Of a stretch of DNA of 64,000 nucleotides, positions 1-64,000 are shown piece after piece; within the stretch, counting starts at the first letter, position 1, and each line of letters opens with the position of its first letter. The DNA comes from Moritella sp. 24. GTDB taxonomy: Bacteria; Pseudomonadota; Gammaproteobacteria; Enterobacterales; Moritellaceae. A model generated the notes under the pieces. That model ran no database searches, was not told where the DNA came from, and saw nothing but the letters and a program-made list of their open reading frames with translations. The DNA is taken from contig NZ_CP056123.1 in the NCBI RefSeq assembly GCF_018219155.1, positions 4,163,505-4,227,504 of the forward strand. Reading direction: 5' to 3'. Made by a program: the position numbers and the translations under genes.

Positions 1-2
1 CT

Positions 3-629
3 CAAATTAATTTATTAAAACAAGATTTCCCAAGTATAGAAAGATCTGTAGGTACCAAAGCTTCTGATAAGGAAAAAGAAACTTCGAAGAATAAAAAAAT
101 TAGTGTGCCGACCCCAGAAGAAAAACTACCTAGTTTAGTACACAAATTTTGGTTTGAGACAGGTCTGAGTACTGGAGGTTCAAGAAATATCTTAGATATA
201 AGTATTAGTAGCCACGATAACATAATCCCAGGAGCATCTAGTTTATTTGGATTACCCCCATCAGAGGTCAGACATAATTATGAAAATACAACTCTTTTGA
301 AAAGAATATCAATAGATTATGAAGGAGTTACGTTCAAGGGTAATGATATTATTTATCCTGTGTCAAAAGTGACAGGAAAATCGAATGGAAGTCTTAGATT
401 ATCACTTAGAGGGGTATCAGATTCAGGTATCAAGTTTACAAAGTTGCTGAATAATGGGGAGCAGAAAGGGTTTGTGAATCAAGTTTGTATTTTTACCTAT
501 ATGGACACAGATCATTACAAAATGGAACTTTTTGATCACGCAACTCATATTAAGGATATAGAGTCAAAGAGTATCAAAATAGATAAAGCAAATGCCAAAT
601 CTAAAAAATTTGGCATACTAAAAAATTGA
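3..629 (+). CDS. C-terminal part of unknown protein; possible DNA-recognition end of a PLD-type restriction nuclease (5' end outside window)
   Basis: The reading frame is open from base 3 to a TGA at 627-629, so the gene starts left of the window. About 208 residues are visible. The first 40 are Lys/Glu/Ser-rich and look like a linker. They are followed by a compact domain with FWFETGLSTGGSRNILDIS and later an FTYMD segment. The TGGSRN-LD pattern recalls the C-terminal specificity domain of NgoFVII/BfiI-like phospholipase-D-family restriction endonucleases; this is from memory and the catalytic part cannot be seen. The gene converges on the two DNA methyltransferase genes 80 bp away, which fits a restriction-modification locus. 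Otherwise it is a hypothetical protein. Confidence 0.45.
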   Translation, partial: QINLLKQDFPSIERSVGTKASDKEKETSKNKKISVPTPEEKLPSLVHKFWFETGLSTGGSRNILDISISSHDNIIPGASSLFGLPPSEVRHNYENTTLLKRISIDYEGVTFKGNDIIYPVSKVTGKSNGSLRLSLRGVSDSGIKFTKLLNNGEQKGFVNQVCIFTYMDTDHYKMELFDHATHIKDIESKSIKIDKANAKSKKFGILKN

Positions 630-708
630 TCAGCTTAAACACATCTTATGTTGTTAGAAAAATAAATGGGCTTAGAAAAAATAGCCCACTTATTGTATCT
701 ATTTCAAC

Positions 709-3114
709 TTAAAACGATTTAAAAAAATCAATTCCTTTTCGTTTATCCCACTCCAGTTTGAAAGATGAAAGGATATAATCATAATCGTCAATAGAAATTC
801 CGTAGCAATGGGCCACCAAAGCGTCCAAGAATATTGGATCTGCACAATACGTTACTAACTCAGCCTGCCGTGAAATAGCGTCACAGAACTTTCTATTTCT
901 ATAATCTTTACCCAATAACCCTACAACACCGTTTAATATCGCATCAGAAATAGAAATGCTTATATTCTCCACGATTATTTTACGTTGAAATAAATCAGGT
1001 GATGGCACAGCTATTTGTTTAATTACCGTCTGTGTTAAGTCAATACCAGACATTTTCATTCTGACTAAATAATCGAAAACTGTTGAGTTCATAATAGACA
1101 ATGCTAGTGCTAGTTCTATTTCACTGTCTAATTGGAGAAATTGAATTGATTGTGATGCAGGACAGTGAGGAAGAATAGTAGCGAGACATGTTCGAGTATT
1201 ACTCGCTGATGACATACTGCGCCACATTAAAGAATAATTTTTAGAGTAATTCTTAGTTATTCTGTCCCATTTATCCTTTGAAATAAAGAAGCGAGATTGA
1301 GGTACAATATTACAATCTTCCTTCTCTACATCATTTAGAATACGAGCCGAAGCCTTACCAGAATAAATTGCTGCTTCATCCAAACCTTGATAAGTAGAAA
1401 ATTTACCATCATATTGATGGATAAATTTCCCTTCATATATTGGTAAGGTTCCTTCTAAATTTGAATTCACTATATCAGCAGCATGACTAGTATAGTGTAC
1501 GAGTCTCCCATAATGAGCGGCTCCAAAAACTTCATTAAATGTAGAACAATTAGAGTAAATTTTTCTCAAAAAAGACAACTCTGCTGGATCTTTAATGGTA
1601 GGCAACATACCAGTTTGGGGATTCAGTTCTTTTAATGCCTGATAAGGAAAGTCCCAAAACTTATCCTCTAAGATCTCTTTTGACTCTTGGAGCAACCCAG
1701 CATAACTAAAACTATTTTTTTCATTTAAAGCATTTATTAAAAAACAAAAACGTTCTCTACCATCGATCTGAAATATTTTCTTTTTATTAATAAAATCAGC
1801 AACAACACTAAGTCTATTCCGATTAACTAGATCATTAAAAAAGAATTTATTTACAGAGGTACTTAAAAGTCCTGTTTTAACCAATAACCCAACACTTCCA
1901 GAAGAGTTAACTAACTTCTCGGCCAACTCAGTAAATAAAGCGTATGTATTCAACTCTCCATGGCTAGAATGTTCGAAATAGGGATTGTTTTTTATCAATT
2001 TTTTCGATTTTTCGTAAGATAACTTAGCCTTAAGATAGTAATTATATAATTTTTCATTATCTACAAATAATTCTGAAATCCACTTTTCCCGTTCTTTTTT
2101 ATTATGCAATGTTAAAATACTTGGAGCGAGTTCCATAAAAAATGATTTTTCTTCCAGCCTAACTTTCTCCCATGGAGGATTACCGAGAATGATATCTAAT
2201 TTTGGTAACAGTCTCTTAAGGTCAACCCCCATCGATTCTGAATAATAAATCCCACTGTTAAAAATAGTTATTTTTTCTTCCCAAGTAGCATTATCATTAT
2301 TCGTTAACAACGGATTCCCTAAAATAAAGTTACCTTTCATATCATCTATACACAAAGGGTCATTTATAAATTCAGCTATAGAAAACATTGCAATATCTAA
2401 TGCTAAATAATCAATATCAACAGCATATATACCCTGAACTATTTTTCTGAAATTATTTTTCTGCTCTTTTCCTTCAACGCCTAAAAGGTCAAAAAATTCT
2501 TTAATTACTCTGAGGTAAGAAATTAAAAACCGGCCAACACCACTTGATATATCGGCTACCTTGAATGAACATATCAAACCTATAATTTGAGATTTTTGTT
2601 GAGTATTGAAGTGCTTGATTTTATTTTTTTTAAATCCTAACGATTTTTCTATATGATTCCAAAATAAAAAACTGGCACAATTATCTGATAATTCTTTAGG
2701 TGTAAAATAAGCACCTTGAATATTCCGACCACCGTGTAATATATTTGCTTCAATCTGACCATTTTTAAATGTGAAATCAGTAGCTATTATATTTTCATAT
2801 AACTCTTCGACCTCAGACATCCTGCTTATCTCATTCGGACATAAACGAGTAAGTAAAACCTCTAGTTCACAATAATAGTCAGCATTCATTATCAAGGGCA
2901 ATGTTGATATATAAGCATGACTAGATAGCTCACAACCTAAAACTCTGCGGCATAATTCATTTACGATCGACGCTAAAATATCGTATTTAACCTTTTTATA
3001 TTCAAGGGGATCTTCAATAACATCTATATAATGGAGCGGAATAAAGTCAGATAATTTTGTCTCCATAAAGCTAATAATTTCATTATAAGCTTTATCATCA
3101 ATGAGATATTTCAT
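709..3114 (-). CDS. N6-adenine DNA methyltransferase (Eco57I/TaqI-type), second of a pair
   Basis: 801 residues. The SAM-binding motif I is seen as VADISSGVGRFL (about residues 203-214) and the adenine-methyltransferase catalytic motif IV as ILGNPPWEKV (about 309-318). A long C-terminal half looks like the target-recognition region of Eco57I/TaqI-type enzymes. The methylatable base would be adenine (NPPW/NPPF motif, family knowledge). The gene begins 2 bp after the stop of the upstream methyltransferase, so they are co-transcribed and probably work as a pair. The DNA is visibly AT-rich compared with the housekeeping genes to the right, consistent with transfer. A BREX PglX or DISARM methylase is less likely because no partner of those systems is visible. 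Confidence 0.8.
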   Translation of the reverse strand: MKYLIDDKAYNEIISFMETKLSDFIPLHYIDVIEDPLEYKKVKYDILASIVNELCRRVLGCELSSHAYISTLPLIMNADYYCELEVLLTRLCPNEISRMSEVEELYENIIATDFTFKNGQIEANILHGGRNIQGAYFTPKELSDNCASFLFWNHIEKSLGFKKNKIKHFNTQQKSQIIGLICSFKVADISSGVGRFLISYLRVIKEFFDLLGVEGKEQKNNFRKIVQGIYAVDIDYLALDIAMFSIAEFINDPLCIDDMKGNFILGNPLLTNNDNATWEEKITIFNSGIYYSESMGVDLKRLLPKLDIILGNPPWEKVRLEEKSFFMELAPSILTLHNKKEREKWISELFVDNEKLYNYYLKAKLSYEKSKKLIKNNPYFEHSSHGELNTYALFTELAEKLVNSSGSVGLLVKTGLLSTSVNKFFFNDLVNRNRLSVVADFINKKKIFQIDGRERFCFLINALNEKNSFSYAGLLQESKEILEDKFWDFPYQALKELNPQTGMLPTIKDPAELSFLRKIYSNCSTFNEVFGAAHYGRLVHYTSHAADIVNSNLEGTLPIYEGKFIHQYDGKFSTYQGLDEAAIYSGKASARILNDVEKEDCNIVPQSRFFISKDKWDRITKNYSKNYSLMWRSMSSASNTRTCLATILPHCPASQSIQFLQLDSEIELALALSIMNSTVFDYLVRMKMSGIDLTQTVIKQIAVPSPDLFQRKIIVENISISISDAILNGVVGLLGKDYRNRKFCDAISRQAELVTYCADPIFLDALVAHCYGISIDDYDYILSSFKLEWDKRKGIDFFKSF

Positions 3115-3116
3115 AT

Positions 3117-5648
3117 TTATTTAAGCTCCAAAAAATTCTCGTAAAAGTGTAGGATTGGTGCACCTTTAAAAACTTCAAGGTGAATAACGGGTAGTCTATT
3201 TGATAGCCACGATGTAAAACTTAAGCTTAGATGTTCTTCACACTCAACTTGAATATTAGGAAATAAAACTTGTGAATTAAACTCTACATCTTTAATATTC
3301 ATTTTAATTTCAGACCAATTCGATATATCATTAAAACCCATACATTTTAAAACTAGCTTATGGAGAAAGTCTTCAAAGTAAAGCACGATAGTTTTATTCA
3401 AACCATTTATATTACCAGATAAAATTCCCATTATATTATTAATGTCAGGATCGAAATGAGACGATAAAACACTCATTACATTATCATTTCCTAATATATT
3501 ACCTTTTGTTTTACAACCTTTAAATTCAGTGGCTTTATCTAAACTTGAAAAAATAACGTTATCTAAATCGGTAATATTGTAACTATCAAAAGGTAGGTAT
3601 TTCCTTGGATACATTTTCTTATCAATATTTTCAATTTCATCTAAAGGTAAACTTAAAAGATGAAATATTTTACTATTGATATCATCTTCCAGTTGGAAAA
3701 TTTTGAATGCACACTTCACATCAGAAATAATGTTAGACAATACCACTTCAATAATTTTATTTCCGTCGGTGTTGAAATTATCAAATTCATATAAATAATT
3801 ATTAACCAAATAATTATGCTTTACTTTTTTTAATTTTATAACTTCTTTAGATTGCGCACTAAGCTCTTCATTAAATGCAATTTCCTTAGTCATAGGAAGC
3901 ATTCCAATATAACCTGCTGCGATAGTTAATTTCGGACTAAAATTTCTAATCAAGTAACTAGCTAAAATTGAGTTCAAATATGCTAAATGGCTATATACAT
4001 CACCTTCTTTCACATGAATTCCAGGCCCTGATGCAACAAATATTTGCCCTTCAATTTTTAACCTAACATTTAACCCTAAGGTCCCTGTATCACTAAAAAC
4101 TAATTGTGTTTTTTCTAATTTATCAACATTCCTTAAAGCTGAACCTTTATTTTGTCGAATCAGCTCCCCATTATCCCCCCATCGAACGCAATAGTGATTT
4201 AGACCAAACCATTGGCAATAACCACCACCTTTACTTACAAGTTTCCATTCTTTATCATCTTTTCTCTTCCAGATAAAATCTATGAACTTTTTATGATCAC
4301 CTGTACTTGAGCCTTGCATTGGAGTTGCAAAATCACGATAAGAACCATTAGCGTTTAATATATTCAGTACCGTTGATCCCAACTGATATTTAAATGAGTT
4401 ATCGCCATGGATATTAAGTAGTTTTAAGTCCACATTAACAGATAGATCTTTAATATCACCAGTATTTAGAATTCTTTTCTTTTCGTTAAATGTTAAACCT
4501 GTAAGATTAACAAATAGGGTTTTATATCGTTCATGTTTCTGATTTTTATGTATAGATACAAGAGCTACAGATGCTTTTTCACCTGAAATTGCCTGAAATG
4601 CACCGGCACCGAGATCTATACAACTAGTTAGTTTATAGTCATTTAGAAACATTTCTCTGAAGTTATTAAATGATTTTAAATTCATCCAACTTTTTTGAAT
4701 AACAACACCTAAGACATCATTTTCTTGCATGATAGACATCATATTCTGAAGGAATGACACACACATATCGCCATTAGATAGAGGGAAATTACCTTTCAAG
4801 TGCTCTCTCAGATCTTCCGTTATATCTCTTTTTCCCGCAAAAGGTGGATTAGTAAGAAACATCGTTGGTTGAGATTTATCGATCCCTAATTCTATTTTTT
4901 CTTTTATGTCATAAAATCCATATTGCGAGCGGTAAGGCTGTATAACTGGCTCAACCTTTAGAAGAGTTTTGGCGAGAGTGCTTCCTTTCGTGTATAGACT
5001 AATTCTAGATAGTTCAACCATACTTTGGTCAATATCAAAACCAATCAATTGACTTGATAATAAATTTTCGACTATCGAGGAATAATCATGATTACTATTC
5101 AAACATTTAGCATTAAACATTTCTTCTAAGGCTATAGTTAAAAAGTTCCCCCCACCACAAGCAACATCTATAACTTTAACTTTTGCACTTAATGATTCTT
5201 TAATAAGATAACGGGCCATATAATCATCAGTAAAAAACTGCGTGGTGGTAAACAATCGTTCATTTTGTATTTTAACACCAGATCCCGGAGTTAAAATTTC
5301 TTTGAATGTACTCTTTAAAGCTCTTTTCTTAAGCTTTTCATATAATTCAGAGAAAAAACAGCATGAGTTGTTTTGATAATTTTTAGCGAAAGAAAATACC
5401 AACTCACTTATACCTTCAAGTTCTTCCTGCGAGTATGACTCAATTATGTTTTTAGCAGATGACTCGTACTTTGATATGTTCAAGTCCACTGGCAGCTTAA
5501 AATCAAGCAAACATTCCAAACTAATAGGACCATCAAAGCCAGAGTCCACATTAAAGCATATGTGTTTGAAAACAAAGTATAAATTACCAGAAGCCCATGT
5601 TTTCCAGTCAATATCTCCGCGTTCTAATTGTATTAGTTTTTTTATCAT
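3117..5648 (-). CDS. N6-adenine DNA methyltransferase, first of a pair
   Basis: 843 residues. Motif I is VIDVACGGGNFLTIA (about residues 158-172) and motif IV is FLTNPPFAGK (about 266-275), the signatures of N6-adenine methyltransferases. The N-terminal 150 residues and the long C-terminal part have no motif I recognise and may bind DNA or a partner. It shares its general plan with the downstream gene but is not a close duplicate. No clear Shine-Dalgarno precedes the ATG at 5648. Being followed 2 bp later by a second methyltransferase suggests hemi-specific methylation or a two-subunit modification complex, probably protecting against a nuclease encoded to the left of the window. Confidence 0.8.
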   Translation of the reverse strand: MIKKLIQLERGDIDWKTWASGNLYFVFKHICFNVDSGFDGPISLECLLDFKLPVDLNISKYESSAKNIIESYSQEELEGISELVFSFAKNYQNNSCCFFSELYEKLKKRALKSTFKEILTPGSGVKIQNERLFTTTQFFTDDYMARYLIKESLSAKVKVIDVACGGGNFLTIALEEMFNAKCLNSNHDYSSIVENLLSSQLIGFDIDQSMVELSRISLYTKGSTLAKTLLKVEPVIQPYRSQYGFYDIKEKIELGIDKSQPTMFLTNPPFAGKRDITEDLREHLKGNFPLSNGDMCVSFLQNMMSIMQENDVLGVVIQKSWMNLKSFNNFREMFLNDYKLTSCIDLGAGAFQAISGEKASVALVSIHKNQKHERYKTLFVNLTGLTFNEKKRILNTGDIKDLSVNVDLKLLNIHGDNSFKYQLGSTVLNILNANGSYRDFATPMQGSSTGDHKKFIDFIWKRKDDKEWKLVSKGGGYCQWFGLNHYCVRWGDNGELIRQNKGSALRNVDKLEKTQLVFSDTGTLGLNVRLKIEGQIFVASGPGIHVKEGDVYSHLAYLNSILASYLIRNFSPKLTIAAGYIGMLPMTKEIAFNEELSAQSKEVIKLKKVKHNYLVNNYLYEFDNFNTDGNKIIEVVLSNIISDVKCAFKIFQLEDDINSKIFHLLSLPLDEIENIDKKMYPRKYLPFDSYNITDLDNVIFSSLDKATEFKGCKTKGNILGNDNVMSVLSSHFDPDINNIMGILSGNINGLNKTIVLYFEDFLHKLVLKCMGFNDISNWSEIKMNIKDVEFNSQVLFPNIQVECEEHLSLSFTSWLSNRLPVIHLEVFKGAPILHFYENFLELK

Positions 5649-6081
5649 CTATATCTTAACGTTTTTAGGTTTTTGTATTGGTAAAAAATCAAAAGAGATC
5701 ACCCAACCAAACAGATTTAAAACATTTTAGCTTGCTTTGTACCCCGACGCACTAAGATTTGCTATACAACAGTAGAAGTTTATAACCTAAACATTACTAT
5801 CTCCAAAAAACCTACTTTTGCATAAGGTTGATAGCACTACTGTTAATTTTTAAATTTAAAAAAATGACGATAATAAAGAGACGAATACGCAGATTATAAC
5901 AAGTGGATTCACGATTATAGAGTTAATAGTATGAATACAGTTTAAGGTTTGATCCCACCTTCAGTGCAACACGAAGAGTCATTTACACGTGAACCAATAT
6001 ATAAAAGGCACTACAACGACACCTCGCATACGCTCAGTGCAGTCATAGTGCCTTTTCAAAATAATTTAAAGCTCTACAGCG
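5649..6081. other. Intergenic, AT-rich, no gene seen apart from a terminator hairpin
   Basis: 433 bp between the start of the methyltransferase operon and the end of the frameshifted gene. It must hold the promoter of the methyltransferase operon, but I could not pick out a convincing -35/-10 pair. The only clear structure is the hairpin at 6003-6056. Short open frames here have no ribosome site or family resemblance. Confidence 0.5.
6003..6056 (-). terminator. Hairpin terminator of the 6082-6688 gene
   Basis: Perfect 11-bp stem AAAAGGCACTA (6003-6013) / TAGTGCCTTTT (6046-6056) with a 32-nt loop, 26 bp past the gene's stop. Read on the minus strand the stem ends in a short T run. The loop is long for an intrinsic terminator. 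Confidence 0.5.
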
Positions 6082-6688
6082 TTACGGCTTATAAGAATAA
6101 AACATCTCTGCCATTCCAGCATCACCAACTCGATTACTCACCGTATCAACCCAAGCATCAAATTCATCCATATATCGTAGCTTATCAACGCCTAATCGCG
6201 CACTAACACCATCCAACGACATCCACTGTTTTTCCCCCTTAGCTTTAGATCTACGGGCTTTCTGGTTCAATAATGCAATCATATTATCAATATCACCACC
6301 AGCAACCAGCTTAGGATTCGCCAGTAACAAGTGACGAGCAGATGGGTATAGAGTGTCGTTATAGAACATTGGCTTTGACTGACCTTTCAGTTGTTCGCGT
6401 ACTTCAATACCATTACCAGACTTAAGCTTCCCCCGCTAATGTCGTTTTAGCCATACTTAATGCCTTAGCCGCTTCACTAACACTCTTATATTTAACCCCG
6501 TTAATCTCAACAGGTTTACTATGCGCTTTACTAGGCCGTGATTCAGCACCTACAGCTTGTGCTAATGACCAACCAAATTTAGTCATTCGTTCATTAACTA
6601 ATTTAGCTTCAATGTCATGATGACGGGCAGCAGCAGAACGACTAGCGAATTCAACACCATCAACAATATGTACATTTTCAGTATTCAT
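6082..6688 (-). pseudogene. Frameshifted element gene of unknown function (two fragments)
   Basis: The first fragment starts at the ATG at 6688 (GGAG 6-7 bases upstream) with MNTENVHIVDGVEFASRSAA and stops at 6422 after AKTTLAGEA. The second fragment (6082-about 6421) is open in another frame and includes KSGNGIEVREQLKGQ before its first Met at 6369. Removing one G from the G5 run at the junction fuses them into AKTTLAGKLKSGNGIEV, which reads naturally, so one ancestral protein of about 200 residues is likely. The two N-terminal repeats (VEFASRSAAARHH and VKYKSVSEAAKAL) resemble NUMOD1-like helix-turn-helix repeats. A decayed second copy lies at 23850-24226. The frameshift could be a real mutation or a homopolymer sequencing error. 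Confidence 0.65.
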
Positions 6689-6726
6689 TTGTAACTCCGA
6701 AATATAATAAAAATAAAGAAGATAAT

Positions 6727-6767
6727 AACCCCAAGGCTGCATCGACAAGCTCTGCAACCGTGGGGTT
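6727..6767 (-). terminator. Hairpin after the RNase H-like gene
   Basis: AACCCCA (6727-6733) pairs with TGGGGTT (6761-6767), with an inner TGCA/TGCA pairing, 16 bp past the stop of the minus-strand gene ending at 6783. No strong T run, so a weak terminator or a transcript-protecting hairpin. Confidence 0.4.
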
Positions 6768-6782
6768 AAGTTGATGGGATGT

Positions 6783-7469
6783 TTAAAACGGTAAGATGTC
6801 TGTATAGGCTGCTTTAGACTGTTTAGTGCCCAGTGTTACCTTGACCTTAATCTGCTCATATAATTCAAGCATTGATTGCACCACCTCAAGATTAGCCGGA
6901 GGTTTACCCGAAGAATTTACCCAGTTGTTTGTCTTCCAGTTAGGTGCGAAATTATTTAAGGTATTACCTACACTCGCATTCAGTCCGATAATTTCAACGG
7001 TATCAGCACCCTGTTTAATATGATTATCCGCCAGCTTTAATGCCTCATAACCAAGCTCTAGGTACATCTGCGCAGGTGTAGCACCTTTAGATGTTTTAAT
7101 AATATGCGTATCGCAATCTAAACTCTTAATCGTGGAACCATTACCACCAGTACCAAGCTTGCAAGTTAATGTGACGACTTTGGGCTGCTTAGGTGCACCA
7201 ACTTTAGCTAGATAGGATAAGTCCATCTTAGGGTTAGGTGATGAATTAGAGTAACGGTTACGCTTAGGCTTATTACTTTTCAGTCGTGCGGTACGCTCTT
7301 TAATTAACTGCTTAAGATATTTCTCTGCTTCTTCATGTGTAAAAGCACCTTTGTTATCACCACCGGGTTTACCGATTGCGATAGCAGCACACTCAGCCCA
7401 TGTAGTTACAACGCGAGCTTCTGTATCGTTAATAGCAGCGTAAAATTTATATTTTGGTTTTTTGGACAT
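6783..7469 (-). CDS. RNase HI-fold protein with N-terminal hybrid-binding domain, catalytic acids missing
   Basis: 228 residues. The ATG at 7469 is chosen because GGAGGG lies 8 bases upstream; an upstream start would add 12 residues. Residues 7-55 (KYKFYAAIND...TTWAEC...AFTHEEAEKYL) match the caulimovirus VI/RNase H1 N-terminal domain that binds RNA:DNA hybrids. Residues about 98-228 resemble RNase HI, best seen in NWKTNNWVNSSGKPPANLE followed by a LYEQIKVKV strand. Aligned by eye to E. coli RNase HI, the active-site positions D10, E48 and D70 read C, Y and N, and the final His/Asp segment is absent, so the domain looks inactive. It lies directly downstream of the polymerase gene and may bind replication hybrids rather than cut them (inference). 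Confidence 0.65.
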   Translation of the reverse strand: MSKKPKYKFYAAINDTEARVVTTWAECAAIAIGKPGGDNKGAFTHEEAEKYLKQLIKERTARLKSNKPKRNRYSNSSPNPKMDLSYLAKVGAPKQPKVVTLTCKLGTGGNGSTIKSLDCDTHIIKTSKGATPAQMYLELGYEALKLADNHIKQGADTVEIIGLNASVGNTLNNFAPNWKTNNWVNSSGKPPANLEVVQSMLELYEQIKVKVTLGTKQSKAAYTDILPF

Positions 7470-7588
7470 GATTAGTCCCTCCGTGTTGAAGTTAAAATTT
7501 GCCACAGGATGTAGCTATTAATTGATATTTGAAATGTGTGTGTTGATGTTTATCTGTATCCCCTACATTCAACTCACACATGAGAAGA

Positions 7589-7611
7589 AAGCCCTTATCG
7601 CATAAGGGCTT
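7589..7611 (-). terminator. Terminator of the polymerase gene
   Basis: 10-bp perfect stem AAGCCCTTAT (7589-7598) / ATAAGGGCTT (7602-7611) with a 3-nt loop, 31 bp past the polymerase stop. On the minus strand it is followed by TTTCTTCTC. Confidence 0.7.
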
Positions 7612-7642
7612 CGATATATAGGTATTTACGAAGAAATATTAT

Positions 7643-10327
7643 TTATTGCTTTAAAGCTTCACGTAATTGAGGTCGTGATGATGCTTCAAACAATCGTTCT
7701 GGGTTGAAGTGAGGAAACTTCGCAACCAACAATTTAGCAAACTTGATTGTTAGCTCGGTTAAAGGCACAGCACCTTCAACCAACTTATTCCGACCGCCAC
7801 TTCGAACAGCAGCAGCTTTAATCGGATATCCCTGAACCGTCAACCATAGTGCCAATTGAGCAGCATTAATATCTGACTTAAGCATCCCAGCATGTTCATG
7901 CCCGTAAAAACGCAAGAACAAACGAGCCATAAAACTATCCGAAGTTTCATCGGCTTTTAGATTCACAGACTTATTCTTTGATGCTTTAGCCATTGCTAGA
8001 CGGTCTTGCCAAATGATCCAATCATCCATCGTTTTCAAGCAATTATTCTTACGCCAGCGATCAAATCGTAAGCGTGTAAATAACATATCGTCTAAAGAAT
8101 GATGCGGTTTGGACTGCAAACTAATATGGGACTGACCTTTAACATCAATCATTACAGGAGTAATAAGTTCACGTTTTTGGTCGAATTCCATGTTCAATAA
8201 AATATCCCTTTGTTCATTCATCATGTCTTTACGCCCAATGAACATTTCACGAGTAGAGGTCAAATAAGAACCATCAGTCAGCTGACCAAGCACTCGATTT
8301 AAATAAAGGTCCACCATATAAGCATTTTGATTGACCACTCTCCGATCAACCATCACACCGCCTTTAGCTAGAATAGGCGCAAAACCTTCACTTTCCAGCA
8401 CTGTATATTGAGCTCTAGTCTTTGCCCCAATAAGTTGCTTCGCTTGATGTTTCAATTCCAAGATCTCACCACCGTCAGGATCGATGCGATGAAACTGTTC
8501 ACGAAAGCGTTGACAGATAGGACCGTTAAGATCAAACTCATCTAAAGTTGCATTGGTAAGCATTCCATCTGTAGTAAGTGAAACGACGGTTCTATGTTCA
8601 GGAATACTAGCAACCATTTCGCCCATTAGCGCACGAGCAAGTCCCGTGGTATAGGCTGCAAAGAATGGATTAGTTAGTGTTGATGGTGGAAGCTGTTTAG
8701 AGTAACCAGCTTGTATATCAAATGCAGTTTTAGGACGTAGAGATTGTGAAAACTTGCCATAAAGCGTGTTACCGATCTCTTTAAATAAACGTTCCTCGAA
8801 GCCGCCTTTCTCATTCGCTTGTCTGTTCTCCCTCACCCAACCCATAAAGTTTTCAAAGATACGAACATCATCAGCCCAAGGAATCACGAACGCTTGTTTG
8901 ATGGTAATGATCGCCCCTTGGTTAGATGCAACCTCAAGCTCGTGTCCAGTGCAGTGCGTTTCACCAGTAAGTGGGAATATCAAGCCTTTATCTGAGCGTA
9001 CAGCTAAACTAGGGAAACGTGTCGAGGCCGGAAATTCAAAGCGAACCCAAGCCAATGCACATTTATCACCAAATAAATCATTAAGATTTTTGGTCATAAA
9101 CATACGATCGTACGCTAAATTTTTTAACCCTAAGGAAATCGCTGTATAACAGCTAGGGGCATCGAAATCATTCCATGTATCAATATGTGTAGGACCAGAA
9201 ATAAATGATTCATTACGACCACCGTGATAACACTGTGTTGCAAAGTTTTCCAACGTCATTCTTGCCGTTACAGGAACATCTCTAGTTAGCGTCAGTGGTT
9301 CATTACGATCAACAGGCCAAACTTCTTTAGTTACTTTCATAAAACCAAATAACTGACGATAACCTTTACTGTCTGCAAGCCCATTTACAAAGGCTTTTAC
9401 AGCAATTCCACCGATAGTGAATGGGACAGATTTCAGACCGATATCTTTGCAGAATTTAGAGATGCGTTCAAAATGAAGTGATGTAATAATCGCATCGTTC
9501 ATAGCGTAAGCTTCAAAACCAGCTGGATCGCCTTTTCGATATTCATCCATACGTGATATTGAATATGTCGCAGGAATATTAAGCTTCGGTTTATTTACCA
9601 AAATCCCGATATTAAACAAAGACTTACCGCTTGGCGATAACAACATACTGTCGTAAAAGGTAATGTATAAGGTGTGGTAATTGCGGGTTTTATCATAAAC
9701 TTCCAACGGTTCTTTATCGATACGACGAGATAAGACCTCATCAAGATCAAGACCGTAAGGTTCATCAAGACTGGCAACAGTCTTACGTAATCCTTTGACG
9801 TGAGTTTTAAGCTGTTCAAAAGCATTACTGAAGTTAAATAAATCCGCTTTGAGAAAATGAGCTACCAAAATAATATCGGTAGGCCAGCATGTTAATACAT
9901 CTTCAGCCATTGCTTTTTCTAATGCCAAAACCAAGCATTTATCCAAAGCTAATCGACCAGACTTCTTCGTTGATTCAGGGTATAAGATAATGCTTGATGA
10001 CTTATCTCCATGCCGCACCACAAATTGATAACTCAATATACGATTGTAAGTACCACAGGGTGATTCCGTGTATTCGGTATCCAGCGACACAGTAGGACGT
10101 TCAAAGAACTTAGTACCGATTCTACGCTTACTCTTTTTAGCTTTATCTTTACCCCTGCTCTTAGCAGAGGAATTATTTACTTTTTCTTCATATCGGGCAG
10201 TGGGGATCTCAGCTTCGTAATCGACAAGATTTCCTTCACCCCACATAGATAATGAACCATTATCTTCATCACTGAAATCAAGTACTACAGGCGCTTCCTG
10301 TTCCCATACCATTAATTCGTTATTCAT
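7643..10327 (-). CDS. Primer-independent family B DNA polymerase (piPolB) of a pipolin
   Basis: 894 residues from the ATG at 10327, which has GGGGAGC 6-12 bases upstream. Exo I is SLDTEYTE (D83, E85), Exo II is around AHFLKADLF (D162), and Exo III is YAMND (Y274, D278), so a 3'-5' exonuclease is expected. The polymerase domain shows YHGGRNE (from Y367), motif A DAPSCY (D389), motif B KEIGNTLYG (K516, N520, Y523) and motif C TTDG (D587), followed by a KTRAQY segment. Length and motif spacing match pipolin polymerases, which can start DNA synthesis without a primer (family knowledge), rather than phage protein-primed polymerases of about 570 residues. The basic Lys-rich stretch near residues 55-70 may bind DNA. 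Neighbours are an excisionase, an integrase and a tRNA-Leu, the usual pipolin setting. Confidence 0.85.
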   Translation of the reverse strand: MNNELMVWEQEAPVVLDFSDEDNGSLSMWGEGNLVDYEAEIPTARYEEKVNNSSAKSRGKDKAKKSKRRIGTKFFERPTVSLDTEYTESPCGTYNRILSYQFVVRHGDKSSSIILYPESTKKSGRLALDKCLVLALEKAMAEDVLTCWPTDIILVAHFLKADLFNFSNAFEQLKTHVKGLRKTVASLDEPYGLDLDEVLSRRIDKEPLEVYDKTRNYHTLYITFYDSMLLSPSGKSLFNIGILVNKPKLNIPATYSISRMDEYRKGDPAGFEAYAMNDAIITSLHFERISKFCKDIGLKSVPFTIGGIAVKAFVNGLADSKGYRQLFGFMKVTKEVWPVDRNEPLTLTRDVPVTARMTLENFATQCYHGGRNESFISGPTHIDTWNDFDAPSCYTAISLGLKNLAYDRMFMTKNLNDLFGDKCALAWVRFEFPASTRFPSLAVRSDKGLIFPLTGETHCTGHELEVASNQGAIITIKQAFVIPWADDVRIFENFMGWVRENRQANEKGGFEERLFKEIGNTLYGKFSQSLRPKTAFDIQAGYSKQLPPSTLTNPFFAAYTTGLARALMGEMVASIPEHRTVVSLTTDGMLTNATLDEFDLNGPICQRFREQFHRIDPDGGEILELKHQAKQLIGAKTRAQYTVLESEGFAPILAKGGVMVDRRVVNQNAYMVDLYLNRVLGQLTDGSYLTSTREMFIGRKDMMNEQRDILLNMEFDQKRELITPVMIDVKGQSHISLQSKPHHSLDDMLFTRLRFDRWRKNNCLKTMDDWIIWQDRLAMAKASKNKSVNLKADETSDSFMARLFLRFYGHEHAGMLKSDINAAQLALWLTVQGYPIKAAAVRSGGRNKLVEGAVPLTELTIKFAKLLVAKFPHFNPERLFEASSRPQLREALKQ

Positions 10328-10346
10328 TTTTCTGCTCCCCAGATGC

Positions 10347-10369
10347 AAAAAAGACTCCGCAAGGGAGCC
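10347..10369 (-). terminator. Hairpin plus T6 in the leader of the polymerase gene
   Basis: On the minus strand GGCTCC-CTTGC-GGAGTC is followed by six T. It lies 32 bp past the stop of the upstream small gene and ends 20 bp before the polymerase ATG. It looks like a terminator that would limit polymerase expression from upstream promoters. The 5' arm GGCTCCC is also complementary to the polymerase ribosome site GGGAGC. Confidence 0.55.
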
Positions 10370-10400
10370 TTAATTAAAAAGTGTGTTATTTACCAAAGTA

Positions 10401-10835
10401 TTATTTTTGGTATACAGACCATTCAATGGCTGACACTTTTTTATCATCGCTAATGTCAATAAGCACCTCAGCAATGGCATCAGAAAGACCAGAGATATCC
10501 GAGTATTTCTCTTTATCAAAGATATAGAGTGGACGTTCATTAAGACCAATAACAAGTAAGTGACCAGTCTTCGGCGACTCAAATGCTTCTTTAATAATAC
10601 GAGCATCAATAAAACCGCCATTTTCAAGTACGATGGCATAGTCTTTAGATGGTTTAACGCGTTGCTTCACTTTCTCAAACAGCTCAGATGACTTATCGCT
10701 GTTATCAAAAATGATTTGACGACATTGCATATCAAATAATACGGTTACTCCTTCTGAGTGGACAGCAGTAGTACCTGCACTTGCGTTTACGATACCGTTT
10801 GATGTACGAACGAATAGTGTTTTTGTAGTCGACAT
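10401..10835 (-). CDS. Conserved-looking pipolin protein of unknown function upstream of the polymerase
   Basis: 144 residues with a good ribosome site (GAAGGA) before the ATG at 10835. I see no known motif. The middle part alternates hydrophobic strands and acidic helices, as in a small globular alpha/beta protein, without a signal peptide or membrane segment. It sits between the excisionase and the polymerase in the same orientation and is separated from the polymerase by a terminator-like leader. A role in replication or its control is possible but only inferred from position. Confidence 0.6.
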   Translation of the reverse strand: MSTTKTLFVRTSNGIVNASAGTTAVHSEGVTVLFDMQCRQIIFDNSDKSSELFEKVKQRVKPSKDYAIVLENGGFIDARIIKEAFESPKTGHLLVIGLNERPLYIFDKEKYSDISGLSDAIAEVLIDISDDKKVSAIEWSVYQK

Positions 10836-11067
10836 AATAGTCTTCCTTCAATTAAGAGTTTAAATTATTAAAGAGCAATAAGGACATTTATCGCCCTCTC
10901 TAAAAATCAAATTAAAAGCAACGCCTTAAGTTGATAAGGAAGGATTTTAGAGATTGGGGAAATATTTTATTCGTAGGGCTGATATCAAGAAGACGCCACA
11001 AAGGGCGATAATTATTAATGGTTCCCTGTAAATACGAGTAACTAGAAAGTACATAAATACAAAGTAG

Positions 11068-11086
11068 GTACGTTTTTGTTTGATTG
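11068..11086 (+). repeat. 19-bp direct repeat, copy 1
   Basis: GTACGTTTTTGTTTGATTG, matching GTACATTTTTGTTTGATTG at 12676-12694 in 18 of 19 positions. The two copies bracket the excisionase-integrase pair. They may be arm-type binding sites or shared promoter elements. Confidence 0.55.
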
Positions 11087-11103
11087 TATTGCAACGTAGA
11101 TAC

Positions 11104-11143
11104 AAAAAAGTCCAAAGACATCTATATCGATACCTTTGGACTT
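11104..11143 (-). terminator. Intrinsic terminator after the excisionase gene
   Basis: Perfect 10-bp stem AAGTCCAAAG (11108-11117) / CTTTGGACTT (11134-11143), followed on the minus strand by six T. It is 22 bp past the excisionase stop. Confidence 0.75.
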
Positions 11144-11165
11144 TACAGGGTAAAGGGAATGCCAC

Positions 11166-11348
11166 TTATACTTGTGCTAACAATGCTATCTCCCATTTAT
11201 CAATTTCAGTACGTAGAAAGCGTACACTGCGACCAATACGCAACACTTTAGGCAATGACTCAGGGTTACGAGTAACATTGGTTCGCACAGTCGATGGATT
11301 CAAGTTGTACTCCGTAGCAAATTCTTCAATAGTTAATGCATTTTTCAT
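11166..11348 (-). CDS. AlpA-like excisionase / helix-turn-helix DNA-binding protein
   Basis: 60 residues. The ATG at 11348 is preceded by AAGGG. The protein is a single winged-helix unit: LTIEEFATEYNLNPSTVRTNVTR, then VLRIGRSVRFLRTEIDKW, the typical layout of AlpA/MerR-like excisionases that direct element excision and often regulate the neighbouring integrase. It starts 10 bp after the integrase stop, so the two are an int-xis operon, and a strong terminator follows. It is the likely directionality factor for pipolin excision. Confidence 0.75.
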   Translation of the reverse strand: MKNALTIEEFATEYNLNPSTVRTNVTRNPESLPKVLRIGRSVRFLRTEIDKWEIALLAQV

Positions 11349-11358
11349 CTTATCGCCC

Positions 11359-12516
11359 TTAATCAAAAGTAAAGTTAGGTAGCATTACATCAACGGTTTT
11401 CTGTGATGCTTGAGCTAAGTGAATATTTTGGTGGTAGGCATAACGCTCAGTGACACTCACACTCGAATGACCAAGACTCTGTTGTGCCAATCGAATATCG
11501 TTAGTCGCAGCCAACATGGTTGACGCATAGGTTCTACGCAGATCGTGAATGGTGAAATACCCAGCCCATGATCCATCTTCTTTCATCAGTTGTTGAATTC
11601 GATCCATACAAGCACGCGGAGCACCAATATGTTCACCTTCATTTATCATTGACGGAAACACCCAATGGTTAAAAGCCACATCAAGGCATTTACGTAAAAT
11701 ACGTTTCGCAGGTTCAGATAAATAGATCCGTTGCGACCTACCCGACTTAGTTATAGGTAACATGATGGAAGAAAGGTCATCGGAAATCATAGAGCGAGTC
11801 AGACTGATAACATTACCAATGCGCATACCGCTCACCAAACTCAGCATTAACGCACTAGCATGATAAAAATTATTATCACTACAAGCATGGCGACAAAATG
11901 ATTCAGCCTCTTTCGGCGATAACACGCGATCTTTAAAGTTATTCTCAGGTAACTTTTTAATACCTTTACACGGGTTCTTATCGATAATTTCAAGATCTAC
12001 AGCCAACGAAAAAAGCTTGGATAAAAAAGCCTTATAACGATTAACGGTCGAGTTACTAAGTTCTTCAAGACTATTCAAAAAATTCTGAGTATCACGACGA
12101 GTGATATCCGAAACACGCTTATCACCCAATAATTTCATGACCAGCTTAGATCTAGACATAAAAGTTTTATGAGCGCGGTGATGCTTGAGGCTATAAGGCA
12201 CTGCATGTTCATCAAAGAACTGCTGAATCGTTAAGCGAGTACCTTTTTGATAAGCACCAGATTGAACATCAGCAATGAATTGGTAAGCTAGCTGATTAAA
12301 TTCAGCAAATTTCATTTCAGGGTACGTACCGAATGACTCGTAATAACGTTGACCTTTCCAGCTAAAACGAACAAGCCAGCGCATGCTTTTATGAGTAGCA
12401 AGAACTCGAAGACGGGGATTACGATTCCAACGATACTCAACACCTTGTTCACCCTTAGCAGGGCGAATCAAGGCATTGAGTACCTTTTGGGTAAAATCAA
12501 TAGGGGGATTACTCAT
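11359..12516 (-). CDS. Tyrosine recombinase (integrase) of the pipolin
   Basis: 385 residues. The catalytic set is visible: Arg in SGMRIGN (about residue 231), His-x-x-Arg in IHDLRRTYAS (about 324), His in LGHSS, and the nucleophile Tyr in TERYAYH (about 359). The N-terminal part carries an arm-binding segment (RWLVRFSWKGQRYYESFGTYPEM) and a SAM-like core-binding domain. It is similar to phage/island integrases that act at tRNA genes. Co-transcribed with the excisionase just downstream. It most likely catalyses integration and excision of the element at the tRNA-Leu. The start has only a weak ribosome site. Confidence 0.85.
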   Translation of the reverse strand: MSNPPIDFTQKVLNALIRPAKGEQGVEYRWNRNPRLRVLATHKSMRWLVRFSWKGQRYYESFGTYPEMKFAEFNQLAYQFIADVQSGAYQKGTRLTIQQFFDEHAVPYSLKHHRAHKTFMSRSKLVMKLLGDKRVSDITRRDTQNFLNSLEELSNSTVNRYKAFLSKLFSLAVDLEIIDKNPCKGIKKLPENNFKDRVLSPKEAESFCRHACSDNNFYHASALMLSLVSGMRIGNVISLTRSMISDDLSSIMLPITKSGRSQRIYLSEPAKRILRKCLDVAFNHWVFPSMINEGEHIGAPRACMDRIQQLMKEDGSWAGYFTIHDLRRTYASTMLAATNDIRLAQQSLGHSSVSVTERYAYHQNIHLAQASQKTVDVMLPNFTFD

Positions 12517-12675
12517 TAAATCTAACTCTGTATAAATAAATCATGCGCAGAGAATATTGATTATCAAGCGGTTACAATTTCAATGCTAAAACCATTGAAC
12601 AAGGTATAGACCAACCACATCAAAATAAAAACACCTAAGATTAGTAAGCTATAAAAAGGTAATATATAAAAATAA

Positions 12676-12694
12676 GTACATTTTTGTTTGATTG
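12676..12694 (+). repeat. 19-bp direct repeat, copy 2
   Basis: GTACATTTTTGTTTGATTG, one mismatch to 11068-11086, ending 9 bp before the ATG of the gene at 12704. An inverted shorter relative, AATCAAACGTAC, lies at 14026-14037. Confidence 0.5.
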
Positions 12695-12703
12695 GAAACT
12701 ACG

Positions 12704-13870
12704 ATGCCAAGAAAAAAGCCTGTGATGATGAAAAAGAAAATTCAGCTATTTATTAGAAGAAAAGAAGAGTTAACAACACATTCAAAACATTTAATCATTG
12801 CCACTTTTAAACGACTTTTTGGGTTGAGCCCTGATGATGCAGCATTATCACTAATACACGGCTTTAAGAAAGCCAATATCGAGAGTACATGGCCAAAACG
12901 TTCTGCCCACTCAACGTATAAGACAAAAACACCATTTCAGACACTGAAAAGTTTAGATAATAAATATAATGTAAATCTCACACTAATAACGAATACAGTC
13001 ATCGAACAGAATAACGCCAATGATGATAGTTTTCAGAAAATCGATCTTATTGTTACAGTTAATATTGATGAGTTCCCACCATGGTATGAACAGAATAAAT
13101 TAATTATAAAAAGGTTAGGCGGTTTGATATCTGAAGAGAAAAAATTTGATAATCACAGCTATAAATTATTCCTCAATGCAGTTAAAGATATATCACCTAA
13201 TACCGAACAGCATATTATTGAACCAAACTGTAAATGGTATAGAAGCCACCTTACAAAATATAAATGTATACGACCGAAGAAAACACCAATAAGTGCAGAG
13301 TTAATCATAATAAATGTTGATGATAATGAAGATGATGACGTAGCATCTAATCCAGCAATATGTCTACTATTAAGACCTTCCGAGGCGTACGGATATATAC
13401 CTGTAAAATTCTATAATCCACTGAAAGAAAAAAATATATATGATTATCTATTCGACCACACAAGCAATTTCAGTATTACAGTTCAAAAGGAAGAGAATAG
13501 ACTAACTATTACGCTTAAGTTATCAAACGAAGCTCGAAGTACTTTGACGTATAAAACAGTCATAGAGCAAGTATTCAAACCTATAGTGAACAACCCATTT
13601 ACGGGAAAGCCTGTTTTTAATAAATTAGAACTTTGGGATTCATCACTACCTAATATTACTTATTCATTAGTAGAAAAAAATCTACTGAGTAACTGTATCT
13701 CAGATTTAACATCAACAAACGGGCTTAGTGACAAACTCAGCGTCGAACATACATTACAACGTTTTCATCAGCACCTATCCCTAAAAGGACTCTATGAACA
13801 AACTGTCCCGAAAATGTTTATAGATAAAAAGGGAACAAAAATAAAGCCGACTAAGTTCATCATGAATTGA
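12704..13870 (+). CDS. Pipolin protein of unknown function, divergent from the integrase
   Basis: 388 residues from the ATG at 12704; a TTG 12 bases upstream is possible, and the ribosome site is weak. The N-terminus is strongly basic (MPRKKPVMMKKKIQLFIRRK), suggesting nucleic-acid binding. The rest is rich in Asn/Lys with an acidic patch DDNEDDD near residue 205 and no recognised motif, signal or membrane segment. It is transcribed away from the integrase, and its AT-rich codon use is typical of the accessory region. No function is proposed. Confidence 0.65.
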   Translation: MPRKKPVMMKKKIQLFIRRKEELTTHSKHLIIATFKRLFGLSPDDAALSLIHGFKKANIESTWPKRSAHSTYKTKTPFQTLKSLDNKYNVNLTLITNTVIEQNNANDDSFQKIDLIVTVNIDEFPPWYEQNKLIIKRLGGLISEEKKFDNHSYKLFLNAVKDISPNTEQHIIEPNCKWYRSHLTKYKCIRPKKTPISAELIIINVDDNEDDDVASNPAICLLLRPSEAYGYIPVKFYNPLKEKNIYDYLFDHTSNFSITVQKEENRLTITLKLSNEARSTLTYKTVIEQVFKPIVNNPFTGKPVFNKLELWDSSLPNITYSLVEKNLLSNCISDLTSTNGLSDKLSVEHTLQRFHQHLSLKGLYEQTVPKMFIDKKGTKIKPTKFIMN

Positions 13871-13945
13871 TTATCTTAACGAATAATAAAACATTAGCGT
13901 CATGCTGATACTCACACTGAGCTGGACATGTGAGTGTCATTGTTA

Positions 13946-13973
13946 TATCTACCCCTACGTGTAAATCACACAC
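13946..13973 (+). repeat. 28-bp direct repeat, copy 1
   Basis: TATCTACCCCTACG, 4 nt, then AATCACACAC. The same two blocks with the same spacing occur at 21210-21237; only the 4-nt spacer differs. A looser relative lies near 7551-7581. The region 13871-14135 otherwise holds no gene. Confidence 0.55.
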
Positions 13974-14135
13974 CCACTCAACTCACTGAACTATAATAAA
14001 ATTACTGCATAAACTAAAACGAAAAATCAAACGTACTCATTTAACTAGCAAATGAAATCAACAATAAATTAGTTAAAATTTTAATAGTCCTAACGTTTCA
14101 TCTAAGGGCTATACAATCCATAGGGAAAATAAAAA

Positions 14136-14390
14136 ATGAGTACATTTAATTTATTTGTTGAAGCGTTTAAGGCAAAGGTAATACTTAAAGCGAACCAAGG
14201 TTCTAAGGCTCGGGTCAAGGAATTCGATGCCATCGTAAATGACATTGAAATGGTACATGGTGCTATACCTGATATCGGTAGAATTCGTGCGCACTTCATC
14301 GTGTGTATATCTAGCCGACCTAATTGGGGCTGCCGTAAGGTTATTGAAGAGTTTGATAGCACAGTTGCTAAAATCAGAGGTGATGGTTGA
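14136..14390 (+). CDS. Small hypothetical protein
   Basis: 84 residues, ATG at 14136 with a weak AGGGAA ribosome site. Mostly helical with alternating charges, one Cys in FIVCISSRPNWGC and another soon after; no motif recognised. Overlapping frames exist on the other strand, but this one has the better start and an organised composition. It lies alone between the 28-bp repeat and a large inverted repeat. Confidence 0.45.
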   Translation: MSTFNLFVEAFKAKVILKANQGSKARVKEFDAIVNDIEMVHGAIPDIGRIRAHFIVCISSRPNWGCRKVIEEFDSTVAKIRGDG

Positions 14391-14457
14391 TAGCGGGTAT
14401 TGGGTGTGATTTATTGGTATGTCTGTATTAGTGGGTAATTTATTCACTAATATATGG

Positions 14458-14509
14458 ATTAATGTAAAGGGAGGGGGATTAACGAAGTTGAGACTCCCTT
14501 TACATTAAT
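14458..14509. repeat. 16-bp perfect inverted repeat
   Basis: ATTAATGTAAAGGGAG (14458-14473) / CTCCCTTTACATTAAT (14494-14509) with a 20-nt loop. There is no T run, so it is not a classic terminator. It lies just before a second hairpin and could be a protein-binding palindrome or a structured end of a small transcript. Confidence 0.6.
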
Positions 14510-14531
14510 AGAATCACCTAGAAAAAAAAAT

Positions 14532-14569
14532 AAAAGTCATTTCCTGAATTCAACTGGGAAATGACTTTT
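14532..14569. terminator. Bidirectional hairpin terminator
   Basis: 13-bp perfect stem AAAAGTCATTTCC (14532-14544) / GGAAATGACTTTT (14557-14569), flanked by A-rich sequence on the left and a T run on the right, so it can end transcripts from both sides: the plus-strand small gene and the minus-strand micro-genes. Confidence 0.75.
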
Positions 14570-14606
14570 TCATTACGTCATAATATCCGAACGGATGCTT
14601 GTTTAA

Positions 14607-14711
14607 TTAAGCACGTTTAGATTTATAGTTACTTGTAACCTTGGTTTCATTCGCGGCAAATAAGAACCCTGAAATCAATCCGCACCCTAAGTAAATCAAT
14701 GGTAATGGCAT
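14607..14711 (-). CDS. Tiny single-span membrane peptide (34 residues)
   Basis: ATG at 14711 with GGAG 7 bases upstream, overlapping the end of the preceding micro-gene. The sequence begins MPLPLIYLGCGLISGFLFAA, one transmembrane span, and ends in a basic tail (NYKSKRA). It resembles the 27-residue peptide encoded just upstream (both MPL + hydrophobic span + Glu/Lys). Size and layout are like small membrane stress proteins or type I toxins, but the function is unknown. Confidence 0.55.
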   Translation of the reverse strand: MPLPLIYLGCGLISGFLFAANETKVTSNYKSKRA

Positions 14712-14715
14712 GGTA

Positions 14716-14799
14716 TTACTCCTTGTTTAATTCTTTATAGATGGCATAGCCGATGATGAACCCAATACCAAATATTGGATTGGTGAAAACGAGCGGCAT
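14716..14799 (-). CDS. Tiny single-span membrane peptide (27 residues)
   Basis: ATG at 14799 preceded by AAGGAAAT. It starts MPLVFTNPIFGIGFIIGYAI and ends YKELNKE: one membrane span and a short charged tail. Its last codons (AAGGAGTAA) contain the ribosome site of the next micro-gene, so the two are translationally coupled. Function unknown. Confidence 0.55.
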   Translation of the reverse strand: MPLVFTNPIFGIGFIIGYAIYKELNKE

Positions 14800-14830
14800 A
14801 ATATTTCCTTATTTGTTTCAGATATAAAAA

Positions 14831-14858
14831 AGCGCCATATCATTGCTGATATGGCGCT
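14831..14858 (-). terminator. Terminator after the zinc-ribbon micro-genes
   Basis: 12-bp perfect stem AGCGCCATATCA / TGATATGGCGCT with a 4-nt loop, followed on the minus strand by TTTTT. It separates the two zinc-ribbon genes from the two membrane-peptide genes. Confidence 0.8.
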
Positions 14859-14892
14859 GCGTTTAGTTCTGTTATTTATTCAATCTAATGGG

Positions 14893-15054
14893 CTAACAAC
14901 CACCCTTACAGACTCCGCCAGATGCTTTATGTGAATTACATACCCACTTACCGCATTTATTACATGATGTGCCACCAGTGACTTCTGTTTTCTTACCGCA
15001 CTTATTGCAAGTCCATAGTTTTAGGTTACTGCTCAACTTCTTAAAAAATGACAT
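14893..15054 (-). CDS. Small zinc-ribbon protein (53 residues)
   Basis: Start ATG at 15054, AGGAACG upstream. It carries CNKCGKK near residue 16 and CNKCGKW near residue 32, then C-x5-H and a Cys/Gly-rich tail, typical of a treble-clef or AN1-like zinc-binding module. It lies 16 bp after a second micro zinc-ribbon gene, in the same operon, divergent from the WYL regulator. It may bind nucleic acid or protein; no family was recognised with certainty. Confidence 0.65.
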   Translation of the reverse strand: MSFFKKLSSNLKLWTCNKCGKKTEVTGGTSCNKCGKWVCNSHKASGGVCKGGC

Positions 15055-15070
15055 GTTAGCTCGTTCCTGA

Positions 15071-15172
15071 TTAGTGAGAATGACCGCATACTTGGCAGCT
15101 ACCATCATCGTAAGCACGTTGACCACAAGCTGGACATGTCGTTACTGCTGTTAAGATTTTTTTGATTGTCAT
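15071..15172 (-). CDS. Micro zinc-ribbon protein (33 residues)
   Basis: Start ATG at 15172. It reads MTIKKILTAVTTCPACGQRA then a DGSCQVCGHSH end: two C-x2-C knuckles making one complete zinc ribbon. It is the first gene of the micro-gene operon, whose promoter region contains one of the two WYL-type palindromes (15247-15263). Function unknown; probable DNA- or protein-binding. Confidence 0.6.
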   Translation of the reverse strand: MTIKKILTAVTTCPACGQRAYDDGSCQVCGHSH

Positions 15173-15246
15173 GATATTTCCCTATTAGTTTCTATTAGTG
15201 ATGGCTACTCAGATTAAGTAGCTTGAGATTAGTATATAGTTGGCTA

Positions 15247-15263
15247 CTGACAGGTTGTGTCAG
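15247..15263 (+). promoter_or_regulatory. Probable WYL-regulator operator 1
   Basis: CTGACAGGTTGTGTCAG, with CTGACA/TGTCAG arms. It lies 74 bp upstream of the micro-gene operon start. It matches operator 2 in inverted orientation in 16 of 17 bases. Confidence 0.65.
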
Positions 15264-15369
15264 TGTCTGAATAAATAATTGATTATTGTTATAAGCCTTA
15301 CGGTATCTACTCAATGAAAGCTATAGCAATACCGCTAACCTGATGGATTTGAACTACAAATAATAACGA

Positions 15370-15386
15370 CTGACTCAACCTGTCAG
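15370..15386 (-). promoter_or_regulatory. Probable WYL-regulator operator 2
   Basis: CTGACTCAACCTGTCAG on the plus strand; its reverse complement is CTGACAGGTTGAGTCAG. It lies 22 bp before the WYL gene start, a position suited to autorepression. Confidence 0.65.
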
Positions 15387-15408
15387 TACGGTGGTTTAAT
15401 CTAGTTAA

Positions 15409-16290
15409 ATGAAAATTAAAAATGAAAAATTAGCCAAGCGATTAGGTACTATCCTTGCCCGATTAAATGCGGGAGAACGGTTATGCCAGAAAGACTTGGA
15501 AGTGGAATTTAACGTCCATGAAAGGACGATATGGCGTGATTTCGAAAGGCTCTCCTATCTGCCTTTGATTCGTGAAGATGGTTGTTACTTTCTTGATATG
15601 AGCAGTGTTAGACAGCAATCATCAAATAACATGAATAAGTTAATACAGAATGCTGGATTGGAATCATTAATCCCGATTAAGCTCAACATGAACAACTGGC
15701 AGACCAATGATATGCCGACGTTCTTATTCAAGAATGTACGTATTGAAGATGTATCTAATTTCACTGATTTATTTGATGTATTAACTAACGCTATCCATTC
15801 ACAGCGACAGGTTTCATTTACATATAAAGATAAATTACTAGAACAGGTTCAGCCCTACCGCTTAGTGAATGACAGAGGTATCTGGTATCTAGCCGCAGTC
15901 TGTCAGAACCACCTACACTCATTCAGAATTGCCTATATTTCACAATTTAAGCTCAGTGACGATAAATATAAACCGCAAGCTAATATCCAAGATGAAATCA
16001 TTAGGCAGGGAATGCAGTGGTTAGATATCGACAAGTCAGATGTGTTAATACAAGTTGATGCTCATGTGGCCTCTCGCTTTCTTGATAGTGATTTACTCCC
16101 TAATATTCAGGTGTTAAAAGAAATGGATGATGGTTCATTACTGATTAGCTCTCAGGTAACACGATTACACGATGTGCTTCCTATTTTAAAGGCTTGGATG
16201 CCTCATGTTGAAGTGTTATCACCAGTGAGTCTAAAGCATGAACTTATCCGCGATTTGTACGCGTCATTAGAGCGCACCAAGATGATGTAA
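15409..16290 (+). CDS. WYL-domain transcriptional regulator
   Basis: 293 residues. An N-terminal winged helix-turn-helix (residues 8-60, LCQKDLEVEFNVHERTIWRDFERL) is followed by a WYL domain (about 130-185, including QPYRLV-NDRGIWYLAAV and SFRIAYI) and a C-terminal WCX-like dimerisation part. The layout and length are those of BrxR/CapW-type regulators that repress phage-defence genes and respond to nucleic-acid ligands (family knowledge). Two nearly identical palindromes in the divergent intergenic region indicate that it controls itself and the micro-gene operon. Confidence 0.8.
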   Translation: MKIKNEKLAKRLGTILARLNAGERLCQKDLEVEFNVHERTIWRDFERLSYLPLIREDGCYFLDMSSVRQQSSNNMNKLIQNAGLESLIPIKLNMNNWQTNDMPTFLFKNVRIEDVSNFTDLFDVLTNAIHSQRQVSFTYKDKLLEQVQPYRLVNDRGIWYLAAVCQNHLHSFRIAYISQFKLSDDKYKPQANIQDEIIRQGMQWLDIDKSDVLIQVDAHVASRFLDSDLLPNIQVLKEMDDGSLLISSQVTRLHDVLPILKAWMPHVEVLSPVSLKHELIRDLYASLERTKMM

Positions 16291-16945
16291 TGCTGTTAGT
16301 TTGAGGTAGGTGTTAATCCGATACAAATCACAGCTAAACTTCATTTTCTTATTTTGCATACTGTTGGTTTTGAACGTGAGTACAGGGTAAGAGTCACTTT
16401 AAATTGACATAGTTAGTTAAAATCAAAGTTGCTGATGCGATCTAACCAGATACTTAAAATTCATAAACCTGTAAACCGATACGGGTTATCGAAAGATTTA
16501 AAGTAGCTAAAAAATAGCGTCGACTGTCTAACATTAAATTAATAAGTGCTTGCACATCTAATATAAAAGGATAATAAGAGAGTAATTCATCAGTAATTTA
16601 CAGACTTAGATTTCTATCTTTTATTGCCAGTACTACATTAATTTGAGTCACCTACCCCATTGCCTATCGTGCAATGGGGTGATTATTTTCGATGGTATTT
16701 TTACTTCATTAAGCATCAATCATTACCAACTAAAACAGCCAATTCCAGTCAGTGGATTTAGTATCCTTTGTTAAAAATCCATTGAATGGAAAGGCAATAC
16801 CCATCACACCTTACTACGTAAGCTGCGATGGGCAGTGCCAATTTAAGTACACTAAGTTGTTACTTCTCCTCCTGTCCATAACGCGACTTTTTCCTGACCT
16901 TTACGCTGTCCAGTTAAAACACTATTACAGCTTATTTTGTATTGG
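16291..16945. other. Long intergenic region with two hairpins, no convincing gene
   Basis: 655 bp. A stem ACCCCATTG (16654-16662) / CAATGGGGT (16672-16680) may terminate the WYL transcript or a small RNA. A second, two-part hairpin lies at 16800-16832. The 65-codon plus-strand frame at 16752 has no ribosome site and an unusual composition, and I do not accept it. The stretch could hide a small RNA. Confidence 0.45.
16800..16832. repeat. Two-part inverted repeat
   Basis: CCCATC / GATGGG outer arms (16800-16805, 16827-16832) and CTTAC / GTAAG inner arms (16810-16814, 16818-16822), separated by 4-nt bulges, with a TAC loop. Confidence 0.45.
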
Positions 16946-17368
16946 TTAAAACGTACTGAGTTTAACTTCATCAAATGCACCAAAACCTTGATACTCAATA
17001 AAGTTCATCTCCCATGTCGGATAGAAATCCATAACTTCATGTAAAGAACGCATCGGTAATGGGTACACCATGCCAGTTCCATTACGCATATCGAAATCAA
17101 TTTCTTTCGCCAATTCAGGATAATGATAACCTTGGTAACTGAACGAAGTGATGTAATCAAATTGCCACAGACCGTTATGATGGGTAATGCTGATTTCAAC
17201 AGGATGAAAACCACCATCTTCGCTGTTGTAAGCACTATCTCTAAAGTTAAATACAATAGTGTTAGTGCCTGTTGGTATGTCTTGTTCTTGGGTAACCTTG
17301 GCAAGTATATTCATCAAGTCTGGTGTTACAGGCACAAGGAAGCTATCCGAATCAAAGTTCAGTTTCAT
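16946..17368 (-). CDS. DUF2787 family protein
   Basis: 140 residues. It matches the DUF2787 pattern: NTIVFNFRDSAYNSEDGGFHPVEI, then WQFDYITSFSYQG-YPEL-KEIDFD, and a C-terminal MNFIEYQ block. These proteins are frequent on genomic islands of Vibrio and Shewanella and have no known function. It lies downstream of two hypothetical genes in the same orientation (gap about 80 bp), and the three probably form an operon with the integrase-side genes. Confidence 0.75.
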   Translation of the reverse strand: MKLNFDSDSFLVPVTPDLMNILAKVTQEQDIPTGTNTIVFNFRDSAYNSEDGGFHPVEISITHHNGLWQFDYITSFSYQGYHYPELAKEIDFDMRNGTGMVYPLPMRSLHEVMDFYPTWEMNFIEYQGFGAFDEVKLSTF

Positions 17369-17447
17369 AATGAGTTCCGTTAGTAAGTTTGTGGGATTAG
17401 GTTTAGTGAGGTTCTTAGGTATGTAAGTGGTGAATGGCCAGCGTGGA

Positions 17448-18059
17448 TTAAGTTAATGCTAACAATTTGGTTTTCTTCTCCTCGTAATCATCAGCTAATA
17501 CATGCAGAAATACGCTAGTATCAGATTGGACAATTAAACCAATATCAGGCGAACGTAGCACACCAGCAAGAAACCCTGCATTGTTTGCGTTAGATTTTTT
17601 TAATGTAGGTTTAAGTACGGTACTTTTAAATGGTTTATCAACTTGTTCATCCAGGATGGCAAACAACTTAGACAAGTTAATCCATTCTTTAGAATGTAAC
17701 CCACCCCCTTCATTGCCACTAAGTCGGATATACAACTCACCTTCTTCATCATGCTCTGCCACATCAAAGAAAACGTGATTAGTTGTTTTAGGACTTAGCT
17801 TCTTACCTTTCCCTGATAATACAATATTGCTGAAATGGTCATGTTTCTCAGATTCAGTTTGTTTATCATTAGCAGGCTTATCTTCAACAGCTTTATCTGT
17901 TGGTGAATCAGCAGGTACATTACTTACTTGTTCATCGGTTAATTCAGCAGATGTGTTATCGACATTAGTATCACCAACTGCAACAGTGGTAGAAGTAACA
18001 TTGTTATCATCAGCTTTTACGTCTGTTGTTTTATTGGTGCTGTTAGTTTTACGGCTCAT
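17448..18059 (-). CDS. Hypothetical protein with acidic disordered N-terminus
   Basis: 203 residues. Residues 1-90 are Thr/Asp/Val/Asn-rich and look disordered (TNKTTDVKADDNN...). Residues about 95-203 form a globular part (NHVFFDVAEHDEEGELYIRLSG). An AAGG-like ribosome site precedes the ATG at 18059. It sits between the DUF2787 gene and an acidic hypothetical gene. No family recognised. Confidence 0.55.
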   Translation of the reverse strand: MSRKTNSTNKTTDVKADDNNVTSTTVAVGDTNVDNTSAELTDEQVSNVPADSPTDKAVEDKPANDKQTESEKHDHFSNIVLSGKGKKLSPKTTNHVFFDVAEHDEEGELYIRLSGNEGGGLHSKEWINLSKLFAILDEQVDKPFKSTVLKPTLKKSNANNAGFLAGVLRSPDIGLIVQSDTSVFLHVLADDYEEKKTKLLALT

Positions 18060-18117
18060 AGAAAATCCTTTAATAATGATGGGTAATTAGATTGGTAATA
18101 TAGGTAGTTATTGCAGG

Positions 18118-18495
18118 TTAAAGCATCTTGCTTAATGTCGTTGCTGCAGTTGTCTTAGATGTTAATGGGGCTACTACATAACAGCCGCCGTCTGTATTGG
18201 CTAACAGTCCTAAAATGTATGGACAAGTATCATCATTCAACAATATGACAAACTCTGGACCAACATCTATCATGCGTTGGATAAAGTATTGAATATCTTC
18301 ATCTGCTTCAGTCAACGAGTTATCAACATCGCTTTCTTCTAACAGAATTAGAAAGGTATCGTATTCAGACCAGAACTCAGCAGTGGTATCCAAGCAACCA
18401 TCGAATGGACTGATTAGCTCAGAATGTAATGCGGTTTTAACTTGTTCAGGCAGGGTTAGTTCATTAACAAGGTTGAAGTTTTTAATCACTTTCAT
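18118..18495 (-). CDS. Small acidic hypothetical protein
   Basis: 125 residues, strongly acidic in the middle (EESDVDNSLTEADEDIQYF). No signal or membrane segment. First gene of the hypothetical-DUF2787 set, downstream of the second integrase. A DNA-mimic role would suit its charge, but there is no other support. Confidence 0.55.
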   Translation of the reverse strand: MKVIKNFNLVNELTLPEQVKTALHSELISPFDGCLDTTAEFWSEYDTFLILLEESDVDNSLTEADEDIQYFIQRMIDVGPEFVILLNDDTCPYILGLLANTDGGCYVVAPLTSKTTAATTLSKML

Positions 18496-18580
18496 TGGTT
18501 GTATTCCTTATGTATTAACAATCAATAACATGATATTTATATATTCTTAAAAATTATTTTATTACTTTAAAATCAACAAA

Positions 18581-19798
18581 TTACAGATTGACCATACTCG
18601 ATATTATCGATGCCGTTTCACGTTGTTTACCCTCGCTTAATTTGGCATAACGTAAGGTACTAGATATGTCCTTGTGATTTAATAATTTCTGAACAGCGCT
18701 AATATCAACACCGTTAGAGATCAGGTTACTCGCGACTGAATGTCGTGCCGTATGCAATAACACTTCATCGGGATTATCTATCTTTGCTGTTTGTTTAATA
18801 ATATCGAAAGAGTAACGAGGCGCACCGATTGGCTTGCCTTTTTTGTGTGGCGCTGGGAATACGTAATTATTGCCCGATATTTTTGGGGTAGATTGCAGGA
18901 TCTCTATCATGAGGTCAGACAGATAAATGATGTGATAAGTACCGTTCTTGGTGCGAGGGATAGTTAGGGTGCGCTTTTCGTAATTAATATCCGTATGCAG
19001 TCTGAAACGCAATTCACCTTCACGACAACCAATCAAATGTAGCAATGCTATGAAGTTACCAATACTTTTCTGCGGATAGGCTCTAGAGGCTTTGATTATG
19101 CGTTTAGTTTCATCAATATCACAGTATCGAGTACGAGCATTATTCTCGGGCAGTAACGACACCCTATCGGCCACATTGATTATATCTAACATGTTATGCG
19201 CCAGCTTACCCATCGTTTTTAATAAAGCTAATATACGGTTACAAGTTGCTGGTGCGTAATACTCACCTTTGTATTTAGTCTCGCTTAAACCAAGATGTAG
19301 CTTCATTACATGGCTAACCGTTAGCTCGTTATATTTAATATTTGCAATAGCATTACAGTGTTTACGGAATCGTTTTTCATCAATACCCCACGTTTTCTTT
19401 CTACGCTTTGCCAGTGGTAAGTACGTATCGTAGAAGAATGATTTAACGGTTGGGTACTCAGTGGCATTGTCACGTTCAGCTTTAGGGTCAGTACCATCAG
19501 CGATCATACCTTTATACTTACGAGCGACCTTTCTAGCTTGGTTGATGTCGATATCAGGAAAGCGCCCGATGGTGATACTACATTTACGTCCGTGGAATTT
19601 ATAACGTAATAAGAAACGTTTATTACCCGTTTTACCGGATAGACATTTTAAGCCGATGATTTCAGTATCGGATACTTCGAGTTCTGTTGATGATGAATTG
19701 CTTGGATTCGCGGGAAGGGATTTTAGATTGGCATTGGTGAATTTGAATTTTTTGGTCGTGATGGGACTGGGGTTATTGGATGTGTTGTTGCTGGTCAT
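18581..19798 (-). CDS. P4-type tyrosine integrase (second integrase)
   Basis: 405 residues. The N-terminal arm-binding DUF4102-like domain is followed by the catalytic domain with Arg in LIGCREGELR (about residue 257), His-x-x-Arg in HTARHSVAS (about 351), His in LLNHKD and nucleophile Tyr in TLRYAKL (about 382). P4-type integrases insert islands at tRNA genes. It is encoded nearer the tRNA-Leu than the first integrase. It either serves the pipolin or belongs to a nested element bounded by the 28-bp repeats at 13946 and 21210. Confidence 0.85.
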   Translation of the reverse strand: MTSNNTSNNPSPITTKKFKFTNANLKSLPANPSNSSSTELEVSDTEIIGLKCLSGKTGNKRFLLRYKFHGRKCSITIGRFPDIDINQARKVARKYKGMIADGTDPKAERDNATEYPTVKSFFYDTYLPLAKRRKKTWGIDEKRFRKHCNAIANIKYNELTVSHVMKLHLGLSETKYKGEYYAPATCNRILALLKTMGKLAHNMLDIINVADRVSLLPENNARTRYCDIDETKRIIKASRAYPQKSIGNFIALLHLIGCREGELRFRLHTDINYEKRTLTIPRTKNGTYHIIYLSDLMIEILQSTPKISGNNYVFPAPHKKGKPIGAPRYSFDIIKQTAKIDNPDEVLLHTARHSVASNLISNGVDISAVQKLLNHKDISSTLRYAKLSEGKQRETASIISSMVNL

Positions 19799-19799
19799 A

Positions 19800-19831
19800 T
19801 TAATACCTCGTTGGTTAGATACAAGGTATTA
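19800..19831 (-). promoter_or_regulatory. Inverted repeat upstream of the second integrase
   Basis: TAATACCT / AGGTATTA arms separated by about 15 bp, directly before the integrase start. Possible autoregulatory or binding site. A related sequence (TCTTGAAG-TGGGTTAGAT at 19835-19853) recurs at 24534-24552. Confidence 0.4.
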
Positions 19832-19921
19832 ATATGTTCTTGAAGATGGGTTAGATACGTTGATTGGTTACAAGTCATGGCCCTATAAAGAATTCTGTGT
19901 AATTAATTTATTAATAATAGT

Positions 19922-20665
19922 TTACTCATATCCTGCATCTTCTAGATCATTTTGATAATTATTGAACCATGAAGTAGCCCAACCTTTGTCTTCACAAAGT
20001 TCTAACAAATCGTATTCATCTGAGCAGTTTTTAGCAGTAATAATATCGTGAGTAGTTTTATTGATCATTAGACCGTTCCAAATCATGCTAATAAGATCAG
20101 GGTAAGCTGATTGTCTACGTATATGATGAAACTCGCTTGAACGATGAAAAAGAGGATCGTCAGTCAACTCATCGTGAGAAACTCTAAATTGCTTGATCCT
20201 ACGTTTTTTCAGCTCTTTTTTAGTTTCTTCTATAAACTCCCTATACCTAAGTCTTATAACTTCCACTGAGTCTGAATCTCGAACTGATTGCCCTAATTCC
20301 TCTGAAAAGCGAAGATACTCTCGTCTTTTATGGCTGATAGGACTTTGCAATATTTCATTAAGTCTATATATAACTGACGAATATCTAACACAATCTTGCC
20401 CATTAAAGTTAGCTTTATCATGCGAACCGATACCACCAACGAAGTAAGATGCAGTTCCAGCATCAGTACGCCATATCGAAGGTAAATGTTCAGTAACAAC
20501 CCAAACTTGGCCAATTCCGTCAACTAGTGAGGCTGACGTCCAAGAGTTAAATGTACTTTTAGCTGAACGCCTGTTTAAGGATTTTGGTAAAGAATCTAAA
20601 TGACTCGAACTTAGACTTTGTGATGTTCCAAATATGCGGCTTAATTGATTTTTATTATCTACCAT
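19922..20665 (-). CDS. HNH-nuclease-like protein, second gene of a two-gene cassette
   Basis: 247 residues from the ATG at 20665, which overlaps the end of the upstream gene; starts up to 27 bases earlier are possible. The C-terminal third carries an HNH pattern: EFHHIRRQSAYPDLISM then NGLMINKTTHDIIT, with the His pair, Asn and final His of an HNH nuclease. The N-terminal region (GIGQVWVVTEHLPSIWRTD) is unrecognised. The overlap with its partner implies translational coupling. The cassette occupies the tRNA-proximal cargo position, a common place for defence genes; that role is inferred. Confidence 0.6.
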   Translation of the reverse strand: MVDNKNQLSRIFGTSQSLSSSHLDSLPKSLNRRSAKSTFNSWTSASLVDGIGQVWVVTEHLPSIWRTDAGTASYFVGGIGSHDKANFNGQDCVRYSSVIYRLNEILQSPISHKRREYLRFSEELGQSVRDSDSVEVIRLRYREFIEETKKELKKRRIKQFRVSHDELTDDPLFHRSSEFHHIRRQSAYPDLISMIWNGLMINKTTHDIITAKNCSDEYDLLELCEDKGWATSWFNNYQNDLEDAGYE

Positions 20666-21080
20666 TTTTGGCCATATCCTCATATAACTCATTTAATTTT
20701 GTACGAGCATCTGTCGCTTTCTCATGATTGTCTGAGCTCGAACCTATCAAATGACCTATTCTATTTCGCCAATTCTTTGCCTTATTCTTACTTTTGTAAT
20801 ATATAGGCTTAATACCCAATTTATCTTGTTGAACATCACCGCTAAGTTCTACTAAGTAGAATATTGTTTCAATTTTCTTAGAGATAAAGTACTGATTATC
20901 TTTACCGGAACTAATGTTTAAAAACATACAAATAACTTCTTTGCTGGCATTTAGTTCATCCCATGACTCAACTCCACTCAAAGTTAAAACATCAGGAAGG
21001 TGGTTATTCAGTTCTTCTACTATTTCTTTCAGCGTGAAGTTTTCTTCCCAATTATCTTGTGAAAGTAATGTCTCGATCAT
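20655..21080 (-). CDS. Hypothetical partner of the HNH protein
   Basis: 141 residues with a good ribosome site (AGAGG) before the ATG at 21080. Mostly helical; contains FYLVELSGDVQQDKLGI and a basic KSKNKAKNWRNRIGH stretch that could bind nucleic acid. Its last codons overlap the start of the HNH gene. It may be a regulatory, antitoxin or sensor subunit, but no family was recognised. Confidence 0.55.
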   Translation of the reverse strand: MIETLLSQDNWEENFTLKEIVEELNNHLPDVLTLSGVESWDELNASKEVICMFLNISSGKDNQYFISKKIETIFYLVELSGDVQQDKLGIKPIYYKSKNKAKNWRNRIGHLIGSSSDNHEKATDARTKLNELYEDMAKNGR

Positions 21081-21209
21081 CTCTACCTCTTTTTGTTTAT
21101 TTAATTAGGTTAATGTCAGATGCTATACGTGAACTATCTATTACACCACATTTATTTTCCTAGGTATTTCACAGTATTAAAAAAGTAGACACTAGTGCGT
21201 GCTACTTGT

Positions 21210-21237
21210 TATCTACCCCTACGCACTAATCACACAC
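21210..21237 (+). repeat. 28-bp direct repeat, copy 2
   Basis: Identical blocks and spacing to 13946-13973. The pair brackets 7.2 kb containing the WYL region, DUF2787 cluster, second integrase and HNH cassette. Confidence 0.55.
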
Positions 21238-21320
21238 ATACCACAAACCCATATGGCATAGGACCACCCAGCAATAACCAATTACGAAATAATAACGCTG
21301 CAACCTTCACTATTAATAAA

Positions 21321-21556
21321 TCCACCAAATTACGCATACAAATTCCAATGGCTACCCAAAGGACAGGACTAGGACCGTAAAGTACCGAAAACCACCCAAC
21401 CTACTCACATGCTAATACTGCCAGTTACAGCCACCAGCAAAACTAACAATCTTCAAAGTACAGGACAGTGTTGGATCCAGTGAGATCCCCTTGCGCACAG
21501 ATTCTGCATGCGAAAGTACCGGATATGGACAGGGGTAAGTTTTCTAAGGGTAATAA
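21321..21556 (+). repeat. Long diverged direct repeat R1
   Basis: Matches 25117-25351 over most of its length, including GGACAGGACTAGGACCGTAA and TTTTCTAAGGGTAATAA, with small indels. It lies just beyond the tRNA-Leu terminator. Confidence 0.75.
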
Positions 21557-21637
21557 CGAGAGTTTATTGCTGAATATTTTTGAGGATATAACGTAAGGAA
21601 AGTTAGCGTAAGCTTTTGATAGTACCAGATACAACAA

Positions 21638-21659
21638 AGCCCCAACTTTCGTTGAGGCT
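21638..21659 (-). terminator. Terminator of tRNA-Leu
   Basis: 9-bp stem AGCCTCAAC / GTTGGGGCT (one G-U pair) with a GAAA tetraloop on the minus strand, 14 bp past the CCA, followed by TTTGTTGT. Confidence 0.75.
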
Positions 21660-21673
21660 CTATTACTTAAATA

Positions 21674-21758
21674 TGGTGCCCGAGGGCGGACTTGAACCGC
21701 CACTCCTTTCGGAAGAGGATTTTGAATCCACCGCGTCTACCGATTTCACCACTCGGGC
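21674..21758 (-). tRNA. tRNA-Leu (anticodon CAA)
   Basis: 85 nt. On the minus strand, acceptor GCCCGAG pairs with CTCGGGC, followed by encoded ACCA. The anticodon loop is TTCAAAA and the T-arm is GGCGG TTCAAGT CCGCC. A long variable arm (TTCCGAAAGGAG) marks a class II tRNA. The anticodon stem GTGGA/TCCTC has a T-T mismatch at pair 28-42. The 3' end points to the pipolin. tRNA-Leu is the known pipolin target in enterobacteria. Confidence 0.9.
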
Positions 21759-22120
21759 ATAGGTCAACATTATACATAGCAAACGATGCCAAGCAAGGCG
21801 TTTCTCATGATCGTAAAATCAACTGCTCAATTTTAAAGCAAACTGGCATTTTAACTGTAATAAAGCGCTTAACAACATCCACGTCTTTGATATCCGTATG
21901 CTTAGTCTCACTACATATCAATTGCTATCCACCGGCAATGACTATTTAACACAACTAATACTCACAAACTTTGCTACGTATAACCACTTTCAAAATTTCT
22001 TTAAAGCCTGAATAACAAGTCATAATTGATGGACCGGAAACTGGACAGGAAAGAATATCAATAGCTAAATGAGGCGCATATTAATTTAAGATCTACCCGC
22101 TATACCTAACTTAATTCAGG
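21759..22120. other. Intergenic upstream of tRNA-Leu
   Basis: Contains the tRNA promoter and a segment (21857-21894, from GTAATAAAGCGCTTAACAAC) that recurs at 25345-25382 directly after repeat R2. No gene seen. Confidence 0.5.
21769..21796 (-). promoter_or_regulatory. Promoter of tRNA-Leu
   Basis: On the minus strand TTGCTT, 16 nt, TATAAT, 10 bp before the tRNA 5' end. Confidence 0.6.
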
Positions 22121-23788
22121 TTATAGGTGGAACTTATCTAATCGATGTTTATTTAAAGGACTCTCGTCTCCAATTTCCTTCAAAGCCTGCCTAGTATTTA
22201 TCATAAGTTCAGAACAACTACGCCCCAGCAATAAACAGACTCTAATATAGTCGGTAAGATCATCCCCCTTAAAGTCTTTAAACATTGTTTTTAGCTGATC
22301 TTTACTGAGCTGACCAAGACGTTCTGCATCTTCTAAGTTATAAGAGTTTTTTCCTTTCCATCGTTCAAGTATATCCAAAGGGGAGTCATCTACCTTAATC
22401 TCATCATACTTAGCTTGTAATCGGTCTCTAAACTCTCCGCCTTCAACACCAAAAGGATGAAAATCCATATTTTTCATATTAAAAATTTCACACCGGTCTG
22501 TCATTTGGTCAATATAGAAATCCGTTAATTCATTAGCTTTACTCTCAAAACCAAGATCCCGAATTAACTTAATACCTTTGCTGTATTGAGATGTTGATAG
22601 ATCTTTAGCTGATACCCTCAAACCAATCTCCATCGCTTCGATAACCTGCTCTACATCATTATCAAATGAATGATGAAAAATATTCCAAGCCTTTGAGTAC
22701 TCTTTACTCCTTTCCAAAGCCTCTAGCTCAACTTGCCTTGCATTACACAACGCTAGCCACTTTTCTCTATAAATAAACCCCTGCTCGATACTATCCGCAA
22801 TAACTATGTCCAACTCATCTGTTAGCATATAGCCATATTCACTCAACCTGGCATTCCATTCCTTTGCCTTATCTTCATCACCACCCTTTATAGTTTTCCT
22901 TAAACCACTCTGCTTCAAAAAATCAAAACTAGGTATAGAATCATCACCACCACGACAGTAATAACACCAACTAAAAACAACTACAGAATGAACAGCCTGA
23001 TATTTAAGGTCACAATGATGGTCAGCTATAAGACTCAATACTTCATGTGTGTGACGCTCAATTTTCTTAAGCACTCGAATGTTTTTAATATCCAATTTAA
23101 GACAACAATCTCGAATATGGGGATACTGATCTTGCATATCGACAGCTAAATCAAAACATTCTGCAGCGCTAGGCTCGAAATGAAGTTGTTTATCAATTAT
23201 CTTCTCTTTATATGTAAAGTAATCATCCAAATCTTTAGCGTCTTCATTAAGTAAAATAACGACTTTACAACCCTTTTGCTCTTTTAAAAACGAAACTAGA
23301 CCTAAAAAATCTTTAACACTCAGGCCTGCACTATGTCTTTCAATATCATCAAAGCAAATAAGCGTCTCGTTTAAAGACAAGAAAGATAAGGAACTAAAAA
23401 CATCCTCTAAACCAGAACCTAACCCTTTTACAGCAATATCTACCAATGGTTTAGCGATACTTTTGACTACACCTGTAGATTTACGACCCACCTGTTTAAC
23501 TAAGCTCTGATAATTCTGCTTAAAGGTATTAATATTGGGTTTCTGACCAATAATATTGGTATCTACAGTGTTGTCAAAAATCCCTCGTTTCAAGTCATCC
23601 AGTGAGTTAATACCAAAAAGTGAAACATAACAATACGAATTCAGAGCTATTTCATCTTTAAACTCAGATATATACTTATCCCAGCTATAAGTTTTACCAA
23701 TACCCCAGCGCCCTTTAATAGCAAGGACCTCAGGTTCACAACTCTTTAGAAAAATTTCAATCTGTTCCTTAACCAATTCAACCGACAT
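22121..23788 (-). CDS. P-loop NTPase, KAP-like
   Basis: 555 residues from the ATG at 23788 (a GTG 9 bases upstream is possible). Walker A is GRWGIGKT (about residues 26-33) and the Walker B-like segment is ETLICFDDIERHS (about 147-159); a conserved helical C-terminal half follows. This recalls KAP/STAND-type NTPases that occur in islands and some phage-defence systems. A GSGLEDVFSSLSF segment between the two motifs might be membrane-associated. It stands alone, without an effector gene next to it, within the decayed element right of the tRNA. Confidence 0.6.
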   Translation of the reverse strand: MSVELVKEQIEIFLKSCEPEVLAIKGRWGIGKTYSWDKYISEFKDEIALNSYCYVSLFGINSLDDLKRGIFDNTVDTNIIGQKPNINTFKQNYQSLVKQVGRKSTGVVKSIAKPLVDIAVKGLGSGLEDVFSSLSFLSLNETLICFDDIERHSAGLSVKDFLGLVSFLKEQKGCKVVILLNEDAKDLDDYFTYKEKIIDKQLHFEPSAAECFDLAVDMQDQYPHIRDCCLKLDIKNIRVLKKIERHTHEVLSLIADHHCDLKYQAVHSVVVFSWCYYCRGGDDSIPSFDFLKQSGLRKTIKGGDEDKAKEWNARLSEYGYMLTDELDIVIADSIEQGFIYREKWLALCNARQVELEALERSKEYSKAWNIFHHSFDNDVEQVIEAMEIGLRVSAKDLSTSQYSKGIKLIRDLGFESKANELTDFYIDQMTDRCEIFNMKNMDFHPFGVEGGEFRDRLQAKYDEIKVDDSPLDILERWKGKNSYNLEDAERLGQLSKDQLKTMFKDFKGDDLTDYIRVCLLLGRSCSELMINTRQALKEIGDESPLNKHRLDKFHL

Positions 23789-23849
23789 GGCAAACACCCG
23801 AAAAAATAATTATATCAATAGGTTAACATACATTTAAACATGTAATAAA

Positions 23850-24226
23850 TATCAATCATTCCAGCATTACTAATTCGATAACTCACCATATCAACCCGAA
23901 TATAAAATTCATCCACATACAGCAACTTATCAACGCCTAATTTCGTACTAACTCATCCAACGACAATCCCAGCATTTCACCTTTAGCCTTAGCTCTACGG
24001 GCTTTCTACTTCAATAACGTAATCATCTTCTCGGTATCACCAGCAACCAGTTCAAAGTTCGCCAGTAGCAAGTTACGAGAAGATAGGTATAGAATATCGT
24101 TATAAACCATTTGTTTTACTGCCCTTCAGCTACTAGCTCATTAACTAATGTAGATTCAAGGCCATAATGACGGGCAGCAGCAGAACGACTAGCGAATTCA
24201 ATATCGTTTATAGTTAATTTAGACAT
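23850..24226 (-). pseudogene. Decayed copy of the 6082-6688 element gene
   Basis: Starts at the ATG at 24226 (MSKLTINDIEFASRSAAARH) and stops after 36 codons. Downstream DNA remains clearly similar to 6090-6380 but has stops and frameshifts. Relative to the left copy, an internal segment corresponding to about 6388-6590 is deleted. The preserved start suggests what the intact family protein looked like. Confidence 0.75.
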
Positions 24227-24511
24227 GTTAATTACCCTTATTTATCAGCAACCGTAAATAAAACCACCATTATTTTATTGTTATTCAATAACTTAAGATG
24301 AACTCCAAACCTTGTTTATAGCAATGGATACATTGCCGTCATTATTCATTTGATTACGATGTTTATACGTACGTAATCACAGAAACAATATCTGTCAGTT
24401 AATATCGGCAACACTTCTACATTGCTACTATCCCTGTGTGAAAGTTAGTTATTAATCAATTTATATCAATACATTAACCAATATTATCAATACTAGCTGA
24501 GCATAATACAC

Positions 24512-24556
24512 GTTGGTAATCATTGAAGTTATCTTGAAGTTGGGTTAGATGTGCAG
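24512..24556 (-). repeat. Remnant resembling the second integrase's upstream region
   Basis: CACGTTGGTAATCA...TCTTGAAGTTGGGTTAGATG parallels CTCGTTGGTTAGAT...TCTTGAAGATGGGTTAGATA at about 19807-19854. No integrase coding sequence is left here. The rest of 24227-24660 holds nothing I recognise. Confidence 0.45.
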
Positions 24557-24660
24557 AACCTTAAATACCCGTAATTATTCTAGTTGTGCATAAATTCTAC
24601 GAATATAAAATACTTTGATACCAATACTCTAAATTATTTTTCACTTCTGAGATATCTATT

Positions 24661-25098
24661 ATGAACAAGGAAAACGCTCAACAGCTAGAGTCACATTTTT
24701 TCCGTGATTGCCGTATACAAGAGAATCTTGAAAAAGTGCTAAAAACGGAAAATTTTAGTGAAATTAAAAAAATCGAAATTACAGCAAAAATAAATCAATT
24801 AGATCGAGAAACAAACGAAATGGCTGAGCTGCTATTTCCCTGTGAAACGTGGATTAAACATAAAAAAGCAGAGGATTCAAAGGATGCAGCTGATGAGTTT
24901 TGGTTCTTATTTGATGAATTATTAGAACTCTATAATGAAGAATCAGTCGACTATACCAAAGTCAATGAGGTACTCTTAGTGCTTCGCGAGCAGAGAAAAA
25001 CACTAGAGATTATTAAAAAAAACACTCCTTATTACTTAGAGGGGTGCGATACTAATTTCTTAACACCTACTTACCAAGAATTCTTAGAAGCACAATAA
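24661..25098 (+). CDS. Hypothetical helical protein
   Basis: 145 residues, starting MNKENAQQLE at the ATG at 24661; no strong ribosome site. Charged and helical, probably coiled-coil (ITAKINQLDRETNEMAELL). No motif recognised. It lies alone between the decayed genes and repeat R2, with AT-rich codon use, so it is cargo of the ghost element. Confidence 0.5.
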   Translation: MNKENAQQLESHFFRDCRIQENLEKVLKTENFSEIKKIEITAKINQLDRETNEMAELLFPCETWIKHKKAEDSKDAADEFWFLFDELLELYNEESVDYTKVNEVLLVLREQRKTLEIIKKNTPYYLEGCDTNFLTPTYQEFLEAQ

Positions 25099-25116
25099 TT
25101 GTTTTCATTCATACAA

Positions 25117-25382
25117 TCCACCAAATTACCCATACCAATTCCAAAGGACAGGACTAGGACCGTAAAGACCGGAATCACGCCCAACCGACTCCCATGCTAA
25201 TACTGGTATCAATATCCACCAGCAAAATTAACGATCGTTAAAGTACAGGAATTTGTTGGAACCATAAGGAATGCGTGAAATTTTGTTGCGCGTAAGTTCT
25301 GCATGTAAAAGTACAAGATATGAACAAGATCAAGTTTTCTAAGGGTAATAAAGCGCTTAACAACATTCACACCTTTGATATC
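25117..25382 (+). repeat. Long diverged direct repeat R2 with fused tail
   Basis: 25117-25351 matches R1 (21321-21556). The next bases, to 25382, match 21857-21894 from the other side of the tRNA. The intervening tRNA-Leu, terminator and promoter (about 290 bp) are missing, and the junction falls in the shared GTAATAA. Confidence 0.75.
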
Positions 25383-25452
25383 AGCGCTAGCTAACCACAT
25401 AAAGTTGCAGTGATTAATTTGAACTAACAAGGACACCTCAGGCATAAAAAAA

Positions 25453-25488
25453 GACCCGCAACAATCGGTTATCCAACTATTACGGGTC
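25453..25488 (-). terminator. Terminator of the AbgT gene
   Basis: On the minus strand GACCCG...CGGGTC with a continuous inner stem using G-U pairs and an ATAA loop, then seven T. It lies 53 bp past the stop. The rest of 25383-25540 shows no gene. Confidence 0.75.
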
Positions 25489-25540
25489 ACTTCAAACATA
25501 GGTTCTTTTCACCTAAGTTAAATGGTTAAAACCATAAAAA

Positions 25541-27127
25541 TTAAGGCGTATAGTACGTTGCCGCACCAGGACCAACTGGTAGACCGAAGACGAATACCCA
25601 AACGTAGAATAAGATACTCCAACCAACCAAGAAGCAGATTGAGTAAGGTAGCATAGTCGCAATCAGCGTACCGATACCTAGATTCTTCATGTAACGTGAT
25701 GCAACAGCAAGAATAAGACCGAAGTAGCTCATCATAGGTGTAATGATATTCGTTGCAGAATCACCGATACGATATGCCGCTTGAATCGTTTCTGGTGCAT
25801 AACCAACTAACATTAGCATTGGAATAAAGATAGGCGCTGTTACTGCCCACTGAGCTGATGCAGAACCAATCATCAAGTTAATGAAGCCACACATTAAAAT
25901 AAATGCGAAGAACAGCATTGGACCTGTTAGACCGATATCTTGTAAGAAAGATGCACCGCCTACAGCGAATACTTGACCAAAGTTAGTCCACTTGAAGAAC
26001 GCAACAAACTGCGCAGCAAAGAATACAAGTACGATGTACATGCCCATAGAAGACATAGACTTAGACATTGCATCAATCACATCACGGTCAGTCTTCATTG
26101 AACCGGTAACTTTACCGTAAACAAAGCCTGGAACAGCAAAAAATACAAAAATAAATGCAACGATACTTTTAAGGAATGGTGAACCCGAAATAGTACCAGT
26201 GTCTGAACGCAAAACCCCATTTTCAGGAACAATCGTCCAAGCTAGTAGTGCAGATACAATAAGAACAGCAACACCAGCGAATTTAAGACCTTTCTTTTCA
26301 ATACTAGTCAGTTTACCCATCGAATCATTTGATAGATCTTCTGATGCTTCTTCATCGTTATATTTGCCTAATTTTGGCTCAACGATTTTTTCTGTTACGA
26401 ATGCACCCGTGATCGCAATGAAGAATGTAGAAACAAACATGAAGTACCAGTTTGCTTCAGGACCAACCGTGTAAGATGGATCAATCATTTGCGCAGCGGT
26501 TTCTGTAATACCAGAAAGCAGTGGATCAACTGTACCAATTAGTAGGTTTGCAGAATAACCACCAGATACACCAGCGAATGCCGCTGCAAGACCAGCTAAT
26601 GGGTGACGACCCAAAGAGTGGAATAGCATAGCAGCAAGTGGGATAAGAACGACGTAACCAAGTTCAGATGCCGTATTAGAAATGATACCAGCAAATACTA
26701 CCGTCACAGTTACCATGCGCTTAGATGCACCCATAACTAAGCCACGCATAGCAGCAGACAATAAGCCTGAGTACTCAGCAATGGCAACACCAAGCATAGC
26801 AACAAGTACAGTACCTAATGGCGCAAAACCAACAAAGTTTTTAACTAGGTTAGTCACGATAAGCTGTAAGCCTTCGGCATTGAACAGGCTCACAACATGG
26901 ATCATGCCATCAGCAGCTCGTCCTTTAGCGCCTTCAGGGCGAGGATCTATAACAGAAACCTCAAAGTAACCAGCGATACCAGAAGATATTAAGATGGCAA
27001 CACAGAAGATTGCGAAAAGCGTGATCGGGTGAGGTAATAGATTGCCTAAGTATTCAACTCCATCTAAAAACCGAGTAAATAAAGGCTTCTTTAGTGAGTT
27101 ATTTTTAATTGAAGCAGATGAACTCAT
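25541..27127 (-). CDS. AbgT family transporter (p-aminobenzoyl-glutamate type)
   Basis: 528 residues with about 11-13 membrane spans. The N-terminus LDGVEYLGNLLPHPITLF and the later SASAQWAVTAPIFIPMLMLVGYAPE and GDSATNIITPMMSYFGL blocks are AbgT hallmarks. Members take up p-aminobenzoyl-glutamate or export antimetabolites such as sulfonamides (family knowledge), in the inner membrane. It is monocistronic with its own terminator and marks the start of conserved chromosome right of the ghost element. Confidence 0.9.
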   Translation of the reverse strand: MSSSASIKNNSLKKPLFTRFLDGVEYLGNLLPHPITLFAIFCVAILISSGIAGYFEVSVIDPRPEGAKGRAADGMIHVVSLFNAEGLQLIVTNLVKNFVGFAPLGTVLVAMLGVAIAEYSGLLSAAMRGLVMGASKRMVTVTVVFAGIISNTASELGYVVLIPLAAMLFHSLGRHPLAGLAAAFAGVSGGYSANLLIGTVDPLLSGITETAAQMIDPSYTVGPEANWYFMFVSTFFIAITGAFVTEKIVEPKLGKYNDEEASEDLSNDSMGKLTSIEKKGLKFAGVAVLIVSALLAWTIVPENGVLRSDTGTISGSPFLKSIVAFIFVFFAVPGFVYGKVTGSMKTDRDVIDAMSKSMSSMGMYIVLVFFAAQFVAFFKWTNFGQVFAVGGASFLQDIGLTGPMLFFAFILMCGFINLMIGSASAQWAVTAPIFIPMLMLVGYAPETIQAAYRIGDSATNIITPMMSYFGLILAVASRYMKNLGIGTLIATMLPYSICFLVGWSILFYVWVFVFGLPVGPGAATYYTP

Positions 27128-27504
27128 CTGTCTCTCCTTGTTATGGTTATCCTAATTTGACGACGATGTCTAAATTTCGGACGCAGAATACTGATAAATG
27201 AACAAGAAAAGTATGTAAAGTGTTAAAAAACATAGCGATTTGTGTGATGAATCATATTTCACAACACCCGTCGAACAGAAAACAAGCAGAGTACTTCTCT
27301 ATTTAATAGTGAGTAGAGTATTCACTTAATCCAATTTAACGCCACAACCCCAACGAAACGACTAATAATTAATACTATTAAATAGCTTTAAAAACAGAGA
27401 TAACAATCCACCAGCACATATTATTTAGCGCTACCAAGGACAAGAATTTTTGCTACACTATTCCCACTTTCGAGATAACCCTGAAGACATGGCTGGATTC
27501 AATA
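27128..27504. other. Divergent intergenic region between AbgT and RDD genes
   Basis: 377 bp holding the two divergent promoters; no gene or clear operator seen. Confidence 0.4.
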
Positions 27505-28062
27505 ATGGCGAAGAAAAATAAACTCAGAAAACCAAAACACACACCTGCACCTGAAACAGGCGAAACGGCATCAATTGCCACTTTTGGCCCACGTATCGGC
27601 GCCCTTGTATATGACGCATTAATTGTGATTGGTATCGCGGCAGTGGCAAGTGCTATCGGACTTGGTATTGCTGAGGCATTAATTGCATCGGGTATCGTAG
27701 ACATTGCAGGTCGTTATGTTGATAGCGCTGCGTATGCAGGCAGCCAAATCTGGTTTGCAATCTTAGTATGGGGTTCAGTCGCAGGGTTCTATCTATGGTT
27801 CTGGACTCACGGTGGTCAAACTGTTGGTATGCGCGCATGGCGTTTACGTGTACAAAATGCCGATGGCAGCGCAATTAGCCTGACTCAAGCAACGATTCGT
27901 TTAGCAACATCAGCCTGTGGTCTTGGTAATTTACAAGTGCCATTTGATATGAAAAACCGTGCATTTCAAGACCACTGGTCAAACTGTAATGTATTACGTT
28001 TAAGCAAAGATCAAAACGGTTCACTACTGCGTTATGCTGACAAGCTAAAACAGAAAAAATAG
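27505..28062 (+). CDS. RDD family membrane protein
   Basis: 185 residues. The RDD domain is clear: FGPRIGALVYDALIVIG with the R...D...D spacing, a second span (GSQIWFAILVWGSVAGFYLWF) and the GGQTVGMRAWRLRVQNADG motif. A basic N-terminal tail (MAKKNKLRKPKH) precedes it. Function is poorly defined for the family; some members are Na+/H+ antiporters. It is separated from lptG by a strong bidirectional terminator and commonly neighbours lptF/lptG in marine gammaproteobacteria. Confidence 0.85.
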   Translation: MAKKNKLRKPKHTPAPETGETASIATFGPRIGALVYDALIVIGIAAVASAIGLGIAEALIASGIVDIAGRYVDSAAYAGSQIWFAILVWGSVAGFYLWFWTHGGQTVGMRAWRLRVQNADGSAISLTQATIRLATSACGLGNLQVPFDMKNRAFQDHWSNCNVLRLSKDQNGSLLRYADKLKQKK

Positions 28063-28110
28063 TTCGTCTACCTCTGCTTAGCAGCAAATACTAAGCTGGT
28101 AAGCGGAAAC

Positions 28111-28140
28111 AAAAATGGCAACCAATTGGTTGCCATTTTT
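28111..28140. terminator. Bidirectional terminator between RDD and lptG
   Basis: Perfect 30-bp palindrome: AAAAATGGCAACCAA followed by its reverse complement, serving both convergent genes. Confidence 0.9.
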
Positions 28141-28164
28141 ATATCTATCTATCTACATTATTAC

Positions 28165-29232
28165 CTAACCATGTTTCCTTAACTGCACAATCGCAATCAA
28201 GGTAAAGATGGCACTGGGGACAACAGCCCCAAGAAACGGCGGTAGTGAGTACACCAAACTAATTGGTCCGAAGGTTTCACTCGCGAGATAGAAAGTAAAA
28301 CCAGCAACAACCCCCATCAGGATTCTCGCCCCCATAGTCACCGTTCGCAACGGGCCAAATACAAAAGACAAAGCAAGTAATACCATGACACCGATTGAAA
28401 TAGGTTGAAATATCTTACGCCAAAAAGCTAACTCGTAACTTGCCGCATCCTGCTTATTACTATCAAGGTAAGTAATATAAGAATACAAACCAGATATCGA
28501 TAAATCTTCAGGATCAATCGTAACAACATCCAGTTTTTCTGGCGTTAATTTTGAATTCCAACGTAACGAGGGTTGTTCACTGACCGTAATACTATCACTC
28601 TCGAAATGTGTAATGCGGATCCCAGTTAATTCCCAATATTTGTCAACATACATAGCCTTCTCAGCTTGAGTTGTTTTCACTAAGCGCTGGCTTTCTGCAA
28701 ACTCATAAATGGTCACATTGTGTAATTCACTACCATTGTTAACTTTACCGATATTAATAAAGTTATCTTTGTCTTTCGCCCAAACACCTCTCTGAGCCCG
28801 AATAATAGATTGACCAGATATCGCTTCACCACGAAGTTGAGCCGCTTTCTGCTCAGTATAAGGAGCAACATACTCACCCATCAACATCACTAAAACCATC
28901 ATCGGGATCGCTGTTTTCATTGCTGACAACACAATTTTAAAACGCGATTGACCTGCGGCTTGAATAACCACTAACTCAGAAGAACTCGCGAGGGCACCTA
29001 AACCGATTAACGCCCCTAATAATGCCGCCATCGGGAAAAAGATGGTGATTTCTCGCGGCATCTTAAGTAACACAAAAAATAGTGCTTCTAATAAGCCATA
29101 TGAACCACGGCCAACAGCACGTAATTGCTCAACGTATTTAATCACCGCAGATAAACCAACCAAGGTAAATAAACAGATCATAGTGGCAAATAAAATAGCC
29201 TTACCAATATAAATATCTAAAATTTTAATCAC
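28165..29232 (-). CDS. lptG: LptG, lipopolysaccharide export permease
   Basis: 355 residues. N-terminal span ILDIYIGKAILFATMICLF, then the YjgP/YjgQ pattern with spans near residues 60-80 and 100-125, a periplasmic beta-rich domain (about 130-260) and three C-terminal spans (ALSFVFGPLRTVTMGARILMG). With LptF and LptB it drives LPS transfer from the inner membrane. Its start overlaps the end of lptF by 8 bp, so the pair is translationally coupled. Confidence 0.95.
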   Translation of the reverse strand: MIKILDIYIGKAILFATMICLFTLVGLSAVIKYVEQLRAVGRGSYGLLEALFFVLLKMPREITIFFPMAALLGALIGLGALASSSELVVIQAAGQSRFKIVLSAMKTAIPMMVLVMLMGEYVAPYTEQKAAQLRGEAISGQSIIRAQRGVWAKDKDNFINIGKVNNGSELHNVTIYEFAESQRLVKTTQAEKAMYVDKYWELTGIRITHFESDSITVSEQPSLRWNSKLTPEKLDVVTIDPEDLSISGLYSYITYLDSNKQDAASYELAFWRKIFQPISIGVMVLLALSFVFGPLRTVTMGARILMGVVAGFTFYLASETFGPISLVYSLPPFLGAVVPSAIFTLIAIVQLRKHG

Positions 29233-30343
29233 TGTTTTTACCTCGAGTGAAACGAACTTTCAGCTTATGTACAGCATGGTGATACCAAGAAAAGTTAGCT
29301 AAATTAAACCACGTAGCTAAACAGAATACCCCGAGGTGAACAATCCAAAAACCAAACGATAGCGGTAATTTTTCATCTAAAATAGCTGAACGGGCCGCAC
29401 TCAATAACATAAAGTAAGTTAAGAACATTAATAATGCAGGAAATAATTTAGCGTAACGTCCTTGGCGAGGGTTAACCATCGCTAAAGGCACAACTAACAA
29501 TGTCAGTAATGGGATTGCAATCACTTGGGCAATACGCCACTGCAATTCAACTTTATGCTCAAACTCATTTGAATTCCACAGTTCAGACGTTGGCAACGCT
29601 TTTGTTTTACGGCCTCGCTCACTGACATCCTGTTCTTGAATCAGTACTTTATAAGCACTGAAATCAACAATCCTAAAATCTTGTTGTGATAATTCACCTT
29701 CATAGCGTAAGCCTTGACTTAGTTTTAGCCACTGCGCACCGCTGTCATCAGACTCCACATTGCCTTTATCAGCTAGCACAACAGAAGGACGTTCACCTTC
29801 CTGTGAAGGAGACTTCGCAATAAATATTTTACGCAGCGCCTTATCACTATCATAAGATTCAACATAGACCACCGCACGACCACCATCAAGCGACTCAAAT
29901 CGACCTTGTTTTAATGTGGCGAGGCCTGCATCTGCATCGACATTTTCGAGTAATTGTACACGGCCTTCTTCCGCTGTCGGCGCATACACAAATGCATTAA
30001 AAGCCACAAGACCAATGGTGACAGATGACAGTAATAATGATGACATGAGTATTCGGCTTGGGGTGTAACCACAGGCCGTTAAAATCACCATTTCACTTTC
30101 GGCATACAGCCGCCCATGCGCAAATAAAATACCAATGAACAAACTCACAGGTAAAATTAAAGTGCCTAATGCGGGCATAGTGTACAACAACATCTCCATC
30201 ACTAAATTGGCAGGCAAGGCACCTGTCATTACCTTCGAGAGCAATGCAACAAACTGCTGGCTCACAAAGATAAGTGATAAGATGAATAAAACAGCGATTT
30301 GCGATTTAACTGTTTCAGCAAATAAATATCGGAAAATTATCAC
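29225..30343 (-). CDS. lptF: LptF, lipopolysaccharide export permease
   Basis: 372 residues starting MIIFRYLFAETVKSQ at a GTG (30343), as expected for LptF. Six membrane spans in two groups of three surround a periplasmic jellyroll domain. It is partner of LptG in the LptB2FG transporter. It is divergent from pepA, the usual arrangement in gammaproteobacteria. Confidence 0.95.
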   Translation of the reverse strand: MIIFRYLFAETVKSQIAVLFILSLIFVSQQFVALLSKVMTGALPANLVMEMLLYTMPALGTLILPVSLFIGILFAHGRLYAESEMVILTACGYTPSRILMSSLLLSSVTIGLVAFNAFVYAPTAEEGRVQLLENVDADAGLATLKQGRFESLDGGRAVVYVESYDSDKALRKIFIAKSPSQEGERPSVVLADKGNVESDDSGAQWLKLSQGLRYEGELSQQDFRIVDFSAYKVLIQEQDVSERGRKTKALPTSELWNSNEFEHKVELQWRIAQVIAIPLLTLLVVPLAMVNPRQGRYAKLFPALLMFLTYFMLLSAARSAILDEKLPLSFGFWIVHLGVFCLATWFNLANFSWYHHAVHKLKVRFTRGKNSD

Positions 30344-30538
30344 TTAAAACCTATATTAGACTAATGTTTTGTATGAAATGCAGCTAATAATTAGGTAAAC
30401 TCAGCTACAAATGCAGTATAAATAGTTAACTGCACGCCCATTTTATCTGTAAATGTTTAGTTTTTGATTAACTAAATACGTATAACCCCCTATTATGTTA
30501 TAAATATTTGATTTTGTCTTTAGGAAACCGGAGAGTCC

Positions 30539-32062
30539 ATGGAGTTCAATGTAAAAAGTGGTAGCCCTGAAAAACAACGCAGTGCTTGCGTTGTTGTAGG
30601 TGTATTTGAACCACGTCGTTTATCACCAGCAGCAGAACAACTCGATAAAATTAGTGATGGCTATTTAAGTTCCCTACTACGTCGCGGTGATATCGAAGGT
30701 AAACCAGGTCAAGTGTTACTACTTCACCATGTACCAAACGTACTAAGCGAACGTGTATTATTAGTTGGTTGTGGTAAAGAACGTGAGTTAGATGAACGTC
30801 AATACAAGCAAATAATCACTAAAACAATGAATACCTTGAACGAAACGGGTTCTATGGAAGCGGTTTGTTTCCTACCTGAGCTTAATGTAAAAGGCCGCGA
30901 TACCTACTGGAAGATCCGCTTTGCCGTTGAAACAGCACGCGAAAGTCGCTACCGTTTCGACCAACTAAAAAGCAATAAAGAAGAAACGCGTCGCCCATTA
31001 CGTAAAATGGTATTCAACGTAACATCACGCCGTGATTTACCAACAAGTGAAAAAGCAATTGCACACGGTCTTGCTGTTGCTAGCGGTATGCGTCTTTGTA
31101 AAGACGTAGCAAACATGCCACCAAACATCTGTAATCCTGTTTACCTTGCAAATCAAGCACGCCAACTATCTGATGAAAGTGACAAAGTCACTGTACAGAT
31201 TTTAGGTGAGCCTGAAATGAAAGAATTAAAAATGGATTCTTACCTTGCTGTATCTCAAGGTTCAGCAAACGAAGCTAAGATGTCGATTATTAATTATCAA
31301 GGTAATCCAGATCCTGACGCAAAACCTATTGTACTCATTGGTAAAGGTCTAACATTCGATTCAGGTGGTATTTCATTGAAACCAGGCGCAGGCATGGACG
31401 AGATGAAATATGACATGGGTGGTGCTGCTGGCGTACTTGGCGCAATGAAGTCATTAGCTAAACTAGACTTACCAATTAATGTAATCGGTATTCTAGCGGG
31501 CTGTGAAAACATGCCGGGCAGTAATGCTTACCGTCCAGGTGACATCATCACGACAATGTCAGGGCAAACAGTTGAAGTATTAAATACCGATGCTGAAGGC
31601 CGTTTAGTATTATGTGACGTATTAACTTATGTTGAACGTTTTGATCCAGAATTAGTTATCGACGTAGCAACCTTAACCGGTGCTTGTGTTGTTGCACTTG
31701 GTCATCACATCACAGGTTTACTATCGACGCATAACCCACTAGCACATGAATTATTAAATGCATCAGACCAAGCTGCAGATAAAGCATGGCGTCTACCAAT
31801 TACTGACGACTTCCAAGAACAAATTGAAAGTCCATTTGCTGATTTAGCAAACATTGGTGGCCCTGGTGGCGGTACAATCACAGCGGCTTGTTTCTTATCA
31901 CGCTTTACTAAAAAGTATAACTGGGCGCATTTAGACATCGCTGGTACTGCTTGGGTAAGTGGTAAAAACAAAGGTTCAACAGGTCGCCCTGTCCCTATGC
32001 TGACACAGTTCTTACTTAACCGTACTGAACGTAATGAAGTTCAACAAGCTGACGAAGCTTAA
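30539..32062 (+). CDS. pepA: Leucyl aminopeptidase PepA
   Basis: 507 residues. Metal-binding and catalytic motifs: [16 protein letters not shown] (Lys and Asp ligands), YDMGGAAGV, and the M17 signature NTDAEGRL. Hexameric two-metal aminopeptidase in the cytoplasm. In E. coli it also binds DNA at Xer sites and the carAB promoter (family knowledge). GGAAACCGGAGAG precedes the ATG. A terminator follows. Confidence 0.95.
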
Positions 32063-32084
32063 TTGATTTCATATTATTGATATT

Positions 32085-32110
32085 AAAAAGGTCGCTATTG
32101 CGACCTTTTT
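32085..32110. terminator. Terminator after pepA
   Basis: AAAAAGGTCGC TATT GCGACCTTTTT: 11-bp stem, 4-nt loop, T run. It can also serve the convergent lipoprotein gene. Confidence 0.85.
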
Positions 32111-32145
32111 TTATTTTACACCGACTAAATATACTGATTAAAAAA

Positions 32146-34308
32146 TTATGCCTTAAAATACTGATAAGCAAATACAATATCTGCATTAACAGCCGGAATA
32201 GCGGTGCCAGTAAAGACGATAGAATTTGTTTGAGGGTAATACTGCCAACCATTTGTTGCATCACGTGTCACATCGACGCCATTCACTTTTACAGCAATCG
32301 AAGACGAAATAATCGCTTCACTATCCACAATACTCAAACTATAACCAGCAGATGACGCGCCCGCATTTTGTGCAATTTTCTCCATAAACCCATCATACTC
32401 AGACATTTCTTGAATATTGAGTACGAGGCCAAGTGTGGCATTCGACAGATCATCATACTGACTACGGTCTATATCACGAGGCTCAACAATGCTGTACACA
32501 CGGAAGTTATTATCTACAAACAGATTATCTAATGGATCAAATGCCGGTGAACCAGAATAATGGCTCTCTTCGTCACTCATAATGATAACTGACATTGTTG
32601 AATTAGCTCTTGGATAACCATCTAAAGCCACAGTGCCTGTCACAGGTGTTAATGCTTGTTCTGCAAAATAAATACCTCGTTCATTAGCAGATCCATTCGT
32701 ACCAGGTTTCAAATCTAACTCAATTTGCGCTAAATCATCTGTAAAACCAACACCTCGTAAAGTATCTCTATCCGTCGTAATAGTACCAACCTTGAAGTCC
32801 ATACCCGTACTGCCAACATAATTACTAAAGCTTTGTGTTAATTGACTAATCATGTTTTGTTCACCAGACATACTGCCTGAATTATCAATAACGAATAAGA
32901 AGTCAGCTTTTGAAGTCACTTGTTCTATCGCTTTATATGAATCATTTTGCAATTTAAGTTTAGCATCAACAGGCGCTAATACATTTTCAGATGTCGTTGA
33001 TACAATGAGTGTTTCATATTGCTCATACAAGGATTTCTCAACCAGTGTCGTTGTCAGAACAATGCTATCGAGCACATCAGCATATGACAGCACGATATTA
33101 AATTGAAAATTCTGATTATCAATTTCGTTATTGCTCGCTACTAGCGCATCAGCAATACCGCCCACTTTATTAACACCGATTTGTTGCATTATTTCATTCA
33201 ATAACGTCGTTGTTTTAACTGATGGTAATGCGTAATTAATATTATAACTTGCTGAAATATCGCCATTTGGCAATACATTCTGAGAAAATTGCGTAACCGA
33301 TACATTACCCGATAAAGACGATGATAATCCCCCCATTAAATAGCTTAGAATATCAATCGAATTACTACCCGAACCAAGCGAAGGTCGCTCACTCACAAAA
33401 CCAACTAAATCAATATCATCTTGCGTTGGAATACGATTAATACGTGCGCTTGGTGAAACAACGCTATCACCATAAATTGCAGTACCAATAAAATCACCTG
33501 TGACTGGTTGAACCGTGTAACCCTTAGGCAGCAGTACTTGGCTATTATCTAAAAACACAGACTGCGTTGCTTGTGCATTTTCACCCACAGTAATACTAAT
33601 CGTTTTACTTTGAATTAAGCCATCGTCTTGCCCGCCTTCACGATATAAATACAGTTTATATTCTTCAATGCCTGTGTTTGCACCAACTGTCACCGTGATT
33701 TCATTAGGCACGTTACTATTTGTCGGCGCTAATACATCACCATTAGCTCCAATCCAGTACAAACGATCACTTGCCGTTAGATTTGATATTGTCGCCCTCA
33801 ATAGAACGGTTGAATTAGGTGGTGCAACCGAAGATGAACTTGTTATCGCGTTAATCATTAATTCATCTGATACGTAATCCCCTTGATTACACATAGTAAA
33901 AGTATCAACGATTTCTTCCGTTTGAATAACACCGTCATCATTACTATCAATCGCAGCGATCACTTTTTGTCCACCAGCAGAACAGTCATTATCATCTTTA
34001 GTCACCGATAGCACCGACACTAAAGATTGACCGTAAATCTCAGCATCACCATTCACAGTACGTGAACCATCATTACAATAAAATCTTGGTTCAATAAGTT
34101 CATCCGCATCTAATGTATTATTAGCATTACTGTCCACACCTGAATCCACTCTAATACCACCAGAAGCACAGTTTTCTCCCGCGTTTATTTCGGTAATATT
34201 AACCAATGAATTAAATGTTGTTTCTTGCGGTGACTGCGTTTCATTGCTGTTGTTACAAGCTGATAAAGACAGTACTGCAATAGCAGCAAGCGATAACTTA
34301 TATTTCAT
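32146..34308 (-). CDS. Large lipoprotein with EF-hand-like repeats and a von Willebrand A domain
   Basis: 720 residues from the ATG at 34308 (AGGA upstream). Signal peptide with lipobox LSLSAC (Cys18), so probably membrane-anchored. Two calcium-loop repeats follow (DSNANNTLDADEL and DSNDDGVIQTEEI), each in a Cys/Gly-rich context. A vWA domain with intact MIDAS DNSGSMS begins near residue 470 and carries an SDEES loop. A putative surface adhesion or ligand-binding protein, function unknown. It separates pepA from holC, which are normally adjacent, and runs in the opposite direction, so it is probably an insertion into this conserved cluster. Confidence 0.8.
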   Translation of the reverse strand: MKYKLSLAAIAVLSLSACNNSNETQSPQETTFNSLVNITEINAGENCASGGIRVDSGVDSNANNTLDADELIEPRFYCNDGSRTVNGDAEIYGQSLVSVLSVTKDDNDCSAGGQKVIAAIDSNDDGVIQTEEIVDTFTMCNQGDYVSDELMINAITSSSSVAPPNSTVLLRATISNLTASDRLYWIGANGDVLAPTNSNVPNEITVTVGANTGIEEYKLYLYREGGQDDGLIQSKTISITVGENAQATQSVFLDNSQVLLPKGYTVQPVTGDFIGTAIYGDSVVSPSARINRIPTQDDIDLVGFVSERPSLGSGSNSIDILSYLMGGLSSSLSGNVSVTQFSQNVLPNGDISASYNINYALPSVKTTTLLNEIMQQIGVNKVGGIADALVASNNEIDNQNFQFNIVLSYADVLDSIVLTTTLVEKSLYEQYETLIVSTTSENVLAPVDAKLKLQNDSYKAIEQVTSKADFLFVIDNSGSMSGEQNMISQLTQSFSNYVGSTGMDFKVGTITTDRDTLRGVGFTDDLAQIELDLKPGTNGSANERGIYFAEQALTPVTGTVALDGYPRANSTMSVIIMSDEESHYSGSPAFDPLDNLFVDNNFRVYSIVEPRDIDRSQYDDLSNATLGLVLNIQEMSEYDGFMEKIAQNAGASSAGYSLSIVDSEAIISSSIAVKVNGVDVTRDATNGWQYYPQTNSIVFTGTAIPAVNADIVFAYQYFKA

Positions 34309-34632
34309 ATCATGACGTCCTGTTTGTGAGATAAGCATATATTTTTAGACATAAACCTTGAAACACAAATCAAACAATAAAATATATTATACCTCTGTGG
34401 TGATAGTGAGATTTAAATCGAAAGTTTCAAAAAAACGTGTGAGAGCCAACACAGAGTAACAATCATCACCATAACTTTATTGCATATTCTAAAATAGACA
34501 AAGAGCCAGTAATTAAAGCGACTAATCACATCAGAAACCGACAACTCTATTTTTCATCACTATCCTTTGTGATACTATGTGCTGTTATATTTATAATTGG
34601 TAAATGACTCAGTCATTGGCGCAAAACTACAG
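34309..34632. other. Intergenic region between the lipoprotein gene and holC
   Basis: 324 bp between divergent genes. Promoters of both must lie here; no other structure seen. Confidence 0.4.
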
Positions 34633-35076
34633 ATGAAGAAAGTCACTTTTTATATCATGCAAGAATCAAAAAATGGCGTTGAGGCAGCTATGCCACAGCA
34701 CCATGAGCTTGCCTGTAAACTGGCTGGTGAGTTTTACCAGCAAGGACAACGCGTCTATATTCATACCAACGATGAATCGGCAGCAAACCATGTTGACGAA
34801 TACCTTTGGCAATTGGATGCAAACAGTTTTGTACCACATAATTTACAAGGTGAAGGTCCACGTAATGGCGCGCCCGTTGAAATTGGTTTTCAACCACCTC
34901 GCCATCGCTATCAGGTACTAATAAACCTGCATGACCACACACCACAATTTGCAGTAAACTTTAATCAGATTATCGATTTTGTACCGCATCAAGACGGGTT
35001 AAAACAACAAGCTCGAGAGCGTTATAAACACTACCGTCAAACAGGGTTACAACTGTTAACTGTGAACGCAGAATAA
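34633..35076 (+). CDS. holC: DNA polymerase III chi subunit HolC
   Basis: 147 residues starting MKKVTFYIMQ (ATG 34633), chosen over an upstream TTG because it matches the family N-terminus. The family signature SFVPHNLQGEGPRNGAPVEIGF and the C-terminal DFVPHQDGLKQQARERYKHYR are present. Chi links the clamp loader to SSB during lagging-strand synthesis. Followed 33 bp later by valS, the classic holC-valS pair. Confidence 0.95.
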   Translation: MKKVTFYIMQESKNGVEAAMPQHHELACKLAGEFYQQGQRVYIHTNDESAANHVDEYLWQLDANSFVPHNLQGEGPRNGAPVEIGFQPPRHRYQVLINLHDHTPQFAVNFNQIIDFVPHQDGLKQQARERYKHYRQTGLQLLTVNAE

Positions 35077-35109
35077 TCAATCAACCATTGAGAATTAGAA
35101 AGCAGACCT

Positions 35110-37971
35110 ATGGAAAAAATATACAATCCCCAAGCCATTGAGCAAGCGCTTTACCAGAACTGGGAAGAGCAAGGTTACTTCAAGCCAAATGGCGATCTAA
35201 CAAAAGATGCATATAGCATCATGATCCCACCGCCAAATGTCACTGGTAGCCTGCACATGGGTCATGCCTTCCAACAAACGATCATGGATGCGCTAACTCG
35301 TTACAAGCGTATGCAAGGTAACAATACGTTATGGCAGGTTGGTACCGATCACGCTGGTATCGCAACACAAATGGTTGTTGAACGTAAGATTGCAGCTGAA
35401 GAAAACAAAACGCGCCACGATTATGGCCGTGATGCTTTCATCGACAAGATCTGGGATTGGAAAAACGAATCAGGTGGCAACATCACTCGTCAAATGCGTC
35501 GTTTAGGCACATCTGTAGATTGGGACCGCGAACGTTTTACTATGGATGACGGTCTGTCTGAAGCAGTAAAAGAAGTATTCGTACGTCTATTTAAAGAAGA
35601 CCTAATTTACCGTGGCAAGCGCCTCGTAAACTGGGATCCAAAATTCCACACTGCTATTTCTGATCTTGAAGTTGAGAGCAAAGAAAAACAAGGCAGCATG
35701 TGGTACTTCCGCTACCCACTAGCAGATGGCGAAACAACAGCTGACGGTAAAGATTACATCGTTGTCGCGACAACACGTCCAGAAACAATGCTAGGTGACT
35801 CTGCGGTTGCAGTACACCCGAAAGACGAACGCTATGCAGCGCTTGTTGGTAAAGACATTATCCTTCCTATCGTTGGCCGTCGCATCAAAATTGTTGCAGA
35901 TGACTACGCTGACATGGAAAAAGGCACGGGTTGTGTAAAAATTACACCTGCTCATGACTTTAACGATTACGAAGTTGGTAAGCGTAACAACTTAGTGATG
36001 TTCAACATCCTAACTGAAAACGCAGATATCCGTGAAGAAGCGGAAATCATCAACTCAGACGGCACAGAAAACACTGAACTAACGTTCACAATCCCTGCTG
36101 AATACCAAGGCATGGAGCGTTTTGCTGCACGTAAAGCAATCGTAGCTAAGTTTGAAGAACTTGAGCTACTAGAAAAAATTGAACCACATACACTACAAGT
36201 ACCTTACGGCGATCGTAGTGGTGTTGTGATTGAGCCACTACTAACAGACCAATGGTATGTAAGTGTTGGTCCAATGGCTAAAGTAGCTACTGACGCAGTT
36301 AAAGATGGTGAAATTCAGTTCGTGCCAAAACAGTACGAAAACATGTACTTCTCGTGGATGAACGACGTACAAGACTGGTGTATCTCACGTCAACTTTGGT
36401 GGGGTCATCGTATTCCAGCTTGGTACGATAACGAAGGTAATGTATTCGTTGGCCGTGATGAAGCAGAAGTGCGTGCAGAAAACAATTTAGGTCCAGAAAT
36501 CGCATTACGTCAAGATGACGATGTGCTTGATACTTGGTTCTCATCTGCGCTTTGGACATTCTCAACGCAAGGCTGGCCACAGCAAACGCAAGATCTTAAA
36601 GTGTTCCACCCAAGTGATGTACTGGTAACAGGTTTCGACATCATCTTCTTCTGGGTTGCACGTATGATCATGATGACGATGCACTTCATCAAAGATGAAA
36701 ACGGCAAGCCACAAGTACCCTTTAAAACTGTTTATGTAACAGGTTTAGTACGTGATGAAGCTGGCGATAAAATGTCAAAATCAAAAGGTAACGTACTTGA
36801 TCCACTAGACATGATCGACGGTATCGACCTTGAGTCACTAGTAGAAAAACGTACTGGTAACATGATGCAGCCACAACTTGCTAAGAAAATTGAAAAAGCA
36901 ACGCGTAAAGAATTCGAAGGCGGCATTGAAGCTCACGGTACTGACGCATTACGTTTCACATTAGCAGCAATGGCATCGACTGGTCGTGACATTAACTGGG
37001 ACATGAAACGTCTTGATGGTTACCGTAACTTCTGTAACAAACTATGGAACGCAAGCCGTTACGTATTGATGAACACGGAAGAGCATGATTGTGGCCAAAA
37101 TGGCGGCGACATGGAATTCAGTCTTGCAGATCGTTGGATCCAAGGCCAATTCCAGGAATCAATCAAAGCTTACCGTGAAGCAGTTGATACTTACCGTCTT
37201 GATCTTGCAGCAAACATCGCTTACGAATTCACATGGAACCAGTTCTGCGATTGGTACTTAGAATTAACTAAGCCAGTATTTGCACAAGGTACTGAAGCAC
37301 AACTACGTGGTACACGTCATACACTAGTAACGATTCTTGAAGAGTTACAACGTTTGATGCACCCTATCATGCCATTCATCACTGAAGAGATTTGGCAGCG
37401 TGTTGCGCCACTTGCAGGTAAGCACACTGAAGGTGCGACAATCATGCTACAGGCTTTCCCTGAGTACGATGCAGCTAAAGTTGATGCACAATCAATGCAA
37501 GATCTAGAATGGGTTAAGCAATTCATTATTGCTATCCGTAACATTCGTGGCGAAATGGACATCAGTCCAAGCAAGCCAATCTCAATCTTGTTGAAAAACG
37601 TAGGCACTGAAGAGCAACGTCGTCTAGACGAAAATCAACAGTTCTTAAGCTCACTAGCAAAACTAGAAGCTATCACTATCCTTAGCGATAATGAAGAAGC
37701 GCCAATCTCAGCAACATCACTATTAGGCGACATGGAAATCTTAATTCCAATGGCTGGTCTAATTGATAAAGATGCTGAAATTGCACGTATCAACAAGCAA
37801 ATGGAAAAAGTACAAAAAGACTTAGACCGTGTTTCAGGTAAGCTAAACAATGAGAAATTCGTTGGTAAAGCACCAGAAGCCGTTATCGCGAAAGAACGTG
37901 AGAAACAAGCGGAATTTGAAAGTACGATTGCTAAATTTAAAGCACAAAAAGCACGAATTGAATCGATCTAA
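35110..37971 (+). CDS. valS: Valyl-tRNA synthetase
   Basis: 953 residues, full length. The class I motifs are [13 protein letters not shown] (HIGH) near residue 42 and DKMSKSKGN (KMSKS) near 554. The editing domain and a C-terminal coiled coil ([21 protein letters not shown]) are present. Charges tRNA-Val in the cytoplasm. Shine-Dalgarno AGAAAGCAG upstream, strong terminator downstream. Confidence 0.97.
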
Positions 37972-37992
37972 TCGTTAAAATCGTACTTACCT

Positions 37993-38028
37993 ACAAAGGG
38001 AAGGTTGAGCAATCAACCTTCCCTTTGT
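37993..38028 (+). terminator. Terminator of holC-valS
   Basis: 16-bp perfect stem ACAAAGGGAAGGTTGA / TCAACCTTCCCTTTGT with a GCAA loop, followed by TGTTTTC. Confidence 0.85.
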
Positions 38029-38215
38029 TGTTTTCAAACACCACTAAATACTAAATCAACGTCACAATTACCCATTCCTTTCTAGTAAAAACATTCCCAT
38101 CTACAAGTATACGATGTAACATATTTGTTAAAAAATAATGCGTTGTAGTTATGGAGAGCGACACCGCTTAGCGACGGACTATAAATGTCAACACCAAGGA
38201 ATGGAGTGATAGATT

Positions 38216-40333
38216 ATGGACAATAAAGATCCTCTGAATCACGTATTAATTACAGCGATTCAGCACTTACCTATTGGTATTTTTTGGAAAGACATCGAAG
38301 GTCAATATCTTGGTTGCAATAAACACTGCCTAGCGCTATTTGATCTTCCTTCTGAAGAATTTATTATCGGTAAAACCGACGCTCAACTCGAGCCTGCATT
38401 TAAACAAAAAGTACTCCCCAACGAAGTACTCTATCAAACAGATCAAGAAGCACTAAAACATGGCCGCAGCGTAATAGCTAAAACCATGACGATGGAAACT
38501 ATCTACGGTGAGGGACAATTTGAAATAACAAAGATCCCATTAAAAAACCGCGCAGGCCAGATCGTGGGTTTATTAGGTATTGCAGTTGATGTATCAAGTA
38601 AATTTCGCTCTGAACAAAAACTTCAAGAAAAAACCGCATTGCTTAACTCTATTTTTGACGCGCTGCCCGACTTCGTTATCTACAAAGATATGCAAGGAAG
38701 AATTGTCGAATGTAACCGCGCAGCATTAAAGCTCGCAAAAAAGAAAAAGTCAGACGTGATTGGCAAAACAATAGAGCAGGTATTACCAGAATCAACAGCC
38801 AAAGTCAGTTTAGGCTATGATACTCAGCTCAAAGAAAATTACAAAAGTGCCAATTATAAAATGGAATTTAGTCTTGCAGGCCGAGATGTATACGTGGATG
38901 TACACAAACACCCAGTGATCCAAAATGATAAGCTTGTCGGTACAGTCAGTATATCTCGAGACATTAAAGAACGTCGTATCACACTACAAAAAATAGATAC
39001 CTTAACCAAACAAGATCAACTCACTAATCTGTTCAATCGCACCACCTTCCTACAAAAACTCGACAATATAGCCCCTAATTCTGAGTGGGGTATGTTGCTC
39101 ATCGACATCAAAAAACTAGGACATATCAACAGCCATCACGGCACTGATATTGGCGACCAAGTATTATTCTATGTGAGCGAAGTAATTAAAAAAATTGCGC
39201 CTAAAAATGCGTGCTTAGCTCGAATTCAAGGTGATCGCTTTGCCATCCTAAGTAATACAGTGGGTTCGACCCAACAACTTAATAGTTTATGTAGTGCCTT
39301 AGCAAATAAACTCAACAAGCAAATAGCCATACAAGGACGTGTTATTGATCTCGTCATCTGCATTGGTGCCGCAAATTATCCTTATAGCATTCAAAATACC
39401 AAGCAGTTATTGACCTGTAGTGAACAAGCCTTAATTCGAGCACGCAAACAACCAGAACAAAGTTATAGCTTGTTTGACCCCGTTTTAGAAGCACGCTCTG
39501 AAGCGGAGCGACGCCTTATCGAAGACCTAAAAGTCGCCATAAAAAACAAAAATATAGATCTCTACTATCAACCTATTATCGACAGTAAAACAAAAGCAGT
39601 ATTAGGCGTTGAAGCCCTTGCTCGCTGGCATCATCCAGAAAAAGGACTGATCATGCCGATAAAATTTATTGCGCTTGCCGAAAAAAATAATTTAATCGGT
39701 CAACTCGGCGATGTTGTATTAGAAAAGGCCTGCCAGCAATTAGCGTTATGGCGTAAAGATAATCTCGATATTTTTATTGCAGTCAATCTGTCACCAATCC
39801 AGTTCAACGATCCCCAACTGGTCAGTAAAATAAAACATTACATTGAATACTATAATATCCCCGCACAACGACTCGAGTTAGAAGTCACAGAAAGCGCACT
39901 CATGGAATCAAACCGTACAGCAGAGCATATGCTTGAAGAGCTCATTAAACTTGGCATTCGCTTGTCTATTGATGATTTTGGGACAGGGTATTGTTCACTC
40001 TCTTATTTAAAAAATATGCCTGCACACAAACTTAAGATTGATAAATCATTTGTAGATGAACTTGAATTAGATAAAACAACGACTGCGATTACACGTTCAG
40101 TGATCAGTCTAGCAAGGGAGTTAAATATTACGGTAACAGCAGAAGGAATTGAAGAGCAATCACAAATGAAATGGCTACAGGAGCAGCAATGCGATCAGCT
40201 TCAAGGGTATTTATTTAGTCGCCCGTTACCGAGCGACAAATTTTGTCTATGGTATAAAAAACATTATGCCACACACAATAATATGACTTATCTGCAACAG
40301 ACAGAGACAAGGTTATCTATGCCAGTACTATGA
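38216..40333 (+). CDS. PAS-PAS-GGDEF-EAL protein, predicted c-di-GMP phosphodiesterase
   Basis: 705 residues. Two PAS domains (about 10-135 and 140-260), a GGDEF-like domain (about 270-420) and an EAL domain (about 440-685). The GGDEF signature reads RIQGDRFAIL, so cyclase activity is unlikely and the domain is probably regulatory. The EAL residues look intact: GVEALARW, NLSPIQ, EVTESAL, IDDFGTGY, KIDKSF and TAEGIE. It should degrade c-di-GMP in response to a PAS-sensed signal. No signal peptide or membrane span. AAGGAATGGAG upstream of the ATG. Confidence 0.9.
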   Translation: MDNKDPLNHVLITAIQHLPIGIFWKDIEGQYLGCNKHCLALFDLPSEEFIIGKTDAQLEPAFKQKVLPNEVLYQTDQEALKHGRSVIAKTMTMETIYGEGQFEITKIPLKNRAGQIVGLLGIAVDVSSKFRSEQKLQEKTALLNSIFDALPDFVIYKDMQGRIVECNRAALKLAKKKKSDVIGKTIEQVLPESTAKVSLGYDTQLKENYKSANYKMEFSLAGRDVYVDVHKHPVIQNDKLVGTVSISRDIKERRITLQKIDTLTKQDQLTNLFNRTTFLQKLDNIAPNSEWGMLLIDIKKLGHINSHHGTDIGDQVLFYVSEVIKKIAPKNACLARIQGDRFAILSNTVGSTQQLNSLCSALANKLNKQIAIQGRVIDLVICIGAANYPYSIQNTKQLLTCSEQALIRARKQPEQSYSLFDPVLEARSEAERRLIEDLKVAIKNKNIDLYYQPIIDSKTKAVLGVEALARWHHPEKGLIMPIKFIALAEKNNLIGQLGDVVLEKACQQLALWRKDNLDIFIAVNLSPIQFNDPQLVSKIKHYIEYYNIPAQRLELEVTESALMESNRTAEHMLEELIKLGIRLSIDDFGTGYCSLSYLKNMPAHKLKIDKSFVDELELDKTTTAITRSVISLARELNITVTAEGIEEQSQMKWLQEQQCDQLQGYLFSRPLPSDKFCLWYKKHYATHNNMTYLQQTETRLSMPVL

Positions 40334-40400
40334 TGCCAGTACTATGATGTAAGTACATAATGTAAGTACATAATGTAAGTACATAATGTAAGTACTATGA
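40319..40400 (+). repeat. Short tandem repeats between convergent genes
   Basis: Two units of GCCAGTACTATGAT followed by three units of GTAAGTACATAAT and a partial fourth. They contain the last codons of the EAL gene and the stop of rraB. Confidence 0.85.
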
Positions 40401-40757
40401 TGCGTCTTCTTCGAAGTAAGTACCCCAACCGTCATAAGTCACGTCTTGTTCGATAGACATTTTAAGTAGTGCTTCAATGTCACGCGTGATTGTATCAATA
40501 TCAAGTTCTGTTTCAACAACACAATCAAACGCAAATACTGTTTGCCCATCTTCAAGTTCAACTTCTTCTGGATCTGATACATCATAGCCCAATTTGAACG
40601 CAGCAATCGCGGCTTTCTCTAATTGTGCAAAATCATCACCTGCAAAGTGGTGCTCAATTGAATATACGGCATCAGGATCACTGCCATCTTCTAATAAGTT
40701 ATCAATGATCTCTTCAGCTTCTACTTTCAGCTCGGCAAATTCTTTTTCAAAATCCAC
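40395..40757 (-). CDS. rraB: RraB, regulator of RNase E activity
   Basis: 120 residues, very acidic. The family layout is seen in EEIIDNLLEDGSDPDAVYSIEHHF and FDCVVETELD, ending YDGWGTYFEE. RraB binds the RNase E C-terminal half and alters degradosome activity (family knowledge). Its stop lies inside the tandem repeats. Confidence 0.9.
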   Translation of the reverse strand: MDFEKEFAELKVEAEEIIDNLLEDGSDPDAVYSIEHHFAGDDFAQLEKAAIAAFKLGYDVSDPEEVELEDGQTVFAFDCVVETELDIDTITRDIEALLKMSIEQDVTYDGWGTYFEEDAS

Positions 40758-40836
40758 TAGGTTAATCTCTTTAGTTATGATGATTGAAGAATACTCTGGT
40801 TTTAATCATCATGCCATTAAATTTTACCCAAAAAAA

Positions 40837-40859
40837 ATGCCAAACATAAAGTTTGGCAT
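40837..40859 (-). terminator. Terminator of the first porin cassette
   Basis: ATGCCAAAC ATAAA GTTTGGCAT, 9-bp stem followed on the minus strand by a T run; 20 bp past the PstS-like gene. Confidence 0.8.
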
Positions 40860-40878
40860 GAACAGATAAACAGAAAAA

Positions 40879-41292
40879 TTAAGGCGTAAAGACCACTTTA
40901 ACTGTGCTATCTACTTCTGAAGAGTCGATATAAGCAATGGCATTAGCACGTGACGCCACTTGGCTTTTAATCAATGCTGATGAACCAATCGTTTTTGGTG
41001 GCTTACCTTTACCGGTAAACACTAAACGAGACCAATAAGCTTGTAACTGAGAATCGCTTTTACCAGTCACGCCCGCGTGAAATTCACCACGAATGTCACT
41101 GCCAGCCGCTTGTTCAATCACTTCGGCTTTAGCACCGTTAGGTAATTTTTTAGATTTACCTAAATATAATTTAGATACTTGTGCTTTTGACAATGTATCT
41201 GGACCTGTCGGGTTAGCAATAACCACAACACCAGCCTGTGCCACACCCGAGATTAATGCTGCTGTTAAGGCAACTTTAGCTAATAATTTCAT
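40879..41292 (-). CDS. Small PstS-like periplasmic protein, copy 1
   Basis: 137 residues from the ATG at 41292 (AAGGAG upstream). Signal peptide ALISGVAQA. Conserved blocks: VVIANPTGPDTLSKAQVSKLYLGKSK, FHAGVTGKSDSQLQAYWSRL and FTGKGKPPK. It is about half the length of a phosphate-binding PstS, as in the small 'phosphate ABC transporter substrate-binding' family of marine gammaproteobacteria; the ligand is unproven. It follows a porin gene by 11 bp, so the two are a unit. Confidence 0.75.
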   Translation of the reverse strand: MKLLAKVALTAALISGVAQAGVVVIANPTGPDTLSKAQVSKLYLGKSKKLPNGAKAEVIEQAAGSDIRGEFHAGVTGKSDSQLQAYWSRLVFTGKGKPPKTIGSSALIKSQVASRANAIAYIDSSEVDSTVKVVFTP

Positions 41293-41303
41293 CAAAGTTC
41301 TCC

Positions 41304-42524
41304 TTAAAATACTGCATCAAATGAAACGGTGTAAACGATAGTGTCATCATACGTCTCACTACCATGAGAAGGTAATGCACCATGAGTGTCACCAAAATCA
41401 GTAGCATACGTCACATCTAATTTCAGCGACAAATTAGAGCTGATATCATAACGACTACCTACACTATAAGTTGTACGTTCCCAGTTAAATGCACTCGAAC
41501 CAACAAGGTTAGGGTAATCATCAACTGCAGTTGGTGCTCTTTCATCATTATCAGTTGTTTCTAGGAATGAATAATTCACATAAGGGGTAAACGCATTAAT
41601 ACGGTATCCTAATGTAATGTATCCAGATTTAGTATCCGAATATTTCCCTTCCACTTTCGAAATCGTATATTCAGAAATAGCTAGAAATGAGCCATTGTCA
41701 TAACTAATACCGACGCCAGCAAATTGCGCTTTTTCATTATCAAACTTCTCAAAAGGCTGTGCTGGCACATCTGGAATCGCGACATCACCCGACTCAAGTT
41801 CGCTCTGGAAATAAGTACCACGGAATACCCACTCTTCATAAGAAAGCGTTGCAGACATACCTATGGTATTTTTGAACTTAACATCAACACCTAACGGGTT
41901 ATCTTCTGCATCATCAACATCATGACCATAACTCGCCTGTAATGATAAACTTGCATCACCTAGGTCAGTATCATAAATGATATCAATACCATCATATGAA
42001 CTTACTGGAACAATAGAGTAAACATCTGCAGGAGGGTTAGCCCAAGGTTGTGCATAGCCAACTTCAAGATAATCAGAATACATATACAGAGGCACACGTA
42101 AGCGACCGATACGCGTAGTAAAACCATTATCGAAGTCATGGCTTAAAAAAGCCCACTCCATCTCAGGCGTCCAATCATCGGCACCACGAGAAACTAATTG
42201 AGCAACAATTTGCGTTTGTTCTGTTAATGCAAATGTACCTTGCAGGCCAAGCTTACTACCTAATGAAAAATCCGGATCCGAAGTATAACCTTCAACACCA
42301 GGACGGTTACCATAACCAGCGTCATTATTTGCAACACCCATTTGGCCAGTGAAGAAACCATTAATAGACATACGATCAGATAGCGAATCATAAGAGCTCG
42401 CTTCTTGTAACATCGCAAGTTCTTGTTCGAGCTGGGCAAGACGTTGTGCATCCGTTGTTGCTGCGACAGCAAACTGTGAAGCACAGGCAACAGCCAGCGG
42501 TAGCATGATAAATGCTTTTTTCAT
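41304..42524 (-). CDS. Outer-membrane porin, copy 1
   Basis: 406 residues from the ATG at 42524 (AAGGAGAG upstream). Signal peptide ending QFAVAA, a short coiled-coil segment (AQRLAQLEQELAMLQEA), then alternating beta-strand patterns ending in the Phe-terminated YTVSFDAVF that guides porin assembly. Resembles the general/phosphate-selective porins of Vibrio-like bacteria. First gene of the porin-PstS-like cassette; two paralogous cassettes follow upstream. Confidence 0.85.
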   Translation of the reverse strand: MKKAFIMLPLAVACASQFAVAATTDAQRLAQLEQELAMLQEASSYDSLSDRMSINGFFTGQMGVANNDAGYGNRPGVEGYTSDPDFSLGSKLGLQGTFALTEQTQIVAQLVSRGADDWTPEMEWAFLSHDFDNGFTTRIGRLRVPLYMYSDYLEVGYAQPWANPPADVYSIVPVSSYDGIDIIYDTDLGDASLSLQASYGHDVDDAEDNPLGVDVKFKNTIGMSATLSYEEWVFRGTYFQSELESGDVAIPDVPAQPFEKFDNEKAQFAGVGISYDNGSFLAISEYTISKVEGKYSDTKSGYITLGYRINAFTPYVNYSFLETTDNDERAPTAVDDYPNLVGSSAFNWERTTYSVGSRYDISSNLSLKLDVTYATDFGDTHGALPSHGSETYDDTIVYTVSFDAVF

Positions 42525-42890
42525 CAAAACTCTCCTTGTATTAAAAATTTCATCCGTGTTGAATTTCTCAGTAAGTCGTCATACGACATATATATTGATT
42601 ATCAATCAATCGGTTCGTTAGTATGATGGAATTTTTCATGCTCATGTTCTTTATTTTTGCGATCTAGTTCACAACGAGACGACTTGTTACATAAATGTAA
42701 GGAATTAGGTTGAACTTATTGTAATTTACTTCTAAACGCTAGCATTTAGCTGCATCAATAGAAATACCACCAACGTGATAAACCAACAAACTGATAACAT
42801 CTGAGTAATTAGTGATAAAAGAAAAATATAAAATAAAAATGCCGCGCTAAAAGCACGGCATTTTTATTTAAAGAGGCATTGATGAGGATA
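42525..42890. other. Intergenic between porin cassettes 1 and 2
   Basis: 366 bp with the terminator at 42835-42865 and presumably the cassette 1 promoter; no gene. Confidence 0.4.
42835..42865 (-). terminator. Terminator of the second porin cassette
   Basis: AAAAATGCCG / CGGCATTTTT, 10-bp stem around an 11-nt loop, T run on both strands; 26 bp past the gene. Confidence 0.8.
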
Positions 42891-43304
42891 TTAAGGTCTA
42901 AACACGACTTTCACTGAACCATCAACATCAGCTTCATCAATATAACCAATCGCAGCCCTATTCGCCGCTACTTGGTTTTTAATTAATGATGCTGAACCTA
43001 ATGTTTTAGGTGGCTTGCCTTTACCAGTAAAAACAAGACGCGACCAATATGCTTGTAATTGAGACTCTGTCTTACCAGTTACTGCAGCATGAAAGGCTTG
43101 GCGTTCTGCACTGCCATTTGCACGTTCTAATACACTGACTTTTTCACCATTCGGTAATTTTTTAGATTTACCTAAATACAGTTTTGCAACCTGAGATTTA
43201 GATAGTGCATCAGGTCCATCTGGATTAACAACAACAACGAATCCTGCTTGCGCAACACCAGAAAATAACGCTGTAGTTAATACGATTTTAGCTAATAATT
43301 TCAC
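42891..43304 (-). CDS. Small PstS-like periplasmic protein, copy 2
   Basis: 137 residues, closely similar to copy 1: signal peptide ALFSGVAQA, then VVVNPDGPDALSKSQVAKLY, YWSRLVFTGKGKPPKT and a VAANRAAIGYIDEADVD end. It follows porin copy 2 by 11 bp. Periplasmic; the ligand is unknown, phosphate by family name only. Confidence 0.75.
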   Translation of the reverse strand: MKLLAKIVLTTALFSGVAQAGFVVVVNPDGPDALSKSQVAKLYLGKSKKLPNGEKVSVLERANGSAERQAFHAAVTGKTESQLQAYWSRLVFTGKGKPPKTLGSASLIKNQVAANRAAIGYIDEADVDGSVKVVFRP

Positions 43305-43315
43305 TTTTACTTTCC

Positions 43316-44500
43316 TTAAAATACAGCGTCAAAAGATATTGTGTAAACAACGGTGTCATCAAATTCTTGTGTATTCTCATACGTACTAGGATCAATATTT
43401 GATGTTAAAGCACCTGTAGTACCATCGAAATCACCCGCATAAGTCACGTCTAATTTAAGCGCCAAGTTATGATTAATATCATAACGTGTACCTACACTAT
43501 AAGTTGTACGTTGCCAATTAAGTAAAGCCATGTCTGGAGCACTACCAGCACGCATCTCATCATCCGTTGTTTTTAAATAAGAATAACTAACATAAGGAGT
43601 AAACGCTTCAACACGATAGCCTAAGGTAATGTAAGCAGATTCAGTATCCGCATATGCACCTTCAACTTTTGAAACTGTGTATTCTGAAATCGCAAGGAAT
43701 GAGCCGTTATCGTAACTTACACCACCACCAAAGAACTGCCCTTTCTCATTTTCAAATGCACCAAGTGCTGGTAAACCCGTATGAACTGAGCTTAAATCAG
43801 TTTGGAAATAAGTACCACGGAATACCCAATCTTCGTAACTTAACGTCGCAGATACACCTGTGATATCTTTAAAGTCGACATCCTTTCCTACAGAGTTGTC
43901 TTCGCCTGATGAGCTGTCATTACCATAGCTTGCTTGAAGCGCCAGTGTTGCATCACCCAAATCATGCTGATAAGTCACATCAACACCGTTAAATGATGTG
44001 ATTGGTGCAATCGTATAAACGTCTGCAGGCGGTGTTGCCCAAGGTTGTGCATAGCCTACTTCTAAAAAGTCAGAGTACATGTACAGCGGTAGACGTAAAC
44101 GACCTACGCGCGCAACAAAACCATTATCAAAATCATGACTTAAAAAAGCCCATTCCATTTCTGGCGTCCAACCGTCTGAACCACGACCTACAATTTGAGC
44201 AACCACTTGAGTTTGATCTGTGATCGCAAACGTACCTTGTAAACCAAGTTTACTGCCATCACCAAAGTTGGGATTCTTAGTCGCATTATCAAAACCAGCA
44301 TCATTATTCGCGACAACCATTTTACCGGTAAAGAAACCATTAATTGTCATGCGATCAGCTAACGTATCATATGCACTTTGCTCTTGTAACATAGCAAGCT
44401 CTTGTTCAACTTGCGCTAGGCGCTCTGCATCCGTTGCTGCATGAGCAAATTGCGTTGCACAAACTACAGCAAGTGGTAACAACGTAAATACTTTTTTCAT
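43316..44500 (-). CDS. Outer-membrane porin, copy 2
   Basis: 394 residues, closely related to copy 1 (MTINGFFTGKMVVANNDAGF, RVGRLRLPLYMYSDFLEVGY, final YTISFDAVF). Signal peptide ending QFAHAA, then the same short coiled coil. The duplication is probably recent because long blocks remain identical; loop regions differ, which may change selectivity. Confidence 0.85.
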   Translation of the reverse strand: MKKVFTLLPLAVVCATQFAHAATDAERLAQVEQELAMLQEQSAYDTLADRMTINGFFTGKMVVANNDAGFDNATKNPNFGDGSKLGLQGTFAITDQTQVVAQIVGRGSDGWTPEMEWAFLSHDFDNGFVARVGRLRLPLYMYSDFLEVGYAQPWATPPADVYTIAPITSFNGVDVTYQHDLGDATLALQASYGNDSSSGEDNSVGKDVDFKDITGVSATLSYEDWVFRGTYFQTDLSSVHTGLPALGAFENEKGQFFGGGVSYDNGSFLAISEYTVSKVEGAYADTESAYITLGYRVEAFTPYVSYSYLKTTDDEMRAGSAPDMALLNWQRTTYSVGTRYDINHNLALKLDVTYAGDFDGTTGALTSNIDPSTYENTQEFDDTVVYTISFDAVF

Positions 44501-44872
44501 CCATCTATCCTAGGTATTTAATTAATACGAATGCCCTGCTTATCGCTTATGTATAAAAATACATAAATATGAGTAAAGCCATTCCAAACAATAACTTATA
44601 CTAACACACCAAGGATAATTAAACGAAATGACACAGGCTTACAAAATTGCCGAGTAATCACACTAAAATCATTTTATACGGCTATAAAGCAAACAAGTGA
44701 GGAACAGCAATACCGTGAGAATAGGCATAAGAGATTAACCAAAAATAAATGATTTTTAATTCTAGTGTGACAGGAAAAATATTTAAATGAGGGAAATGAT
44801 GATATGGGAAGTAAATAAGAGCCGACAACAAAAATCATGACTCATATTTATAACCTAATTTGTGTTCAATAA
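44501..44872. other. Intergenic between porin cassettes 2 and 3
   Basis: 372 bp; presumably carries the cassette 2 promoter. No gene or strong terminator found. Confidence 0.4.
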
Positions 44873-45286
44873 CTAAGGTCGATAAGCAACCTTCACGCGG
44901 TCATCCACTAGGGACTCGTCAATATAAGCAATCGCATTCGATTTACTCGCGACTAACGATAATATCAACTCAGGCGTCCTCACTGTATGAGGTGGTTTAC
45001 CTTTACCGGTAAAGATCAATCGAGACCAATATGCCTGTAATTGTGCCGCACTTTTATGCGTCACTTTAGCGTGGAATTCAGTTCTAATAGCATCACCATC
45101 CGTCATCTCGATGATGTATGCCTTACCCAACTCTGGAAGATACTTACTCTTACCTAAGTACAATTTCTTAACTTGAGACTGTGATAAATGATCAGGTCCA
45201 AGCGGATTCACAATAACAACAACATCTGCCTTTACCGTCCAAGAAAATAACAACAGTAAAAAGACACTTTTTAACAGCGGTTTCAT
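44873..45286 (-). CDS. Small PstS-like periplasmic protein, copy 3
   Basis: 137 residues, more diverged than copies 1 and 2 but with the same blocks: VVIVNPLGPDHLSQSQVKKLY, FHAKVTHKSAAQLQAYWSRL and FTGKGKPPHT. Signal peptide LFSWTVKA. It follows porin copy 3 by 10 bp, in an apparent operon with the chemotaxis receptor. Confidence 0.75.
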   Translation of the reverse strand: MKPLLKSVFLLLLFSWTVKADVVVIVNPLGPDHLSQSQVKKLYLGKSKYLPELGKAYIIEMTDGDAIRTEFHAKVTHKSAAQLQAYWSRLIFTGKGKPPHTVRTPELILSLVASKSNAIAYIDESLVDDRVKVAYRP

Positions 45287-45296
45287 AATTCTCTCC

Positions 45297-46616
45297 CTAA
45301 AACACCATGTTTAACGATGCGGTATAAACCATGGTATCGTCTTCGATTACGTTGGATGCTCCAGTATAAGCATTATCAAGACTCGTAACGATATTACCGC
45401 TTAAGCCACCTGTCGCGCCTGAATCACCAAAGTCGCCAGAGTAAGTAAGATCAAACTTTAGCGCCATATTGGCATTAATATCATAACGAAGGCCTGCGCT
45501 ATAAGTTGATCGCTGAGCATCAAATGCAATTTGATTAACAAGGTTTAATGCACGTTCATCATCATCCGTCGTTTCCATCATTGCATACGTAACATATGGC
45601 GTAATTCGACCAAATCGATAGGCCGCAGAAATATACGCCGAATTAACATCCTGCCAATTTCCTTCTGCACTCGTTGCAACATCTGGACCTCCGCCATCCA
45701 CTTCAGATTTAGTCCATTCTGCAACAACAAGTAAATCACCATCATCATAGCTAGCGCCAAGTCCAATAAAGCGCGCATCAGAGTCATTAAAGTCCACTAA
45801 TGGAATACCTGTACCAGGCACATGTGCTTGCTCTGAGTTTAATGTTGTCATGACATAACTCGCACGAACACTGAAGCTGTTGTAACTGAAAGTACTTGCT
45901 AGACCTATCACATCATCATATTCAACATCAGTACCAAAATCCGTTTCTTCGTTCGGATCAGACCCTACACCTGTGTATGCCTGAAATTGCCATTCTGCTT
46001 CATCAAATAAAACCGTATAGACAAAATCAACACCTTCGTACGAACTAACAGGCACGACAGCATAAACTTCTTCAGGTGGGCGTAACCAAGGCTGAGCAAA
46101 GTTAATCTCTAAATAATCAGAGTACATGTATAAAGGCACGCGTAAACGCCCTGCACGTACTGTTAAATCATTATCGAATGTATGACTGATAAAAGCCCAT
46201 TCCATCTCTGGACGCCAGTGCTGCTCCGCGCGTGAAACAAGTTGTGCTACAAGAAATGTGCTGTCTGTAACTTCAAATGAGGCTTGTAAGCCCACTTTCG
46301 TTTCAGGCACATAATCAAGGGTTTTATCATATCCAGCATAGCCAGAATCGTTCGACGCCATTCCTGCACTTAAAGTGAAAAAACCATTAACCGTTACATT
46401 ATTCATACGGTTACTTTCAGCTTGCTGCTCTTCAAGTACAGCAACTTGTTCTTCAAGTAATTGCACACGGCGAGACTCTTCAGCTAAAGCATAATTAGAG
46501 AATAACGCGGCAGAAATACAGGCTGCTAACGATAGTTTGGTGGTGGGGGTTGATGAAAGGGTTGATCTAATACTTGATACAAAATTTGATCCATCAATAG
46601 CAATTTGCTTGCTCAT
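45297..46616 (-). CDS. Outer-membrane porin, copy 3 (diverged)
   Basis: 439 residues from the ATG at 46616 (AAGGAGAG upstream; an earlier in-frame start lacks a ribosome site). It has an unusually long N-terminus before the signal-like segment LSLAACISAALFSNYALA, then the coiled coil and porin strands (VRAGRLRVPLYMYSDYLEIN) and a final YTASLNMVF. It starts 51 bp after the chemotaxis receptor gene, linking pore, binding protein and receptor. Confidence 0.85.
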   Translation of the reverse strand: MSKQIAIDGSNFVSSIRSTLSSTPTTKLSLAACISAALFSNYALAEESRRVQLLEEQVAVLEEQQAESNRMNNVTVNGFFTLSAGMASNDSGYAGYDKTLDYVPETKVGLQASFEVTDSTFLVAQLVSRAEQHWRPEMEWAFISHTFDNDLTVRAGRLRVPLYMYSDYLEINFAQPWLRPPEEVYAVVPVSSYEGVDFVYTVLFDEAEWQFQAYTGVGSDPNEETDFGTDVEYDDVIGLASTFSYNSFSVRASYVMTTLNSEQAHVPGTGIPLVDFNDSDARFIGLGASYDDGDLLVVAEWTKSEVDGGGPDVATSAEGNWQDVNSAYISAAYRFGRITPYVTYAMMETTDDDERALNLVNQIAFDAQRSTYSAGLRYDINANMALKFDLTYSGDFGDSGATGGLSGNIVTSLDNAYTGASNVIEDDTMVYTASLNMVF

Positions 46617-46667
46617 AAAATTTCTCTCCTTAGAAATTTCGTGTAGCAAGCAAATTGTCGTTACTTA

Positions 46668-48287
46668 CTACACACTAAATTGATTTGTTGCTTGTCTTAA
46701 TTGTTGTGTAGCAACTTCAATCGCTTGTGTGATCTCATCAAGTACGACGGTATCTTGAGATACTTGTGTTGCTATCGAGTGAGTTTCATCGATATAACCA
46801 TGTATCAACTTCGTTGTTTGCGCTTGTTCTTCCGTAGCAGATGCAATTTGCTCATTCACTACGTTAATCGCTTCAACTTTACCTGAAATACTTGTTAAAG
46901 AATCACCCGCACTCGATGATTGCTCTACGCCCATATCCGCTTTACTCATCCCACGTTGCATCGCTTCCACAGCACCTCGTGAAGCACGTTGCAATTCTTC
47001 CAACACTTGTTGAATTTCTTGAGTTGAGTCTTGTGTGCGAGATGCTAAAGTCCGTACTTCGTCGGCAACTACAGCAAAACCTCGTCCTTGTTCGCCCGCA
47101 CGCGCCGCTTCAATGGCTGCATTTAATGCTAACAGATTGGTCTGATCCGCGATACCACGGATGGTGTCTAGGATGACACCTACATTGCTAGTATGAGAGT
47201 CTAATTCATCGATAACTTTTGATGCTGTTTTTACCTCTGCAGCCAGTTCGTGTATGGCTTCAATCGTCTTCTCGACAACCACTGTTCCAGTCTCTGCTTC
47301 TCGGTTTGCACTGCTCGCTTCTGCTGAAGCATTAGATGCATAATCAGCAATATGTCTGACCGTCTCAAACATCTCATTCATTGAGCGAGAAACTTGATCT
47401 ATCGATTGGCTTTGCTCTTGGATTCGTGATTTAGATGTGCAGCTTGATGTCGCTAATTGTGTCGATACTTGCGATAACGAGTCGATTGAATTAATCGTTT
47501 CGGTGATGCTGCCATGTAATTTATTTAAGAACTGATTAAACCAATGAACAAGGTCACCGACTTCATCGTTATTTGCATAGTCAATGCGAACGGTCAGATC
47601 ACCATCACCTTGCGCGATCTCTTTTAATGAATCAGAGACTTTACGAATACTGCCAGTGATAGATACCGTTAACCAATAGCAAACCGCTAGCACTAAAATA
47701 ATCACGCCAACACCTAACATAACGCCTTTATTACGACTTTGATCAGAGCGCTCTAATGACGTATCAATCAAGGCTGTAAAATCTGTTTGGCTATCTTGTT
47801 TAAATTTACCCAGCGCGGCCAATAACTTTTCTAATTTAACACTATTTTTCTCGGCTAACGCAGCTAAATTATCCATAGAAATAGTCCCATTAATCAGACC
47901 ATTAGCTAGGTATTTAGCTGAGTTGTAATATTCTTTAGCTTCCGCTTTGATTAAGAGTAACTCATTACGTTTTTCAGGATGAATTGAATTAATTAAATCT
48001 AATTGAGTAATCAGATCTGCATAAACATCATCTGCACTTAACAGCATATCTTCATCACCAATCGTCACCGATGTTTCGATCGCCTGTGTTAACTCTGCGA
48101 TTTTACTGTTACTGATCGTCGCTGCTTCAAGTACTGGATAATAAATAGCAGACAGTTTTGACAAGCTATCTTTGTTTTCTTTTACGACAAGAATGTTCGC
48201 AAAAAGAAACGTTAAAAAGCTCACGACAACAACCGCCGAAAGAATACCGATCTTATGCTTGATTTTTAGTTGGGTTGATAATCCCAT
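46668..48287 (-). CDS. Methyl-accepting chemotaxis protein
   Basis: 539 residues. First membrane span about 11-31 ([21 protein letters not shown]), periplasmic four-helix-bundle sensor about 32-190, second span ([21 protein letters not shown]), HAMP, then the signalling domain with the hairpin tip [20 protein letters not shown] and [21 protein letters not shown]. It likely signals to CheA. Leading the third porin-PstS cassette suggests it senses the same solute, perhaps via the small binding protein (inference). Confidence 0.9.
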
Positions 48288-48609
48288 TTAATACCTCTAT
48301 AGCGTTTACAAGTTAGTTTGATGATGTCATATACAATATCAATTACGTCCCTTTGATCTAACTTATAGATCGGGCAATATCCTTAAAATCTCTAATACCT
48401 TATCGACCTTAAAACAAAAATCATGACTACTTTGTGTATATTAATTTTATTAAATCGTTAGCATTAGAATATCTATACTACCTCAATAGATTGACCCAAA
48501 CGAGAGACATTAATTAATAAGTAACCACTCCCTTACAATTCATACAAAAAAAAAGCTTATTATATAAATCATAATAAGCTTTATCATTTTTTGAATTTAA
48601 ATCAATACG
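48288..48609. other. Intergenic between chemotaxis receptor and dusA
   Basis: 322 bp containing the receptor promoter and the dusA terminator; no gene. Confidence 0.4.
48553..48583 (-). terminator. Terminator of dusA
   Basis: AAAGCTTATTAT / ATAATAAGCTTT, 12-bp stem, 7-nt loop, long T run on the minus strand. Confidence 0.8.
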
Positions 48610-49602
48610 TTAACATTGAGGCACTAATAACAGCGCCGCTTCAACAACTTCAACGCCTGCGCCTTTCTTATGCCCTTGCTCACTTAAGTGACGTTTCCAT
48701 GCACGTGCACCCGGTTGACCAAGGAATAGACCCAGCATGTGGCGGTAAATATGCGTTAAACTGCCACCGTTACGGATATGATTTTCAATATACGGTAACA
48801 TCATCAGCGCATAATCATGGCGACTATGTATTGATTTCTCACCACCGTAAACTTGCTCATCAATTTGACTCAGTAAATAAGGGTTATGATAAGCTTCACG
48901 TCCCATCATCACGCCATCAACATGAGTTAGATGCAATTGCGTCTCTTCTAGCGTTTTAACACCACCGTTAATCGCAATAAACAATTCTGGATACGCTTTT
49001 TTAATATCATAAACACGTTGATAGTTAAGCTCAGGGATCTCGCGATTCTCCTTTGGACTTAAACCACTTAACCATGCTTTACGCGCATGTAAGGTAAAGT
49101 CATTACAACCTGTTGCTGCAACTGTTTCGATGAACTCCTGTAAAAACTCATACGAGTCTTGCTCATCAATGCCAATACGGGTTTTAACTGTCACCGGAAT
49201 ATCGACAACATCTTGCATCGCTTTCACACAATCAGCCACCAGCGTCGGTTCAGCCATTAAACAAGCACCAAATTTACCGCTTTGTACGCGGTCTGATGGG
49301 CAACCAACGTTAAGGTTAATTTCATCATAGCCACGCTCTTGCGCTAACTTAGCACTCTTCGCAAGATCGAGTGGATTACTACCACCTAGCTGCAAAGAAA
49401 CGGGATGCTCTTCTTCATTGTAAGCAAGGTAGTCACCTCGACCATGAATGATCGCACCAGTTGTCACCATCTCGGTATACAACAAGGTGTTTTTGCTTAA
49501 TAAACGATGGAAGTAACGGCAATGACGATCTGTCCAATCCAACATTGGGGCAATCGAAAAACGCCCAGGGGCATGAACACTGGTGGTAACTGGCTTAGTC
49601 AT
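48610..49602 (-). CDS. dusA: tRNA-dihydrouridine synthase A
   Basis: 330 residues. FMN barrel with [21 protein letters not shown] at the start, the catalytic Cys in [12 protein letters not shown], and [20 protein letters not shown], the DusA-specific block. Reduces U20/U20a in tRNA D-loops. Monocistronic, with its own terminator. Confidence 0.95.
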
Positions 49603-49827
49603 TGCTTGAATATCTCTTATCTGGATGCGCTGTTGCGCTAAATGTCGTTAGCTTGCTTTTAAATTCGTGCAGAAGTGTGGTTACAACGACGAAAAACAAG
49701 GTGGCGATCATACACGTTGAGCGCTGTACTTTCAAAAATAAAGATCTTGAGGTCATCGAGCAATGACGACCAAGTAAAAAAGCAATCCCAGTAAGGGAGC
49801 AAGAAATAATGAATTAAAGGCTATACA

Positions 49828-50739
49828 TCACTCATTTTTAGCCTGCAACGCATGGCCATAAATATCCACGATAAAGTCCAGAAACGCTTTAACCTTAGGT
49901 ATTTTGGCACGATGCCTCGGATACAAAGCGTATATATCAACAGCCTCCATCCCCCAGTCAGGAAGGATATTAACTAGCTGTCCAGTCGCGATCTCTTCAC
50001 GACTCATATAATCAGGTAACACCGCAATGCCTAAACCATCAAGAAGAGATTGCTTAAGAATGGCAAAGTCATCCACTAATAATCGCGGTTTACAATTTAC
50101 AGTAAAGCGCTCTCCTGCTGTCGACACTAAATGTAATTTTGGATCGTTGTTAGTTGGGTTCATCACCAATAATTGATGATCTAATAATTCAGCTATCGTT
50201 TGTGGCTTTCCATACTTTTCAAGATAGGCCGCACTCGCAAATAACTGTCGAGCCGCAGAACCCAGTTTCTTTGCTATCAATGTTGAGTCTTCCAATTGAC
50301 CAATACGGATCACAACATCAAAGCCCTCTTCGATAAAATCAACGCGTCGGTTCACTAAGTTAAGCTGTACATTTAGCTCTGGGTATTGATGCATAAAAGT
50401 CGCGAGGGCCGGTCGCAATATCTGTTGCCCAGACGAGATTGAAGCACCGATTTTCAATTCACCTTTATAGCTATCCATTAATTCAGATACACATGCGGTC
50501 GCTAAATCTAATTCTTCATGAACACGCTTACAGTGTACTAAGTAACGACAACCCGCTTCAGTTAAATGTTGTGACCGCGTTGAGCGCTCTAGCAAGGTTA
50601 TATTCAACTGTTGCTCTAAACGCGAGACTTTGCGACTTACATTCGCTTTGGGTATACCAAGTCGCTCCGCTGCAAGGGTAAAACTTCCCGTTTCCACTAC
50701 TGCTAAAAAAACCATCATGTCATTTAAATCATGTTCCAT
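49828..50739 (-). CDS. LysR-type transcriptional regulator
   Basis: 303 residues. N-terminal winged helix (FLAVVETGSFTLAAERLGIPKANVSRKVSRLEQQL) and a LysR effector domain. Divergent from the pirin operon with a 138-bp gap, so it probably controls it; the inducer is unknown. Of the AaeR/DsdC-like 'LysR group 8' style. Confidence 0.9.
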   Translation of the reverse strand: MEHDLNDMMVFLAVVETGSFTLAAERLGIPKANVSRKVSRLEQQLNITLLERSTRSQHLTEAGCRYLVHCKRVHEELDLATACVSELMDSYKGELKIGASISSGQQILRPALATFMHQYPELNVQLNLVNRRVDFIEEGFDVVIRIGQLEDSTLIAKKLGSAARQLFASAAYLEKYGKPQTIAELLDHQLLVMNPTNNDPKLHLVSTAGERFTVNCKPRLLVDDFAILKQSLLDGLGIAVLPDYMSREEIATGQLVNILPDWGMEAVDIYALYPRHRAKIPKVKAFLDFIVDIYGHALQAKNE

Positions 50740-50877
50740 AATATCAACGCCCCATCCATTGTTGTTGTATATGAAATTATCATATCAATTAAAGCCCATT
50801 TATCAAACAAGCTCTACATCCTATTATTACTACCAACAAAGCGAATACAACTCACAACGCAACTGCTGGAGAAGAAT

Positions 50878-51561
50878 ATGCAAATACTAAGTAAAAAATC
50901 ATTACCGTTAGGCGGCTTTGCTGGTTTAACTGAACGTCGATTAATCACAGACCGACGTGTATTTGGTAGTCATAAAGCAGCAAACACATTCAATGGATTA
51001 GGTAACTTTGTTTATCTCGCTGATGCGCAATTTAATCCGCGTGGTCAAACCCACATGCACCCACATAAAGAAATTGATGTTATCTCAATCATGATGAACG
51101 GCCGCATTAGCCACGAAGGTTCATTAGAGCACGGGCAAAGCTTAAACGCTGGTGAAGCACAAGTGCAGCGTGCCGGTGGTGAAGGCTTCACACATAACGA
51201 AGTTAATCCAGATAATAACAAAAACCGCATGCTGCAATTATGGGTACTACCAGACGAATCAGGTCAACCTGCTGGATATAAGCATTACAGTATAAAAGCG
51301 AACGGAAGCACGCGTATCTACGGCGGAAAGAAAAACCAATCAGCAACTTTCGACAGTAAAACATACATCGATATTGTGCGCTTAGCGGCAGGTGACAGTA
51401 TTACATTTGATAATGAAACATTAGCCTATGTCAGCCACGGAGCTGCTGAATTTACAGATGAAAACAGTACCTTTGCAGCCGAAGATGGCGATTTGATCCG
51501 CAGTTATAAAACAGAGATCACCACAACAAGTAATGCCGAAATTGTTGTCGTCAGTAAATAG
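50878..51561 (+). CDS. Pirin family protein
   Basis: 227 residues from the ATG at 50878 (GGAGAAG upstream). Two cupin halves; N-terminal metal ligands in HMHPHKEIDVIS and HEG, with the typical GEAQVQRAGGEGFTHNE. Such YhhW-like pirins bind iron or show quercetinase activity (family knowledge). First gene of a short operon with an isochorismatase-like hydrolase. Confidence 0.9.
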   Translation: MQILSKKSLPLGGFAGLTERRLITDRRVFGSHKAANTFNGLGNFVYLADAQFNPRGQTHMHPHKEIDVISIMMNGRISHEGSLEHGQSLNAGEAQVQRAGGEGFTHNEVNPDNNKNRMLQLWVLPDESGQPAGYKHYSIKANGSTRIYGGKKNQSATFDSKTYIDIVRLAAGDSITFDNETLAYVSHGAAEFTDENSTFAAEDGDLIRSYKTEITTTSNAEIVVVSK

Positions 51562-51616
51562 CAGGTACAACAACACTCATACCAACAAATTAAAACCACA
51601 GTAAATGGAGATTACG

Positions 51617-52243
51617 ATGAATAAATTTGCAGAAACATTAACGATTGATAATGCTGTACTCGCAATGATAGACCACCAAACAGGGCTGCTGGTGAGCTGT
51701 CGAGACCAAGACCCACACTTGATGACGGAAAACATTAAAGGCTTGTGTGCGATGGCCAAAACAGTAGGGATGCCTACAGTCACGACAGCAAGTATGCCCG
51801 ACGGCCCCAACGGACCTATAATGCCTGAGATCACTGATATTTTAGGGCATGACATAATAGAACGTGCAGGTGAAATTAATGCTTGGAAAAGCCCTGCGTT
51901 TAAACAAGCTATCGAAGCAACAGGCCGTAAAAAAATCATCATGGCAGGTATTGTGACCGATGTGTGTTTAATGTTCCCCGCTATCTCTGCCGTAGCCGAA
52001 GGGTATGACGTATACGCGGTTGTTGATGCCTCTGGTACATGGAACAAATCCGTAGCCGACGCATCGATTCACCGCATGACTCAAGCAGGTGTAAAGGTAG
52101 CAACATGGGCATCGGTTCTAGCTGAGGTGATGGATGACTGGCGTAGTGAGAAAGGCATGGAATTAGGTGGCATTTTAGGTCAGCACACCACATATCGCTG
52201 GGTATACAACAGCTTTTTACAAGCAAACCAACCTCAGGGTTAA
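51617..52243 (+). CDS. Isochorismatase-like cysteine hydrolase (YcaC type)
   Basis: 208 residues from the ATG at 51617 (GGAG upstream). The catalytic triad is visible: Asp in AMIDHQTGLL, Lys in NAWKSP and Cys in GIVTDVCLMF, with a conserved cis-peptide region before the Cys. The substrate is unknown in this family. Lies 55 bp after pirin and before a small membrane protein gene. Confidence 0.9.
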   Translation: MNKFAETLTIDNAVLAMIDHQTGLLVSCRDQDPHLMTENIKGLCAMAKTVGMPTVTTASMPDGPNGPIMPEITDILGHDIIERAGEINAWKSPAFKQAIEATGRKKIIMAGIVTDVCLMFPAISAVAEGYDVYAVVDASGTWNKSVADASIHRMTQAGVKVATWASVLAEVMDDWRSEKGMELGGILGQHTTYRWVYNSFLQANQPQG

Positions 52244-52259
52244 TCACCATTAATTATGT

Positions 52260-52295
52260 GAGCACCGATTGAGCCAGATATTGAATACGGTGCTC
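52260..52295 (+). repeat. Inverted repeat after the isochorismatase-like gene
   Basis: GAGCACCG / CGGTGCTC arms with a 20-nt loop and no T run. Possibly an attenuating or stabilising hairpin before the small membrane protein gene. Confidence 0.4.
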
Positions 52296-52323
52296 AACTT
52301 ATTATCACTATAAGGAACATAAA

Positions 52324-52530
52324 ATGAGCGTACCGAGCAAACATCTAATCGCATGCATCAACTATATTACCCTCGTCCCCTTGGTATATTTTATTCCTGA
52401 ATGGGTAAACCCTTATTTACCCGCGAATAAACTGTTACAGGTAGCCATTGATGTCGCCATTATTGTTCCTATCATTACTTATATTGTTATGCCAATGACG
52501 ATGAAACGATTACACAAACTCAGTAACTAA
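52324..52530 (+). CDS. Small two-span membrane protein
   Basis: 68 residues. Two hydrophobic stretches (about 9-25 and 38-55) separated by PEWVNPYLPANK, and a basic end. AAGGAAC precedes the ATG. The type is common in pirin/hydrolase operons; no family is assigned. Confidence 0.7.
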   Translation: MSVPSKHLIACINYITLVPLVYFIPEWVNPYLPANKLLQVAIDVAIIVPIITYIVMPMTMKRLHKLSN

Positions 52531-52800
52531 TTGAATGACGGCTAATTTATTTGTCGTATCCCCCTTAAGTGCTAACTTACATATAATTAACATAACGTTA
52601 CAACATCATAACGAGAGATAATCGCCTATTAATAAACAACACAACTATAAAATTATCATCGCTCATTTATCAATACACAGCTCAATCCAATAAAACACAT
52701 CAATAACCACTATAAAATGTGCCTGCTTGCCTATTTTTAACGTAATGTGATGAGAAAAGCGCTTCTAATGTGTTAGCATTATCCTTTCTCAGCTATTTGA

Positions 52801-53250
52801 ATGATCCCTATGACAGATTCAGCGAACAATTTACTTTACAGAGCACAACAGCTTTGTATTACCCGTGCGGTTCGCTTCACCCCAATTAGGCAGCAGATTT
52901 TTCTCTTAATGGCACAGCACAACGCCATGATCAGCGCTTACGATCTACTTGCTCAGCTACAACTGCTAGAGCCAAACGCAAAACCCCCTACTGTTTATCG
53001 CGCCCTCGATTTTCTCCTCGAAGAAGGTTTTATCCATAAAATCGAATCAAGTAACGCGTTTATTTTATGCCCGCACTTTGGTGAAAAACACCCTTCACAA
53101 CTACTCTTGTGTAAGAGCTGTGGCGCGGTGATTGAATTGCATAACGCAGAAATAGAAGAGTTACTACAATCACTTGCCGATAAGCATGGTTTTGCAATTA
53201 CGACTAAGACTGTCGAAGCACACGGTATCTGTGCTGGTTGTCGCGAATAA
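52801..53250 (+). CDS. zur: Zinc uptake regulator Zur (Fur family)
   Basis: 149 residues; a start 9 bases later (MTDSANN) is also possible. Fur fold with winged helix (FTPIRQQIFLLMAQHNAMISAYDLL...PPTVYRALDFL) and metal site CPHFGEKH, then C-x2-C in LLCKSCGAV and C-x2-C in GICAGC, as in Zur. Represses zinc-uptake genes when zinc is high. Separated from CheX by 24 bp. Confidence 0.85.
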   Translation: MIPMTDSANNLLYRAQQLCITRAVRFTPIRQQIFLLMAQHNAMISAYDLLAQLQLLEPNAKPPTVYRALDFLLEEGFIHKIESSNAFILCPHFGEKHPSQLLLCKSCGAVIELHNAEIEELLQSLADKHGFAITTKTVEAHGICAGCRE

Positions 53251-53274
53251 CTTTAATTTCAGGAATAACTAACT

Positions 53275-53739
53275 ATGCGTGTTGAGTTTATCAATCCATT
53301 TATCGCGTCTTTACTAAATGTATTAAATACCATGGCACAAGTCGAATTAGCGCCAGGCAAACCAAGATTAAAAAAAGATGATAAAGCCAAAGGTGATATA
53401 TCAGGAATAATGGGGATGATGTCTACCCAAGCGAAGGGATCGTTTGCATTAACATTTGATGAACCATTAGCCTTAGCCATTATGCATAATATGTTAGGTG
53501 AAAAACCAGCCAAGATTGATGCTGAAGTCATTGATATGGTAGGTGAAATAACTAACATGGTAACCGGCGGTGCAAAGCGTATCTTAGCAGATAAAGGCTT
53601 TGATTTTGATATGTCGACACCTATTGTCGTATCAGGTAAAGGGCATACTGTGACGCATAAATCAGAAGGGCCTAAGTTATTACTCCCACTGACAAGCAAG
53701 TTCGGTAATGCGTGTATCGAAATATGTTTCGATAACTAA
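53275..53739 (+). CDS. cheX: CheX-like chemotaxis phosphatase
   Basis: 154 residues. The CheX/CheC phosphatase motif is VGEITNMVTGGAK, with its Glu and Asn, preceded by SFALTFDEPLALAIMHNMLGE. It would dephosphorylate CheY-P or a related receiver protein. Not in a chemotaxis operon here; a bidirectional terminator separates it from the peroxiredoxin gene. Confidence 0.85.
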   Translation: MRVEFINPFIASLLNVLNTMAQVELAPGKPRLKKDDKAKGDISGIMGMMSTQAKGSFALTFDEPLALAIMHNMLGEKPAKIDAEVIDMVGEITNMVTGGAKRILADKGFDFDMSTPIVVSGKGHTVTHKSEGPKLLLPLTSKFGNACIEICFDN

Positions 53740-53762
53740 TCAAATTATAAATACCAGATACT

Positions 53763-53793
53763 AAAAAGCCAATCTCAATGAGATTGGCTTTTT
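53763..53793. terminator. Bidirectional terminator between cheX and peroxiredoxin
   Basis: AAAAAGCCAATCT CAATG AGATTGGCTTTTT: long stem with T runs both ways. Confidence 0.85.
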
Positions 53794-53831
53794 TATTGGA
53801 CTTAATTTTTACTTAATAAGTTAAGTAAGAA

Positions 53832-54434
53832 TTATAGGCCTTTAGCATTTTTGCTTAGGTATTTAGCAACGCCTTCTGGAGATGCGTCCATTGCTTCTTT
53901 ACCTTCTTCCCATTGTGCAGGACAAACTTCACCGTTTTTCTCGTGGAAGTTTAATGCATCAACCATACGTAGCATTTCGTCGATGTTACGGCCTAATGGA
54001 AGGTCGTTAACAACTTGGTGACGAACAACACCGTTTGTGTCGATTAGGAAAGAACCACGGAAAGCAACACCAGCTTCTGGATGCTCAACGTCGTATGCTT
54101 TACAGATTTCGTGCTTAACGTCAGCTACTAGTGGGTATTTAACTGGACCGATACCGCCATCTTCGATAGCAGTGTTACGCCATGCGTTGTGGCTGAATTG
54201 TGAATCGATTGAAACACCAATTACTTCAACGCCGCGCTTTTGGAATTCTTCTAGACGGTGATCAAAAGCGATTAGCTCTGATGGGCAAACGAATGTGAAA
54301 TCAAGTGGGTAGAAAAATACAACAGCTGATTTACCTTTAGTGAATTCAGCAAAGTTAAAGCTATCAACGATTTCGCCGTTACCTAGTACTGCTGCAGCTG
54401 TAAAATCAGGTGCTTGACGTCCTACTAAAACCAT
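53832..54434 (-). CDS. 2-Cys peroxiredoxin (AhpC/Prx1 type)
   Basis: 200 residues. Peroxidatic Cys in DFTFVCPSEL (about residue 50) and resolving Cys in GEVCPAQW (about 170), with a C-terminal YLSKNAKGL tail of typical 2-Cys enzymes. Reduces peroxides, recharged by thioredoxin or AhpF. Monocistronic. Confidence 0.92.
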   Translation of the reverse strand: MVLVGRQAPDFTAAAVLGNGEIVDSFNFAEFTKGKSAVVFFYPLDFTFVCPSELIAFDHRLEEFQKRGVEVIGVSIDSQFSHNAWRNTAIEDGGIGPVKYPLVADVKHEICKAYDVEHPEAGVAFRGSFLIDTNGVVRHQVVNDLPLGRNIDEMLRMVDALNFHEKNGEVCPAQWEEGKEAMDASPEGVAKYLSKNAKGL

Positions 54435-54698
54435 TTTAATCTCCTAAAATTAATTAAATATCCGCTTATTTACGGCGTAATTTTCACATTAAACATAATC
54501 TTAAACCAATAGTTTGACTCAATCGTCTTAATAGGTGAAAGCTATCAAACTATCAATTATCATAAGGTAATCATTATTAAAACATAGCGTATCAACCATA
54601 GCACTAGGTTTTATACTTGTCATCTTACCGCATAATCTTTTCTAAATTACTGTGATAGTAGCAGTGCTAAATGTTGAAAGTATGACAGTGGTATACAA

Positions 54699-55586
54699 TT
54701 ATAATCCGCGTTGCCATTCTTTACGTAAATGGCTTTGTTCTGGTGTTTCTATTGCACCACGAACTTGCGCTAACAATTGTGCTTTATCTTGCCCTAATGT
54801 TCCTTTCAAAGACAAGTAGTTGGACGCATGGTCAGACCTGAACACCGTATTATTCAGTTCCAAATTTTCTAATAACATCTGCATTTCTAAGAATAACCCT
54901 TGCTGATCGGGTAATTGGAAACCATTCTTAAAGTTTTTAGCAAACTTGGCTTGACCTAATGGAAATGACACCACTAACGTCGATAGATAATCAGGTTGTG
55001 CTTCATTCATCAAACGAGCTGAATTTAATGCATGCTGTTCACTAAACTCTGTGCCACCCAAACCATTTAATATCATTACAGAAGTTTTAATGCCCGCACC
55101 TTTCAGTTTATACAAGGCATCAAGCTGGGAATCATAAGTTTCACCTTTTTCAACCAATGCTAGTACTTCATCATCACCACTTTCACAGCCTACATATACA
55201 ATGCCAAGGCCCAAAGTACGTAATTCATAGAGTTCAGCTAATGATTTACTCTTAATATTTCGCGGTAGGCAATACGCACTGACTCTTTGCACATCAGGCA
55301 TGTGTTTGCGAATCAATAATAAGATTTCCTTTAAACGCTTAAACGGTAATGTCATTGCATCACCATCGGCAAGAAAGATACGTTGATGCTTCTGACCAGT
55401 AGCAACAACACTTAAAATCTCAGATTCAATGTCTTCTATTTTCTTCGCGCGAAACTTTTTTTGTGGTTGAGTATACATGTTGCAAAAGCTACATTTATTG
55501 TAAGAACAACCATTTGCGACCTGTAAAATTAATGAACGCCATTCACTAGGCGGACGAAATACAGGTTCAACATAAGAGATAGGCAT
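54699..55586 (-). CDS. Radical SAM protein, unknown substrate
   Basis: 295 residues. Fe-S cluster motif C-x4-C-x2-C in NGCSYNKCSFCNMY (near residue 25), a family variation rather than the standard C-x3-C-x2-C, then GLGIVYVGCESGDDEVL and TSVMILNGLGG, as in Elp3/MiaB-like SAM barrels. No cobalamin or TRAM domain. Substrate unknown. Confidence 0.85.
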   Translation of the reverse strand: MPISYVEPVFRPPSEWRSLILQVANGCSYNKCSFCNMYTQPQKKFRAKKIEDIESEILSVVATGQKHQRIFLADGDAMTLPFKRLKEILLLIRKHMPDVQRVSAYCLPRNIKSKSLAELYELRTLGLGIVYVGCESGDDEVLALVEKGETYDSQLDALYKLKGAGIKTSVMILNGLGGTEFSEQHALNSARLMNEAQPDYLSTLVVSFPLGQAKFAKNFKNGFQLPDQQGLFLEMQMLLENLELNNTVFRSDHASNYLSLKGTLGQDKAQLLAQVRGAIETPEQSHLRKEWQRGL

Positions 55587-55745
55587 ATCACAATTCCATT
55601 ATTGGGGGGTCAGCATCCACTGCTAATTTTAGAGGGCTAGCAGCGTTGATATTCTTCAATACTGCTAGTTTATTCGGTAATGCTATTCGTATCTAGCGTA
55701 ATCACATGACAACTATAAACGGCGTTATATTGTTACTTAAGATTG

Positions 55746-56393
55746 TTACGTAGGATCGTTATTAATCTTAAGGTCATAACCAGCAATGTGCGCATAATGA
55801 GTCAAGTATACTGTCGCTAACACTTTTGCTTCGCGTACATACTTATCAGCAGATTCAGGTTCTTGAACAGCTAATCGTAAAATAGAGCCGACAGTACGCG
55901 GTAAAACAACCGAGATCATTTTAACTTGCTCGCGACTAATATCATCAGAAACAATACTTTCCATTTGCTTTTGAATAACCGCAGAATGAAAATCAAGCGC
56001 AGACTGATCAATGCTTTTTAGTTCAGGCAGTGAATCAACACCAGACCAAACAGCCATATAGCCAGGTTCTTTACGATAAAACTCAGCATACGTCTCAATA
56101 ACAAGCTCAATACGCTCTTCAAGTGGTAAGTCACTTGGCACTGCTGAGAAACGTTGCTGTAGCGCGTCTAAATGACGTTCAGCTAACGCACGAATAATCG
56201 ATGCTTTATTTGGGAAGTAGCGATATAAAGATGTTCTGGTTAAACCCGATGCTTTGGCAATATCTGAAGGTGTTGCATTCGCAATACCAATTTCATCAAA
56301 CAAGGCTGCTGCTGAATCAATAATTTGTTTTACTCTTTCAAGGCTTCTTTCCTGTCTAGGAAGATTTCTTTGTGCTGTATTATTCTCTGTCAT
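55746..56393 (-). CDS. TetR family transcriptional regulator
   Basis: 215 residues. N-terminal helix-turn-helix (ATPSDIAKASGLTRTSLYRYFPNK) and a helical ligand-binding domain. No target operon is obvious: the gene is isolated between the radical SAM gene and alr, with about 160-350 bp of non-coding DNA on either side. Confidence 0.9.
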   Translation of the reverse strand: MTENNTAQRNLPRQERSLERVKQIIDSAAALFDEIGIANATPSDIAKASGLTRTSLYRYFPNKASIIRALAERHLDALQQRFSAVPSDLPLEERIELVIETYAEFYRKEPGYMAVWSGVDSLPELKSIDQSALDFHSAVIQKQMESIVSDDISREQVKMISVVLPRTVGSILRLAVQEPESADKYVREAKVLATVYLTHYAHIAGYDLKINNDPT

Positions 56394-56746
56394 ATGCCCC
56401 TCTACTGCTGTACAAATTAAATGATCAAAAATGAGATAAATAAGCTTAATTGCAACCTTTGGTGGCTCAACATCAATTATTGTATATCAACGTAATAAAC
56501 AATAATTATCAGCCCAAAATAGTCTGAAATTAAATGCATAGAGCTTTGGCTCTAGCTCATAATAGCGTAATTAATTGGCAAATTGCAGATGGAAAATGCA
56601 TATTTCCCTCGCATATTGCATTTAAATTCATGACTCAGTGTTATCTATGCATATAATGCCTTGATATAACTTGATTTTCATTCTCTTTGTACATTAGTAT
56701 GAAGGCATTACAGTCAACAACTTATTTAATAGATACTACTGTATTT
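56394..56746. other. Intergenic between TetR gene and alr
   Basis: 353 bp; holds the TetR gene promoter. No terminator hairpin of convincing length is seen after alr. Confidence 0.4.
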
Positions 56747-57820
56747 TTATAGGTATTTAAGCCTAACTCGTTGTGTGAGTTTAGTGACCAACTCATAAGC
56801 AATGGTACCTATGTGTTCAGCAACCAATTCTGCTGGTAAACCGGCTCCCCACATAATCACTTTGTCACCCACTTGATCTTGGCATTCAGCACCTAAATCA
56901 ACCGTGAGCATGTCCATAGATACACGTCCAACAATCGGGACAATACGACCATTAATTAGCACGGGTGTACCTTCTGGTGCCATGCGTGGATAACCATCAC
57001 CATAACCAACCGCAACAACACCTAATCGTGTATTTTCTGGTGCACTCCAAATACCACCATAACCTGTCGTTTCACCTTTTTTAATATCATGAACAGCAAT
57101 CAGATCCGTGGTTAATGTCATGACAGGTTTCAAATCATGCTCGATAGCGGTTGCGCCAATCATCGGAGATACGCCATACAGCATAATACCAGGGCGGATC
57201 CACTCTCGACGCGCACTCGGCCAAGCCAGTACACCTGCGGAATTAGCAATTGAATGTTCGCCTTCTTCACCAGCGACCAGTTCATCAAATAAATTGATTT
57301 GGCGCTGAGTGATACTTGGGTCCGCTTCATCGGCGCAGCTAAAGTGCGTCATAAGTCGTGCAGGTTGCACAACATTAGAATTATTTTTAAGTCGCTCGAT
57401 AGCACGTTTACAATTGTCAGGGCGTATACCTAAACGGTGCATACCCGTGTCCATCTTCAGCCAGACATGAATAGGTGCCTCTAAATCAGCTTGCTCTAAT
57501 TCATCTAGCTGTTGTTCAATGTGTACCGAGGTTTGGATGTTGTTAGCAACTAAAATAGGCAGTTCATCTGTCGAGAAAAAGCCTTCAAGTAACAAGATAG
57601 GCTTTACAATTCCGCCACTGCGCAGTGTTAATGCTTCTTCAACACGCGCCACCGCAAATGCATCGACCGCTTTAAGCGCTCTTGCCACTGCAAGTAGGCC
57701 ATGGCCATACGCATTTGCTTTCACGACAGCCATTATTTTACTGTTTGGCGCAATGCTTTTTATTTGATTAACGTTATGCTGCAATGACTGCAAGCATATT
57801 TCAGCCGTTGCTGAACGCAT
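56747..57820 (-). CDS. alr: Alanine racemase
   Basis: 357 residues. PLP-lysine in AVVKANAYGHGL (about residue 33), MDTGMHRLG, and the C-terminal catalytic region IRPGIMLYGVSPM. Makes D-alanine for peptidoglycan. It starts 9 bp after dnaB, the classic dnaB-alr operon. Confidence 0.95.
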   Translation of the reverse strand: MRSATAEICLQSLQHNVNQIKSIAPNSKIMAVVKANAYGHGLLAVARALKAVDAFAVARVEEALTLRSGGIVKPILLLEGFFSTDELPILVANNIQTSVHIEQQLDELEQADLEAPIHVWLKMDTGMHRLGIRPDNCKRAIERLKNNSNVVQPARLMTHFSCADEADPSITQRQINLFDELVAGEEGEHSIANSAGVLAWPSARREWIRPGIMLYGVSPMIGATAIEHDLKPVMTLTTDLIAVHDIKKGETTGYGGIWSAPENTRLGVVAVGYGDGYPRMAPEGTPVLINGRIVPIVGRVSMDMLTVDLGAECQDQVGDKVIMWGAGLPAELVAEHIGTIAYELVTKLTQRVRLKYL

Positions 57821-57829
57821 AGCTATTCC

Positions 57830-59269
57830 TTAATAATCATCATCATAAGCAGGACCAGTAAAGTTATCAAAACGTGAGAATTCACCATTAAAGGTCAATC
57901 TTACTTTACCAATCGGGCCGTTACGTTGTTTACCGATAATGATTTCGGCTGTGCCTTTATCTGGTGAGTCATCGTTATAAACTTCATCACGATAAATAAA
58001 CATAATTAAATCGGCATCCTGCTCAATAGAACCTGATTCACGCAGATCCGAGTTAACAGGACGCTTATCTGCACGTTGCTCCAACGATCGGTTCAACTGA
58101 GATAAGGCAATTACAGGACATTTAAGTTCCTTTGCAAGGGACTTCAATGAGCGCGAGATTTCTGCAATCTCTAAGGTTCTGTTTTCGCTTAATGCTGGTA
58201 CACGCATTAACTGCAAGTAGTCAATCATGATCATACTGATACCGCCGTGATCACGTGCAATACGACGTGAACGCGAACGAACCTCGGTAGGCGTCAAACC
58301 AGAGCTATCATCGATGTACATTTTACCTTGTTCAAGCATGCTCTTCATCGTTGCCGATAAACGCGCCCAATCGTCATCATCTAATTGGCCTGTACGTACT
58401 TTAGTTTGGTTAATTTTACCGAGCGATGCCAGCATACGCATCATAATCTGTTCTGCAGGCATCTCCAGCGAGAAAATAACCGCAGGTTTATCTTCGTTTA
58501 GTGCTGCGTGCTCACACAAGTTCATCGCGAACGTTGTTTTACCCATCGACGGACGCGCCGCAACAATAATTAAATCAGACGGTTGGAAACCCGTTGTCAT
58601 ACCATCAAGGTCGTTATAACCCGAGGCAACACCAGTGACACCATCATGGGGTGTTTGATAAAGTTCTTCAATTTTATCGACAGTTTCTTGCAGTACACTT
58701 TCAAGATTTTTAGGGCCTTGGCCTTCACTCTGTCTCGACTCTGCAATTTGGAATACTTTACTTTCAGCTAAATCAAGCAGGTCTGTACTTTTACGCCCTT
58801 GCGGCTCATAACCTGATTCACTGATATCACTCGCAACTGCAATGAGCTCACGAACAACGGCACGCTCACGCACAATGTTGGCATAAGCAGTAATATTCGA
58901 CGCACTTGGCGTATTTTTTGCGATCTCACCCAAATAGGCAAAACCACCCGCATCATCAAGCAGTTCTTCGTTATCTAACCATTCTGAAACAGTAATAATA
59001 TCGAGTGGGATATGTTGATCCACCAACTTTGCCATTGCTTCGAAGACAAGTTGATGCGGACGACTATAAAAGTCCTTTGCTACAATAAATTCGGTGACAC
59101 GATCCCAGGCTTCATTATCAAGTAATAAGCCACCTAAAACTGATTGCTCAGCCTCAAACGAATGCGGCGGCACTTTTAGTGCATCAACGGCACTGTCTTT
59201 TTTATTTCTGTCTTTTGAAAACTGATTTTGAAACTGGTTTTGACGTTTGTCGGCCATGCTAGCACTCAC
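57830..59269 (-). CDS. dnaB: Replicative DNA helicase DnaB
   Basis: 479 residues. N-terminal primase-interacting domain (PPHSFEAEQSVLGGLLLDNEAWD), then RecA-like ATPase with Walker A ARPSMGKTTFAMN, Walker B MIMIDYLQLM and the sensor block SQLNRSLEQRADKRPVNSDL. Unwinds DNA at the fork. Cotranscribed with alr. No intein. Confidence 0.97.
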   Translation of the reverse strand: MSASMADKRQNQFQNQFSKDRNKKDSAVDALKVPPHSFEAEQSVLGGLLLDNEAWDRVTEFIVAKDFYSRPHQLVFEAMAKLVDQHIPLDIITVSEWLDNEELLDDAGGFAYLGEIAKNTPSASNITAYANIVRERAVVRELIAVASDISESGYEPQGRKSTDLLDLAESKVFQIAESRQSEGQGPKNLESVLQETVDKIEELYQTPHDGVTGVASGYNDLDGMTTGFQPSDLIIVAARPSMGKTTFAMNLCEHAALNEDKPAVIFSLEMPAEQIMMRMLASLGKINQTKVRTGQLDDDDWARLSATMKSMLEQGKMYIDDSSGLTPTEVRSRSRRIARDHGGISMIMIDYLQLMRVPALSENRTLEIAEISRSLKSLAKELKCPVIALSQLNRSLEQRADKRPVNSDLRESGSIEQDADLIMFIYRDEVYNDDSPDKGTAEIIIGKQRNGPIGKVRLTFNGEFSRFDNFTGPAYDDDY

Positions 59270-59386
59270 GAAATTTAGTGTGATTGACCATTATCCTAAA
59301 AATATCCCTGTAGGGGAAATGAAATAACCTGAGAAGTGAGAAAAATTTATATGGGGGAATCGTTTGCTGGTTTTTTGGTTAATAAA

Positions 59387-59407
59387 AAAGCCTCATCATG
59401 AGGCTTT
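59387..59407 (-). terminator. Terminator of the cytochrome c gene
   Basis: AAAGCCTCAT C ATGAGGCTTT then T6 on the minus strand; 32 bp past the stop. Confidence 0.8.
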
Positions 59408-59438
59408 AGCTGCTTTCAACGTTGAGACTCGCTCAACC

Positions 59439-59759
59439 TTATTTCAAACTTGAAAAGTATGCAGCTACATTGTTAATGTCAGCATCAGATAAAGCCATCG
59501 CTTGACCAGCCATCACAGGTGCCATACCACCAGTACGTTGACCCGCTTTATATGCTTTTAATGCATTAACTAAATACATTTCTTTTTGGCCCGCTAGATT
59601 TGGGTACATAGGAATAGCAGAAATACCTGCAGCACCATGACAAGCTGCACACACAGCCGCTTTTGCTTTACCAGCAGCGGCATCGCCACCAGCAGCCATT
59701 GCTAAAGAAGGAACTAAACATGCTAACGCAACGATCGTTGTTGTAATTTTTTTCATCAT
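59439..59759 (-). CDS. Small periplasmic cytochrome c
   Basis: 106 residues. Signal peptide ([13 protein letters not shown]), one heme site CAACH with distal Met in GGMAPVMAG, typical of class I c5/c553-like cytochromes. Electron carrier to terminal oxidases. Monocistronic. Confidence 0.9.
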
Positions 59760-59874
59760 ATACTCACTAATTGCATCCTGCTGTGAAGCAGTATAGGGAT
59801 TAACTTATTATTTTTGCCAAATTTTAGACCTCATACTCCAAAAATGAAAGGTTTGAGTATGATAAACCGCTTAT

Positions 59875-60924
59875 TTAACTTATTTTTTGTGAGCTACATT
59901 CCCTGTACACACTCGGTGTTTTTCCTGTCCAGCGTTTAAAACTACGAAAGAAAGAGCGAGTTTCACTAAATCCTAATTGCATTGCTATATCATCAACGGA
60001 TACTTGAGTTTCCGTTAAATATTGTTGCGCTAACGAGAGCCTCGCGTCATCCAGTAATTTCTGATAACTGGTTTGCTCTTGCTGTAACTTTCGCTGTAAT
60101 GTTCTCTCACTCATATTAAGTTGTGCAGCGACCATATCTTTACGCGTGATCCCTTTTGATAGCAGAATACGGATAATATCTTTAACTTGAACACTAAAAT
60201 TATGCGCCTCACCAAGGGCTGAAACTTGTCCTGCAGCATGTAATTCAAGCGTTTGTAATAAGCAATGATCGGGTTGTCGTAATGGAATGCGAAGGTATTT
60301 ACGCGGTAAAATAAGGCTATTATTTGGCTGAGAAAATAACACCGGACAAGCAAAAACCTGTTGATAATAATGTATCAGTTCTGGCATTGGTTCTGCACGC
60401 TGTAGATGAACCTCAAGCGGGCCTAAATCTTGCCCTGACAACCAACGCGCATAAGCAAGCCAAGACGCAAACACATTATCAACCATCTGATCGCGCACAT
60501 CTTCAAACGTATAAGCACAATGCCAATTAATACATAATTGATCTGATTGGTAGTTAATGGATGTCACGCCCATATCACCCACTAGCTTCTCATAAGGCTG
60601 AATGCGCTCAAGCACTTCTTCAAGGGTTGCACACGTCATCGAAATATAGCCGAGTACACTGTACGATGCGGGTTCAACAAACGCCCCACTCTTCAATCCA
60701 AACAAAGGATCATCCGTCGCAATGATAAGATTAGCTAAAAATGCCTGTAATTCTTCACCTGTAATACGCTCATTTTCTTGAGCCAATGTCGCAACAGAGA
60801 TACTACTACTCGACAATAACGCTGGCACGTCAAGATTAAGCGTTTCAACATAGCGTAGATACTGTTTTACGACTGGTACCGATACCGAACCTAATCCCAC
60901 CATCACTGAATCATCCTTATCCAA
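59875..60924 (-). CDS. AraC family regulator (OruR/ArgR-like)
   Basis: 349 residues. N-terminal AraC-binding-type domain and C-terminal double helix-turn-helix (ITRKDMVAAQLNMSERTLQRKL and VDDIAMQLGFSETRSFFRSFKRWTGKTP). Divergent from the alkyl-DHAP-synthase-like/GlpD operon with a 153-bp gap, so probably its regulator. Confidence 0.9.
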   Translation of the reverse strand: MDKDDSVMVGLGSVSVPVVKQYLRYVETLNLDVPALLSSSSISVATLAQENERITGEELQAFLANLIIATDDPLFGLKSGAFVEPASYSVLGYISMTCATLEEVLERIQPYEKLVGDMGVTSINYQSDQLCINWHCAYTFEDVRDQMVDNVFASWLAYARWLSGQDLGPLEVHLQRAEPMPELIHYYQQVFACPVLFSQPNNSLILPRKYLRIPLRQPDHCLLQTLELHAAGQVSALGEAHNFSVQVKDIIRILLSKGITRKDMVAAQLNMSERTLQRKLQQEQTSYQKLLDDARLSLAQQYLTETQVSVDDIAMQLGFSETRSFFRSFKRWTGKTPSVYRECSSQKIS

Positions 60925-61077
60925 TATATATTAATGAGTATAACGAGCTTTACCCTAAGGTATTGTGAGTTAGTCCTAATTTGATACTTATGTTGGCTTA
61001 ATACGACAATGCTATCAACCCACATTCTCCCTTAAACTTATTTGATACACCGTAATACTATAAATGGAGATGAGAGT

Positions 61078-62766
61078 ATGAAACGTTGGAATGGTTGGGG
61101 CGATGAAGCCAATAAATTAGATTTACCGGATACTGCAGATAGCTTTCTGCTCAAGAAGGTCGGCACTACAATTCCCCTTGTCGATGCACAACTCGATGAT
61201 GTCATAAAACAAGTACCTATCTCACGGTTACCTCATCACCGATTATTTAACCTCGATCCTGAAGTGCGAGTTCGTCATGCGCGTGGCCAAAGTTTACCGG
61301 ACTGGTTAGCAATGCGTAGCGGGGACTTTAAGTTCTTTCCTGATGGCGTCGCCTTTCCACAAAACAGTGACGAATTAACCGAGATCCTCAGCATCTGTAA
61401 GCAACAGCATATTCTCGTTATTCCTTATGGTGGCGGTACCAGCGTTGCAGGACACATCAATCCTTTTGCTTCTGAACAAGCGATTTTAACCGTTGATATG
61501 GGGCGTATGAACCGCCTTATTGCGCTGGATACAGAAAGCCAGCTCGCTACTTTTGGCGCTGGTACACCGGGACCACAAGTCGAATCACAATTACGCGCAC
61601 AAGGTTACACCCTCGGTCACTTCCCACAATCTTTCGAACTATCGACGATTGGTGGTTGGGTTGTTACTCGCTCTAGCGGCCAGCAATCGCTGCGTTATGG
61701 ACGAATAGAAGAACTGTTTGCCGGAGGTGAGGTCATTACCCCTGTAGGGCCTTTAACTATTCCCACTTTTCCTGCATCCGCTGCAGGGCCCGACATGAAA
61801 GCGCTATTAATGGGTTCTGAAGGGCGTATTGGCATCTTATCCGAAGTAAAAGTACGCGTACGTAAATTAGCACCACAAGAAAATTTCTATGTCACTTTCT
61901 TCCCAAGCTGGCAGCAAGCCAAAGAAGCAGCGAAAACGTTAGTCCAATCTGATATTCAACTTTCGATGTTACGTTTAAGCAATGCCATTGAAACCGAAAC
62001 ACAATTAGCCTTAGCAGGACATGAAAAACAGATCGCATTACTCGAAAAAGCACTCGCTGTATTTGGTGCAAAAGACGGTAAATGCATGATGACCTTTGGC
62101 TTAACAGGCACAAAATTCCAATGCCGTAGTGCATTAAAGCAATTAAAGAAAATCACCAAAGCGTATCAAGGGTTATATACGGGTTCATTCATGGGGAATA
62201 AGTGGGCTGAAAAACGCTTTACCATGCCGTACTTCCGCGAAGCATTATGGCAAAAAGGTTATGTCGTGGATACGCTTGAAACAGCAACAGACTGGCACAA
62301 TGTCGATAACCTATTAGCTAAAATAGAAACCAATCTACGCACCATACTCGCGCAAGATCCAACAGACGGTTCGCCGCAATTACATGTATTTACTCACCTG
62401 TCTCATTTTTATCAACAAGGCTCTAGTATTTACACGACCTATATTTTTAAAGCCGGTGAAAATTACCAACAGACACTCGCACAATGGGCTAAATTAAAAC
62501 ACACAACATCAGAGATCATTGTTAATAACCAAGGCACGATCAGTCATCAACATGGTGTAGGTAAAGATCATCAACCTTACTTACCTACAGAAAAAGGCGA
62601 CTTGACGATAAAAACGATTCAGTCTTTATGCGATACATTTGATCCACAACAGATCATGAACCCACATTGCTTGATTGAATCTAAACCAGCGTCTGTAGCT
62701 ACGCTTAATATATTACCAAGCGGCAATGCAGATAAAGACTCAAACCAAGAACAGGTCATCAGTTAG
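61078..62766 (+). CDS. FAD-linked oxidase, alkyldihydroxyacetonephosphate synthase-like
   Basis: 562 residues from the ATG at 61078 (GGAGATGAG upstream). FAD_binding_4 PP-loop IPYGGGTSVAGHINPF, the GGWVVTRSSGQQS region and the C-terminal FAD-oxidase block GTISHQHGVGKDH, shared with alkylglycerone-phosphate synthases that make ether lipids. The bacterial substrate is unproven. Followed 9 bp later by a GlpD-like gene, which suggests glycerol-3-phosphate/DHAP chemistry. Confidence 0.8.
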   Translation: MKRWNGWGDEANKLDLPDTADSFLLKKVGTTIPLVDAQLDDVIKQVPISRLPHHRLFNLDPEVRVRHARGQSLPDWLAMRSGDFKFFPDGVAFPQNSDELTEILSICKQQHILVIPYGGGTSVAGHINPFASEQAILTVDMGRMNRLIALDTESQLATFGAGTPGPQVESQLRAQGYTLGHFPQSFELSTIGGWVVTRSSGQQSLRYGRIEELFAGGEVITPVGPLTIPTFPASAAGPDMKALLMGSEGRIGILSEVKVRVRKLAPQENFYVTFFPSWQQAKEAAKTLVQSDIQLSMLRLSNAIETETQLALAGHEKQIALLEKALAVFGAKDGKCMMTFGLTGTKFQCRSALKQLKKITKAYQGLYTGSFMGNKWAEKRFTMPYFREALWQKGYVVDTLETATDWHNVDNLLAKIETNLRTILAQDPTDGSPQLHVFTHLSHFYQQGSSIYTTYIFKAGENYQQTLAQWAKLKHTTSEIIVNNQGTISHQHGVGKDHQPYLPTEKGDLTIKTIQSLCDTFDPQQIMNPHCLIESKPASVATLNILPSGNADKDSNQEQVIS

Positions 62767-62775
62767 GGGGGGCGA

Positions 62776-64000
62776 ATGAGCAATATATTAACCAGTTTAA
62801 GTCGTGCACAACAACTTTCTCAGCTGCAACAAAATAACGCTAAGACAACGTGGGATATGATCGTCATTGGCGGCGGGATCACTGGTGCAGGCATACTACT
62901 CACCGCTTGTCAGGCAGGGTTAAAGGTATTATTAATCGAGCAACAAGATTTTGCGTGGGGAGCATCAAGTAAGTCATCAAAAATGGTACACGGTGGATTA
63001 CGTTATTTGGGTAGCGGTCAATATAATATGACGAAAGACGCTGTCACCGAACGTGAAAAACTGCTGAATGAGTTACCCGGTTTAGTCAGTCCTCTACAAT
63101 TTTTGATGGGTCATTATAAATTTCAATTTCCAGGGCCTTTTATATTTAATAGTTTGTTGACCATATATGACTGGATTGGCGGTAAACGTAATCATCGTTA
63201 TATCAATCATGCTATTGGTGATTTTCATGTACCGGGTATTGAACAAAGTAAATTACAAGGTGCGACTCAGTTTGCAGACGCGGTCACTGACGATGCTCGA
63301 TTAGTCATGCGAGTATTACAAGAAGCGCAAGAACTCGGTGGCAGTATCATTAATTACCTTAGCGCAGAACAAGTCATTAAAACCGCGGATAAAGTCACTG
63401 GCATCAAGGTATCTGATCAGGTGCTAGGTCAGCAATTTAACTTAACTGCAAAAGTAGTGATTAATGCAACAGGCCCATGGACAGATAAATTACGCCAGCA
63501 ACTGCAAGCTAAAAAAGCCATTAGGCCCTTACGTGGTAGCCATTTAATTGTACCGAACTGGCGCTTACCCCTCGCCTATTCCGTCAGTTATTTTCATCCA
63601 CAAGATAAGCGCCCTATTTTTGCTTTTCCTTGGGAAAATAGCAGCGTCATTGGTACCACGGATCTTGATCATGACTGCGATTTAGATCAACAACCCAGCA
63701 TTAGCCAAGCCGAAGTTGATTACTTGCTTACGGGGATCAATAAACAATTTCCACAAGCCGATATCACCGAAGCAGATGTCATTTCGACCTATGCGGGGAT
63801 CCGCCCCGTGGTGAGTAACAGTGATAATTTAAAAAGTACCAAACCATCGGATGAGAAGCGGGAACATTCGATCTGGGATGAACAAGGCATGATCAGTGTT
63901 GCCGGAGGAAAACTAACGACCTTTCGGTTAATTGCGCTCGACGTTTTAAAAGCTGCGCAACCTTATTTATCCGATATCAAACTCAAGCAATTAAAAAACG
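62776..64000 (+). CDS. GlpD-like FAD glycerol-3-phosphate dehydrogenase (3' end outside window)
   Basis: The ATG at 62776 (GGGGGG upstream) opens a frame that runs off the window, about 408 residues visible. FAD Rossmann motif VIGGGITGAGI, then KSSKMVHGGLRYLGSG and the later VINATGPWTDKLR and VAGGKLTTFRL, all hallmarks of GlpD-type dehydrogenases that oxidise glycerol-3-phosphate to DHAP. Cotranscribed with the preceding flavoprotein; both may pass DHAP-linked intermediates (inference). Confidence 0.88.
   Translation, partial: MSNILTSLSRAQQLSQLQQNNAKTTWDMIVIGGGITGAGILLTACQAGLKVLLIEQQDFAWGASSKSSKMVHGGLRYLGSGQYNMTKDAVTEREKLLNELPGLVSPLQFLMGHYKFQFPGPFIFNSLLTIYDWIGGKRNHRYINHAIGDFHVPGIEQSKLQGATQFADAVTDDARLVMRVLQEAQELGGSIINYLSAEQVIKTADKVTGIKVSDQVLGQQFNLTAKVVINATGPWTDKLRQQLQAKKAIRPLRGSHLIVPNWRLPLAYSVSYFHPQDKRPIFAFPWENSSVIGTTDLDHDCDLDQQPSISQAEVDYLLTGINKQFPQADITEADVISTYAGIRPVVSNSDNLKSTKPSDEKREHSIWDEQGMISVAGGKLTTFRLIALDVLKAAQPYLSDIKLKQLKN

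Follow-up and report, generated by a model that had tools for sequence, protein, structure and literature searches.

A predicted non-cutting RNase H1-like protein with an SSB-like C-terminal tip is linked to one clade of Moritella and Vibrio piPolB polymerases

A pipolin of Moritella sp. 24 encodes, next to its polymerase of the primer-independent piPolB type, a 228-aa RNase H1-like protein which has lost its catalytic acids and ends in a tip resembling that of SSB. The loss of the cutting site combined with an SSB-type tail probably makes this protein an adaptor rather than a nuclease. The explanation we prefer, and to which its sequence features lead us to give roughly even chances, is a non-cutting nucleic-acid-binding adaptor (or decoy) that joins exchangeable binding modules to a constant dock for SSB-interacting proteins. 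Our analysis covers a window, that is, the whole stretch of 64,000 nt taken from GCF_018219155.1 (NZ_CP056123.1, positions 4,163,505-4,227,504, forward strand), and coordinates are local to this window unless another locus is named. The gene occupies 6783-7469 on the minus strand, as an earlier note on this DNA had indicated, with its ATG at 7469 and its stop codon ending at 6783.

The RNase H-like gene lies 173 bp downstream of the gene for piPolB (7643-10324, minus strand), a family B DNA polymerase with its polymerase motifs kept, and is read in the same direction. This polymerase has 37-46% identity to piPolBs from enterobacteria (E. coli among them), Aeromonas and Psychromonas, and a single tree unites it with the piPolBs of E. 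coli, Citrobacter, Aeromonas and Psychromonas. Upstream of piPolB we find a small conserved pipolin gene (10401-10835, minus strand), which has no Pfam match and holds the same position in Vibrio and Moritella elements, and a tyrosine recombinase (11359-12516, minus strand; Pfam PF00589, E 1.3e-21). On the other side lies a gene with I-TevI-type DNA-binding repeats (6082-6691, minus strand), which a stop splits into two ORFs in Moritella sp. 24 and which is intact in relatives (200-216 aa). An att-like repeat of 27 nt (21659-21685) is located at the end of a tRNA-Leu found at 21674; its second copy lies about 22.6 kb leftward, outside the window, and no complete tRNA was found there. Judged by its genes and repeats, namely an intact piPolB-type gene, tyrosine recombinases and att-like repeats at tRNA-Leu, the element is a pipolin. 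A Leu-tRNA gene is also the insertion site of E. coli pipolins (PMC7385651), and the element resembles the pipolins of PMC7385651 and PMC9710591 in its piPolB, its tyrosine recombinases and its tRNA-Leu insertion. It differs from them by the RNase H-like gene, which is confined to one Moritella/Vibrio piPolB clade and of which a word search in these two papers found no mention.

Both the RNase HI-like scaffold and the N-terminal hybrid-binding domain that had been proposed for this protein are borne out. The AF2 model, built template-free from a three-sequence alignment (mean pLDDT 62.7, with low confidence for the N-terminal domain), has a predicted RNase H fold; its core (residues 94-214; 6828-7190, minus strand) follows the order strand-strand-strand-helix-strand-helix-helix-strand, with the last helix missing. 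A single-sequence model was poor (mean pLDDT 52) and was left out of the analysis. The best PDB matches of the AF2 model are nearly all of RNase HI type with a Foldseek probability of 1.00, the top structures being human RNase H1 (6vrd and 2qkk) and E. coli 1rnh. When the seven-member family was compared with active RNase HI profile against profile, the core alone reached 98.9% probability (E 2.8e-17) and the N-terminal domain alone (residues 2-60; 7290-7466, minus strand) reached 98.3% (E 2.2e-14) against RNase H1 hybrid-binding domains, with controls at or below 0.5%. Single-sequence Pfam scores of the window copy are below threshold, that for Cauli_VI (E 0.09) included; in relatives, the hybrid-binding domain (PF01693) is above the cut-off in genome G433 (E 8.8e-10) and in V. 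anguillarum (E 4.7e-14). At the level of profiles and the predicted structure, an RNase H1 architecture of hybrid-binding domain plus RNase HI core is confirmed. The position of human F58 is N in the window copy according to our own alignment, which suggests that some hybrid-binding contacts are lost. The host chromosome encodes a paralogue of the same domain composition with all catalytic motifs intact (locus L002, 1486-2280). The two proteins are 24% identical and alike in the N-terminal hybrid-binding domain, linker, core and W-K...W handle, whereas the element protein lacks the catalytic acids, the His loop and the last helix, carries an SSB-like tip and is the product of a mobile-element gene.

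Active-site residues of RNase HI have been replaced throughout this core. In the window copy D10 corresponds to K104, E48 to Y136 or M135, D70 to L163, and D134 has no counterpart; no acid is found in the site under any alignment used. The core register was taken from hhalign, and the MAFFT gap placement after the first core strand was discarded. In the seven relatives, the D10 column contains K, K, K, H, V, Y, C and the column beside D70 contains N, N, D, N, D, D, D; nowhere in the family alignment do all seven members share an acid. The His124 loop and the last helix are absent in all family members, the window copy having instead a short tail that ends in TDILPF. The earlier note had read C, Y and N at the positions of D10, E48 and D70 and had the last His/Asp segment missing. 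All of these losses stand, although two of the three named residues are one column off: C103 is the neighbour of K104, and N164 that of L163. In the alignment to RNase HI the acids do not meet in the active site, and none of the homologues surveyed beside piPolBs retains the active-site columns. Without an invariant acid and with such a variable D10 column, the metal site appears to be gone. The loss of cutting is well supported by these alignments, and a two-metal-ion nuclease is excluded as far as sequence allows. An active enzyme with shifted acids was considered and rejected on the profile-profile comparison. The substrate handle is kept as W178 (or Y), K179 (or R) and an invariant W183, which we take, by our own alignment, to be W85, K86 and W90 of E. 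coli.

The C-terminal tip TDILPF (6786-6803, minus strand) resembles the end of the host SSB (locus L059), DFDDDIPF. The pattern D-x-x-P-F closes every copy with an intact 3' end (TDILPF, TDDLPF, DDDAPF, DNDAPF), and in G433 the frame past an in-frame TAG ends in VDNDAPF. Only 9 of the 1519 ORFs of at least 80 aa in all loci end in PF, and eight of these nine belong to the RNase H-like family, with one locus counted twice. The residues before the tip cannot be aligned between Moritella and Vibrio, while P-F and an acid are kept. The window tip has a single acid and is weaker than DDDIPF. Apart from the tip, the protein is unlike SSB: it has no PF00436 match, no OB fold and no Gln-rich linker, and the one SSB of the host genome is encoded elsewhere. 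More than 14 proteins dock on the C-terminal peptide of SSB (PMC5872125), and RNase HI is among its partners (PMC11253446). According to Petzold 2015 and Wolak 2020, as cited in PMC11253446, the E. coli enzyme contacts this tip through its surface. E. coli RNase HI is likewise an RNase H-type protein in the SSB network, yet by that cited account it binds the tip, whereas the RNase H-type protein described here carries one, so that the relation would be reversed. We infer that the tip may function as a dock for SSB-interacting proteins.

Surveys of 296 relatives, of 395 genomes of the order and of 228 genomes of the genus of V. mytili, together with one genome-contig scan, yielded a tree of 43 piPolBs, with a few species present twice under two locus ids; the RNase H-like relatives were located through these piPolB-guided surveys. 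The gene or a trace of it is present in all ten members of one Moritella/Vibrio piPolB clade (support 1.0), which consists of the window, PE36, G010, V. mytili, G506, G589, G601, G433, G622 and V. anguillarum DSM 21597, and in none of the 33 other piPolB loci within up to about 10 kb on each side, some contigs ending sooner. Eight members of the clade have full-length or stop-interrupted copies, G622 has a remnant and V. anguillarum DSM 21597 has the hybrid-binding domain alone. One in-frame TAG each interrupts the copies of G010 and G433, and six loci have open frames; the sample comprises only eight nearly complete sequences. The place of the gene is constant across the clade, after piPolB and before the gene with I-TevI-type DNA-binding repeats. 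When the protein itself was used for pattern scans, genome and viral contigs yielded no match; the piPolB alignment had none in viral contigs either, and tblastn against plasmids and phages hit ordinary RNases H only, over short stretches near their W-K handle. A dN/dS of about 0.28 between the Moritella copies indicates purifying selection, and this value together with the clade-wide presence led us to reject a local degenerate gene. Four elements (G010, G433, G622 and V. anguillarum) have only a broken or truncated gene, so that it must be dispensable at times. The earlier idea of a non-cutting partner for the primer-independent polymerase is well supported by this distribution and by the loss of the acids everywhere, although it overlooked the SSB-like tip and a swapping of N-terminal cassettes.

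In Vibrio, the first 100-165 codons or so form a cassette that is swapped between flanks which are 85-97% identical, while the tip-bearing end is constant. The piPolBs of V. mytili, G506 and G589 are 92-94% identical, and their RNase H-like proteins share 20-42% of the first ~165 residues and 88-97% of the last ~63. DNA identity in the same trio is about 95% in the leader and only 14-57% immediately past the ATG; near codon 165 it is back at about 90%. These are discrete 5' replacements from the gene start to about codon 165 (loci L061, L120 and L121). G601 and G433 display the pattern with an earlier breakpoint, and a 5' replacement of this kind is seen in L122 against L123; no swap is seen among the Moritella copies. 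With its N-terminal modules exchanged and its tip-bearing end constant, the protein resembles a specificity factor, and the swapping suggests a role in specificity or conflict.

Given the SSB-like tip, the protein more likely recruits SSB-interacting proteins, or competes for them, than binds hybrids passively. As an adaptor, the protein would be a pseudo-RNase H1, derived from RNase H1 and able to bind nucleic acid but not to cut it. The hybrid-binding-type domain and the W-K...W handle would hold a hybrid, an R-loop or forked DNA where piPolB copies the element. The free D-x-x-P-F tip would imitate that of SSB and dock PriA, Pol III chi, RecO, RecQ, exonuclease I or RNase HI, which would be brought to the element or drawn away from SSB. 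Such an adaptor may serve piPolB-driven replication or maintenance of the pipolin. We count against it the one-acid tip of the window copy, the moderate confidence of the AF2 model, the broken gene in four elements and a terminator-like hairpin in the leader. More tentatively, and with chances clearly below even, a dead RNase H1 refitted with an SSB-type tip could be a dedicated accessory of primer-independent replication in which the N-terminal modules set the structure or partner recognised in each pipolin. We found no description of a protein serving piPolB in pipolin replication, and the RNase H-like protein is a specific candidate. If true, a pseudo-RNase H with an SSB tip would be an unusual entry of a mobile element into the host SSB network.

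The cassette swapping makes a factor for counter-defence or competition the main rival of the adaptor. Its N-terminal modules would recognise a varying target, perhaps a rival element or a defence of the host, and its tip would tie up SSB-interacting host proteins such as RecQ, RecO, exonuclease I or RNase HI. Replacement of the first ~100-165 codons between flanks that are 85-97% identical is typical of specificity genes on which diversifying selection acts, and the gene is lost in some elements, but the strict link to one piPolB clade fits better with a role in replication, and in Moritella no copy is swapped; we consider this rival unlikely. A somewhat smaller chance is left for the reading of the earlier note, in which the protein binds hybrids or R-loops, protecting or marking the structures of primer-independent replication, and the tail has no docking role. 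In its favour, the catalytic acids are lost and the hybrid-binding domain is kept, even as the sole part left in V. anguillarum; against it, a P-F at the very end and a preceding acid persist in all intact copies while their neighbours change.

Two further alternatives were considered. The in-frame TAGs in G010 and G433 and the remnant in G622 could be signs of a functionless, decaying gene, which is very improbable in view of the dN/dS between the Moritella copies, the tip kept across genera and the open frames in six loci. Hardly credible at all is an active nuclease with a rebuilt active site. An Asp or Asn does stand beside the D70 column in all copies, but the core has no invariant acid that maps to the site, the columns of D10, E48 and H124 are either missing or free to vary, and the last helix is absent.

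The leader between piPolB and the RNase H-like gene (173 nt; 7470-7642, minus strand) is structured. A terminator-like hairpin, which a simple terminator scan did not call, separates the two genes and is followed by the motif GTAGGGGATA with TGTGTG/CACACA arms at 7538-7579. This motif of about 45 nt, with its arms around GTnGGGGATA, is repeated in Vibrio and Moritella pipolins. The window has copies at 7538-7579, about 13930-13975 and about 21190-21240, all on the minus strand, and others are found in L060 (12735, 19948), L062 (6413, 12533), L122 (4853, 11189), L123 (8925, 15026) and L053 (14789, 18324). The interval from piPolB to the RNase H-like gene always contains one copy. In the V. mytili relatives the arms have changed to CATTGC/GCAATG with pairing retained. 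An origin, a recombinase arm site and an RNA element are candidate roles for this motif.

Several other features of these elements were observed. One Moritella genome (loci L050 and L051, G010:C1:4549000-4587000) has two piPolB elements with very different polymerases within about 20 kb, and in one of the two a TGA interrupts piPolB and a TAG the RNase H-like gene. The cargo of the window element includes two large Eco57I/MmeI-type methyltransferase proteins in tandem (709-5648), probably a restriction-modification or other defence module. Just past tRNA-Leu, a KAP-type P-loop NTPase gene (22121-23797) lies between diverged repeats at 21.3 and 25.1 kb, which look like old att flanks. A diverged second copy of the I-TevI-type repeat gene (23843-24201), also beyond the tRNA-Leu end, is probably a trace of another element.

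What the first reader, a model, noticed from the sequence alone, without database searches (positions are those of the whole stretch)
14607..16290. WYL regulator with twin operators beside a cluster of four micro-genes
Two near-identical palindromes (15247-15263, 15370-15386) sit before the divergent WYL gene and an operon of two micro zinc ribbons, followed by two membrane peptides. WYL regulators of this build often control phage-defence genes, so this may be an undescribed defence or stress module.
Basis: partly seen in the sequence, partly recalled or inferred. Interest (0 to 1): 0.65.

Follow-up and report, generated by a model that had tools for sequence, protein, structure and literature searches.

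The report
WYL switch in a pipolin element
A mobile DNA element that carries its own DNA polymerase also carries a small regulatory switch with two matching control sites that probably turns on a set of tiny proteins when single-stranded DNA appears in the cell; the layout of its control sites suggests that it works like known DNA-damage activators.

Summary
A wHTH-WYL-WCX gene (15409-16290) faces a micro-gene cluster across two near-identical palindromes. The micro-genes recur across seven loci of the genus (window included) with few losses; dN/dS of those measured is about 0.03-0.2, save one misaligned value.

Three things were missed. (1) The cluster lies in a ~22.7-kb element at tRNA-Leu, bounded by direct repeats, with the gene set of E. 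coli pipolins (elements encoding a B-family DNA polymerase), the polymerase block being inverted. (2) The palindrome is not local: GACWCAACCTGTC precedes WYL homologues only 26-49% identical to this one. (3) A TAnnnT -10 hexamer sits exactly 12 nt after the operator in 13 of 21 sites (0 of 2000 shuffles), without a recognisable -35. This is the spacing published for mycobacterial PafBC-type promoters.

Best reading: an ssDNA/DNA-damage-responsive WYL switch controls itself and the micro-genes, probably as a DriD/PafBC-type activator. A CapW/BrxR-type repressor is the main rival. "Undescribed defence module" is only partly supported: relatives of the regulator precede candidate defence operons, but the micro-genes match no known defence family.

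The parts
15409..16290 (+). WYL regulator, 293 aa (wHTH-WYL-WCX)
   Evidence: Pfam WYL and WCX above cutoff; fold nearest DriD by Foldseek; 7 copies in 4 of 11 genomes of the genus at 86-100% identity
15247..15263 (-). operator 1, core GACACAACCTGTC reading toward the micro-genes
   Evidence: core present in 7 of 7 copies (read)
15231..15236 (-). predicted -10 hexamer TATACT, 12 nt after operator 1
   Evidence: same place is TATACT in 2 of 7 copies and CATAAT in 5 of 7
15370..15386 (+). operator 2, core GACTCAACCTGTC reading toward wyl
   Evidence: exact core in 3 of 7 copies, TGCC variant in 4 of 7 (read)
15397..15402 (+). predicted -10 hexamer TAATCT, 12 nt after operator 2; ATG follows 6 nt later, so wyl mRNA is probably leaderless (inference)
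15071..15172 (-). ZnR1, 33-aa zinc-ribbon micro-protein
   Evidence: dN/dS 0.030; Pfam zinc-ribbon models below cutoff
14893..15054 (-). ZnR2, 53-aa Cys-rich micro-protein
   Evidence: dN/dS 0.078; zf-BED just above its cutoff
14831..14858 (-). intrinsic-terminator-like hairpin between ZnR2 and the membrane peptides
   Evidence: a hairpin at this place listed in 5 of 7 copies, one of them with changed stem bases
14716..14799 (-). MP27, 27-aa membrane peptide
   Evidence: core dN/dS 0.048; no Pfam, PADLOC or PHROG match
14607..14711 (-). MP34, 34-aa membrane peptide; its SD-like sequence overlaps the end of MP27
   Evidence: dN/dS 0.089
14136..14390 (+). 84-aa ORF facing the micro-genes, found in 4 of the 6 other loci, in the WYL-less G005 pipolin, and as a fragment (residues 1-37) at a second place in G008
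7643..10348 (-). B-family DNA polymerase, 901 aa, homologue of the E. coli pipolin polymerase
   Evidence: 37-38% to L098 and L099, 37-39% to L072 and L073; PHROG DNA polymerase E 9e-12; Pfam DNA_pol_B_2 below cutoff
11166..11366 (-). small HTH, excisionase-like by position
   Evidence: Pfam HTH_17 just above cutoff; homologue beside the first integrase of E. coli pipolins
11359..12516 (-). tyrosine recombinase 1
   Evidence: Pfam Phage_integrase
16946..17368 (-). DUF2787 protein
   Evidence: Pfam E 4e-30
17448..18059 (-). protein B (phrog_28971)
   Evidence: homologues in pipolins
18118..18495 (-). protein A, 125 aa
   Evidence: homologues in pipolins
18581..19798 (-). tyrosine recombinase 2
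   Evidence: Pfam Phage_integrase and Arm-DNA-bind_3; 48% to the E. coli pipolin integrase
21644..21727 (.). right attachment repeat overlapping tRNA-Leu(CAA) 21674-21758; left repeat lies 889-977 bases left of the window

Best explanation
It is a local, self-regulating WYL switch in a pipolin. A WYL dimer binds two near-identical operators (GACWCAACCTGTC), each placed 12 nt upstream of the -10 hexamer of one of two divergent promoters that lack a recognisable -35. When ssDNA (DNA damage, phage or plasmid replication, or the element's own polymerase) binds the WYL domains, the dimer recruits RNA polymerase, in DriD/PafBC fashion, to the wyl promoter and to the operon of a secreted protein (lost here), two zinc micro-proteins and perhaps two membrane peptides. 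Shown by calls: genes, operators, geometry, conservation, locality of sites, pipolin context. Inferred: binding, ssDNA sensing, and activation rather than repression. The most likely purpose of the cargo is a stress- or infection-induced, envelope-directed protective cassette (weak inference).
For: GAC-N7-GTC is the commonest of 704 triplet-gap palindromes upstream of 29 WYL loci: 17 of 29; shuffles of that motif mean 0.6, max 3. TAnnnT at exactly +12 in 13 of 21 sites, nAnnnT in 19 of 21; 0 of 2000 shuffles reach 13; 11 of 15 loci have at least one such site. Best -35 match over spacers 15-19 is 2-4 of 6, mean 2.57 against 2.95 in shuffles. PafBC-type promoters are printed as tTGTCRgtg - 8 nt - TannnT, i.e. 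TGTC-N12-TAnnnT (passage of PMC5656591). DriD sites lie at a fixed distance from -10 in promoters with 1-2 of 6 matches at -35 and serve a divergent operon (PMC12340889, section 4 parts 1-2). Foldseek ranks DriD (E 2e-12) and PafBC (9e-11) above CapW/BrxR (2e-7); the family profile matches PafBC best, E 1.5e-11, DriD 4e-8, BrxR of E. fergusonii 2.5e-4. In the genus the operator-N12-nAnnnT pattern occurs 11 times, only in the 4 of 11 genomes with this WYL clade, 10 times at WYL loci. PafBC (passages of PMC11804915), DriD (abstract) and CapW/BrxR (passage of PMC13373217) are reported to respond to ssDNA.
Against: The gammaproteobacterial WYL families with tested function that I read of (CapW, BrxR) are repressors. 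Fixed spacing could be inherited rather than required. 8 of 21 sites lack a full TAnnnT and 12 of 29 loci lack the exact palindrome. In 4 of 7 copies operator 2 has TGCC in the promoter-proximal half, and in 5 of 7 copies the operator-1 hexamer is CATAAT. The outer half-site looks like a -35 (mean 4.38 of 6) but 21 bp from the -10. One weak sigma-70-like match (9 of 12; shuffles average 3.9 such matches) lies just upstream of operator 1 on the minus strand, 15309-15282, where a bound dimer would block. By VIA-align, PafBC (Z 11.4) ties with BrxR and CapW (10.4-11.7), and full-length DriD rows run from 11.8 to 14.1. [quoted passage not shown] No binding, ligand or expression data exist; the model's pTM is 0.48.
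Confidence: 0.47

Rival explanations
1. CapW/BrxR-type repressor: the WYL dimer on the two operators blocks both divergent promoters and is released by ssDNA, de-repressing itself and the micro-gene cassette.
For: CapW and BrxR repress and bind palindromes in their promoters (passages); ssDNA releases CapW/BrxR (passage); relatives of this WYL precede candidate defence operons; a weak promoter-like match lies upstream of operator 1; VIA-align Z of BrxR, CapW and PafBC are about tied.
Against: The described repressor sites sit at varied places (over -10 in CapW, over a predicted -35 in BrxR of Acinetobacter, after a predicted -10 in BrxR of E. fergusonii), while here the distance to -10 is fixed in distant homologues and there is no recognisable -35 at 15-19 bp. 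The pEFER BrxR site is a different sequence.
Confidence: 0.39
2. The WYL protein is the master switch of the pipolin and controls its integrases and polymerase (excision and replication).
For: It is found in pipolins of Moritella, E. coli and other genera, with conserved neighbours.
Against: No close operator copy (20-base probe, up to 3 mismatches) lies before the polymerase, excisionase or integrase genes in the window, and the stricter pattern occurs elsewhere in the genome only at the second WYL locus; weaker sites would be missed. 3 of 7 copies have no polymerase gene nearby, and the G005 pipolin shows no WYL gene.
Confidence: 0.07
3. The micro-genes are unrelated passengers, and the operators serve only wyl autoregulation.
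For: One E. coli pipolin type keeps operator 1 with no annotated gene between it and the polymerase gene (L098); a terminator-like hairpin precedes the membrane peptides.
Against: Operator 1 with an nAnnnT hexamer at +12 points into the micro-gene cluster at 7 of 7 loci, and other short ORFs occupy that place in L069, L070, L071 and L081.
Confidence: 0.07

Closest known systems
Pipolins of E. coli (piPolB-encoding integrative elements)
   Same: Shared gene set: integrase, small HTH, PolB, WYL, DUF2787, B, A, second integrase, ending at tRNA-Leu; terminal direct repeats
   Different: The integrase-HTH-polymerase block is inverted relative to E. coli, and micro-genes lie between it and wyl; polymerase 37-38% identical to the two E. 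coli ones; priming activity untested
DriD (Caulobacter) and PafBC (mycobacteria) WYL activators
   Same: Site at fixed distance from -10, weak or absent -35, divergent operon (DriD), TGTC-N12-TAnnnT (PafBC); best Foldseek matches
   Different: Only 15-21% identity in structure alignments; here the wyl promoter also has a site; PafBC is a heterodimer
CapW / BrxR WYL repressors
   Same: wHTH-WYL-WCX of about 290 aa, palindromic site upstream of own gene, relatives near candidate defence operons
   Different: Operator sequence differs from BrxR of pEFER; weaker Foldseek match than DriD

Membership tests
Pipolin | piPolB gene | tested here: met
   Homologue of the E. coli pipolin polymerases (37-38% over about 790 aa), DTE- and TTD-like motifs in both (motif meaning recalled); primer-independence itself not testable
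Pipolin | Terminal direct repeats, one overlapping a tRNA gene | tested here: met
   89% repeat over 84 query bases, window 21644-21727 and G000:C1:4162528-4162616
Pipolin | Tyrosine recombinase(s) with excisionase-like gene | tested here: met
   feature as described in PMC7385651 section 10
DriD/PafBC-type WYL activator | wHTH-WYL-WCX architecture | tested here: met
   WYL and WCX above cutoff, HTH_11 below cutoff; model
DriD/PafBC-type WYL activator | Site at a fixed distance from -10 and poor -35 | tested here: met
   exceptions: 8 of 21 sites without TAnnnT
DriD/PafBC-type WYL activator | ssDNA binding and transcription activation | not testable with these tools
   needs EMSA, in vitro transcription, reporters
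CapW/BrxR repressor | Repression of own and adjacent promoter, relieved by ssDNA | not testable with these tools
   needs reporters
CapW/BrxR repressor | Adjacent operon is a phage-defence system | tested here: inconclusive
   no PADLOC hit for the micro-genes; candidate-defence hits beside relatives
CapW/BrxR repressor | Closest fold among WYL proteins | tested here: inconclusive
   CapW/BrxR below DriD/PafBC in Foldseek but about tied with PafBC in VIA-align

The most novel reading that the evidence does not exclude
A large gammaproteobacterial family of mobile-element and defence-linked WYL proteins are not repressors but PafBC/DriD-type activators with a shared promoter code (GACWCAACCTGTC-N12-TAnnnT, no -35). 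Pipolins use it as an SOS-independent ssDNA alarm that switches on envelope-directed micro-protein cassettes, possibly sensing their own polymerase's ssDNA.
Probability: 0.35. Interest if true: 0.75.

Novelty: new variant of a known kind. Interest (0 to 1): 0.55.

Why it matters
If true, one short DNA pattern predicts which operons are wired to ssDNA sensing by this WYL clade, in E. coli among others, without RNA-seq. It would also show that the promoter layout known from mycobacterial DNA-damage control exists in gammaproteobacterial mobile elements, and would give pipolins a testable induction signal and a set of conserved micro-proteins to study.

Tried and rejected
Master regulator of pipolin mobility: rejected as the main reading. 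Local coincidence of palindromes: rejected. Non-coding micro-ORFs: rejected. Known RNA in 13000-17500: none at gathering score. Phage or plasmid origin of the module: no megablast match in plasmids; signal-peptide protein not found in plasmids nor in viral contigs; ZnR2 not found in viral contigs; WYL in 1 phage record at E<=1e-10, Moraxella phage Mcat5, 32%, and in 28 plasmid records below 60% identity. Signal-peptide protein elsewhere: 8 of 394 genomes of the order; the three weaker ones (G310, G032, G373) show none of the other query proteins nearby. Fold of that protein: pLDDT 50.5, not searched. Same operator as BrxR of pEFER: no. Single-sequence PDB search of WYL and PolB: no hits at E<=0.01.

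Mistakes mended: the 27-aa membrane peptide was given in a wrong frame ('MP23'); the right frame was then counted and scanned, with no match. Full-length MP27 dN/dS 0.727 is set aside as mispaired; its core was then chosen by motif, which biases it low.

Rows dropped before counts: the 29 loci hold one of seven Moritella copies and one of the near-identical L077/L079/L080; the E. coli loci L098 and L099 are left out as near-copies of L073 and L072; L064 and L065 were left out because their strand was not set; further weak WYL hits were not fetched or not used. Of 17 loci with GAC-N7-GTC, L076 and L088 fell out of the site set because they matched the oriented core at fewer than 10 of 13, leaving 21 sites in 15 loci. 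The sites were oriented by the core consensus. Shuffles keep base content only, not dinucleotides; the largest count of any of the 704 combinations in a shuffle was 16 (AT-rich ones score high by chance; TTT with gap 5 had 16 in the real set).

A paper on pipolins as defence platforms (NAR 2024, title recalled) is not held, so I do not know what it says; supplementary tables of the BrxR paper could not be read. I found no paper that names WYL in pipolins of bacteria or this operator, in the searches (one search listed one paper with both words, on Thaumarchaeota, not opened).
Full report
What is there. The window maps to G000:C1:4163505-4227504; the one locus found in named genome contigs, 92% identical in WYL, is from Moritella sp. 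DT_65, the same contig size as G008, which is placed in the window's genus. The described features are all present at the stated coordinates. The two palindromes are the only matches to a 20-base probe with up to 3 mismatches in 64 kb, against none in 100 shuffles. The WYL ORF has Pfam WYL and WCX domains above cutoff and an HTH below cutoff. The micro-genes are a 33-aa zinc ribbon, a 53-aa Cys-rich protein and two membrane peptides of 27 and 34 aa. The 27-aa gene was missing from my first ORF list because that was cut at 30 aa.

The micro-genes are real. The genus holds seven close WYL copies (86-100%, the window included) in 4 of 11 genomes; a fifth genome has only a 29% relative. Beside these seven, ZnR1, MP27 and MP34 are found at 7, ZnR2 at 6 and an 84-95 aa signal-peptide gene at 5; the window copy and G010a lack the latter. 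dN/dS is 0.030, 0.078 and 0.089 for ZnR1, ZnR2 and MP34, 0.111 for WYL, and 0.048, 0.051 and 0.209 for cores of MP27, MP34 and the signal-peptide protein. Full-length MP27 gave 0.727 from copies that differ by a codon at both ends. A terminator-like hairpin lies between ZnR2 and MP27, so the membrane peptides may be a separate unit.

The element is a pipolin. The window carries a 901-aa B-family DNA polymerase, two tyrosine recombinases, a small HTH gene, DUF2787 and proteins A and B, ending at tRNA-Leu. E. coli strains HCM-25C-3 and SCU-104 hold the same set beside tRNA-Leu, with 37-38% polymerase, 48% integrase-2 and 35-39% WYL identity; their integrase-HTH-polymerase block is inverted relative to the window. 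A published survey describes E. coli pipolins as piPolB plus direct repeats at Leu-tRNA with XerC/IntS recombinases and an excisionase-like gene (PMC7385651, abstract and sections 9 and 10 read). Here an 84-base stretch at 21644-21727 recurs at 89% in G000:C1:4162528-4162616, so the element is about 22.7 kb. In the genus, 4 of 7 WYL copies lie within 3-7 kb of a polymerase gene (window, G010a, and a second polymerase type in G010b and G004); 3 of 7 have none in the stretches read. The pipolin of G005 shows no WYL. Of 23 more distant WYL loci read (stretches of up to 20 kb, some cut by contig ends), 4 have both genes (L072, L073, L077/L078, L079).

The operator is a family trait. Upstream of 29 WYL loci, all 64 triplets with gaps 2-12 were counted as inverted pairs: GAC-N7-GTC was commonest, in 17 of 29 loci, against a shuffle mean of 0.6 and maximum of 3 for that motif; over all 704 combinations the shuffle maximum was 16, from the many tried. 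The 21 oriented sites in 15 loci give GACWCAACCTGTC; GAC and GTC were required, C is kept at 20 of 21 at each of the two positions before TGTC, and the free T at 21 of 21. In the 8 of 21 sites where the outer half departs from GACA, the promoter-proximal TGTC is whole. Twin operators facing apart occur in the window, L069, L071, L072, L073 and L081; in L070 the second site is imperfect.

The geometry is the new observation. TAnnnT begins exactly 12 nt after GTC in 13 of 21 sites and nAnnnT in 19 of 21; no other offset exceeds 3 for TAnnnT; 0 of 2000 shuffles reach 13. By locus, 11 of 15 have at least one such site. The best -35 match at spacers 15-19 is 2-4 of 6, mean 2.57, below the shuffled 2.95 (1.8% of 500 shuffles as low), and 1 of 21 sites has an extended -10. 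The outer half-site itself looks like a -35 (mean 4.38 of 6) but at 21 bp, which I take to be too far for sigma-70 (established knowledge, not tested). In the window both hexamers fit (15231-15236 and 15397-15402) and the wyl ATG follows its -10 by 6 nt, so its mRNA is probably leaderless (inference). The mycobacterial motif is printed as tTGTCRgtg - 8 nt - TannnT (PMC5656591, passage), the same TGTC-to-hexamer distance. For DriD, cryo-EM work reports sites at one distance from -10, -35 elements with 1-2 of 6 matches, and activation of a divergent operon but not of driD itself (PMC12340889, abstract, section 4 parts 1-2 of 3 and figure legends read).

Specificity. In 11 genomes of the genus, GACNCNNCCTGTC-N12-NANNNT occurs 11 times, all in the 4 genomes with this WYL clade, 10 at WYL loci; the eleventh is inside a coding ORF; the reversed control pattern gives 0. 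So the direct regulon looks local, plus possible cross-talk between the two loci of one genome. Weaker sites would be missed by this pattern.

Counter-evidence. In 4 of 7 copies operator 2 reads GACACCACCTGCC, breaking the half that PafBC-like use would need; in 5 of 7 copies the operator-1 hexamer is CATAAT, not TAnnnT. Eight of 21 sites lack the full TAnnnT and 12 of 29 loci lack the exact palindrome. A sigma-70 scan of 14500-15500 finds one weak match, on the minus strand at 15309-15282, just upstream of operator 1 (fewer than the 3.9 expected by chance); if real, operator 1 would be a block downstream of it. CapW and BrxR repress (passages of PMC9122588, PMC9122601, PMC9122589) and are relieved by ssDNA (PMC13373217 passage). 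The model (mean pLDDT 80.9, pTM 0.48) matches DriD and PafBC more strongly than CapW/BrxR in Foldseek, and the profile does too, but in VIA-align PafBC is about tied with BrxR and CapW. Fold likeness does not fix the sign of control. Hence activation is favoured, not shown. On rechecking I moved the two main readings by 0.01 each because of the promoter-like match and the VIA-align tie.

Neighbours of relatives. In 8 loci chosen from 21, 9 of 10 downstream proteins hit PADLOC models: PDC-M09, PDC-M40, LeoA-like, HerA; of 10 proteins scanned with Pfam, 3 (from L082 and L095) have Dynamin_N, 1 has a HerA-type domain and 6 have nothing. So this WYL clade is linked to candidate, partly membrane-acting, defence operons. 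In E. coli the PolB-WYL stretch has matches in 330 of 5426 genomes; a wyl upstream region like SCU-104's is in 179 and one like HCM-25C-3's in 8.

Verdict. The module is a new variant of a known kind: a WYL-controlled cargo switch of pipolins, with a promoter layout that points to activation. The micro-proteins match no family in PADLOC; in Pfam the two zinc proteins give mostly sub-cutoff zinc-finger matches and the membrane peptides and signal-peptide protein none. An envelope-directed protective role is my guess from a signal peptide and two membrane peptides.

Noticed in passing
40879-46649: Three similar gene pairs in tandem, each a porin-like protein (by eye) plus a 137-138-aa secreted-looking protein.
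   Followed up: no
22121-23797: KAP-type NTPase with a strong PADLOC PDC-S49 candidate-defence match, just right of the tRNA-Leu that borders the pipolin.
   Followed up: no
709-5648: Two large adenine methyltransferase-like genes, one like BREX PglX (E 2e-58, below cutoff) and one like the Alw26I methylase family (below cutoff), inside the pipolin.
   Followed up: partly
L015 4359-7106; L016 from 18457 into L019: A second, 1048-1058-aa polymerase type, about 29% (37% in its best part) identical to the window's, beside the same WYL module; in G010 the two WYL copies lie 15.6 kb apart.
   Followed up: partly
6422-6712 and 24137-24211: Small protein with an I-TevI-type DNA-binding domain in the pipolin; a fragment like it also lies right of the tRNA.
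   Followed up: no
L017 10137-10646; L018 11283-11777: A second form of protein B lies in the micro-gene cluster of two polymerase-less elements.
   Followed up: no
L082, L095, L088, L094, L087, L075: WYL relatives precede dynamin-like or PDC-M09/M40 operons; the best site in L082 and L088 is an imperfect form of the operator (read).
   Followed up: partly
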